In this document: positions 1 to 64,000 of the stretch, in pieces | Numbering within the stretch: the stretch's first letter is position 1 | Layout: every line of letters starts with the position of its first letter | Source of the DNA: Gymnothorax reevesii | Lineage: Eukaryota; Chordata; Actinopteri; Anguilliformes; Muraenidae | Assembly: GCA_029721435.1 (NCBI GenBank) | Contig: CM056584.1 | Span: 7,956,395-8,020,394, forward strand | Length of the DNA: 64,000 nt | Direction of reading: 5' to 3' | Translations under genes and position numbers: made by a program | Notes under the pieces: generated by a model | Databases searched by the model: none | What the model was told of the DNA's origin: nothing | The model's input: only the letters and a program-made list of their open reading frames with translations

Positions 1-670
1 AAAAATTGAGTAATGTTAATGTTTAAATGCTAATGCTAACATGCTAATGCTAGAGATCTAATGTCAGTTCTAATATCTGGTCATTTCCATACTCTACCTG
101 TCCTCTATGATGTAAATAGGAGATCAGATGGCATTTAAGCTTAACCCTTCTTGTGTAAAATGGAAATTGAGTGACATTAATGTTTTAATACTAATGCTAA
201 CATGCTAATGCTAGCGATCTAATGTGAGTGCTAATATCTGGTCATTTTCATACTGTACGTGTCCTCTATGATGGGAGTATGGGATCAGATGGCATTTCAG
301 CTTAACCCTGCTTGTGTAAAATGGAAATTGAGTGAAGTTAATGTTGGAATACTAATGCTAACATGCTTATGCTAGCAATCTATTGTGAGTGCCAATATCT
401 GGTGATTTTCATACTGTACGTGTCCTCTATGATTGGAGTATGGGATCAGATGGCATTTCAGCTTCACCCTGCTTGTGTAAAATAGGAATTGAGTGACGTT
501 AATTTTTGAATGCTAATGCTAACATGCTAATGCTAGTGATCTAATGTGAGTGCTAATATCTGGTCATTTTCATACTGTACGTGTCCTCTATGATGTTAGT
601 ATGAGATCAGATGGCATTTCTCCTTCACCCTTCTTGTATTATAAGCAAATTGAGTAATGTTAATGTTTCG

Positions 671-712
671 ATGCTAATGCTAACATGCTGATGCTAACAT
701 GCTAATGCTAGC
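671..712. repeat. 14-bp sub-unit x3 (175-bp monomer), class a
   Basis: Three 14-bp sub-units in place of two; the middle one reads ATGCTGATGCTAAC. Class a is preceded by TTTCG and lies 327 bp after the diverged TTGGAATAC monomer (344). Confidence 0.95.
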
Positions 713-821
713 AATCTAATGTGAGTGCTAATACCTGGTCATTTTCATACTGTACATGTCCTCTATGATGGGAGTATGGGATCAGATGGCATTTCAGCCT
801 AACCCTGCTTGTGTAAAATGG

Positions 822-982
822 AAATTGAGTGACGTTAATGTTTGAATGCTAATGCTAACATGCTAATGCTAGCGATCTAATGTGAGTGCTAATATCTGGT
901 CATTTTCATACTGTACGTGTCCTCTATGATGTTAATAGGAGATCAGATGGCATTTCAGCTTAACCCTTCTTGTATAATATAA
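822..982. repeat. Reference 161-bp monomer of the satellite
   Basis: This copy is close to the consensus and gives a numbering frame beginning at AAATTGAG. Positions 25-38 and 39-52 are two copies of a 14-bp sub-unit, ATGCTAATGCTAAC and ATGCTAATGCTAGC, each made of two ATGCTA hexamers plus a dinucleotide. CpG sites fall at 12-13 (GACGTTA), 52-53 (GCGATC) and 95-96 (TACGTG); these are the most frequent variant positions across the array. GATCAGATGGCATTT at about 120-134 is nearly invariant. Positions 111-118 switch between two main forms, GGGAGTAT and GTTAATAG. The last 15 bases switch between a TGTAAAATGG form and a TATAATAAAA form, so several monomer families are interleaved. ATGCTAAT, a variant octamer word, occurs at 25-32 and 39-46. 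Composition is about 39% GC. Confidence 0.95.
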
Positions 983-2099
983 AAATTGAGAAATGTTAAT
1001 GTTTAAATGCTAATGCTAACATGCTAATGCTAGAGATCTAATGTCAGTTCTAATATCTGGTCATTTCCATACTCTACCTGTCCTCTATGATGTTAATAGG
1101 AGATCAGATGGCATTTCAGCTTAACCATTCTTGTGTAAAATGGAAATTGAGTGACATTAATGTTTTAATACTAATGCTAACATGCTAATGCTAGCAATCT
1201 AATGTGAGTGCTAATATCTGGTCATGTTCATACTGTACGTGTCCTCTATGATGGGAGTATGGGATCAGATGGCATTTCAGCTTAACCCTGCTTGTGTAAA
1301 ATGGAAATTGAGTGAAGTTAATGTTTGAATACTAATGCTAACATGCTAATGCTAGCAATCTAATGTGAGTGCTAATATCTGGTCATGTTCATACTGTACG
1401 TGTCCTCTATGATGGGAGTATGGGATCAGATGGCATTTCAGCTTAACCCTGCTTGTGTAAAATAAAAATTGAGTGACGTTAATGTTTGAATGCCAATGCT
1501 AACATGCTAATTCTAGCGCTCTAATGTGAGTGCATATATGTGGTCATTTTCATACTGTACGTGTCCTCTATGATGGGAATATGGGATCAGATGGCATTTC
1601 AGCTTAACCCTGTTTGTGTAAAATGGAAATTGAGTGACGTTAATGTTTAAATGCTAATACTAACATGCTAATGCTAGCGATCTAATTGAGTGCTAATATC
1701 TGGTCATTTTCATACTGTACGTGTCCTCTATGATGTTAATAAAAGATCAGATGGCATTTCAGCTTAACCCTGCTTGTGTAAAATGGAAAAATAGTGACGT
1801 TAATGTTTGAATGCTAATGCTAGCATGCTAATGCTAGCGATCTAATGTGAGTGCTAATATCTGGTCATTTTCATACTGTACGTGTCCTCTATGATGGGAG
1901 TATGGGATCAGATGGCATTTCAGCTTAACCCTGCTTGTGTAAAATGGAAATTGAGTGACGTTAATGTTTGAATACTAATGCTAACATGCTAATGCTAGCA
2001 ATCTAATTTGAGTGCTAATATCTGGTCATTTTCATACTGTACGTGTCCTCTATGATGGGAGTATGGGATCAGATGGCATTTCAGCTTTACCCTGCTTGT

Positions 2100-4620
2100 G
2101 TAAAATAGAAATTGAGTGACGTTAATGTTTGAATGCTAATGCTAACATGCTAATGCTAGCGATCTAATGTGAGTGCTAATATCTGGTCATTTTCATCCTG
2201 TAAGTGTCCTCTATGATGTTAGTATGAGATCAGATGGCATTTCAGCTTAACCCTTCTTGTATAATAAAAAAATTGAGTAATGTTAATGTTTAAATGCTAA
2301 TGCTAACATGCTAATGCTAGCGATCTAATGTGAGTTCTTATATCTGGTCATTTTCATACTATACGTGTCCTCTATAATGTTAATAGGAGATCAGATGGCA
2401 TTTCAGCTTAACCCTTCTTCTGTAAAATGGAAATTGAGTGACATTAATGTTTTAATACTCATGCTAACATGCTAATGCTATCGATCTAATGTGAGTGCTA
2501 ATATCTGGTCATTTTCATACTGTACGTGTCCTCTATGATGGGAGTATGGGATCAGATGGCATTTCAGCTTAACCCTGCTTGTGTAAAATAGAAATTTGAG
2601 TGACGTTAATGTTTGAATGCTAATGCTAACATGCTAATGCTAGCGATCTAATGTGAGTGCTAATATCTGGTCATTTTCATCCTGTAAGTGTCCTCTATGA
2701 TGTTAGTATGAGATCAGATGGCATTTCAGCTTAACCCTTGTTGTATAATAAAAAAATTGAGTAATGTTAATGTTTAAATGCTAATGCTAACATGCTAATG
2801 CTAGCGATCTAATGTGAGTTCTAATATCTGGTCATTTTCATACTATACGTGTCCTCTATAATGTTAATAGGAGATCAGATGGCATTTCAGCTTAACCCTT
2901 CTTGTGTAAAATGGAAATTGAGTGACATTAATGTTTTAATACTCATGCTAACATGCTAATGCTATCGATCTAATGTGAGTGCTAATATCTGGTCATTTTC
3001 ATACTGTACGTGTCCTCTATGATGGGAGTATTGGATCAGATGGCATTTCAGCTTAACCCTGCTTGTGTAAAATAAAAATTGAGTGACGTTAATGTTTGAA
3101 TGCTAATGCTAACATGCTAATGCTAGCGATCTAATGTGAGTGCTAATATCTGGTCATTTATATACTGTACGTGTCCTCCATGATGTTAAAAGGAGATCAG
3201 ATGGCATTTCAACTTAACCCTTCTTGTATAATAAAAAAATTGAGTAATGTTAATGTTTAAATGCTAATGCTAACATGCTAATTCTAGAGATCTAATGTCA
3301 GTTCTAATATCTGGTCATTTTCATACTATACGTGTCCTCTATAATGTTAATAGGAGATCAGATGGCATTTCAGCTTAACCCTTCTTGTGTAAAATGGAAA
3401 TTGAGTGACATTAATGTTTTAATACTCATGCTAACATGGTAATGCTATCGATCTAATGTGAGTGCTAATATCTGGTCATTTTCATACTGTACGTGTCCCC
3501 TATGATGGGAGTATGGGATCAGATGGCATTTCAGCTTAACCCTGCTTGTGTAAAATAGAAATTGAGTGACGTTAATGTTTGAATGCTAATGCTAACATGC
3601 TAATGCTAGCGATCTAATGTGAGTGCTAATATCTGGTCATTTTCATCCTGTAAGTGTCCTCTATGATGTTAGTATGAGATCAGATGGCATTTCAGCTTAA
3701 CCCTTCTTGTATAATAAAAAAATTGAGTAATGTTAATGTTTAAATGCTAATGCTAACATGCTAATGCTAGCGATCTAATGTGAGTTCTTATATCTGGTCA
3801 TTTTCATACTATACGTGTCCTCTATAATGTTAATAGGAGATCAGATGGCATTTCAGCTTAACCCTTCTTGTGTAAAATGGAAATTGAGTGACATTAATGT
3901 TTTAATACTCATGCTAACATGCTAATGCTATCGATCTAATGTGAGTGCTAATATCTGGTCATTTTCATACTGTACGTGTCCTCTATGATGGGAGTATGGG
4001 ATCAGATGGCATTTCAGCTTAACCCTGCTTGTGTAAAATAGAAATTGAGTGACGTTAATGTTTGAATGCTAATGCTAACATGCTAATGCTAGCGATCTAA
4101 TGTGAGTGCTAATATCTGGTCATTTTCATCCTGTAAGTGTCCTCTATGATGTTAGTATGAGATCAGATGGCATTTCAGCTTAACCCTTCTTGTATAATAA
4201 AAAAATTGAGTAATGTTAATGTTTAAATGCTAATGCTAACATGCTAATGCTAGCGATCTAATGTGAGTGCTAATATCTGGTCATTTTCATACTATACGTG
4301 TCCTCTATAATGTTAATAGGAGATCAGATGGCATTTCAGCTTAACCCTTCTTGTGTAAAATGGAAATTGAGTGACATTAATGTTTTAATACTCATGCTAA
4401 CATGCTAATGCTATCGATCTAATGTGAGTGCTAATATCTGGTCATTTTCATACTGTACGTGTCCTCTATGATGGGAGTATGGGATCAGATGGCATTTCAG
4501 CTTAACCCTGCTTGTGTAAAATGGAAATTGAGTGAAGTTAATGTTTGAATACTAATGCTAACATGCTAATGCTAGCAATCTAATGAGAGTGCTAATATCT
4601 GGTCATGTTCATACTGTACG
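2100..4620. repeat. Trimer-based sub-array (483-bp spacing)
   Basis: Monomers sharing TTTCATCCTGTAAG occur at 2191, 2675, 3641 and 4124, spaced 484, 966 and 483 bp, which is three or six monomers (the odd base is the inserted T near 2597). Between them, a monomer ending in TATAATAAAA and one with AATACTCATGC plus CTATCGATC alternate in order, so a three-monomer HOR was amplified here before the 14-kb unit was copied. The same set recurs in U2 from 16577. Confidence 0.85.
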
Positions 4621-4739
4621 TGTCCTCTATGATGGGGGTAATGGATCAGATGGCATTTCAGCTTAACCCTGCTTGTGTAAAATAGAAATTGAGTGACGTT
4701 AATGTTTGAATGCTAATGCTAACATGCTAATGCTAGCGA

Positions 4740-7700
4740 TCTAATGTGAGTGCTAATATCTGGTCATTTTCTTTCTGTAAGTGTCCTCTATGATGTTAGT
4801 AAGAGATCAGATGGCATTTCTCCTTCACCCTTCTAGTGTTATAAGCAAATTGAGTAATGTTAATGTTTCAATGCTAATGCTAACATGCTGATGCTAGCAA
4901 TCTAATGTGAGTGCTAATACCTGGTCATTTTCATACTGTACATGTCTGCTATCATGGGAGTATGGGATCAGATGGCATTTCAGCTTAACCCTGCTTGTGT
5001 AAAATGGAAATTGAGTGACGTTAATGTTTGAATGCTAATGCTAACATGCTAATGCTAGCGATCTAATGTGAGTGCTAATACCTAGTCATTTTCATACTGT
5101 ACATGTCCTCTATGATGGGAGTATGAGATCAGATGGCTTTTCAGCTTAACCCTGCTTGTGTAAAATGGAAATTTAATGACGTTCATGTTTGAATGCTAAT
5201 GCTCACATGCTAATGCTAGCGATCTAATGTGAGTGCTAATATCTGGTCATTTTCATACTATACGTGTCCTCTATGATGGGAATATGAGATCAGATGGCAT
5301 TTCAGCATAACCCTGTTTGTGTAAAATGGAAATTGAGTGACGTTAATGTTTAAATGCTAATGCTAACATGCTAATGCTAGCGATCTAATGTGAGTGCTAA
5401 TATCTGGTCATTTTCATACTGTACGTGTCCTCTATGATGTTAATAGGAGATCAGATGGCATTTCAGCTTAACCCTTCTTGTATAATAAAAAAATTGAGTA
5501 ATGTTCATGTTTAAATGCTAATGCTAACATGCTAATGCTAGCGATCTAATGTGAGTTCTAATATCTGGTCATTTTCATACTATACGTGTCCTCTATGATG
5601 TTAATAGGAGATCAGATGGCATTTCAGCTTAACCCTTCTTTTGTAAAATGGAAATTGAGTGACATTAATGTTTTAATACTAATGCTAGCATGCTAATGCT
5701 AGCGATCTAATGTGGGTGCTAATATCTGGTCATTTTCATACTGTACGTGTCCTCTATGATGGGAGTATGGGATCAGATGGCATTTCAGCTTAACCCTGCT
5801 TGTGTAAAATGGAAATTGAGTGATGTTAATGTTTGAATACTAATGCTAACATGCTAATGCTAGCAATCTAATGTGAGTGCTAATATCTGGTCATTTTCAT
5901 ACTGTACGTGTCCTCTATGATGGGAGTATGGGATCAGATGGCATTTCAGCTTAACCCTGCTTGTGTAAAATAGAAATTGAGTGACGTTAATGTTTGAATG
6001 CTAATGCTAACATGCTAATGCTAGCGATCTAATGTGAGTGCTAATAGTTGGTCATTTTCATACTGTACGTGTCCTCTATGATGTTAATTGGAGATCAGAT
6101 GGCATTTCAGCTTAACCCTTCTTGTATAATAAAAAAATTGAGTAATATTAATGTTTAAATGCTAATGCTAACATGCTAATGCTAGCGATCTAATGTGAGT
6201 TCTAATATCTGGTCATATTCATACTATACGTGTCCTCTATAATGTTAATAGGAGATCAGATGGCATTTCAGCTTAACCCTTCTTGTGTAAAATGGAAATC
6301 GAGTGACATTAATGTTTTAATACTAATGCTAACATGCTAATGCTAGCGATCTAATGTGAGTGCTAATATCTGGTCATTTTCATACTGTACGTGTCGTCTA
6401 TGATGGGAGTATTGGATTAGATGGCATTTCAGCTTAACCCTGCTTGTGTAAAATAAAAATTGAGTGACGTTAATGTTTGAATGCTAATGCTAACATGCTA
6501 ATGCTAGCGATCTAATGTGAGTGCTAATATCTGGTCATTTTCATACTGTAAGTGTCCTCTATGATGTTAGTATGAGATCAGATGGCATTTCTCCTTCACC
6601 CTTCTTGTATTATAAGCAAATTGAGTAATGTTAATGTTTCAATGCTAATGCTTACATGCTGATGCTAACATGCTAATGCTAGCAATCTAATGTGAGTGCT
6701 AATACCTGGTCATTTTCATACTGTACATGTCCTCTATGATGGGAGTATGGGATCAGATGGCATTTCAGCTTAACCTTGCTTGTGTAAAATGGAAATTGAG
6801 TGACGTTAATGTTTGAATGCTAATGCTAACATGTTAATGCTAGTGATCTAATGTGAGTGCTAATACCTGGTCATTTTCATACTGTACATGTCCTCTATGA
6901 TGGGAGTATAATATCAGATGGCTTTTCAGCTTAACCCTGCTTGTGTAAAATTGAAATTGAGTGACGTTAATGTTTGAATGCTAATGCTAACATGCTTATG
7001 CTAGCGATCTAATGTGAGTGCTAATACCTGGTCATTTTCATACTGTACATGTCCTCTATGATGGGAGTATGGGATCAGATGGCATTTCAGCTTAACCCTG
7101 CTTATGTAAAATGGAAATTGAGTGACGTTAATGTTTGAATGCTAATGCTAACATGCTAATGCTAGCGATCTAATGTGAGTGCTAATATCTGGTCATTTTC
7201 ATACTGTACGTGTCCTCCATGATGTTAATAGGAGATCAGATGGCATTTCAACTTAACCCTTCTTGTATAATAAAAAAATTGAGTAATGTTAATGTTTAAA
7301 TGCTAATGCTAACATGCTAATGCTAGAGATCTAATGTCAGTTCTAATATCTGGTCATTTCCATACTCTACCTGTCCTCTATGATGTTAATAGGAGATCAG
7401 ATGGCATTTCAGCTTCACCCTTCTTGTGTAAAATGGAAATTGAGTGACATTAATGTTTTAATACTAATGCTAACATGCTAATGCTAGCGATCTAATGTGA
7501 GTGCTAATATCTGGACATTTTCATACTCTACGTGTCCTCTATGATGGGAGTATGGGATCAGATGGCATTTCAGCTTAACCCTGCTTGTGTAAAATGGAAA
7601 TTGAGTGAAGTTAATGTTGGAATACTAATGCTAACATGCTTATGCTAGCAATCTATTGTGAGTGCCAATATCTGGTGATTTTCATACTGTACGTCTCCTC

Positions 7701-7812
7701 TATGATTGGAGTATGGGATCAGATGGCATTTCAGCTTCACCCTGCTTGTGTAAAATAGAAATTGAGTGACGTTAATGTTTGAATGCTAATGCTAACATGC
7801 TAATGCTAGCGA
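4740..7812. repeat. Internal 3073-bp tandem duplication, copy 1
   Basis: Nineteen monomers, one of them 175 bp (19 x 161 + 14 = 3073). The TTTCTTTCTG marker at 4768 recurs at 7841, and the 175-bp block at 6642 recurs at 9715. The match extends from about 4667 to 7810 in this copy. Copies 1 and 2 differ at a few sites, for example AAGAGATCAG near 4801 versus ATGAGATCAG, TCTAGAGATC versus TCTAGTGATC near 10399, and GAGTTCTAAT near 5554 versus GAGTGCTAAT near 8627. U2 has a single equivalent of this block. Confidence 0.9.
6642..6683. repeat. 14-bp sub-unit x3, class b
   Basis: Class b has TTTCA before the block and GCTTAC at the end of the first sub-unit. This is the copy 1 member of the 3073-bp duplication. 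Confidence 0.95.
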
Positions 7813-10800
7813 TCTAATGTGAGTGCTAATATCTGGTCATTTTCTTTCTGTAAGTGTCCTCTATGATGTTAGTATGAGATCAGATGGCATTTCTCCTTCA
7901 CCCTTCTAGTGTTATAAGCAAATTGAGTAATGTTAATGTTTCAATGCTAATGCTAACATGCTGATGCTAGCAATCTAATGTGAGTGCTAATACCTGGTCA
8001 TTTTCATACTGTACATGTCTGCTATCATGGGAGTATGGGATCAGATGGCATTTCAGCTTAACCCTGCTTGTGTAAAATGGAAATTGAGTGACGTTAATGT
8101 TTGAATGCTAATGCTAACATGCTAATGCTAGCGATCTAATGTGAGTGCTAATACCTAGTCATTTTCATACTGTACATGTCCTCTATGATGGGAGTATGAG
8201 ATCAGATGGCTTTTCAGCTTAACCCTGCTTGTGTAAAATGGAAATTTAATGACGTTCATGTTTGAATGCTAATGCTCACATGCTAATGCTAGCGATCTAA
8301 TGTGAGTGCTAATATCTGGTCATTTTCATACTATACGTGTCCTCTATGATGGGAATATGAGATCAGATGGCATTTCAGCATAACCCTGTTTGTGTAAAAT
8401 GGAAATTGAGTGACGTTAATGTTTAAATGCTAATGCTAACATGCTAATGCTAGCGATCTAATGTGAGTGCTAATATCTGGTCATTTTCATACTGTACGTG
8501 TCCTCTATGATGTTAATAGGAGATCAGATGGCATTTCAGCTTAACCCTTCTTGTATAATAAAAAAATTGAGTAATGTTCATGTTTAAATGCTAATGCTAA
8601 CATGCTAATGCTAGCGATCTAATGTGAGTGCTAATATCTGGTCATTTTCATACTATACGTGTCCTCTATGATGTTAATAGGAGATCAGATGGCATTTCAG
8701 CTTAACCCTTCTTTTGTAAAATGGAAATTGAGTGACATTAATGTTTTAATACTAATGCTAGCATGCTAATGCTAGCGATCTAATGTGGGTGCTAATATCT
8801 GGTCATTTTCATACTGTACGTGTCCTCTATGATGGGAGTATGGGATCAGATGGCATTTCAGCTTAACCCTGCTTGTGTAAAATGGAAATTGAGTGATGTT
8901 AATGTTTGAATACTAATGCTAACATGCTAATGCTAGCAATCTAATGTGAGTGCTAATATCTGGTCATTTTCATACTGTACGTGTCCTCTATGATGGGAGT
9001 ATGGGATCAGATGGCATTTCAGCTTAACCCTGCTTGTGTAAAATAGAAATTGAGTGACGTTAATGTTTGAATGCTAATGCTAACATGCTAATGCTAGCGA
9101 TCTAATGTGAGTGCTAATAGTTGGTCATTTTCATACTGTACGTGTCCTCTATGATGTTAATTGGAGATCAGATGGCATTTCAGCTTAACCCTTCTTGTAT
9201 AATAAAAAAATTGAGTAATATTAATGTTTAAATGCTAATGCTAACATGCTAATGCTAGCGATCTAATGTGAGTTCTAATATCTGGTCATATTCATACTAT
9301 ACGTGTCCTCTATAATGTTAATAGGAGATCAGATGGCATTTCAGCTTAACCCTTCTTGTGTAAAATGGAAATCGAGTGACATTAATGTTTTAATACTAAT
9401 GCTAACATGCTAATGCTAGCGATCTAATGTGAGTGCTAATATCTGGTCATTTTCATACTGTACGTGTCGTCTATGATGGGAGTATTGGATTAGATGGCAT
9501 TTCAGCTTAACCCTGCTTGTGTAAAATAAAAATTGAGTGACGTTAATGTTTGAATGCTAATGCTAACATGCTAATGCTAGCGATCTAATGTGAGTGCTAA
9601 TATCTGGTCATTTTCATACTGTAAGTGTCCTCTATGATGTTAGTATGAGATCAGATGGCATTTCTCCTTCACCCTTCTTGTATTATAAGCAAATTGAGTA
9701 ATGTTAATGTTTCAATGCTAATGCTTACATGCTGATGCTAACATGCTAATGCTAGCAATCTAATGTGAGTGCTAATACCTGGTCATTTTCATACTGTACA
9801 TGTCCTCTATGATGGGAGTATGGGATCAGATGGCATTTCAGCTTAACCTTGCTTGTGTAAAATGGAAATTGAGTGACGTTAATGTTTGAATGCTAATGCT
9901 AACATGTTAATGCTAGTGATCTAATGTGAGTGCTAATACCTGGTCATTTTCATACTGTACATGTCCTCTATGATGGGAGTATAATATCAGATGGCTTTTC
10001 AGCTTAACCCTGCTTGTGTAAAATTGAAATTGAGTGACGTTAATGTTTGAATGCTAATGCTAACATGCTTATGCTAGCGATCTAATGTGAGTGCTAATAC
10101 CTGGTCATTTTCATACTGTACATGTCCTCTATGATGGGAGTATGGGATCAGATGGCATTTCAGCTTAACCCTGCTTATGTAAAATGGAAATTGAGTGACG
10201 TTAATGTTTGAATGCTAATGCTAACATGCTAATGCTAGCGATCTAATGTGAGTGCTAATATCTGGTCATTTTCATACTGTACGTGTCCTCCATGATGTTA
10301 ATAGGAGATCAGATGGCATTTCAACTTAACCCTTCTTGTATAATAAAAAAATTGAGTAATGTTAATGTTTAAATGCTAATGCTAACATGCTAATGCTAGT
10401 GATCTAATGTCAGTTCTAATATCTGGTCATTTCCATACTCTACCTGTCCTCTATGATGTTAATAGGAGATCAGATGGCATTTCAGCTTCACCCTTCTTGT
10501 GTAAAATGGAAATTGAGTGACATTAATGTTTTAATACTAATGCTAACATGCTAATGCTAGCGATCTAATGTGAGTGCTAATATCTGGACATTTTCATACT
10601 CTACGTGTCCTCTATGATGGGAGTATGGGATCAGATGGCATTTCAGCTTAACCCTGCTTGTGTAAAATGGAAATTGAGTGAAGTTAATGTTGGAATACTA
10701 ATGCTAACATGCTTATGCTAGCAATCTATTGTGAGTGCCAATATCTGGTGATTTTCATACTGTACGTCTCCTCTATGATTGGAGTATGGGATCAGATGGC

Positions 10801-10885
10801 ATTTCAGCTTCACCCTGCTTGTGTAAAATAGAAATTGAGTGACGTTAATGTTTGAATGCTAATGCTAACATGCTAATGCTAGTGA
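7813..10885. repeat. Internal 3073-bp tandem duplication, copy 2
   Basis: This is the second copy of the 3073-bp block. The crossover is visible at its left edge. Elsewhere the diverged TTGGAATAC monomer is followed 327 bp later by a 175-bp monomer of the TTTCG class. At 7617 it is instead followed at 7944 by the 161-bp TTTCA form that belongs to the CTTTCTG marker. The normal neighbour order resumes after 10690 (175-bp monomer at 11017). The junction therefore lies in the monomer around 7740-7840 and was in register. Confidence 0.9.
9715..9756. repeat. 14-bp sub-unit x3, class b
   Basis: Partner of the block at 6642, exactly 3073 bp away, with the same GCTTAC change. Confidence 0.95.
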
Positions 10886-11016
10886 TCTAATGTGAGTGCT
10901 AATATCTGGTCATTTTCATACTGTACGTGTCCTCTATGATGTTAGTATGAGATCAGATGGCATTTCTCCTTCACCCTTCTTGTATTATAAGCAAATTGAG
11001 TAATGTTAATGTTTCG

Positions 11017-11058
11017 ATGCTAATGCTAACATGCTGATGCTAACATGCTAATGCTAGC
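11017..11058. repeat. 14-bp sub-unit x3, class a
   Basis: TTTCG class; partner of the block at 671 (offset 10346) and of 22329 (offset 11312). Confidence 0.95.
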
Positions 11059-14000
11059 AATCTAATGTGAGTGCTAATACCTGGTCATTTTCATACTGTA
11101 CATGTCCTCTATGATTGGAGTATGGGATCAGATGGCATTTCAGCCTAACCCTGCTTGTGTAAAATGGAAATTGAGTGACGTTAATGTTTGAATGCTAATG
11201 CTAACATGCTAATGCTAGCGATCTAATGTGAGTGCTAATATCTGGTCATTTTCATACTGTACGTGTCCTCTATGATGTTAATAGGAGATCAGATGGCATT
11301 TCAGCTTTACTCTTCTTGTATAATAAAAAAATTGAGTAATGTTAATGTTTAAATGCTAATGCTAACATGCTAATGCTAGAGATCTAATGTCAGTTCTAAT
11401 ATCTGGTCATTTCCATACTCTACCTGTCCTCTATGATGTTAATAGGAGATCAGATGGCATTTCAGCTTAACCCTTCATGTGTAAAATGGAAATTGAGTGA
11501 CATTAATGTTTTAATACTAATGCTAACATGCTAATGCTAGCGATCTAATGTGAGTGCTAATATCTGGTCATTTTCATACTGTAAGTGTCCTCCATGATGG
11601 GAGTATGGGATCAGATGGCATTTCAGCTTAACCCTGCTTGTGTAAAATGAAAATTGAGTGACGTTAATGTTTAAATGCTAATGCTAACATGCTAATGCTA
11701 GCGCTCTAATGTGAGTGCTAATATGTGGTCATTTTCATACTGTACGTGTCCTCTATAAGGGGAATATGGGATCAGATGGCATTTCAGCTTAACCCTGTTT
11801 GTGTAAAATGGAAATTGAGTGACGTTAATGTTTAAATGCTAATGCTAACATGCAAATGCTAGCGATCTAATGTGAGTGCTAATATCTGGTCATTTTCTTA
11901 CTGTACGTGTCCTCTATGATGTTAATAGGAGATCAGATGGCATTTCAGCTTAACCTTGCTTGTGTAAAATGGAAATTGAGTGACGTTCATGTTTTAATGC
12001 TAATGCTAACATGCTAATGCTAGTGATCTAATGTGAGTGCTAATACCTGGTCATTTTCATACTGCACATGTCCTCTATGATGGGAGTATAAGATCAGATG
12101 GCTTTTCAGCTTAACCCTGCTTGTGTAAAATGGAAATTGAGTGATGTTAATGTTTGAAGGCTAATGCTAACATGCTAATGCTAGCGATCTAATGTGAGTT
12201 CTAATATCTGGTCATTTTCATACCATACGTGTCTTCTATGATGTTAATAGGAGATCAGATGGCATTTCAGCTTAACCCTGCTTGTGTACAATGGAAATTT
12301 AGTGACGTTAATGTTTGAATGCTAATGCTAACATGCTAATTCTAGCGATCTAATGTGAGTGCTAATTTCTGGTCATTTTCATACTACACGTGTCCTCTAT
12401 GATATTAATAGGAGATCAGATGGCATTTCAGCTTAACCCTTCTTGTTTAAAATGGAAATTGAGTGATGTTAATGTTTAAATGCTAATGCTAACATGCTAA
12501 TGCTAGCGCTCTAATGTGAGTGCTAATATCTGGTCATTTTCATACTGTACGTGTCCTCTATGATGGGAATATGGGATCAGATGGCATTTCAGCTTAACCC
12601 TGTTTGTGTAAAATGGAAATTGAGTGACATTAATGTTTAAATGCTAATGCTAACATGCAAATGCTAGCGATCTAATGTGGGTGCTAATATCTGGTCATTT
12701 TCATACTGTACGTGTCCTCTATGATGTTAATAGGAGATCAGATGGCATTTCAGCTTAACCCTGCTTGTGTACAATGGAAATTTAGTGACGTTAATGTTTG
12801 AATGCTAATGCTAACATGCTAATTCTAGCAATCTAATGTGAGTGCTAATATCTGGTCATTTTCATACTACACGTGTCCTCTATGATATTAATAGGAGATC
12901 AGATGGCATTTCAGCTTCACCCTTCTTGTTTAAAATGGAAATTGAGTGATGTTAATGTTTAAATGCTAATGCTAACATGCTAATGCTAGCGCTCTAATGT
13001 GAGTGCTAATATGTGGTCATTTTCATACTGTACGTGTCCTCTATGATGGGAATATGGGATCAGATGGCATTTCAGCTTAACCCTGTTTGTGTAAAATGGA
13101 AATTGAGTGACGTTAATGTTTAAATGCTAATGCTAACATGCAAATGCTAGCTATCTAATGTGAGTGCTAATATCTGGTCATTTTCATACTGTACGTGTCC
13201 TCTATGATGGGAGTATTGGATCAGATGGCATTTCAGCTTAACCCTGCTTGTGTAAAATAGAAATTGAGTGACGTTAATGTTTGAATGCTAATGCTAACAT
13301 GCTTATGCTAGCGATCTAATATGAGTTCTAATATCTGGTCATTTTCATACTATACGTGTCCTCTCTGATGTTAATAGGAGATCAGATGGCATCTCAGCTC
13401 AACCCTTTTTGTGTAAAATGGAAATTGAGTGACATTAATGTTTTAATACTAATGCTAACATGCTAATGCTAGCAATCTAATGTGAGTGCTAATATCTGGT
13501 CATTTTCATACTGTACGTGTCCTCTATGATGGGAGTATTGGATCAGATGGCATTTCAGCTTAACCCTGCTTGTGTAAAATAGAAATTGAGTGACGTTAAT
13601 GTTTGAATGCTAATGCTAACATGCTAATGCTAGCGATCTAATGTGAGTTCTAATATCTGGTCATTTTCATGCTATACGTGTCCTCTATGATGTTAATAGG
13701 AGATCAGATGGCATTTCAGCTTAACCCTTCTTGTGTAAAATGGAAATTGAGTGACATTAATGTTTTAATACTAATGCTAACATGCTAATGCTAGCGATCT
13801 AATGTGAGTGCTAATATCTGGTCATTTTCGTACTGTACGTGTCCTCTATGATGGGAGTATGGGATCAGATGGCATTTCAGCTTAACCCTGCTTGTGTAAA
13901 ATGGAAAATGAGTGAAGTTAATGTTTGAATACTAATGCTAACATGCTAATGCTAGCAATCTAATGTGAGTGCTAATATCTGGTCATGTTCTTACTGTACG

Positions 14001-16182
14001 TGTCCTCTATGATGGGGGTATGGGATCAGATGGCATTTCAGCTTAACCCTGCTTGTGTAAAATAGAAATTGAGTGACGTTAATGTTTGAATGCTAATGCT
14101 AACATGCTAATGCTAGCGATCTAATGTGAGTGCTAATATCTGGTCATTTTCTTTCTGTAAGTGTCCTCTATGATGTTAGTATGAGATCGGATGGCATTTC
14201 TCCTTCACCCTTCTTGTGTTATAAGCAAATTGAGTAATGTTAATGTTTCAATGCTAATGCTAACATGCTGATGCTAGCAATCTAATGTGAGTGCTAATAC
14301 CTGGTCATTTTCATACTGTACATGTCTTCTATGATGGGAGTATGGGATCAGATGGCATTTCAGCTTAACCCTGCTTGTGTAAAATGGAAATTGAGTGACG
14401 TTAATGTTTGAATGCTAATGCTAACATGCTAATGCTAGCGATCTAATGTGAGTGCTAATACCTAGTCATTTTCATACTGTACATGTCCTCTATGATGGGA
14501 GTATGAGATCAGATGGCTTTTCAGCTTAACCCTGCTTGTGTAAAATGGAAATTTAATGACGTTCATGTTTGAATGCTAATGCTCACATGCTAATGCTAGC
14601 GATCTAATGTGAGTGCTAATATCTGGTCATTTTCATACTATACGTGTCCTCTATGATGGGAATATGAGATCAGATGGCATTTTAGCATAACCCTGTTTGT
14701 GTAAAATGGAAATTGAGTGACGTTAATGTTTAAATGCTAATGCTAACATGCTAATGCTAGCGATCTAATGTGAGTGCTAATATCTGGTCATTTTCATACT
14801 GTACATGTCCTCTATGATGGGAGTATGGGATCAGATGGCATTTCAGCCTAACCCTGCTTGTGTAAAATGGAAATTGAGTGACGTTAATGTTTGAATGCTA
14901 ATGCTAACATGCTAATGCTAGCGATCTAATGTGAGTGCTAATATCTGGTCATTTTCATACTGTACGTGTCCTCTATGATGTTAATAGGAGATCAGATGGC
15001 ATTTCAGCTTTACCCTTCTTGTATAATAAAAAAATTGAGTAATGTTAATGTTTAAATGCTAATGCTAACATGTTAATGCTAGTGATCTAATGTGAGTGCT
15101 AATACCTGGTCATTTTCATACTGTACATGTCCTCTATGATGGGAGTATAATATCAGATGGCTTTTCAGCTTAACCCTGCTTGTGTAAAATTGAAATTGAG
15201 TGACGTTAATGTTTGAATGCTAATGCTAACATGCTTATGCTAGCGATCTAATGTGAGTGCTAATACCTGGTCATTTTCATACTGTACATGTCCTCTATGA
15301 TGGGAGTATGGGATCAGATGGCATTTCAGCTTAACCCTGCTTATGTAAAATGGAAATTGAGTGACGTTAATGTTTGAATGCTAATGCTAACATGCTAATG
15401 CTAGCGATCTAATGTGAGTGCTAATATCTGGTCATTTTCATACTGTACGTGTCCTCCATGATGTTAATAGGAGATCAGATGGCATTTCAACTTAACCCTT
15501 CTTGTATAATAAAAAAATTGAGTAATGTTAATGTTTAAATGCTAATGCTAACATGCTAATGCTAGAGATCTAATGTCAGTTCTAATATCTGGTCATTTCC
15601 ATACTCTACCTGTCCTCTATGATGTTAATAGGAGATCAGATGGCATTTCAGCTTCACCCTTCTTGTGTAAAATGGAAATTGAGTGACATTAATGTTTTAA
15701 TACTAATGCTAACATGCTAATGCTAGCGATCTAATGTGAGTGCTAATATCTGGTCATTTTCATACTCTACGTGTCCTCTATGATGGGAGTATGGGATCAG
15801 ATGGCATTTCAGCTTAACCCTGCTTGTGTAAAATGGAAATTGAGTGAAGTTAATGTTGGAATACTAATGCTAACATGCTAATGCTAGCAATCTAATGTGA
15901 GTGCTAATATCTGGTCATGTTCATACTGTACGTGTCCTCTATGATGGGAGTATGGGATCAGATGGCATTTCAGCTTCACCCTGCTTGTGTAAAATAGAAA
16001 TTGAGTGACGTTAATGTTTGAATGCTAATGCTAACATGCTAATGCTAGCGATCTAATGTGAGTGCTAATATCTGGTCATTTTCATACTGTAAGTGTCCTC
16101 TATGATGGGAGTATGGGATCAGATGGCATTTCTCCTTCACCCTTCTTGTATTATAAGCAAATTGGGTAATGTTAATGTTTCA

Positions 16183-16224
16183 ATGCTAATGCTAACATGC
16201 TGATGCTAACATGCTAATGCTAGC
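16183..16224. repeat. 14-bp sub-unit x3, class c
   Basis: Class c has TTTCA before the block, an unaltered GCTAAC, and AATTGGGTAATG upstream. It is the last landmark of U1. Confidence 0.95.
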
Positions 16225-19200
16225 AATCTAATGTGAGTGCTAATACCTGGTCATTTTCATACTGTACATGTCTTCTATGATGGGAGTATGGGATCAGATG
16301 GCATTTCAGCTTAACCCTGCTTGTGTAAAATGGAAATTGAGTGACGTTAATGTTTGAATACTAATGCTAACATGCTAATGCTAGCAATCTAATTTGAGTG
16401 CTAATATCTGGTCATTTTCATACTGTACGTGTCCTCTATGATGGGAGTATGGGATCAGATGGCATTTCAGCTTTACCCTGCTTGTGTAAAATAGAAATTG
16501 AGTGACGTTAATGTTTGAATGCTAATGCTAACATGCTAATGCTAGCGATCTAATGTGAGTGCTAATATCTGGTCATTTTCATCCTGTAAGTGTCCTCTAT
16601 GATGTTAGTATGAGATCAGATGGCATTTCAGCTTAACCCTTCTTGTATAATAAAAAAATTGAGTAATGTTAATGTTTAAATGCTAATGCTAACATGCTAA
16701 TGCTAGCGATCTAATGTGAGTTCTTATATCTGGTCATTTTCATACTATACGTGTCCTCTATAATGTTAATAGGAGATCAGATGGCATTTCAGCTTAACCC
16801 TTCTTCTGTAAAATGGAAATTGAGTGACATTAATGTTTTAATACTCATGCTAACATGCTAATGCTATCGATCTAATGTGAGTGCTAATATCTGGTCATTT
16901 TCATACTGTACGTGTCCTCTATGATGGGAGTATGGGATCAGATGGCATTTCAGCTTAACCCTGCTTGTGTAAAATAGAAATTGAGTGACGTTAATGTTTG
17001 AATGCTAATGCTAACATGCTAATGCTAGCGATCTAATGTGAGTGCTAATATCTGGTCATTTTCATCCTGTAAGTGTCCTCTATGATGTTAGTATGAGATC
17101 AGATGGCATTTCAGCTTAACCCTTGTTGTATAATAAAAAAATTGAGTAATGTTAATGTTTAAATGCTAATGCTAACATGCTAATGCTAGCGATCTAATGT
17201 GAGTTCTAATATCTGGTCATTTTCATACTATACGTGTCCTCTATAATGTTAATAGGAGATCAGATGGCATTTCAGCTTAACCCTTCTTGTGTAAAATGGA
17301 AATTGAGTGACATTAATGTTTTAATACTCATGCTAACATGCTAATGCTATCGATCTAATGTGAGTGCTAATATCTGGTCATTTTCATACTGTACGTGTCC
17401 TCTATGATGGGAGTATTGGATCAGATGGCATTTCAGCTTAACCCTGCTTGTGTAAAATAAAAATTGAGTGACGTTAATGTTTGAATGCTAATGCTAACAT
17501 GCTAATGCTAGCGATCTAATGTGAGTGCTAATATCTGGTCATTTATATACTGTACGTGTCCTCCATGATGTTAAAAGGAGATCAGATGGCATTTCAACTT
17601 AACCCTTCTTGTATAATAAAAAAATTGAGTAATGTTAATGTTTAAATGCTAATGCTAACATGCTAATTCTAGAGATCTAATGTCAGTTCTAATATCTGGT
17701 CATTTTCATACTATACGTGTCCTCTATAATGTTAATAGGAGATCAGATGGCATTTCAGCTTAACCCTTCTTGTGTAAAATGGAAATTGAGTGACATTAAT
17801 GTTTTAATACTCATGCTAACATGGTAATGCTATCGATCTAATGTGAGTGCTAATATCTGGTCATTTTCATACTGTACGTGTCCCCTATGATGGGAGTATG
17901 GGATCAGATGGCATTTCAGCTTAACCCTGCTTGTGTAAAATAGAAATTGAGTGACGTTAATGTTTGAATGCTAATGCTAACATGCTAATGCTAGCGATCT
18001 AATGTGAGTGCTAATATCTGGTCATTTTCATCCTGTAAGTGTCCTCTATGATGTTAGTATGAGATCAGATGGCATTTCAGCTTAACCCTTCTTGTATAAT
18101 AAAAAAATTGAGTAATGTTAATGTTTAAATGCTAATGCTAACATGCTAATGCTAGCGATCTAATGTGAGTTCTTATATCTGGTCATTTTCATACTATACG
18201 TGTCCTCTATAATGTTAATAGGAGATCAGATGGCATTTCAGCTTAACCCTTCTTGTGTAAAATGGAAATTGAGTGACATTAATGTTTTAATACTCATGCT
18301 AACATGCTAATGCTATCGATCTAATGTGAGTGCTAATATCTGGTCATTTTCATACTGTACGTGTCCTCTATGATGGTAGTATGGGATCAGATGGCATTTC
18401 AGCTTAACCCTGCTTGTGTAAAATAGAAATTGAGTGACGTTAATGTTTGAATGCTAATGCTAACATGCTAATGCTAGCGATCTAATGTGAGTGCTAATAT
18501 CTGGTCATTTTCATCCTGTAAGTGTCCTCTATGATGTTAGTATGAGATCAGATGGCATTTCAGCTTAACCCTTCTTGTATAATAAAAAAATTGAGTAATG
18601 TTAATGTTTAAATGCTAATGCTAACATGCTAATGCTAGCGATCTAATGTGAGTGCTAATATCTGGTCATTTTCATACTATACGTGTCCTCTATAATGTTA
18701 ATAGGAGATCAGATGGCATTTCAGCTTAACCCTTCTTGTGTAAAATGGAAATTGAGTGACATTAATGTTTTAATACTCATGCTAACATGCTAATGCTATC
18801 GATCTAATGTGAGTGCTAATATCTGGTCATTTTCATACTGTACGTGTCCTCTATGATGGGAGTATGGGATCAGATGGCATTTCAGCTTAACCCTGCTTGT
18901 GTAAAATGGAAATTGAGTGAAGTTAATGTTTGAATACTAATGCTAACATGCTAATGCTAGCAATCTAATGAGAGTGCTAATATCTGGTCATGTTCATACT
19001 GTACGTGTCCTCTATGATGGGGGTAATGGATCAGATGGCATTTCAGCTTAACCCTGCTTGTGTAAAATAGAAATTGAGTGACGTTAATGTTTGAATGCTA
19101 ATGCTAACATGCTAATGCTAGCGATCTAATGTGAGTGCTAATATCTGGTCATTTTCTTTCTGTAAGTGTCCTCTATGATGTTAGTATGAGATCAGATGGC

Positions 19201-21026
19201 ATTTCTCCTTCACCCTTCTAGTGTTATAAGCAAATTGAGTAATGTTAATGTTTCAATGCTAATGCTAACATGCTGATGCTAGCAATCTAATGTGAGTGCT
19301 AATACCTGGTCATTTTCATACTGTACATGTCTGCTATCATGGGAGTATGGGATCAGATGGCATTTCAGCTTAACCCTGCTTGTGTAAAATGGAAATTGAG
19401 TGACGTTAATGTTTGAATGCTAATGCTAACATGCTAATGCTAGCGATCTAATGTGAGTGCTAATACCTAGTCATTTTCATACTGTACATGTCCTCTATGA
19501 TGGGAGTATGAGATCAGATGGCTTTTCAGCTTAACCCTGCTTGTGTAAAATGGAAATTTAATGACGTTCATGTTTGAATGCTAATGCTCACATGCTAATG
19601 CTAGCGATCTAATGTGAGTGCTAATATCTGGTCATTTTCATACTATACGTGTCCTCTATGATGGGAATATGAGATCAGATGGCATTTCAGCATAACCCTG
19701 TTTGTGTAAAATGGAAATTGAGTGACGTTAATGTTTAAATGCTAATGCTAACATGCTAATGCTAGCGATCTAATGTGAGTGCTAATATCTGGTCATTTTC
19801 ATACTGTACGTGTCCTCTATGATGTTAATAGGAGATCAGATGGCATTTCAGCTTAACCCTTCTTGTATAATAAAAAAATTGAGTAATGTTCATGTTTAAA
19901 TGCTAATGCTAACATGCTAATGCTAGCGATCTAATGTGAGTTCTAATATCTGGTCATTTTCATACTATACGTGTCCTCTATGATGTTAATAGGAGATCAG
20001 ATGGCATTTCAGCTTAACCCTTCTTTTGTAAAATGGAAATTGAGTGACATTAATGTTTTAATACTAATGCTAGCATGCTAATGCTAGCGATCTAATGTGG
20101 GTGCTAATATCTGGTCATTTTCATACTGTACGTGTCCTCTATGATGGGAGTATGGGATCAGATGGCATTTCAGCTTAACCCTGCTTGTGTAAAATGGAAA
20201 TTGAGTGATGTTAATGTTTGAATACTAATGCTAACATGCTAATGCTAGCAATCTAATGTGAGTGCTAATATCTGGTCATTTTCATACTGTACGTGTCCTC
20301 TATGATGGGAGTATGGGATCAGATGGCATTTCAGCTTAACCCTGCTTGTGTAAAATAGAAATTGAGTGACGTTAATGTTTGAATGCTAATGCTAACATGC
20401 TAATGCTAGCGATCTAATGTGAGTGCTAATAGTTGGTCATTTTCATACTGTACGTGTCCTCTATGATGTTAATTGGAGATCAGATGGCATTTCAGCTTAA
20501 CCCTTCTTGTATAATAAAAAAATTGAGTAATATTAATGTTTAAATGCTAATGCTAACATGCTAATGCTAGCGATCTAATGTGAGTTCTAATATCTGGTCA
20601 TATTCATACTATACGTGTCCTCTATAATGTTAATAGGAGATCAGATGGCATTTCAGCTTAACCCTTCTTGTGTAAAATGGAAATCGAGTGACATTAATGT
20701 TTTAATACTAATGCTAACATGCTAATGCTAGCGATCTAATGTGAGTGCTAATATCTGGTCATTTTCATACTGTACGTGTCGTCTATGATGGGAGTATTGG
20801 ATTAGATGGCATTTCAGCTTAACCCTGCTTGTGTAAAATAAAAATTGAGTGACGTTAATGTTTGAATGCTAATGCTAACATGCTAATGCTAGCGATCTAA
20901 TGTGAGTGCTAATATCTGGTCATTTTCATACTGTAAGTGTCCTCTATGATGTTAGTATGAGATCAGATGGCATTTCTCCTTCACCCTTCTTGTATTATAA
21001 GCAAATTGAGTAATGTTAATGTTTCA

Positions 21027-21068
21027 ATGCTAATGCTTACATGCTGATGCTAACATGCTAATGCTAGC
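21027..21068. repeat. 14-bp sub-unit x3, class b
   Basis: The only class b member in U2 and the last in the window; the class is absent from all units right of 21.1 kb. Confidence 0.95.
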
Positions 21069-22328
21069 AATCTAATGTGAGTGCTAATACCTGGTCATTT
21101 TCATACTGTACATGTCCTCTATGATGGGAGTATGGGATCAGATGGCATTTCAGCTTAACCTTGCTTGTGTAAAATGGAAATTGAGTGACGTTAATGTTTG
21201 AATGCTAATGCTAACATGTTAATGCTAGTGATCTAATGTGAGTGCTAATACCTGGTCATTTTCATACTGTACATGTCCTCTATGATGGGAGTATAATATC
21301 AGATGGCTTTTCAGCTTAACCCTGCTTGTGTAAAATTGAAATTGAGTGACGTTAATGTTTGAATGCTAATGCTAACATGCTTATGCTAGCGATCTAATGT
21401 GAGTGCTAATACCTGGTCATTTTCATACTGTACATGTCCTCTATGATGGGAGTATGGGATCAGATGGCATTTCAGCTTAACCCTGCTTATGTAAAATGGA
21501 AATTGAGTGACGTTAATGTTTGAATGCTAATGCTAACATGCTAATGCTAGCGATCTAATGTGAGTGCTAATATCTGGTCATTTTCATACTGTACGTGTCC
21601 TCCATGATGTTAATAGGAGATCAGATGGCATTTCAACTTAACCCTTCTTGTATAATAAAAAAATTGAGTAATGTTAATGTTTAAATGCTAATGCTAACAT
21701 GCTAATGCTAGAGATCTAATGTCAGTTCTAATATCTGGTCATTTCCATACTCTACCTGTCCTCTATGATGTTAATAGGAGATCAGATGGCATTTCAGCTT
21801 CACCCTTCTTGTGTAAAATGGAAATTGAGTGACATTAATGTTTTAATACTAATGCTAACATGCTAATGCTAGCGATCTAATGTGAGTGCTAATATCTGGA
21901 CATTTTCATACTCTACGTGTCCTCTATGATGGGAGTATGGGATCAGATGGCATTTCAGCTTAACCCTGCTTGTGTAAAATGGAAATTGAGTGAAGTTAAT
22001 GTTGGAATACTAATGCTAACATGCTTATGCTAGCAATCTATTGTGAGTGCCAATATCTGGTGATTTTCATACTGTACGTCTCCTCTATAATTGGAGTATG
22101 GGATCAGATGGCATTTCAGCTTCACCCTGCTTGTGTAAAATAGAAATTGAGTGACGTTAATGTTTGAATGCTAATGCTAACATGCTAATGCTAGTGATCT
22201 AATGTGAGTGCTAATATCTGGTCATTTTCATACTGTACGTGTCCTCTATGATGTTAGTATGAGATCAGATGGCATTTCTCCTTCACCCTTCTTGTATTAT
22301 AAGCAAATTGAGTAATGTTAATGTTTCG

Positions 22329-22370
22329 ATGCTAATGCTAACATGCTGATGCTAACATGCTAATGCTAGC
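22329..22370. repeat. 14-bp sub-unit x3, class a
   Basis: TTTCG class, 327 bp after the diverged monomer at 22002, in U2. Confidence 0.95.
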
Positions 22371-25300
22371 AATCTAATGTGAGTGCTAATACCTGGTCAT
22401 TTTCATACTGTACATGTCCTCTATGATTGGAGTATGGGATCAGATGGCATTTCAGCCTAACCCTGCTTGTGTAAAATGGAAATTGAGTGACGTTAATGTT
22501 TGAATGCTAATGCTAACATGCTAATGCTAGCGATCTAATGTGAGTGCTAATATCTGGTCATTTTCATACTGTACGTGTCCTCTATGATGTTAATAGGAGA
22601 TCAGATGGCATTTCAGCTTTACTCTTCTTGTATAATAAAAAAATTGAGTAATGTTAATGTTTAAATGCTAATGCTAACATGCTAATGCTAGAGATCTAAT
22701 GTCAGTTCTAATATCTGGTCATTTCCATACTCTACCTGTCCTCTATGATGTTAATAGGAGATCAGATGGCATTTCAGCTTAACCCTTCATGTGTAAAATG
22801 GAAATTGAGTGACATTAATGTTTTAATACTAATGCTAACATGCTAATGCTAGCGATCTAATGTGAGTGCTAATATCTGGTCATTTTCATACTGTAAGTGT
22901 CCTCCATGATGGGAGTATGGGATCAGATGGCATTTCAGCTTAACCCTGCTTGTGTAAAATGAAAATTGAGTGACGTTAATGTTTAAATGCTAATGCTAAC
23001 ATGCTAATGCTAGCGCTCTAATGTGAGTGCTAATATGTGGTCATTTTCATACTGTACGTGTCCTCTATAAGGGGAATATGGGATCAGATGGCATTTCAGC
23101 TTAACCCTGTTTGTGTAAAATGGAAATTGAGTGACGTTAATGTTTAAATGCTAATGCTAACATGCAAATGCTAGCGATCTAATGTGAGTGCTAATATCTG
23201 GTCATTTTCTTACTGTACGTGTCCTCTATGATGTTAATAGGAGATCAGATGGCATTTCAGCTTAACCTTGCTTGTGTAAAATGGAAATTGAGTGACGTTC
23301 ATGTTTTAATGCTAATGCTAACATGCTAATGCTAGTGATCTAATGTGAGTGCTAATACCTGGTCATTTTCATACTGCACATGTCCTCTATGATGGGAGTA
23401 TAAGATCAGATGGCTTTTCAGCTTAACCCTGCTTGTGTAAAATGGAAATTGAGTGATGTTAATGTTTGAAGGCTAATGCTAACATGCTAATGCTAGCGAT
23501 CTAATGTGAGTTCTAATATCTGGTCATTTTCATACCATACGTGTCTTCTATGATGTTAATAGGAGATCAGATGGCATTTCAGCTTAACCCTGCTTGTGTA
23601 CAATGGAAATTTAGTGACGTTAATGTTTGAATGCTAATGCTAACATGCTAATTCTAGCGATCTAATGTGAGTGCTAATTTCTGGTCATTTTCATACTACA
23701 CGTGTCCTCTATGATATTAATAGGAGATCAGATGGCATTTCAGCTTAACCCTTCTTGTTTAAAATGGAAATTGAGTGATGTTAATGTTTAAATGCTAATG
23801 CTAACATGCTAATGCTAGCGCTCTAATGTGAGTGCTAATATCTGGTCATTTTCATACTGTACGTGTCCTCTATGATGGGAATATGGGATCAGATGGCATT
23901 TCAGCTTAACCCTGTTTGTGTAAAATGGAAATTGAGTGACATTAATGTTTAAATGCTAATGCTAACATGCAAATGCTAGCGATCTAATGTGGGTGCTAAT
24001 ATCTGGTCATTTTCATACTGTACGTGTCCTCTATGATGTTAATAGGAGATCAGATGGCATTTCAGCTTAACCCTGCTTGTGTACAATGGAAATTTAGTGA
24101 CGTTAATGTTTGAATGCTAATGCTAACATGCTAATTCTAGCAATCTAATGTGAGTGCTAATATCTGGTCATTTTCATACTACACGTGTCCTCTATGATAT
24201 TAATAGGAGATCAGATGGCATTTCAGCTTCACCCTTCTTGTTTAAAATGGAAATTGAGTGATGTTAATGTTTAAATGCTAATGCTAACATGCTAATGCTA
24301 GCGCTCTAATGTGAGTGCTAATATGTGGTCATTTTCATACTGTACGTGTCCTCTATGATGGGAATATGGGATCAGATGGCATTTCAGCTTAACCCTGTTT
24401 GTGTAAAATGGAAATTGAGTGACGTTAATGTTTAAATGCTAATGCTAACATGCAAATGCTAGCTATCTAATGTGAGTGCTAATATCTGGTCATTTTCATA
24501 CTGTACGTGTCCTCTATGATGGGAGTATTGGATCAGATGGCATTTCAGCTTAACCCTGCTTGTGTAAAATAGAAATTGAGTGACGTTAATGTTTGAATGC
24601 TAATGCTAACATGCTTATGCTAGCGATCTAATATGAGTTCTAATATCTGGTCATTTTCATACTATACGTGTCCTCTCTGATGTTAATAGGAGATCAGATG
24701 GCATCTCAGCTCAACCCTTTTTGTGTAAAATGGAAATTGAGTGACATTAATGTTTTAATACTAATGCTAACATGCTAATGCTAGCAATCTAATGTGAGTG
24801 CTAATATCTGGTCATTTTCATACTGTACGTGTCCTCTATGATGGGAGTATTGGATCAGATGGCATTTCAGCTTAACCCTGCTTGTGTAAAATAGAAATTG
24901 AGTGACGTTAATGTTTGAATGCTAATGCTAACATGCTAATGCTAGCGATCTAATGTGAGTTCTAATATCTGGTCATTTTCATACTATACGTGTCCTCTAT
25001 GATGTTAATAGGAGATCAGATGGCATTTCAGCTTAACCCTTCTTGTGTAAAATGGAAATTGAGTGACATTAATGTTTTAATACTAATGCTAACATGCTAA
25101 TGCTAGCGATCTAATGTGAGTGCTAATATCTGGTCATTTTCGTACTGTACGTGTCCTCTATGATGGGAGTATGGGATCAGATGGCATTTCAGCTTAACCC
25201 TGCTTGTGTAAAATGGAAAATGAGTGAAGTTAATGTTTGAATACTAATGCTAACATGCTAATGCTAGCAATCTAATGTGAGTGCTAATATCTGGTCATGT

Positions 25301-27494
25301 TCTTACTGTACGTGTCCTCTATGATGGGGGTATGGGATCAGATGGCATTTCAGCTTAACCCTGCTTGTGTAAAATAGAAATTGAGTGACGTTAATGTTTG
25401 AATGCTAATGCTAACATGCTAATGCTAGCGATCTAATGTGAGTGCTAATATCTGGTCATTTTCTTTCTGTAAGTGTCCTCTATGATGTTAGTATGAGATC
25501 GGATGGCATTTCTCCTTCACCCTTCTTGTGTTATAAGCAAATTGAGTAATGTTAATGTTTCAATGCTAATGCTAACATGCTGATGCTAGCAATCTAATGT
25601 GAGTGCTAATACCTGGTCATTTTCATACTGTACATGTCTTCTATGATGGGAGTATGGGATCAGATGGCATTTCAGCTTAACCCTGCTTGTGTAAAATGGA
25701 AATTGAGTGACGTTAATGTTTGAATGCTAATGCTAACATGCTAATGCTAGCGATCTAATGTGAGTGCTAATACCTAGTCATTTTCATACTGTACATGTCC
25801 TCTATGATGGGAGTATGAGATCAGATGGCTTTTCAGCTTAACCCTGCTTGTGTAAAATGGAAATTTAATGACGTTCATGTTTGAATGCTAATGCTCACAT
25901 GCTAATGCTAGCGATCTAATGTGAGTGCTAATATCTGGTCATTTTCATACTATACGTGTCCTCTATGATGGGAATATGAGATCAGATGGCATTTTAGCAT
26001 AACCCTGTTTGTGTAAAATGGAAATTGAGTGACGTTAATGTTTAAATGCTAATGCTAACATGCTAATGCTAGCGATCTAATGTGAGTGCTAATATCTGGT
26101 CATTTTCATACTGTACATGTCCTCTATGATGGGAGTATGGGATCAGATGGCATTTCAGCCTAACCCTGCTTGTGTAAAATGGAAATTGAGTGACGTTAAT
26201 GTTTGAATGCTAATGCTAACATGCTAATGCTAGCGATCTAATGTGAGTGCTAATATCTGGTCATTTTCATACTGTACGTGTCCTCTATGATGTTAATAGG
26301 AGATCAGATGGCATTTCAGCTTTACCCTTCTTGTATAATAAAAAAATTGAGTAATGTTAATGTTTAAATGCTAATGCTAACATGTTAATGCTAGTGATCT
26401 AATGTGAGTGCTAATACCTGGTCATTTTCATACTGTACATGTCCTCTATGATGGGAGTATAATATCAGATGGCTTTTCAGCTTAACCCTGCTTGTGTAAA
26501 ATTGAAATTGAGTGACGTTAATGTTTGAATGCTAATGCTAACATGCTTATGCTAGCGATCTAATGTGAGTGCTAATACCTGGTCATTTTCATACTGTACA
26601 TGTCCTCTATGATGGGAGTATGGGATCAGATGGCATTTCAGCTTAACCCTGCTTATGTAAAATGGAAATTGAGTGACGTTAATGTTTGAATGCTAATGCT
26701 AACATGCTAATGCTAGCGATCTAATGTGAGTGCTAATATCTGGTCATTTTCATACTGTACGTGTCCTCCATGATGTTAATAGGAGATCAGATGGCATTTC
26801 AACTTAACCCTTCTTGTATAATAAAAAAATTGAGTAATGTTAATGTTTAAATGCTAATGCTAACATGCTAATGCTAGAGATCTAATGTCAGTTCTAATAT
26901 CTGGTCATTTCCATACTCTACCTGTCCTCTATGATGTTAATAGGAGATCAGATGGCATTTCAGCTTCACCCTTCTTGTGTAAAATGGAAATTGAGTGACA
27001 TTAATGTTTTAATACTAATGCTAACATGCTAATGCTAGCGATCTAATGTGAGTGCTAATATCTGGTCATTTTCATACTCTACGTGTCCTCTATGATGGGA
27101 GTATGGGATCAGATGGCATTTCAGCTTAACCCTGCTTGTGTAAAATGGAAATTGAGTGAAGTTAATGTTGGAATACTAATGCTAACATGCTAATGCTAGC
27201 AATCTAATGTGAGTGCTAATATCTGGTCATGTTCATACTGTACGTGTCCTCTATGATGGGAGTATGGGATCAGATGGCATTTCAGCTTCACCCTGCTTGT
27301 GTAAAATAGAAATTGAGTGACGTTAATGTTTGAATGCTAATGCTAACATGCTAATGCTAGCGATCTAATGTGAGTGCTAATATCTGGTCATTTTCATACT
27401 GTAAGTGTCCTCTATGATGGGAGTATGGGATCAGATGGCATTTCTCCTTCACCCTTCTTGTATTATAAGCAAATTGGGTAATGTTAATGTTTCA

Positions 27495-27536
27495 ATGCTA
27501 ATGCTAACATGCTGATGCTAACATGCTAATGCTAGC
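27495..27536. repeat. 14-bp sub-unit x3, class c
   Basis: U2 partner of 16183; close to the end of the 11,312-bp match. Confidence 0.95.
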
Positions 27537-27627
27537 AATCTAATGTGAGTGCTAATACCTGGTCATTTTCATACTGTACATGTCTTCTATGATGGGAGTA
27601 TGGGATCAGATGGCATTTCAGCTTAAC

Positions 27628-28110
27628 CCTGCTTGTGTAAAATGGAAATTGAGTGACGTTAATGTTTGAATGCTAATGCTAACATGCTAATGCTAGCGAT
27701 CTAATGTGAGTGCTAATACCTGGTCATTTTCATACTGTACATGTCCTCTATGATGGGAGTATGAGATCAGATGGCTTTTCAGCTTAACCCTGCTTGTGTG
27801 AAATGGAACTTGAGTGACGTTAATGTTTGAATGCTAATGCTAACATGCTAATGCCAGCGATCTAATGTGAGTTCTAATATCTGGTCATTTTCATACCATA
27901 CCTGTCCTTTATGATGTTAATAGGAGATCAGATGGCATTTCAGCTTAACCCTGCTTGTGTACAATGGAAATTTAGTGACATTAATGTTTTAATACTAATG
28001 CTAACATGCCAATGCTAGCGATCTAATGTGAGTGCTAATATCTGGTCATTTTCATACTGTACGTGTCCTCTATGATGGGAGTATTGGATCAGATGGCATT
28101 TCAGCTTAAC
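27628..28110. repeat. Junction monomers between U2 and the right-hand units
   Basis: About three monomers. The match to U1 (offset 11,312) ends at about 27667. The monomers here carry private changes not seen nearby: AATGCCAGCG near 27849, GTGTGAAATGG near 27797, CATACCTGTCCTT near 27897 and ATGCCAATGC near 28008. They lead into the first unit with the AACGCTG variant. Confidence 0.6.
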
Positions 28111-31100
28111 GCTGCTTGTGTAAAATAGAAATTGAGTGACGTTAATGTTTGAATGCTAATGCTAACATGCTTATGATAGCGATCTAATGTGAGTTCTAAT
28201 ATCTGGTCATTTTCATACTATACGTGTCCTCTCTGATGTTAATAGGAGATCAGATGGCATTTCAGCTCAACCCTTTTTGTGTAAAATGGAAATTGAGTGA
28301 CATTAATGTTTTAATACTAATTCTAACATGCTAATGCTAGCGATCTAATGTGAGTGCTAATATCTGGTCATTTTCATACTGTACGTGTCCTCTATGATGG
28401 GAGTATTGGATCAGATGGCATTTCAGCTTAACCCTGCTTGTGTAAAATAGAAATTGAGTGACGTTAATGTTTGAATGCTAATGCTAACATGCTAATGCTA
28501 GCGATCTAATGTGAGTTCTAATATCTGGTCATTTTCATACTACACGTGTCCTCAATGATGTTAATAGGAGATCAGATGGCATTTCAGCTTAACCCTTCTT
28601 GTTTAAAATGGAAATTGAGTGATATTAATGTTTAAATGCTAATGCTAACATGCTAATGCTAGCGCTCTAATGTGAGTGCTAATATGTGGTCATTTTCATA
28701 CTGTACGTGTCCTCTATAAGGGGAATATGGGATCAGATGGCATTTCAGCTTAACCCTGTTTGTGTAAAATGAAAATTGAGTGACGTTAATGTTTAAATGC
28801 TAATGCTAACATGCAAATGCTAGCGATCTAATGTGAGTGCTAATATCTGGTCATTTTCTTACTGTACGTGTCCTCTATGATGTTAATAGGAGATCAGATG
28901 GCATTTCAGCTTAACCTTGCTTGTGTAAAATGGAAATTGAGTGACGTTCATGTTTTAATGCTAATGCTAACATGCTAATGCTAGTGATCTAATGTGAGTG
29001 CTAATACCTGGTCATTTTCATACTGCACATGTCCTCTATGATGGGAGTATAAGATCAGATGGCTTTTCAGCTTAACCCTGCTTGTGTAAAATGGAAATTG
29101 AGTGACGTTAATGTTTGAATGCTAATGCTAACATGCTAATGCTCGCGATCTAATGTGAGTTCTAATATCTGGTCATTTTCATACCATACTTGTCTTCTAT
29201 GATGTTAATAGGAGATCAGATGGCATTTCAGCTTAACCCTGCTTGTGTACAATGGAAATTTAGTGACGTTAATGTTTGAATGCTAATGCTAACATGCTAA
29301 TTCTAGCGATCTAATGTGAGTGCTAATTTCTGGTCATTTTCATACTACACATGTCCTCTATGATATTAATAGGAGATCAGATGGCATTTCAGCTTAACCC
29401 TTCTTGTTTAAAATGGAAATTGAGTGATGTTAATGTTTAAATGCTAATGCTTACATGCTAATGCTAGCGCTCTAATGTGAGTGCTAATATCTGGTCATTT
29501 TCATACTGTACGTGTCCTCTATGATGGGAATATGGGATCAGATGGCATTTCAGCTTAACCCTGTTTGTGTAAAATGGAAATTGAGTGACATTAATGTTTA
29601 AATGCTAATGCTAACATGCAAATGCTAGCGATCTAATGTGGGTGCTAATATCTGGTCATTTTCATACTGTACGTGTCCTCTATGATGTTAATAGGAGATC
29701 AGATGGCATTTCAGCTTAACCCTGCTTGTGTACAATGGAAATTTAGTGACGTTAATGTTTGAATGCTAATGCTAACATGCTAATTCTAGCGATCTAATGT
29801 GAGTGCTAATATCTGGTCATTTTCATACTACACGTGTCCTCTATGATATTAATAGGAGATCAGATGGCATTTCAGCTTCACCCTTCTTGTTTAAAATGGA
29901 AATTGAGTGATGTTAATGTTTAAATGCTAATGCTAACATGCTAATGCTAGCGCTCTAATGTGAGTGCTAATATGTGGTCATTTTCATACTGTACGTGTCC
30001 TCTATGATGGGAATATGGGATCAGATGGCATTTCAGCTTAACCCTGTTTGTGTAAAATGGAAATTGAGTGACGTTAATGTTTAAATGCTAATGCTAACAT
30101 GCAAATGCTAGCGCTCTAATGTGAGTGCTAATATGTGGTCATTTTCATACTGTACGTGTCCTCTATGATGGGAATATGGGATCAGATGGCATTTCAGCTT
30201 AACCCTGTTTGTGTAAAATGGAAATTGAGTGACGTTAATGTTTGAATGCTAATGCTAACATGCTAATTCTAGCGATCTAATGTGAGTGCTAATATCTGGT
30301 CATTTTCATACTACACGTGTCCTCTATGATATTAATAGGAGATCAGATGGCATTTCAGCTTCACCCTTCTTGTTTAAAATGGAAATTGAGTGATGTTAAT
30401 GTTTAAATGCTAATGCTAACATGCTAATGCTAGCGCTCTAATGTGAGTGCTAATATGTGGTCATTTTCATACTGTACGTGTCCTCTATGATGGGAGTATT
30501 GGATCAGATGGCATTTCAGCTTAACCCTGCTTGTGTAAAATAGAAATTGAGTGACGTTAATGTTTGAATGCTAATGCTAACATGCTTATGCTAGCGATCT
30601 AATGTGAGTTCTAATATCTGGTCATTTTCATACTATACGTGTCCTCTCTGATGTTAATAGGAGATCAGATGGCATCTCAGCTCAACCCTTTTTGTGTAAA
30701 ATGGAAATTGAGTGACATTAATGTTTTAATACTAATGCTAACATGCTAATGCTAGCAATCTAATGTGAGTGCTAATATCTGGTCATTTTCATACTGTACG
30801 TGTCCTCTGTGATGGGAGTATTGGATCAGATGGCATTTCAGCTTAACCCTGCTTGTGTAAAATAGAAATTGAGTGACGTTAATGTTTGAATGCTAATGCT
30901 AACATGCTAATGCTAGCGATCTAATGTGAGTTCTAATATCTGGTCATTTTCATACTATACGTGTCCTCTATGATGTTAATAGGAGATCAGATGGCATTTC
31001 AGCTTAACCCTTCTTGTGTAAAATGGAAATTGAGTGACATTAATGTTTTAATACTAATGCTTACATGCTTATGCTAGCGATCTAATGTGAGTGCTAATAT

Positions 31101-33143
31101 CTGGTCATTTTCGTACTGTACGTGTCCTCTATGATGGGAGTATGGGATCAGATGGCATTTCAGCTTAACCCTGCTTGTGTAAAATGGAAATTGAGTGAAG
31201 TTAATGTTTGAATACTAATGCTAACATGCTAATGCTAGCAATCTAATGTGAGTGCTAATATCTGGTCATGTTCATACTGTACGTGTCCTCTATGATGGGG
31301 GTATGGGATCAGATGGCATTTCAGCTTAACCCTGCTTGTGTAAAATAGAAATTGAGTGACGTTAATGTTTGAATGCTAATGCTAACATGCTAATGCTAGC
31401 GATCTAATGTGAGTGCTAATATCTGGTCATTTTCTTTCTGTAAGTGTCCTCTATGATGTTAATATGAGATCGGATGGCATTTCTCCTTCACCCTTCTTGT
31501 GTTATAAGCAAATTGAGTAATGTTAATGTTTCAATGCTAATGCTAACATGCTGATGCTAGCAATCTAATGTGAGTGCTAATACCTGGTCAGTTTCATACT
31601 GTACATGTCTTCTATGATGGGAGTATGGGATCAGATGGCATTTCAGCTTAACCCTGCTTGTGTAAAATGGAAATTGAGTGACGTTAATGTTTGAATGCTA
31701 ATGCTAACATGCTAATGCTAGCGATCTAATGTGAGTGCTAATACCTAGTCATTTTCATACTGTACATGTCCTCTATGATGGGAGTATGAGATCAGATGGC
31801 TTTTCAGCTTAACCCTGCTTGTGTAAAATGGAAATTTAATGACGTTCATGTTTGAATGCTAATGCTCACATGCTAATGCTAGCGATCTAATGTGAGTGCT
31901 AATATCTGGTCATTTTCATACTATACGTGTCCTCTATGATGGGAATATGAGATCAGATGGCATTTCAGCATAACCCTGTTTGTGTAAAATGGAAATTGAG
32001 TGACGTTAATGTTTAAATGCTAATGCTAACATGCTAATGCTAGCGATCTAATGTGAGTGCTAATATCTGGTCATTTTCATACTGTACGTGTCCTCTATGA
32101 TGTTAATAGGAGATCAGATGGCATTTCAGCTTAACCCTTCTTGTATAATAAAAAAATTGAGTAATGTTCATGTTTAAATGCTAATGCTAACATGCTAATG
32201 CTAGCGATCTAATGTGAGTTCTAATATCTGGTCATTTTTATACTATACGTGTCCTCTATGATGTTAATAGGAGATCAGATGGCATTTCAGCTTAACCCTT
32301 CTTTTGTAAAATGGAAATTGAGTGACATTAATGTTTTAATACTAATGCTAGCATGCTAATGCTAGCGATCTAATGTGGGTGCTAATATCTGGTCATTTTC
32401 ATACTGTACGTGTCCTCTATGATGGGAGTATGGGATCAGATGGCATTTCAGCTTAACCCTGCTTGTGTAAAATGGAAATTGAGTGATGTTAATGTTTGAA
32501 TACTAATGCTAACATGCTAATGCTAGCAATCTAATGTGAGTGCTAATATCTGGTCATTTTCATACTGTACGTGTCCTCTATGATGGGAGTATGGGATCAG
32601 ATGGCATTTCAGCTTAACCCTGCTTGTGTAAAATAGAAATTGAGTGACGTTAATGTTTGAATGCTAATGCTAACATGCTAATGCTAGCGATCTAATGTGA
32701 GTGCTAATATCTGGTCATTTTCATACTGTACGTGTCCTCTATGATGGGAGTATGGGATCAGATGGCATTTCAGCTTAACCCTGCTTGTGTAAAATGGAAA
32801 TTGAGTGACGTTAATGTTGGAATACTAATGCTAACATGCTTATGCTAGCAATCTATTGTGAGTGCCAATATCTGGTGATTTTCATACTGTACGTATCCTC
32901 TATGATTGGAGTATGGGATCAGATGGCATTTCAGCTTCACCCTGCTTGTGTAAAATAGAAATTGAGTGACGTTAATGTTTGAATGCTAATGCTAACATGC
33001 TAATGCTAGTGATCTAATGTGAGTGCTAATATCTGGTCATTTTCATACTGTACGTGTCCTCTATGATGTTAGTATGAGATCAGATGGCATTTCTCCTTCA
33101 CCCTTCTTGTATTATAAGCAAATTGAGTAATGTTAATGTTTCG

Positions 33144-33185
33144 ATGCTAATGCTAACATGCTGATGCTAACATGCTAATGCTAGC
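33144..33185. repeat. 14-bp sub-unit x3, class a
   Basis: TTTCG class in unit M1, 327 bp after the diverged monomer at 32817 and just right of the inferred 1463-bp deletion. Confidence 0.95.
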
Positions 33186-34123
33186 AATCTAATGTGAGTG
33201 CTATTACCTGGTCATTTTCATACTGTACATGTCCTCTATGATGGGAGTATGGGATCAGATGGCATTTCAGCCTAACCCTGCTTGTGTAAAATGGAAATTG
33301 AGTGACGTTAATGTTTGAATGCTAATGCTAACATGCTAATGCTAGCGATCTAATGTGAGTGCTAATATCTGGTCATTTTCATACTGTACGTGTCCTCTAT
33401 GATGTTAATAGGAGATCAGATGGCATTTCAGCTTTACCCTTCTTGTATAATAAAAAAATTGAGTAATGTTAATGTTTAAATGCTAATGCTAACATGCTAA
33501 TGCTAGAGATCTAATGTCAGTTCTAATATCTGGTCATTTCCATACTCTACCTGTCCTCTATGATGTTAATAGGAGATCAGATGGCATTTCAGCTTAACCC
33601 TTCATGTGTAAAATGGAAATTGAGTGACATTAATGTTTTAATACTAATGCTAACATGCTAATGCTAGCGATCTAATGTGAGTGCTAATATCTGGTCATTT
33701 TCATACTGTAAGTGTCCTCCATGATGGGAGTATGGGATCAGATGGCATTTCAGCTTAACCCTGCTTGTGTAAAATGGAAATTGAGTGACGTTAATGTTTG
33801 AATACTAATGCTAACATGCTAATGCTAGCAATCTAATATGAGTGCTAATATCTGGTCATGTTCATACTGTACGTGTCCTCTATGATGGGAGTATGGGATC
33901 AGATGGCATTTCAGCTTAACCCTGCTTGTGTAAAATAGAAATTGAGTGACGTTAATGTTTGAATGCTAATGCTAACATGCTAATGCTAGCGATCTAATGT
34001 GAGTGCTAATATCTGGTCATTTTCATACTGTAAGTGTCCTCTATGATGGGAGTATGGGATCAGATGGCATTTCTCCTTCACCCTTCTTGTATTATAAGCA
34101 AATTGGGTAATGTTAATGTTTCA

Positions 34124-34165
34124 ATGCTAATGCTAACATGCTGATGCTAACATGCTAATGCTAGC
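34124..34165. repeat. 14-bp sub-unit x3, class c
   Basis: Lies about 130 bp before the AACGCTG marker at 34257; the same order of class c block then AACGCTG recurs in all later units. Confidence 0.95.
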
Positions 34166-37100
34166 AATCTAATGTGAGTGCTAATACCTGGTCATTTTCA
34201 TACTGTACATGTCTTCTCTGATGGGAGTATGGGATCAGATGGCATTTCAGCTTAACGCTGCTTGTGTAAAATAGAAATTGAGTGACGTTAATGTTTGAAT
34301 GCTAATGCTAACATGCTTATGATAGCGATCTAATGTGAGTTCTAATATCTGGTCATTTTCATACTATACGTGTCCTCTCTGATGTTAATAGGAGATCAGA
34401 TGGCATTTCAGCTCAACCCTTTTTGTGTAAAATGGAAATTGAGTGACATTAATGTTTTAATACTAATGCTAACATGCTAATGCTAGCGATCTAATGTGAG
34501 TGCTAATATCTGGTCATTTTCATACTGTACGTGTCCTCTATGATGGGAGTATTGGATCAGATGGCATTTCAGCTCAACCCTTTTTGTGTAAAATAGAAAT
34601 TGAGTGACATTAATGTTTGAATGCTAATGCTAACATGCTAATGCTAGCGATCTAATGTGAGTTCTAATATCTGGTCATTTTCATACTACACGTGTCCTCA
34701 ATGATGTTAATAGGAGATCAGATGGCATTTCAGCTTAACCCTTCTTGTTTAAAATGGAAATTGAGTGATGTGAATGTTTAAATGCTAATGCTAACATGCT
34801 AATGCTAGCGCTCTAATGTGAGTGCTAATATGTAGTCATTTTCATACTGTACGTGTCCTCTATAAGGGGAATATGGGATCAGATGGCATTTCAGCTTAAC
34901 CCTGTTTGTGTAAAATGGAAATTGAGTGACGTTAATGTTTAAATGCTAATGCTAACATGCAAATGCTAGCGATCTAATGTGAGTGCTAATATCTGGTCAT
35001 TTTCTTACTGTACGTGTCCTCTATGATGTTAATAGGAGATCAGATGGCATTTCAGCTTAACCTTGCTTGTGTAAAATGGAAATTGAGTGACGTTCATGTT
35101 TTAATGCTAATGCTAACATGCTAATGCTAGTGATCTAATGTGAGTGCTAATACCTGGTCATTTTCATACTGCACATGTCCTCTATGATGGGAGTATAAGA
35201 TCAGATGGCTTTTCAGCTTAACCCTGCTTGTGTAAAATGGAAATTGAGTGACGTTAATGTTTGAATGCTAATGCTAACATGCTAATGCTAGCGATCTAAT
35301 GTGAGTTCTAATATCTGGTCATTTTCATACCATACGTGTCTTCTATGATGTTAATAGGAGATCAGATGGCATTTCAGCTTAACCCTGCTTGTGTACAATG
35401 GAAATTTAGTGACGTTACTGTTTGAATGCTAATGCTAACATGCTAATTCTAGCGATCTAATGTGAGTGCTAATTTCTGGTCATTTTCATACTACACGTGT
35501 CCTCTATGATATTAATAGGAGATCAGATGGCATTTCAGCTTAACCCTTCTTGTTTAAAATGGAAATTGAGTGATGTTAATGTTTAAATGCTAATGCTAAC
35601 ATGCTAATGCTAGCGCTCTAATGTGAGTGCTAATATCTGGTCATTTTCATACTGTACGTGTCCTCTATGATGGGAATATGGGATCAGATGGCATTTCAGC
35701 TTAACCCTGTTTGTGTAAAATGGAAATTGAGTGACATTAATGTTTAAATGCTAATGCTAACATGCAAATGCTAGCGATCTAATGTGAGTGCTAATATCTG
35801 GTCATTTTCATACTGTACGTGTCCTCTATGATGTTAATAGGAGATCAGATGGCATTTCAGCTTAACCCTGCTTGTGTACAATGGAAATTTAGTGACGTTA
35901 ATGTTTGAATGCTAATGCTAACATGCTAATTCTAGCGATCTAATGTGAGTGCTAATATCTGGTCATTTTCATACTACACGTGTCCTCTATGATATTAATA
36001 GGAGATCAGATGGCATTTCAGCTTCACCCTTCTTGTTTAAAATGGAAATTGAGTGATGTTAATGTTTAAATGCTAATGCTAACATGCTAATGCTAGCGCT
36101 CTAATGTGAGTGCTAATATGTGGTCATTTTCATACTGTACGTGTCCTCTATGATGGGAATATGGGATCAGATGGCATTTCAGCTTAACCCTGTTTGTGTA
36201 AAATGGAAATTGAGTGACGTTAATGTTTAAATGCTAATGCTAACATGCAAATGCTAGCTATCTAATGTGAGTGCTAATATCTGGTCATTTTCATACTGTA
36301 CGTGTCCTCTATGATGGGAGTATTGGATCAGATGGCATTTCAGCTTAACCCTGCTTGTGTAAAATAGAAATTGAGTGACGTTAATGTTTGAATGCTAATG
36401 CTAACATGCTTATGCTAGCGATCTAATGTGAGTTCTAATATCTGGTCATTTTCATACTATACGTGTCCTCTCTGATGTTAATAGGAGATCAGATGGGATC
36501 TCAGCTCAACCCTTTTTGTGTAAAATGGAAATTGAGTGACATTAATGTTTTAATACTAATGCTAACATGCTAATGCTAGCGATCTAATGTGAGTGCTAAT
36601 ATCTGGTCATTTTCATACTGTACGTGTCCTCTATGATGGGAGTATTGGATCAGATGGCATTTCAGCTTAACCCTGCTTGTGTAAAATAGAAATTGAGTGA
36701 CGTTAATGTTTGAATGCTAATGCTAACATGCTAATGCTAGCGATCTAATGTGAGTTCTAATATCTGGTCATTTTCATACTATACGTGTCCTCTATGATGT
36801 TAATAGGAGATCAGATGGCATTTCAGCTTAACCCTTCTTGTTTAAAATGGAAATTGAGTGATGTTAATGTTTAAATGCTAATGCTAACATGCTAATGCTA
36901 GCGCTCTAATGTGAGTGCTAATATGTGGTCATGTTCATACTGTACGTGTCCTCTATGATGGGAGTATGGGATCAGATGGCATTTCAGCTTAACCCTGCTT
37001 GTGGAAAAATGGAAATTGAGTGAAGTTAATGTTGGAATACTAATGCTAACATGCTTATGCTAGCAATCTATTGTGAGTGCCAATATCTGGTGATTTTCAT

Positions 37101-37358
37101 ACTGTACGTGTCCTCTATGATTGGAGTATGGGATCAGATGGCATTTCAGCTTCACCCTGCTTGTGTAAAATAGAAATTGAGTGACGTTAATGTTTGAATG
37201 CTAATGCTAACATGCTCATGCTAGTGATCTAATGTGAGTGCTAATATCTGGTCATTTTCATACTGTACGTGTCCTCTATGATGTTAGTATGAGATCAGAT
37301 GGCATTTCTCCTTCACCCTTCTTGCATTATAAGCAAATTGAGTAATGTTAATGTTTCG

Positions 37359-37400
37359 ATGCTAATGCTAACATGCTGATGCTAACATGCTAATGCTAGC
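37359..37400. repeat. 14-bp sub-unit x3, class a
   Basis: TTTCG class in M2. The upstream words now read CTTGCATTATAAGC rather than CTTGTATTATAAGC, a change kept in all later class a copies. Confidence 0.95.
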
Positions 37401-39143
37401 AATCTAATGTGAGTGCTAATACCTGGTCATTTTCATACTGTACATGTCCTCTATGATGGGAGTATGGGATCAGATGGCATTTCAGCTTAACCCTGCTTGT
37501 GTAAAATGGAAATTGAGTGACGTTAATGTTTGAATGCTAATGCTAACATGCTTATGCTAGCGATCTAATGTGAGTGCTAATATCTGGTCATTTTCTTTCT
37601 GTAAGTGTCCTCTATGATGTTAGTATGAGATCAGATGGCATTTCTCCTTCACCCTTCTTGTGTTATAAGCAAATTGAGTAATGTTAATGTTTCAATGCTA
37701 ATGCTAACATGCTGATGCTAGCAATCTAATGTGAGTGCTAATACCTGGTCATTTTCATACTGTACATGTCTTCTATGATGGGAGTATGGGATCAGATGGC
37801 ATTTCAGCTTAACCCTGCTTGTGTAAAATAGAAATTGAGTGACGTTAATGTTTGAATGCTAATGCTAACATGCTAATGCTAGCGATCTAATGTGAGTGCT
37901 AATATCTGGTCATTTTCATCCTGTAAGTGTCCTCTATGATGTTAGTATGAGATCAGATGGCATTTCAGCTTAACCCTTCTTGTATAATAAAAAAATTGAG
38001 TAATGTTAATGTTTAAATGCTAATGCTAACATGCTAATGCTAGCGATCTAATGTGAGTGCTAATATCTGGTCATTTTCATACTATACGTGTCCTCTATAA
38101 TGTTAATCGGAGATCAGATGGCATTTCAGCTTAACCCTTCTTGTGTAAAATGGAAATTGAGTGACATTAATGTTTTAATACTCATGCTAACATGCTAATG
38201 CTATCGATCTAATGTGAGTGCTAATATCTGGTCATTTTCATACTGTACGTGTCCTCTATGATGGGAGTATTGGATCAGATGGCATTTCAGCTTAACCCTG
38301 CTTGTGTAAAATAAAAATTGAGTGACGTTAATGTTTGAATGCTAATGCTAACATGCTAATGCTAGCGATCTAATGTGAGTGCTAATATCTGGTCATTTTC
38401 ATACTGTACGTGTCCTCTATGATGTTAATAGGAGATCAGATGGCATTTCAGCTTTACCCTTCTTGTATAATAAAAAAATTGAGTAATGTTAATGTTTAAA
38501 TGCTAATGCTAACATGCTAATGCTAGAGATCTAATGTCAGTTCTAATATCTGGTCATTTCCATACTCTACCTGTCCTCTATGATGTTAATAGGAGATCAG
38601 ATGGCATTTCAGCTTAACCCTTCATGTGTAAAATGGAAATTGAGTGACATTAATGTTTTAATACTAATGCTAACATGCTAATGCTAGCGATCTAATGTGA
38701 GTGCTAATATCTGGTCATTTTCATACTGTAAGTGTCCTCCATGATGGGAGTATGGGATCAGATGGCATTTCAGCTTAACCCTGCTTGTGTAAAATGGAAA
38801 TTGAGTGACGTTAATGTTTGAATACTAAGGCTAACATGCTAATGCTAGCAATCTAATATGAGTGCTAATATCTGGTCATGTTCATACTGTACGTGTCCTC
38901 TATGATGGGAGTATGGGATCAGATGGCATTTCAGCTTAACCCTGCTTGTGTAAAATAGAAATTGAGTGACGTTAATGTTTGAATGCTAATGCTAACATGC
39001 TAATGCTAGCGATCTAATGTGAGTGCTAATATCTGGTCATTTTCATACTGTAAGTGTCCTCTATGATGGGAGTATGGGATCAGATGGCATTTCTCCTTCA
39101 CCCTTCTTGTATTATAAGCAAATTGGGTAATGTTAATGTTTCA

Positions 39144-39185
39144 ATGCTAATGCTAACATGCTGATGCTAACATGCTAATGCTAGC
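39144..39185. repeat. 14-bp sub-unit x3, class c
   Basis: Partner of 34124 at offset 5020. Confidence 0.95.
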
Positions 39186-42100
39186 AATCTAATGTGAGTG
39201 CTAATACCTGGTCATTTTCATACTGTACATGTCTTCTATGATGGGAGTATGGGATCAGATGGCATTTCAGCTTAACGCTGCTTGTGTAAAATAGAAATTG
39301 AGTGACGTTAATGTTTGAATGCTAATGCTAACATGCTTATGATAGCGATCTAATGTGAGTTCTAATATCTGGTCATTTTCATACTATACGTGTCCTCTCT
39401 GATGTTAATAGGAGATCAGATGGCATTTCAGCTCAACCCTTTTTGTGTAAAATGGAAATTGAGTGACATTAATGTTTTAATACTAATGCTAACATGCTAA
39501 TGCTAGCGATCTAATGTGAGTGCTAATATCTGGTCATTTTCATACTGTACGTGTCCTCTATGATGGGAGTATTGGATCAGATGGCATTTCAGCTCAACCC
39601 TTTTTGTGTAAAATAGAAATTGAGTGACATTAATGTTTGAATGCTAATGCTAACATGCTAATGCTAGCGATCTAATGTGAGTTCTAATATCTGGTCATTT
39701 TCATACTACACGTGTCCTCAATGATGTTAATAGGAGATCAGATGGCATTTCAGCTTAACCCTTCTTGTTTAAAATGGAAATTGAGTGATGTGAATGTTTA
39801 AATGCTAATGCTAACATGCTAATGCTAGCGCTCTAATGTGAGTGCTAATATGTAGTCATTTTCATACTGTACGTGTCCTCTATAAGGGGAATATGGGATC
39901 AGATGGCATTTCAGCTTAACCCTGTTTGTGTAAAATGGAAATTGAGTGACGTTAATGTTTAAATGCTAATGCTAACATGCAAATGCTAGCGATCTAATGT
40001 GAGTGCTAATATCTGGTCATTTATTACTGTACGTGTCCTCTATGATGTTAATAGGAGATCAGATGGCATTTCAGCTTAACCTTGCTTGTGTAAAATGGAA
40101 ATTGAGTGACGTTCATGTTTTAATGCTAATGCTAACATGCTAATGCTAGTGATCTAATGTGAGTGCTAATACCTGGTCATTTTCATACTGCACATGTCCT
40201 CTATGATGGGAGTATAAGATCAGATGGCTTTTCAGCTTAACCCTGCTTGTGTAAAATGGAAATTGAGTGACGTTAATGTTTGAATGCTAATGCTAACATG
40301 CTAATGCTAGCGATCTAATGTGAGTTCTAATATCTGGTCATTTTCATACCATACGTGTCTTCTATGATGTTAATAGGAGATCAGATGGCATTTCAGCTTA
40401 ACCCTGCTTGTGTACAATGGAAATTTAGTGACGTTACTGTTTGAATGCTAATGCTAACATGCTAATTCTAGCGATCTAATGTGAGTGCTAATTTCTGGTC
40501 ATTTTCATACTACACGTGTCCTCTATGATATTAATAGGAGATCAGATGGCATTTCAGCTTAACCCTTCTTGTTTAAAATGGAAATTGAGTGATGTTAATG
40601 TTTAAATGCTAATGCTAACATGCTAATGCTAGCGCTCTAATGTGAGTGCTAATATCTGGTCATTTTCATACTGTACGTGTCCTCTATGATGGGAATATGG
40701 GATCAGATGGCATTTCAGCTTAACCCTGTTTGTGTAAAATGGAAATTGAGTGACATTAATGTTTAAATGCTAATGCTAACATGCAAATGCTAGCGATCTA
40801 ATGTGAGTGCTAATATCTGGTCATTTTCATACTGTACGTGTCCTCTATGATGTTAATAGGAGATCAGATGGCATTTCAGCTTAACCCTGCTTGTGTACAA
40901 TGGAAATTTAGTGACGTTAATGTTTGAATGCTAATGCTAACATGCTAATTCTAGCGATCTAATGTGAGTGCTAATATCTGGTCATTTTCATACTACACGT
41001 GTCCTCTATGATATTAATAGGAGATCAGATGGCATTTCAGCTTCACCCTTCTTGTTTAAAATGGAAATTGAGTGATGTTAATGTTTAAATGCTAATGCTA
41101 ACATGCTAATGCTAGCGCTCTAATGTGAGTGCTAATATGTGGTCATTTTCATACTGTACGTGTCCTCTATGATGGGAATATGGGATCAGATGGCATTTCA
41201 GCTTAACCCTGTTTGTGTAAAATGGAAATTGAGTGACGTTAATGTTTAAATGCTAATGCTAACATGCAAATGCTAGCTATCTAATGTGAGTGCTAATATC
41301 TGGTCATTTTCATACTGTACGTGTCCTCTATGATGGGAGTATTGGATCAGATGGCATTTCAGCTTAACCCTGCTTGTGTAAAATAGAAATTGAGTGACGT
41401 TAATGTTTGAATGCTAATGCTAACATGCTTATGCTAGCGATCTAATGTGAGTTCTAATATCTGGTCATTTTCATACTATACGTGTCCTCTCTGATATTAA
41501 TAGGAGATCAGATGGGATCTCAGCTCAACCCTTTTTGTGTAAAATGGAAATTGAGTGACATTAATGTTTTAATACTAATGCTAACATGCTAATGCTAGCG
41601 ATCTAATGTGAGTGCTAATATCTGGTCATTTTCATACTGTACGTGTCCTCTATGATGGGAGTATTGGATCAGATGGCATTTCAGCTTAACCCTGCTTGTG
41701 TAAAATAGAAATTGAGTGACGTTAATGTTTGAATGCTAATGCTAACATGCTAATGCTAGCGATCTAATGTGAGTTCTAATATCTGGTCATTTTCATACTA
41801 TACGTGTCCTCTATGATGTTAATAGGAGATCAGATGGCATTTCAGCTTAACCCTTCTTGTTTAAAATGGAAATTGAGTGATGTTAATGTTTAAATGCTAA
41901 TGCTAACATGCTAATGCTAGCGCTCTAATGTGAGTGCTAATATGTGGTCATGTTCATACTGTACGTGTCCTCTATGATGGGAGTATGGGATCAGATGGCA
42001 TTTCAGCTTAACCCTGCTTGTGGAAAAATGGAAATTGAGTGAAGTTAATGTTGGAATACTAATGCTAACATGCTTATGCTAGCAATCTATTGTGAGTGCC

Positions 42101-42377
42101 AATATCTGGTGATTTTCATACTGTACGTGTCCTCTATGATTGGAGTATGGGATCAGATGGCATTTCAGCTTCACCCTGCTTGTGTAAAATAGAAATTGAG
42201 TGACGTTAATGTTTGAATGCTAATGCTAACATGCTCATGCTAGTGATCTAATGTGAGTGCTAATATCTGGTCATTTTCATACTGTACGTGTCCTCTATGA
42301 TGTTAGTATGAGATCAGATGGCATTTCTCCTTCACCCTTCTTGCATTATAAGCAAATTGAGTAATGTTAATGTTTCG

Positions 42378-42419
42378 ATGCTAATGCTAACATGCTGATG
42401 CTAACATGCTAATGCTAGC
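42378..42419. repeat. 14-bp sub-unit x3, class a
   Basis: Partner of 37359 at offset 5019, with the CTTGCATTAT change. Confidence 0.95.
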
Positions 42420-43035
42420 AATCTAATGTGAGTGCTAATACCTGGTCATTTTCATACTGTACATGTCCTCTATGATGGGAGTATGGGATCAGATGGCATT
42501 TCAGCTTAACCCTGCTTGTGTAAAATGGAAATTGAGTGACGTTAATGTTTGAATGCTAATGCTAACATGCTTATGCTAGCGATCTAATGTGAGTGCTAAT
42601 ATCTGGTCATTTTCTTTCTGTAAGTGTCCTCTATGATGTTAGTATGAGATCAGATGGCATTTCTCCTTCACCCTTCTTGTGTTATAAGCAAATTGAGTAA
42701 TGTTAATGTTTCAATGCTAATGCTAACATGCTGATGCTAGCAATCTAATGTGAGTGCTAATACCTGGTCATTTTCATACTGTACATGTCTTCTATGATGG
42801 GAGTATGGGATCAGATGGCATTTCAGCTTAACCCTGCTTGTGTAAAATAGAAATTGAGTGACGTTAATGTTTGAATGCTAATGCTAACATGCTAATGCTA
42901 GCGATCTAATGTGAGTGCTAATATCTGGTCATTTTCATACTGTAAGTGTCCTCTATGATGGGAGTATGGGATCAGATGGCATTTCTCCTTCACCCTTCTT
43001 GTATTATAAGCAAATTGGGTAATGTTAATGTTTCA

Positions 43036-43077
43036 ATGCTAATGCTAACATGCTGATGCTAACATGCTAATGCTAGC
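43036..43077. repeat. 14-bp sub-unit x3, class c
   Basis: Partner of 39144 at offset 3892. Class a and class c blocks are now only 658 bp apart, the spacing set by the M3-type junction. Confidence 0.95.
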
Positions 43078-46000
43078 AATCTAATGTGAGTGCTAATACC
43101 TGGTCATTTTCATACTGTACATGTCTTCTATGATGGGAGTATGGGATCAGATGGCATTTCAGCTTAACGCTGCTTGTGTAAAATAGAAATTGAGTGACGT
43201 TAATGTTTGAATGCTAATGCTAACATGCTTATGATAGCGATCTAATGTGAGTTCTAATATCTGGTCATTTTCATACTATACGTGTCCTCTCTGATGTTAA
43301 TAGGAGATCAGATGGCATTTCAGCTCAACCCTTTTTGTGTAAAATGGAAATTGAGTGACATTAATGTTTTAATACTAATGCTAACATGCTAATGCTAGCG
43401 ATCTAATGTGAGTGCTAATATCTGGTCATTTTCATACTGTACGTGTCCTCTATGATGGGAGTATTGGATCAGATGGCATTTCAGCTTAACCCTGCTTGTG
43501 TAAAATAGAAATTGAGTGATGTTAATGTTTGAATGCTAATGCTAACATGCTAATGCTAGCGATCTAATGTGAGTTCTAATATCTGGTCATTTTCATACTA
43601 CACGTGTCCTCAATGATGTTAATAGGAGATCAGATGGCATTTCAGCTTAACCCTTCTTGTTTAAAATGGAAATTGAGTGATGTTAATGTTTAAATGCTAA
43701 TGCTAACATGCTAATGCTAGCGCTCTAATGTGAGTGCTAATATGTGGTCATTTTCATACTGTACGTGTCCTCTATAAGGGGAATATGGGATCAGATGGCA
43801 TTTCAGCTTAACCCTGTTTGTGTAAAATGGAAATTGAGTGACGTTAATGTTTAAATGCTAATGCTAACATGCAAATGCTAGCGATCTAATGTGAGTGCTA
43901 ATATCTGGTCATTTTCTTACTGTACGTGTCCTCTATGATGTTAATAGGAGATCAGATGGCATTTCAGCTTAACCTTGCTTGTGTAAAATGGAAATTGAGT
44001 GACGTTCATGTTTTAATGCTAATGCTAACATGCTAATGCTAGTGATCTAATGTGAGTGCTAATACCTGGTCATTTTCATACTGCACATGTCCTCTATGAT
44101 GGGAGTATAAGATCAGATGGCTTTTCAGCTTAACCCTGCTTGTGTAAAATGGAAATTGAGTGACGTTAATGTTTGAATGCTAATGCTAACATGCTAATGC
44201 TAGCGATCTAATGTGAGTTCTAATATCTGGTCATTTTCATACCATACGTGTCTTCTATGATGTTAATAGGAGATCAGATGGCATTTCAGCTTAACCCTGC
44301 TTGTGTACAATGGAAATTTAGTGACGTTACTGTTTGAATGCTAATGCTAACATGCTAATTCTAGCGATCTAATGTGAGTGCTAATTTCTGGTCATTTTCA
44401 TACTACACGTGTCCTCTATGATATTAATAGGAGATCAGATGGCATTTCAGCCTAACCCTTCTTGTTTAAAATGGAAATTGAGTGATGTTAATGTTTAAAT
44501 GCTAATGCTAACATGCTAATGCTAGCGCTCTAATGTGAGTGCTAATATCTGGTCATTTTCATACTGTACGTGTCCTCTATGATGGGAATATGGGATCAGA
44601 TGGCATTTCAGCTTAACCCTGTTTGTGTAAAATGGAAATTGAGTGACATTAATGTTTAAATGCTAATGCTAACATGCAAATGCTAGCGATCTAATGTGAG
44701 TGCTAATATCTGGTCATTTTCATACTGTACGTGTCCTCTATGATGTTAATAGGAGATCAGATGGCATTTCAGCTTAACCCTGCTTGTGTACAATGGAAAT
44801 TTAGTGACGTTAATGTTTGAATGCTAATGCTAACATGCTAATTCTAGCGATCTAATGTGAGTGCTAATATCTGGTCATTTTCATACTACACGTGTCCTCT
44901 ATGATATTAATAGGAGATCAGATGGCATTTCAGCTTCACCCTTCTTGTTTAAAATGGAAATTGAGTGATGTTAATGTTTAAATGCTAATGCTAACATGCT
45001 AATGCTAGCGCTCTAATGTGAGTGCTAATATGTGGTCATTTTCATACTGTACGTGTCCTCTATGATGGGAATATGGGATCAGATGGCATTTCAGCTTAAC
45101 CCTGTTTGTGTAAAATGGAAATTGAGTGACGTTAATGTTTAAATGCTAATGCTAACATGCAAATGCTAGCTATCTAATGTGAGTGCTAATATCTGGTCAT
45201 TTTCATACTGTACGTGTCCTCGATGATGGGAGTATTGGATCAGATGGCATTTCAGCTTAACCCTGCTTGTGTAAAATAGAAATTGAGTGACGTTAATGTT
45301 TGAATGCTAATGCTAACATGCTTATGCTAGCGATCTAATGTGAGTTCTAATATCTGGTCATTTTCATACTATACGTGTCCTCTCTGATGTTAATAGGAGA
45401 TCAAATGGGATCTCAGCTCAACCCTTTTTGTGTAAAATGGAAATTGAGTGACATTAATGTTTTAATACTAATGCTAACATGCTAATGCTAGCGATCTAAT
45501 GTGAGTGCTAATATCTGGTCATTTTCATACTGTACGTGTCCTCTATGATGGGAGTATTGGATCAGATGGCATTTCAGCTTAACCCTGCTTGTGTAAAATA
45601 GAAATTGAGTGACGTTAATGTTTGAATGCTAATGCTAACATGCTAATGCTAGCGATCTAATGTGAGTTCTAATATCTGGTCATTTTCATACTATACGTGT
45701 CCTCTATGATGTTAATAGGAGATCAGATGGCATTTCAGCTTAACCCTTCTTGTTTAAAATGGAAATTGAGTGATGTTAATGTTTAAATGCTAATGCTAAC
45801 ATGCTAATGCTAGCGCTCTAATGTGAGTGCTAATATGTGGTCATTTTCATACTGTACGTGTCCTCTATGATGGGAGTATGGGATCAGATGGCATTTCAGC
45901 TTAACCCTGCTTGTGGAAAAATGGAAATTGAGTGAAGTTAATGTTGGAATACTAATGCTAACATGCTTATGCTAGCAATCTATTGTGAGTGCCAATATCT

Positions 46001-46270
46001 GGTGATTTTCATACTGTACGTGTCCTCTATGATTGGAGTATGGGATCAGATGGCATTTCAGCTTCACCCTGCTTGTGTAAAATAGAAATTGAGTGACGTT
46101 AATGTTTGAATGCTAATGCTAATATGCTAATGCTAGTGATCTAATGTGAGTGCTAATATCTGGTCATTTTCATACTGTACGTGTCCTCTATGATGTTAGT
46201 ATGAGATCAGATGGCATTTCTCCTTCACCCTTCTTGCATTATAAGCAAATTGAGTAATGTTAATGTTTCG

Positions 46271-46312
46271 ATGCTAATGCTAACATGCTGATGCTAACAT
46301 GCTAATGCTAGC
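46271..46312. repeat. 14-bp sub-unit x3, class a
   Basis: In 8079-bp copy 1, partner of 42378 at offset 3893. Confidence 0.95.
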
Positions 46313-49300
46313 AATCTAATGTGAGTGCTAATACCTGGTCATTTTCATACTGTACATGTCCTCTATGATGGGAGTATGGGATCAGATGGCATTTCAGCTT
46401 AACCCTGCTTGTGTAAAATGGAAATTGAGTGACGTTAATGTTTGAATGCTAATGCTAACATGCTAATGCTAGCGATCTAATGTGAGTGCTAATATCTGGT
46501 CATTTTCTTTCTGTAAGTGTCCTCTATGATGTTAGTATGAGATCAGATGGCATTTCTCCTTCACCCTTCTTGTGTTATAAGCAAATTGAGTAATGTTAAT
46601 GTTTCAATGCTAATGCTAACATGCTGATGCTAGCAATCTAATGTGAGTGCTAATACCTGGTCATTTTCATACTGTACATGTCTTCTATGATGGGAGTATG
46701 GGATCAGATGGCATTTCAGCTTAACCCTGCTTGTGTAAAATAGAAATTGAGTGACGTTAATGTTTGAATGCTAATGCTAACATGCTAATGCTAGCGATCT
46801 AATGTGAGTGCTAATATCTGGTCATTTTCATCCTGTAAGTGTCCTCTATGATGTTAGTATGAGATCAGATGGCATTTCAGCTTAACCCTTCTTGTATAAT
46901 AAAAAAATTGAGTAATGTTAATGTTTAAATGCTAATGCTAACCTGCTAATGCTAGCGATCTAATGTGAGTGCTAATATCTGGTCATTTTCATACTATACG
47001 TGTCCTCTATAATGTTAATAGGAGATCAGATGGCATTTCAGCTTAACCCTTCTTGTGTAAAATGGAAATTGAGTGACATTAATGTTTTAATACTCATGCT
47101 AACATGCTAATGCTATCGATCTAATGTGAGTGCTAATATCTGGTCATTTTCATACTGTACGTGTCCTCTATGATGGGAGTATTGGATCAGATGGCATTTC
47201 AGCTTAACCCTGCTTGTGTAAAATAAAAATTGAGTGACGTTAATGTTTGAATGCTAATGCTAACATGCTAATGCTAGCGATCTAATGTGAGTGCTAATAT
47301 CTGGTCATTTTCATACTGTACGTGTCCTCCATGATGTTAAAAGGAGATCAGATGGCATTTCAACTTAACCCTTCTTGTATAATAAAAAAATTGAGTAATG
47401 TTAATGTTTAAATGCTAATGCTAACATGCTAATTCTAGAGATCTAATGTCAGTTCTAATATCTTGTCATTTCCATACTCTACCTGTCCTCTATGATGTAA
47501 ATAGGAGATCAGATGGCATTTCAGCTTAACCCTTCTTGTGTAAAATGGAAATTGAGTGACATTAATGTTTTAATACTAATGCTAACATGCTAATGCTAGC
47601 GATCTAATGTGAGTGCTAATATCTGGTCATTTTCGTACTGTACGTGTCCTCTATGATGGGAGTATGGGATCACATGGCATTTCAGCTTAACCCTGCTTGT
47701 GTAAAATGGAAATTGAGTGAAGTTAATGTTTGAATACTAATGCTAACATGCTAATGCTAGCGATCTAATGTGAGTTCTAATATCTGGTCATTTTCATACT
47801 ACACGTGTCCTCAATGATGTTAATAGGAGATCAGATGGCATTTCAGCTTAACCCTTCTTGTTTAAAATGGAAATTGAGTGATGTTAATGTTTAAATGCTA
47901 ATGCTAACATGCTAATGCTAGCGCTCTAATGTGAGTGCTAATATGTGGTCATTTTCATACTGTACGTGTCCTCTATAAGGGGAATATGGGATCAGATGGC
48001 ATTTCAGCTTAACCCTGTTTGTGTAAAATGGAAATTGAGTGACGTTAATGTTTAAATGCTAATGCTAACATGCAAATGCTAGCGATCTAATGTGAGTGCT
48101 AATATCTGGTCATTTTCTTACTGTACGTGTCCTCTATGATGTTAATAGGAGATCAGATGGCATTTCAGCTTAACCTTGCTTGTGTAAAATGGAAATTGAG
48201 TGACGTTCATGTTTTAATGCTAATGCTAACATGCTAATGCTAGTGATCTAATGTGAGTGCTAATACCTGGTCATTTTCATACTGCACATGTCCTCTATGA
48301 TGGGAGTATAAGATCAGATGGCTTTTCAGCTTAACCCTGCTTGTGTAAAATGGAAATTGAGTGACGTTAATGTTTGAATGCTAATGCTAACATGCTAATG
48401 CTAGCGATCTAATGTGAGTTCTAATATCTGGTCATTTTCATACCATACGTTTCTTCTATGATGTTAATAGGAGATCAGATGGCATTTCAGCTTAACCCTG
48501 CTTGTGTACAATGGAAATTTAGTGACGTTACTGTTTGAATGCTAATGCTAACATGCTAATTCTAGCGATCTAATGTGAGTGCTAATTTCTGGTCATTTTC
48601 ATACTACACGTGTCCTCTATGATATTAATAGGAGATCAGATGGCATTTCAGCTTAACCCTTCTTGTTTAAAATGGAAATTGAGTGATGTTAATGTTTAAA
48701 TGCTAATGCTAACATGCTAATGCTAGCGATCTAATGTGAGTGCTAATATCTGGTCATTTTCATACTGTACGTGTCCTCTATGATGGGAATATGGGATCAG
48801 ATGGCATTTCAGCTTAACCCTGTTTGTGTAAAATGGAAATTGAGTGACATTAATGTTTAAATGCTAATGCTAACATGCAAATGCTAGCGATCTAATGTGA
48901 GTGCTAATATCTGGTCATTTTCATACTGTACGTGTCCTCTATGATGTTAATAGGAGATCAGATGGCATTTCAGCTTAACCCTGCTTGTGTACAATGGAAA
49001 TTTAGTGATGTTAATGTTTGAATGCTAATGCTAACATGCTAATTCTAGCGATCTAATGTGAGTGCTAATATCTGGTCATTTTCATACTACACGTGTCCTC
49101 TATGATATTAATAGGAGATCAGATGGCATTTCAGCTTCACCCTTCTTGTTTAAAATGGAAATTGAGTGATGTTAATGTTTAAATGCTAATGCTAACATGC
49201 TAATGCTAGCGCTCTAATGTGAGTGCTAATATGTGGTCATTTTCATACTGTACGTGTCCTCTATGATGGGAATATGGGATCAGATGGCATTTCAGCTTAA

Positions 49301-51114
49301 CCCTGTTTGTGTAAAATGGAAATTGAGTGACGTTAATGTTTAAATGCTAATGCTAACATGCAAATGCTAGCTATCTAATGTGAGTGCTAATATCTGGTCA
49401 TTTTCATACTGTACGTGTCCTCGATGATGGGAGTATTGGATCAGATGGCATTTCAGCTTAACCCTGCTTGTGTAAAATAGAAATTGAGTGACGTTAATGT
49501 TTGAATGCTAATGCTAACATGCTTATGCTAGCGATCTAATGTGAGTGCTAATATCTGGTCATTTTCATACTATACGTGTCCTCTATAATGTTAATAGGAG
49601 ATCAGATGGCATTTCAGCTTAACCCTTCTTGTGTAAAATGGAAATTGAGTGACATTAATGTTTTAATACTCATGCTAACATGCTAATGCTATCGATCTAA
49701 TGTGAGTGCTAATATCTGGTCATTTTCATACTGTACGTGTCCTCTATGATGGGAGTATTGGATCAGATGGCATTTCAGCTTAACCCTGCTTGTGTAAAAT
49801 AAAAATTGAGTGACGTTAATGTTTGAATGCTAATGCTAACATGCTAATGCTAGCGATCTAATGTGAGTGCTAATATCTGGTCATTTTCATACTGTACGTG
49901 TCCTCCATGATGTTAAAAGGAGATCAGATGGCATTTCAACTTAACCCTTCTTGTATAATAAAAAAATTGAGTAATGTTAATGTTTAAATGCTAATGCTAA
50001 CATGCTAATTCTAGAGATCTAATGTCAGTTCTAATATCTGGTCATTTCCATACTCTACCTGTCCTCTATGATGTTAATAGGAGATCAGATGGCATTTCAG
50101 CCTAACCCTTCTTGTTTAAAATGGAAATTGAGTGATGTTAATGTTTAAATGCTAATGCTAACATGCTAATGCTAGCGCTCTAATGTGAGTGCTAATATCT
50201 GGTCATTTTCATACTGTACGTGTCCTCTATGATGGGAATATGGGATCAGATGGCATTTCAGCTTAACCCTGTTTGTGTAAAATGGAAATTGAGTGACATT
50301 AATGTTTAAATGCTAATGCTAACATGCAAATGCTAGCGATCTAATGTGAGTGCTAATATCTGGTCATTTTCATACTGTACGTGTCCTCTATGATGTTAAT
50401 AGGAGATCAGATGGCATTTCAGCTTAACCCTGCTTGTGTACAATGGAAATTTAGTGACGTTAATGTTTGAATGCTAATGCTAACATGCTAATTCTAGCGA
50501 TCTAATGTGAGTGCTAATATCTGGTCATTTTCATACTACACGTGTCCTCTATGATATTAATAGGAGATCAGATGGCATTTCAGCTTCACCCTTCTTGTTT
50601 AAAATGGAAATTGAGTGATGTTAATGTTTAAATGCTAATGCTAACATGCTAATGCTAGCGCTCTAATGTGAGTGCTAATATCTGGTCATTTTCTTTCTGT
50701 AAGTGTCCTCTATGATGTTAGTATGAGATCAGATGGCATTTCTCCTTCACCCTTCTTGTGTTATAAGCAAATTGAGTAATGTTAATGTTTCAATGCTAAT
50801 GCTAACATGCTGATGCTAGCAATCTAATGTGAGTGCTAATACCTGGTCATTTTCATACTGTACATGTCTTCTATGATGGGAGTATGGGATCAGATGGCAT
50901 TTCAGCTTAACCCTGCTTGTGTAAAATAGAAATTGAGTGACGTTAATGTTTGAATGCTAATGCTAACATGCTAATGCTAGCGATCTAATGTGAGTGCTAA
51001 TATCTGGTCATTTTCATACTGTAAGTGTCCTCTATGATGGGAGTATGGGATCAGATGGCATTTCTCCTTCACCCTTCTTGTATTATAAGCAAATTGGGTA
51101 ATGTTAATGTTTCA

Positions 51115-51156
51115 ATGCTAATGCTAACATGCTGATGCTAACATGCTAATGCTAGC
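51115..51156. repeat. 14-bp sub-unit x3, class c
   Basis: Partner of 43036 at offset 8079; immediately precedes the AACGCTG marker of copy 2. Confidence 0.95.
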
Positions 51157-54100
51157 AATCTAATGTGAGTGCTAATACCTGGTCATTTTCATACTGTACA
51201 TGTCTTCTATGATGGGAGTATGGGATCAGATGGCATTTCAGCTTAACGCTGCTTGTGTAAAATAGAAATTGAGTGACGTTAATGTTTGAATGCTAATGCT
51301 AACATGCTTATGATAGCGATCTAATGTGAGTTCTAATATCTGGTCATTTTCATACTATACGTGTCCTCTCTGATGTTAATAGGAGATCAGATGGCATTTC
51401 AGCTCAACCCTTTTTGTGTAAAATGGAAATTGAGTGACATTAATGTTTTAATACTAATGCTAACATGCTAATGCTAGCGATCTAATGTGAGTGCTAATAT
51501 CTGGTCATTTTCATACTGTACGTGTCCTCTATGATGGGAGTATTGGATCAGATGGCATTTCAGCTTAACCCTGCTTGTGTAAAATAGAAATTGAGTGATG
51601 TTAATGTTTGAATGCTAATGCTAACATGCTAATGCTAGCGATCTAATGTGAGTTCTAATATCTGGTCATTTTCATACTACACGTGTCCTCAATGATGTTA
51701 ATAGGAGATCAGATGGCATTTCAGCTTAACCCTTCTTGTTTAAAATGGAAATTGAGTGATGTTAATGTTTAAATGCTAATGCTAACATGCTAATGCTAGC
51801 GCTCTAATGTGAGTGCTAATATGTGGTCATTTTCATACTGTACGTGTCCTCTATAAGGGGAATATGGGATCAGATGGCATTTCAGCTTAACCCTGTTTGT
51901 GTAAAATGGAAATTGAGTGACGTTAATGTTTAAATGCTAATGCTAACATGCAAATGCTAGCGATCTAATGTGAGTGCTAATATCTGGTCATTTTCTTACT
52001 GTACGTGTCCTCTATGATGTTAATAGGAGATCAGATGGCATTTCAGCTTAACCTTGCTTGTGTAAAATGGAAATTGAGTGACGTTCATGTTTTAATGCTA
52101 ATGCTAACATGCTAATGCTAGTGATCTAATGTGAGTGCTAATACCTGGTCATTTTCATACTGCACATGTCCTCTATGATGGGAGTATAAGATCAGATGGC
52201 TTTTCAGCTTAACCCTGCTTGTGTAAAATGGAAATTGAGTGACGTTAATGTTTGAATGCTAATGCTAACATGCTAATGCTAGCGATCTAATGTGAGTTCT
52301 AATATCTGGTCATTTTCATACCATACGTGTCTTCTATGATGTTAATAGGAGATCAGATGGCATTTCAGCTTAACCCTGCTTGTGTACAATGGAAATTTAG
52401 TGACGTTACTGTTTGAATGCTAATGCTAACATGCTAATTCTAGCGATCTAATGTGAGTGCTAATTTCTGGTCATTTTCATACTACACGTGTCCTCTATGA
52501 TATTAATAGGAGATCAGATGGCATTTCAGCCTAACCCTTCTTGTTTAAAATGGAAATTGAGTGATGTTAATGTTTAAATGCTAATGCTAACATGCTAATG
52601 CTAGCGCTCTAATGTGAGTGCTAATATCTGGTCATTTTCATACTGTACGTGTCCTCTATGATGGGAATATGGGATCAGATGGCATTTCAGCTTAACCCTG
52701 TTTGTGTAAAATGGAAATTGAGTGACATTAATGTTTAAATGCTAATGCTAACATGCAAATGCTAGCGATCTAATGTGAGTGCTAATATCTGGTCATTTTC
52801 ATACTGTACGTGTCCTCTATGATGTTAATAGGAGATCAGATGGCATTTCAGCTTAACCCTGCTTGTGTACAATGGAAATTTAGTGACGTTAATGTTTGAA
52901 TGCTAATGCTAACATGCTAATTCTAGCGATCTAATGTGAGTGCTAATATCTGGTCATTTTCATACTACACGTGTCCTCTATGATATTAATAGGAGATCAG
53001 ATGGCATTTCAGCTTCACCCTTCTTGTTTAAAATGGAAATTGAGTGATGTTAATGTTTAAATGCTAATGCTAACATGCTAATGCTAGCGCTCTAATGTGA
53101 GTGCTAATATGTGGTCATTTTCATACTGTACGTGTCCTCTATGATGGGAATATGGGATCAGATGGCATTTCAGCTTAACCCTGTTTGTGTAAAATGGAAA
53201 TTGAGTGACGTTAATGTTTAAATGCTAATGCTAACATGCAAATGCTAGCTATCTAATGTGAGTGCTAATATCTGGTCATTTTCATACTGTACGTGTCCTC
53301 GATGATGGGAGTATTGGATCAGATGGCATTTCAGCTTAACCCTGCTTGTGTAAAATAGAAATTGAGTGACGTTAATGTTTGAATGCTAATGCTAACATGC
53401 TTATGCTAGCGATCTAATGTGAGTTCTAATATCTGGTCATTTTCATACTATACGTGTCCTCTCTGATGTTAATAGGAGATCAAATGGGATCTCAGCTCAA
53501 CCCTTTTTGTGTAAAATGGAAATTGAGTGACATTAATGTTTTAATACTAATGCTAACATGCTAATGCTAGCGATCTAATGTGAGTGCTAATATCTGGTCA
53601 TTTTCATACTGTACGTGTCCTCTATGATGGGAGTATTGGATCAGATGGCATTTCAGCTTAACCCTGCTTGTGTAAAATAGAAATTGAGTGACGTTAATGT
53701 TTGAATGCTAATGCTAACATGCTAATGCTAGCGATCTAATGTGAGTTCTAATATCTGGTCATTTTCATACTATACGTGTCCTCTATGATGTTAATAGGAG
53801 ATCAGATGGCATTTCAGCTTAACCCTTCTTGTTTAAAATGGAAATTGAGTGATGTTAATGTTTAAATGCTAATGCTAACATGCTAATGCTAGCGCTCTAA
53901 TGTGAGTGCTAATATGTGGTCATTTTCATACTGTACGTGTCCTCTATGATGGGAGTATGGGATCAGATGGCATTTCAGCTTAACCCTGCTTGTGGAAAAA
54001 TGGAAATTGAGTGAAGTTAATGTTGGAATACTAATGCTAACATGCTTATGCTAGCAATCTATTGTGAGTGCCAATATCTGGTGATTTTCATACTGTACGT

Positions 54101-54349
54101 GTCCTCTATGATTGGAGTATGGGATCAGATGGCATTTCAGCTTCACCCTGCTTGTGTAAAATAGAAATTGAGTGACGTTAATGTTTGAATGCTAATGCTA
54201 ATATGCTAATGCTAGTGATCTAATGTGAGTGCTAATATCTGGTCATTTTCATACTGTACGTGTCCTCTATGATGTTAGTATGAGATCAGATGGCATTTCT
54301 CCTTCACCCTTCTTGCATTATAAGCAAATTGAGTAATGTTAATGTTTCG

Positions 54350-54391
54350 ATGCTAATGCTAACATGCTGATGCTAACATGCTAATGCTAGC
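54350..54391. repeat. 14-bp sub-unit x3, class a
   Basis: Partner of 46271 at offset 8079, in copy 2. Confidence 0.95.
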
Positions 54392-57300
54392 AATCTAATG
54401 TGAGTGCTAATACCTGGTCATTTTCATACTGTACATGTCCTCTATGATGGGAGTATGGGATCAGATGGCATTTCAGCTTAACCCTGCTTGTGTAAAATGG
54501 AAATTGAGTGACGTTAATGTTTGAATGCTAATGCTAACATGCTAATGCTAGCGATCTAATGTGAGTGCTAATATCTGGTCATTTTCTTTCTGTAAGTGTC
54601 CTCTATGATGTTAGTATGAGATCAGATGGCATTTCTCCTTCACCCTTCTTGTGTTATAAGCAAATTGAGTAATGTTAATGTTTCAATGCTAATGCTAACA
54701 TGCTGATGCTAGCAATCTAATGTGAGTGCTAATACCTGGTCATTTTCATACTGTACATGTCTTCTATGATGGGAGTATGGGATCAGATGGCATTTCAGCT
54801 TAACCCTGCTTGTGTAAAATAGAAATTGAGTGACGTTAATGTTTGAATGCTAATGCTAACATGCTAATGCTAGCGATCTAATGTGAGTGCTAATATCTGG
54901 TCATTTTCATCCTGTAAGTGTCCTCTATGATGTTAGTATGAGATCAGATGGCATTTCAGCTTAACCCTTCTTGTATAATAAAAAAATTGAGTAATGTTAA
55001 TGTTTAAATGCTAATGCTAACCTGCTAATGCTAGCGATCTAATGTGAGTGCTAATATCTGGTCATTTTCATACTATACGTGTCCTCTATAATGTTAATAG
55101 GAGATCAGATGGCATTTCAGCTTAACCCTTCTTGTGTAAAATGGAAATTGAGTGACATTAATGTTTTAATACTCATGCTAACATGCTAATGCTATCGATC
55201 TAATGTGAGTGCTAATATCTGGTCATTTTCATACTGTACGTGTCCTCTATGATGGGAGTATTGGATCAGATGGCATTTCAGCTTAACCCTGCTTGTGTAA
55301 AATAAAAATTGAGTGACGTTAATGTTTGAATGCTAATGCTAACATGCTAATGCTAGCGATCTAATGTGAGTGCTAATATCTGGTCATTTTCATACTGTAC
55401 GTGTCCTCCATGATGTTAAAAGGAGATCAGATGGCATTTCAACTTAACCCTTCTTGTATAATAAAAAAATTGAGTAATGTTAATGTTTAAATGCTAATGC
55501 TAACATGCTAATTCTAGAGATCTAATGTCAGTTCTAATATCTTGTCATTTCCATACTCTACCTGTCCTCTATGATGTAAATAGGAGATCAGATGGCATTT
55601 CAGCTTAACCCTTCTTGTGTAAAATGGAAATTGAGTGACATTAATGTTTTAATACTAATGCTAACATGCTAATGCTAGCGATCTAATGTGAGTGCTAATA
55701 TCTGGTCATTTTCGTACTGTACGTGTCCTCTATGATGGGAGTATGGGATCACATGGCATTTCAGCTTAACCCTGCTTGTGTAAAATGGAAATTGAGTGAA
55801 GTTAATGTTTGAATACTAATGCTAACATGCTAATGCTAGCGATCTAATGTGAGTTCTAATATCTGGTCATTTTCATACTACACGTGTCCTCAATGATGTT
55901 AATAGGAGATCAGATGGCATTTCAGCTTAACCCTTCTTGTTTAAAATGGAAATTGAGTGATGTTAATGTTTAAATGCTAATGCTAACATGCTAATGCTAG
56001 CGCTCTAATGTGAGTGCTAATATGTGGTCATTTTCATACTGTACGTGTCCTCTATAAGGGGAATATGGGATCAGATGGCATTTCAGCTTAACCCTGTTTG
56101 TGTAAAATGGAAATTGAGTGACGTTAATGTTTAAATGCTAATGCTAACATGCAAATGCTAGCGATCTAATGTGAGTGCTAATATCTGGTCATTTTCTTAC
56201 TGTACGTGTCCTCTATGATGTTAATAGGAGATCAGATGGCATTTCAGCTTAACCTTGCTTGTGTAAAATGGAAATTGAGTGACGTTCATGTTTTAATGCT
56301 AATGCTAACATGCTAATGCTAGTGATCTAATGTGAGTGCTAATACCTGGTCATTTTCATACTGCACATGTCCTCTATGATGGGAGTATAAGATCAGATGG
56401 CTTTTCAGCTTAACCCTGCTTGTGTAAAATGGAAATTGAGTGACGTTAATGTTTGAATGCTAATGCTAACATGCTAATGCTAGCGATCTAATGTGAGTTC
56501 TAATATCTGGTCATTTTCATACCATACGTTTCTTCTATGATGTTAATAGGAGATCAGATGGCATTTCAGCTTAACCCTGCTTGTGTACAATGGAAATTTA
56601 GTGACGTTACTGTTTGAATGCTAATGCTAACATGCTAATTCTAGCGATCTAATGTGAGTGCTAATTTCTGGTCATTTTCATACTACACGTGTCCTCTATG
56701 ATATTAATAGGAGATCAGATGGCATTTCAGCTTAACCCTTCTTGTTTAAAATGGAAATTGAGTGATGTTAATGTTTAAATGCTAATGCTAACATGCTAAT
56801 GCTAGCGATCTAATGTGAGTGCTAATATCTGGTCATTTTCATACTGTACGTGTCCTCTATGATGGGAATATGGGATCAGATGGCATTTCAGCTTAACCCT
56901 GTTTGTGTAAAATGGAAATTGAGTGACATTAATGTTTAAATGCTAATGCTAACATGCAAATGCTAGCGATCTAATGTGAGTGCTAATATCTGGTCATTTT
57001 CATACTGTACGTGTCCTCTATGATGTTAATAGGAGATCAGATGGCATTTCAGCTTAACCCTGCTTGTGTACAATGGAAATTTAGTGATGTTAATGTTTGA
57101 ATGCTAATGCTAACATGCTAATTCTAGCGATCTAATGTGAGTGCTAATATCTGGTCATTTTCATACTACACGTGTCCTCTATGATATTAATAGGAGATCA
57201 GATGGCATTTCAGCTTCACCCTTCTTGTTTAAAATGGAAATTGAGTGATGTTAATGTTTAAATGCTAATGCTAACATGCTAATGCTAGCGCTCTAATGTG

Positions 57301-59193
57301 AGTGCTAATATGTGGTCATTTTCATACTGTACGTGTCCTCTATGATGGGAATATGGGATCAGATGGCATTTCAGCTTAACCCTGTTTGTGTAAAATGGAA
57401 ATTGAGTGACGTTAATGTTTAAATGCTAATGCTAACATGCAAATGCTAGCTATCTAATGTGAGTGCTAATATCTGGTCATTTTCATACTGTACGTGTCCT
57501 CGATGATGGGAGTATTGGATCAGATGGCATTTCAGCTTAACCCTGCTTGTGTAAAATAGAAATTGAGTGACGTTAATGTTTGAATGCTAATGCTAACATG
57601 CTTATGCTAGCGATCTAATGTGAGTGCTAATATCTGGTCATTTTCATACTATACGTGCCCTCTATAATGTTAATAGGAGATCAGATGGCATTTCAGCTTA
57701 ACCCTTCTTGTGTAAAATGGAAATTGAGTGACATTAATGTTTTAATACTCATGCTAACATGCTTATGCTATCGATCTAATGTGAGTGCTAATATCTGGTC
57801 ATTTTCATACTGTACGTGTCCTCTATGATGGGAGTATTGGATCAGATGGCATTTCAGCTTAACCCTGCTTGTGTAAAATAAAAATTGAGTGACGTTAATG
57901 TTTGAATGCTAATGCTAACATGCTAATGCTAGCGATCTAATGTGAGTGCTAATATCTGGTCATTTTCATACTGTACGTGTCCTCCATGATGTTAAAAGGA
58001 GATCAGATGGCATTTCAACTTAACCCTTCTTGTATAATAAAAAAATTGAGTAATGTTAATGTTTAAATGCTAATGCTAACATGCTAATTCTAGAGATCTA
58101 ATGTCAGTTCTAATATCTGGTCATTTCCATACTCTACCTGTCCTCTATGATGTTAATAGGAGATCAGATGGCATTTCAGCCTAACCCTTCTTGTTTAAAA
58201 TGGAAATTGAGTGATGTTAATGTTTAAATGCTAATGCTAACATGCTAATGCTAGCGCTCTAATGTGAGTGCTAATATCTGGTCATTTTCATACTGTACGT
58301 GTCCTCTATGATGGGAATATGGGATCAGATGGCATTTCAGCTTAACCCTGTTTGTGTAAAATGGAAATTGAGTGACATTAATGTTTAAATGCTAATGCTA
58401 ACATGCAAATGCTAGCGATCTAATGTGAGTGCTAATATCTGGTCATTTTCATACTGTACGTGTCCTCTATGATGTTAATAGGAGATCAGATGGCATTTCA
58501 GCTTAACCCTGCTTGTGTACAATGGAAATTTAGTGACGTTAATGTTTGAATGCTAATGCTAACATGCTAATTCTAGCGATCTAATGTGAGTGCTAATATC
58601 TGGTCATTTTCATACTACACGTGTCCTCTATGATATTAATAGGAGATCAGATGGCATTTCAGCTTCACCCTTCTTGTTTAAAATGGAAATTGAGTGATGT
58701 TAATGTTTAAATGCTAATGCTAACATGCTAATGCTAGCGCTCTAATGTGAGTGCTAATATCTGGTCATTTTCTTTCTGTAAGTGTCCTCTATGATGTTAG
58801 TATGAGATCAGATGGCATTTCTCCTTCACCCTTCTTGTGTTATAAGCAAATTGAGTAATGTTAATGTTTCAATGCTAATGCTAACATGCTGATGCTAGCA
58901 ATCTAATGTGAGTGCTAATACCTGGTCATTTTCATACTGTACATGTCTTCTATGATGGGAGTATGGGATCAGATGGCATTTCAGCTTAACCCTGCTTGTG
59001 TAAAATAGAAATTGAGTGACGTTAATGTTTGAATGCTAATGCTAACATGCTAATGCTAGCGATCTAATGTGAGTGCTAATATCTGGTCATTTTCATACTG
59101 TAAGTGTCCTCTATGATGGGAGTATGGGATCAGATGGCATTTCTCCTTCACCCTTCTTGTATTATAAGCAAATTGGGTAATGTTAATGTTTCA

Positions 59194-59235
59194 ATGCTAA
59201 TGCTAACATGCTGATGCTAACATGCTAATGCTAGC
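59194..59235. repeat. 14-bp sub-unit x3, class c
   Basis: Partner of 51115 at offset 8079; precedes the AACGCTG marker of copy 3. Confidence 0.95.
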
Positions 59236-59326
59236 AATCTAATGTGAGTGCTAATACCTGGTCATTTTCATACTGTACATGTCTTCTATGATGGGAGTAT
59301 GGGATCAGATGGCATTTCAGCTTAAC

Positions 59327-62300
59327 GCTGCTTGTGTAAAATAGAAATTGAGTGACGTTAATGTTTGAATGCTAATGCTAACATGCTTATGATAGCGATC
59401 TAATGTGAGTTCTAATATCTGGTCATTTTCATACTATACGTGTCCTCTCTGATGTTAATAGGAGATCAGATGGCATTTCAGCTCAACCCTTTTTGTGTAA
59501 AATGGAAATTGAGTGACATTAATGTTTTAATACTAATGCTAACATGCTAATGCTAGCGATCTAATGTGAGTGCTAATATCTGGTCATTTTCATACTGTAC
59601 GTGTCCTCTATGATGGGAGTATTGGATCAGATGGCATTTCAGCTTAACCCTGCTTGTGTAAAATAGAAATTGAGTGATGTTAATGTTTGAATGCTAATGC
59701 TAACATGCTAATGCTAGCGATCTAATGTGAGTTCTAATATCTGGTCATTTTCATACTACACGTGTCCTCAATGATGTTAATAGGAGATCAGATGGCATTT
59801 CAGCTTAACCCTTCTTGTTTAAAATGGAAATTGAGTGATGTTAATGTTTAAATGCTAATGCTAACATGCTAATGCTAGCGCTCTAATGTGAGTGCTAATA
59901 TGTGGTCATTTTCATACTGTACGTGTCCTCTATAAGGGGAATATGGGATCAGATGGCATTTCAGCTTAACCCTGTTTGTGTAAAATGGAAATTGAGTGAC
60001 GTTAATGTTTAAATGCTAATGCTAACATGCAAATGCTAGCGATCTAATGTGAGTGCTAATATCTGGTCATTTTCTTACTGTACGTGTCCTCTATGATGTT
60101 AATAGGAGATCAGATGGCATTTCAGCTTAACCTTGCTTGTGTAAAATGGAAATTGAGTGACGTTCATGTTTTAATGCTAATGCTAACATGCTAATGCTAG
60201 TGATCTAATGTGAGTGCTAATACCTGGTCATTTTCATACTGCACATGTCCTCTATGATGGGAGTATAAGATCAGATGGCTTTTCAGCTTAACCCTGCTTG
60301 TGTAAAATGGAAATTGAGTGACGTTAATGTTTGAATGCTAATGCTAACATGCTAATGCTAGCGATCTAATGTGAGTTCTAATATCTGGTCATTTTCATAC
60401 CATACGTGTCTTCTATGATGTTAATAGGAGATCAGATGGCATTTCAGCTTAACCCTGCTTGTGTACAATGGAAATTTAGTGACGTTACTGTTTGAATGCT
60501 AATGCTAACATGCTAATTCTAGCGATCTAATGTGAGTGCTAATTTCTGGTCATTTTCATACTACACGTGTCCTCTATGATATTAATAGGAGATCAGATGG
60601 CATTTCAGCCTAACCCTTCTTGTTTAAAATGGAAATTGAGTGATGTTAATGTTTAAATGCTAATGCTAACATGCTAATGCTAGCGCTCTAATGTGAGTGC
60701 TAATATCTGGTCATTTTCATACTGTACGTGTCCTCTATGATGGGAATATGGGATCAGATGGCATTTCAGCTTAACCCTGTTTGTGTAAAATGGAAATTGA
60801 GTGACATTAATGTTTAAATGCTAATGCTAACATGCAAATGCTAGCGATCTAATGTGAGTGCTAATATCTGGTCATTTTCATACTGTACGTGTCCTCTATG
60901 ATGTTAATAGGAGATCAGATGGCATTTCAGCTTAACCCTGCTTGTGTACAATGGAAATTTAGTGACGTTAATGTTTGAATGCTAATGCTAACATGCTAAT
61001 TCTAGCGATCTAATGTGAGTGCTAATATCTGGTCATTTTCATACTACACGTGTCCTCTATGATATTAATAGGAGATCAGATGGCATTTCAGCTTCACCCT
61101 TCTTGTTTAAAATGGAAATTGAGTGATGTTAATGTTTAAATGCTAATGCTAACATGCTAATGCTAGCGCTCTAATGTGAGTGCTAATATGTGGTCATTTT
61201 CATACTGTACGTGTCCTCTATGATGGGAATATGGGATCAGATGGCATTTCAGCTTAACCCTGTTTGTGTAAAATGGAAATTGAGTGACGTTAATGTTTAA
61301 ATGCTAATGCTAACATGCAAATGCTAGCTATCTAATGTGAGTGCTAATATCTGGTCATTTTCATACTGTACGTGTCCTCGATGATGGGAGTATTGGATCA
61401 GATGGCATTTCAGCTTAACCCTGCTTGTGTAAAATAGAAATTGAGTGACGTTAATGTTTGAATGCTAATGCTAACATGCTTATGCTAGCGATCTAATGTG
61501 AGTTCTAATATCTGGTCATTTTCATACTATACGTGTCCTCTCTGATGTTAATAGGAGATCAAATGGGATCTCAGCTCAACCCTTTTTGTGTAAAATGGAA
61601 ATTGAGTGACATTAATGTTTTAATACTAATGCTAACATGCTAATGCTAGCGATCTAATGTGAGTGCTAATATCTGGTCATTTTCATACTGTACGTGTCCT
61701 CTATGATGGGAGTATTGGATCAGATGGCATTTCAGCTTAACCCTGCTTGTGTAAAATAGAAATTGAGTGACGTTAATGTTTGAATGCTAATGCTAACATG
61801 CTAATGCTAGCGATCTAATGTGAGTTCTAATATCTGGTCATTTTCATACTATACGTGTCCTCTATGATGTTAATAGGAGATCAGATGGCATTTCAGCTTA
61901 ACCCTTCTTGTTTTAAATGGAAATTGAGTGATGTTAATGTTTAAATGCTAATGCTAACATGCTAATGCTAGCGCTCTAATGTGAGTGCTAATATGTGGTC
62001 ATTTTCATACTGTACGTGTCCTCTATGATGGGAGTATGGGATCAGATGGCATTTCAGCTTAACCCTGCTTGTGGAAAAATGGAAATTGAGTGAAGTTAAT
62101 GTTGGAATACTAATGCTAACATGCTTATGCTAGCAATCTATTGTGAGTGCCAATATCTGGTGATTTTCATACTGTACGTGTCCTCTATGATTGGAGTATG
62201 GGATCAGATGGCATTTCAGCTTCACCCTGCTTGTGTAAAATAGAAATTGAGTGACGTTAATGTTTGAATGCTAATGCTAATATGCTAATGCTAGTGATCT

Positions 62301-64000
62301 AATGTGAGTGCTAATATCTGGTCATTTTCATACTGTACGTGTCCTCTATGATGTTAGTATGAGATCAGATGGCATTTCTCCTTCACCCTTCTTGCATTAT
62401 AAGCAAATTGAGTAATGTTAATGTTTCGATGCTAATGCTAACATGCTGATGCTAACATGCTAATGCTAGCAATCTAATGTGAGTGCTAATACCTGGTCAT
62501 TTTCATACTGTACATGTCCTCTATGATGGGAGTATGGGATCAGATGGCATTTCAGCTTAACCCTGCTTGTGTAAAATGGAAATTGAGTGACGTTAATGTT
62601 TGAATGCTAATGCTAACATGCTAATGCTAGCGATCTAATGTGAGTGCTAATATCTGGTCATTTTCTTTCTGTAAGTGTCCTCTATGATGTTAGTATGAGA
62701 TCAGATGGCATTTCTCCTTCACCCTTCTTGTGTTATAAGCAAATTGAGTAATGTTAATGTTTCAATGCTAATGCTAACATGCTGATGCTAGCAATCTAAT
62801 GTGAGTGCTAATACCTGGTCATTTTCATACTGTACATGTCTTCTATGATGGGAGTATGGGATCAGATGGCATTTCAGCTTAACCCTGCTTGTGTAAAATA
62901 GAAATTGAGTGACGTTAATGTTTGAATGCTAATGCTAACATGCTAATGCTAGCGATCTAATGTGAGTGCTAATATCTGGTCATTTTCATCCTGTAAGTGT
63001 CCTCTATGATGTTAGTATGAGATCAGATGGCATTTCAGCTTAACCCTTCTTGTATAATAAAAAAATTGAGTAATGTTAATGTTTAAATGCTAATGCTAAC
63101 CTGCTAATGCTAGCGATCTAATGTGAGTGCTAATATCTGGTCATTTTCATACTATACGTGTCCTCTATAATGTTAATAGGAGATCAGATGGCATTTCAGC
63201 TTAACCCTTCTTGTGTAAAATGGAAATTGAGTGACATTAATGTTTTAATACTCATGCTAACATGCTAATGCTATCGATCTAATGTGAGTGCTAATATCTG
63301 GTCATTTTCATACTGTACGTGTCCTCTATGATGGGAGTATTGGATCAGATGGCATTTCAGCTTAACCCTGCTTGTGTAAAATAAAAATTGAGTGACGTTA
63401 ATGTTTGAATGCTAATGCTAACATGCTAATGCTAGCGATCTAATGTGAGTGCTAATATCTGGTCATTTTCATACTGTACGTGTCCTCCATGATGTTAAAA
63501 GGAGATCAGATGGCATTTCAACTTAACCCTTCTTGTATAATAAAAAAATTGAGTAATGTTAATGTTTAAATGCTAATGCTAACATGCTAATTCTAAAGAT
63601 CTAATGTCAGTTCTAATATCTTGTCATTTCCATACTCTACCTGTCCTCTATGATGTAAATAGGAGATCAGATGGCATTTCAGCTTAACCCTTCTTGTGTA
63701 AAATGGAAATTGAGTGACATTAATGTTTTAATACTAATGCTAACATGCTAATGCTAGCGATCTAATGTGAGTGCTAATATCTGGTCATTTTCGTACTGTA
63801 CGTGTCCTCTATGATGGGAGTATGGGATCAGATGGCATTTCAGCTTAACCCTGCTTGTGTAAAATGGAAATTGAGTGAAGTTAATGTTTGAATACTAATG
63901 CTAACATGCTAATGCTAGCGATCTAATGTGAGTTCTAATATCTGGTCATTTTCATACTACACGTGTCCTCAATGATGTTAATAGGAGATCAGATGGCATT
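59327..64000. repeat. 8079-bp HOR unit, copy 3 (cut by window end)
   Basis: This partial copy matches copy 2 at offset 8079 to the last base. Differences I found are T at 61914 (A at 53835), A at 63596 (G at 55517) and G at 63831, where both earlier copies have C (47673 and 55752). The G at 63831 is the usual satellite base, so either this copy keeps the older state or the C was shared by copies 1 and 2 only. Confidence 0.92.
62429..62470. repeat. 14-bp sub-unit x3, class a
   Basis: Partner of 54350 at offset 8079, in copy 3; the last 175-bp monomer in the window. Confidence 0.95.

Follow-up and report, generated by a model that had tools for sequence, protein, structure and literature searches.

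A probable recent tandem expansion of a 50-monomer higher-order repeat, with a readable seam, in a 161-bp satellite array of Gymnothorax reevesii

The window (the whole stretch of Gymnothorax reevesii DNA analysed here, 64,000 nucleotides) is an uninterrupted array of 161-bp satellite monomers, in which an 8079-bp unit of 50 monomers recurs in tandem from 42583 to the window end. The period, the copies, their shared monomer register and a chimeric monomer at each internal boundary are direct observations. We place a probability of roughly 85% on a very young tandem amplification of a 50-monomer stretch by homology-dependent exchange between misaligned, in-register repeats. The best reading of the region is an early, recent expansion of a higher-order repeat (HOR) within a satellite array, which is an event of a known kind; its use lies in the readable seam and in the nesting of duplications. 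The growth of HORs has mostly to be deduced from mature, many-copy arrays, and an early stage may be visible here, with a parental monomer on one side, the seam, at least two copies carrying few mutations and an apparently cut older duplication all in view. Because these features occur together, exchange points can be placed within 20 bp and an order of events can be proposed.

The array and its 50-monomer unit

The array, its repeated unit and a block that recurs inside the unit are as follows.

3..64000, + strand: whole array, about 396 head-to-tail monomers, uninterrupted (Tandem Repeats Finder and wrap-around alignment)
42583..50661, + strand: copy 1 of the 8079-bp unit, delimited by identity at offset 8079; 2 substitutions relative to copy 2
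50662..58740, + strand: copy 2 of the 8079-bp unit, with the derived base at both sites that differ from copy 1
58741..64000, + strand: partial copy 3 of the 8079-bp unit (5260 bp), ending at the window edge; 3 substitutions relative to copies 1 and 2
43348..45279, + strand: 12-monomer block, repeated within the unit at offset 4201 (47549-49480) with 10 differences (99.48% identity)

Tandem Repeats Finder reports a single 161-bp array (3-64000), and wrap-around alignment to the monomer consensus resolves 395 complete monomers (368 of 161 bp, 19 of 175 bp, 6 of 162 bp and 2 of 160 bp) with no foreign insertion in the 64-kb window. The 14 bp extra in the 175-bp form are sited in the ATGCTAATGCTAAC tract; the array's repeats are rich in ATGCTAAC-type motifs. 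For class counts 395 of 397 monomers were kept, the two partial ones at the window ends being left out. Classes were formed by single linkage at 3 or fewer differences, using a distance in which a 14-bp difference in length counts as 3; that penalty itself accounts in part for the 175-bp monomers standing apart as a class. The 395 monomers fall into 30 classes, and the larger classes recur along the window. An underlying two- or three-monomer unit was rejected on monomer-lag identities, which are flat at 0.896-0.918.

The array is probably centromeric or pericentromeric heterochromatin, a location that its 161-bp monomer and its purity would fit. The repeat region has a GC content of 36% (AT about 64%) and observed/expected ratios of 0.39 for CpG, 1.65 for TpG and 0.99 for CpA; CpG is depleted with no matching excess of CpA, which leaves decay of methylated CpG without clear support. 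The CENP-B box motif has no full match on either strand of the 64-kb window. No Rfam family reaches its gathering score in the window, and one monomer folded as a single strand scores no better than its shuffles (z = 0.62). The core satellite pattern has no exact match in viral and genome contig collections, and a 658-bp stretch has none in plasmid or phage collections, all of these being collections that hold no eukaryote genomes.

A period of 8079 bp running from about 42585 to the window end in some 2.65 copies had been proposed from the letters alone. We confirm it, moving the start by 2 bp to 42583 (2.651 copies). Aligning the copies at offset 8079, the check proposed with that claim, gives 99.96% identity within 42585-64000 in an ungapped scan of offsets 20-16499, against 85.7% at 161, the best of the offsets other than 8079 and its multiples. 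Taking all lags together, up to 82 successive monomers match in class, compared with 3-5 in 20 shuffles of monomer order, and the periodicity is therefore not due to chance. The count of 50 monomers per unit was exact by wrap-around alignment (47 of 161 bp, two of 175 bp and one of 162 bp), as were the two substitutions given for the full copies and the three more in the partial third: just two positions separate copy 1 from copy 2, 49579 (T in copy 1, C in copy 2) and 49685 (A in copy 1, T in copy 2), and three set copy 3 apart from the other two, homologous to 53835, 55517 and 55752. The copies align without indels, with a longest exact tract of 6996 bp, and the substitution density of the event is 5/13,338.

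Adjacent monomers within the unit differ at a mean of 16.4 of 161 positions (range 9-24, 49 pairs, substitutions only); the class-distance version gives 16.7 (range 9-25) owing to its penalty of 3 for a 14-bp length difference. The unit thus behaves as an HOR in two respects, with 0.02-0.06% divergence between copies against 10.2% between adjacent monomers, and with a whole number of monomers repeated in register. On a third, many homogenised copies, the window holds 2.65 copies up to its end. The sequence-only reading had held that neighbouring monomers differ far more than copies, which is correct; not all monomers of the unit are far apart, however, since 43 of 1225 within-unit pairs score 3 or fewer differences.

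A Willard-type HOR is one in which every monomer of the unit is a distinct type, and those 43 pairs exclude the present unit from that definition. Unlike the Willard-type unit of human alpha satellite, its 50 places are filled by 19 classes (38 distinct sequences), class 19 taking 8 of the 50 by class label, and the 12-monomer block listed above is present twice in each full unit. Monomer types therefore recur within one unit, as in a cascading HOR, and for such a mosaic of recurrent classes 'cascading' is a better description than a classic alpha-satellite HOR.

The seam between copies

Three monomers locate the ends of the unit.

42529..42689, + strand: left-edge monomer, class 3; the 8079-bp period begins within it, at 42583, and it differs from the monomer at 50608 only at columns 11, 22, 43 and 53
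50608..50768, + strand: junction monomer between copies 1 and 2, class 19 on its left and class 3 on its right; exchange point in 50662-50681
58687..58847, + strand: junction monomer between copies 2 and 3, identical over the whole monomer to that at 50608; exchange point in 58741-58760

Taken at full length, the junction monomer at 50608 is nearest to class 3. Its columns 0-53, by contrast with that full-length assignment, show 0 differences from the class-19 consensus (2 from the second-ranked of the 30 class consensuses); these 54 columns are identical to 30 of the 39 class-19 monomers and are found outside class 19 only in the junction monomers. From column 54 to column 160 it matches exactly the left-edge monomer at 42529 and also the class-3 monomers at 37510, 46422, 54501 and 62580. 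The next difference from class 19 falls at column 74, which confines the exchange to 20 bp (50662-50681). Class order around the junction agrees with the two parental classes. Upstream, the class pair 24-23 is followed by class 19 in 10 of 12 places, the other two being the two internal boundaries, so that context and left-half sequence predict the same left parent; downstream, the order 3-12-3-4 occurs only after 42529, 50608 and 58687. Within the window, a 55-mer across the junction has just two occurrences, at 50648 and 58727. Since the window ends before the right flank of the 8079-bp array, the class-19 parent used here is a stand-in from elsewhere in the array, represented by the 10 of 12 contexts.

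We read the in-register chimeric monomer, from its sequence, as the footprint of an exchange between misaligned repeats. Its presence at both internal boundaries is new evidence for the recent amplification of a 50-monomer HOR that the sequence-only reading had proposed, an interpretation that overall is supported in part and holds in the main. The 50-monomer stretch would have been copied when repeats paired at displaced positions while keeping monomer register: a class-19 monomer closing its right side would have recombined with the class-3 monomer at its left end inside a 20-bp identical tract, giving the chimera now found at 50608 and 58687. The route may have been unequal exchange between sister chromatids or homologues, or break-induced replication leaving an identical seam; judged by the seam alone, unequal crossover, break-induced replication and template switching look alike. 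Array growth by misaligned exchange is ordinary for satellites; here the seam is still readable.

A context-based scan for further chimeric monomers returned mismatch-free mosaics in 3 of 35 distinct monomers (50608, 49481 and 3237). It missed the junctions of the 11,312-, 3,073- and 3,892-bp duplications described below, whose exchange intervals span a monomer boundary, and is too weak for a breakpoint map.

Neighbouring duplications and the order of events

The 8079-bp unit is one of several long duplications in the window.

1948..27645, + strand: 11,312-bp, 70-monomer tandem duplication (copy 1, 1948-16333; copy 2, 16334-27645); exchange point in 16274-16359
33295..42938, + strand: 5020-bp, 31-monomer duplication, its second copy cut short near 42938; 4 substitutions across 28 monomers
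38959..42850, + strand: 24-monomer block, 16 differences at offset 3892 (99.59% identity); breakpoint interval 42791-42938

Copy 1 of the 11,312-bp duplication is enlarged by an inner 3073-bp, 19-monomer duplication, and over about 14.4 kb the two copies are separated by 7 substitutions and a single 1-bp indel. The 5020-bp pair, whose homology ends at column 88 of the monomer at 42851, was counted monomer by monomer, a 1-bp shift putting the raw count out of phase beyond 35003. The 11,312-, 5,020- and 3,073-bp duplications are, like the 8079-bp one, about 99.9% identical, and blocks at other offsets show 99.2-99.95% identity over 2-9 kb. The tandem neighbour of the 24-monomer block (from 42851) makes up most of the first half of the 8079-bp unit; the junction at 42791-42938 that joins the two 24-monomer blocks lies in that unit and would be an older fusion or duplication. 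With several duplications of similar age side by side, window-scale claims about HORs should map all offsets.

At the 11,312-, 3,073- and 3,892-bp junctions the parental identity tracts measure 86, 71 and 148 bp, all in register. A preference of the exchanges for long homology is unsupported, random points having a tract at least as long with frequencies of 0.35, 0.11, 0.32 and 0.18 at the four junctions, the 8079-bp one included, so the case for homology dependence rests on register and seamlessness and not on tract length.

These junctions also bear on an improbable alternative, that the assembler made the tandem copies, through a graph loop or by setting two haplotypes end to end. Divergence of only 0.02-0.06% is what two haplotypes might show, and an over-walked loop would yield identical junctions, as observed. 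Against this, a single-copy locus should lack the class-19/class-3 chimera, which an end-to-end misjoin would have to invent in register and free of mismatches; the copies carry different bases at five sites; and seamless in-register junctions are seen at the 11,312- and 3,073-bp duplications as well. The chimera, the base differences and the other seamless junctions together make an invented tandem unlikely. The number of copies may be too high or too low in the assembly; an over-walked loop could have raised it, and could less easily have produced a false tandem arrangement.

Returning to amplification by misaligned exchange, we compared the ages of the events. The suggestion that the 8079-bp repeat may mark the most recently homogenised part of the array was not established: its 5/13,338 substitutions are indistinguishable from the 7/14,386 of the 11,312-bp event (Fisher p = 0.78), and comparison with the 5020-bp and 3073-bp events gives p = 0.25 and p = 0.18, all on substitutions only, with the 1-bp indel of the 11,312-bp pair excluded. 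By substitution density, no other duplication is significantly older. The term 'homogenised' in addition implies many copies, of which 2.65 are visible in the window.

Position is more informative for one pair of events. Segment 42583-42938 is identical to 37564-37919, and the start of the 8079-bp unit falls within the second copy of the 5020-bp duplication; taken most simply, this makes the unit the younger of the two. This order is one of parsimony, not proof; in the more complicated alternative, the left copy of the 5020-bp pair was made from the right one after the 8079-bp event.

The polarity of the five variable sites was set by comparison with all other monomers. Copy 2 carries the change at both sites that separate it from copy 1, and copy 3 carries it at two of its own three sites. 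The remaining site (47673/55752) has C in copies 1 and 2, and G in copy 3 and in 391 of 396 scored monomers; the earlier claim that private changes are shared between copies holds at this one site. The derived C makes copies 1 and 2 appear sisters, with copy 3 separated earlier, and two rounds of copying would then be likely, the first splitting off copy 3 and the later one copies 1 and 2. As the grouping rests on one base, it is a hint, and conversion of copy 3 could also explain it.

Gene conversion as the general cause, maintaining the similarity of older tandem copies with no recent copying, is very improbable. In its favour, two of the five variable sites have a derived base that many other monomers of the window carry at that column (T at column 43 in 35 monomers and T at column 154 in 33, counts that include the copy itself), and at the site where copies 1 and 2 have a rare base in common, copy 3 has the one usual in the array. 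Against it, the derived C at column 98 and the derived A at column 50 occur nowhere else in the window, exact identity runs of up to 6996 bp go far beyond the usual length of conversion tracts, and the sharp boundaries common to the copies fit a discrete copying event.

Comparison with known satellite HORs

Cascading alpha-satellite superHORs are described for the orangutan as a 58-mer on the Y chromosome (PMC12428378) and a 59-mer on chromosome 13 (PMC11276891). Published orangutan units of 58, 59 and 84 monomers (PMC12428378, PMC11276891) mean that the present unit, correctly called large from its letters, is no record. The unit on the Y has 58 monomers of 44 types in 67 copies, with 0.25% divergence among 46 canonical copies (PMC12428378). 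Set beside these, the unit reported here resembles the orangutan superHORs in its great length, in the recurrence of monomer types within it and in the near identity of its copies; its own figures are 50 monomers of 19 classes (single linkage, 3 differences) and 0.02-0.06% between copies. It differs in its 161-bp monomer, which has no CENP-B box, and in showing 2.65 copies in the window against 67 on the Y.

It is possible, if doubtful, that a non-primate vertebrate centromere is here now building a cascading superHOR, through nested and neighbouring in-register events of 24, 31, 19, 70 and 50 monomers within 64 kb at 99.6-99.98% identity. If so, the order of amplification could be read directly from cross-cutting junctions with readable seams.

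Human alpha satellite is built of 171-bp monomers. Hybrid monomers that conserve this length are reported to abound in its arrays, and homogenisation there is presumed to proceed by gene conversion and unequal crossover (PMC9549924). The present array shares with human alpha-satellite HORs both near-identical units and in-register hybrid monomers of conserved length. Primate alpha satellite itself was ruled out as its identity by the monomer length of 161 bp, not 171 bp, and by the missing CENP-B box.

Among fish, medaka centromeric satellites are described as arrays whose monomers form clusters (PMC5705604), in general form a likeness to the present classes. In the fungus gnat Bradysia coprophila a 161-bp satellite, reported as centromeric and subtelomeric and 76.4% AT (PMC12051294), has the same unit length as the monomer here and differs in base composition (about 64% AT here). 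The two are unrelated in sequence: the best local score against the consensus is 21, which 15 of 200 shuffles reached.

Words of the satellite sequence had no literature match, and neither '161 bp' nor '161-bp' appeared among the matches listed in a further literature query. A stricter query on HORs in fish returned none, by which fish HORs are not shown to be unpublished. The broader HOR literature, among the matches listed, is mainly human, other primate and plant.

The 175-bp monomers

An enlargement by 14 bp of the ATGCTAATGCTAAC tract marks 19 monomers, which are all the 175-bp monomers of the array (for example, 43012–43186). All 19 fall into one class (monomers joined at three differences or fewer), a class set apart partly by construction because the distance adds 3 for the 14-bp length difference, and they differ pairwise at no more than seven positions (mean 2.8). 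This single class and the low mutual divergence fit one origin of the 175-bp monomers, which would then have spread via block copying.

Large duplications

A 31-monomer duplication of 5020 bp, its second copy truncated, occupies 33295–42938; the start of the 8079-bp unit (the 50-monomer higher-order repeat) falls within that truncated copy. Besides the 8079-bp repeat, a second recent large duplication (1948–27645; 11,312 bp, 70 monomers) exceeds that unit in size at a similar substitution density, and its first copy holds an inner 3073-bp, 19-monomer duplication.

Mosaicism and composition of the repeat

Monomer 49481–49641, within the 8079-bp unit, is another mosaic without mismatch, joining class 26 (left) to class 11 (right) with the exchange between monomer columns 44 and 60; it is possibly an older exchange seam. 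Across 42583–64000, the observed/expected ratio shows a deficit of CpG (0.39) and an excess of TpG (1.65), with no matching excess of CpA (0.99). This asymmetry between the strands is not accounted for by methylated CpG simply decaying.
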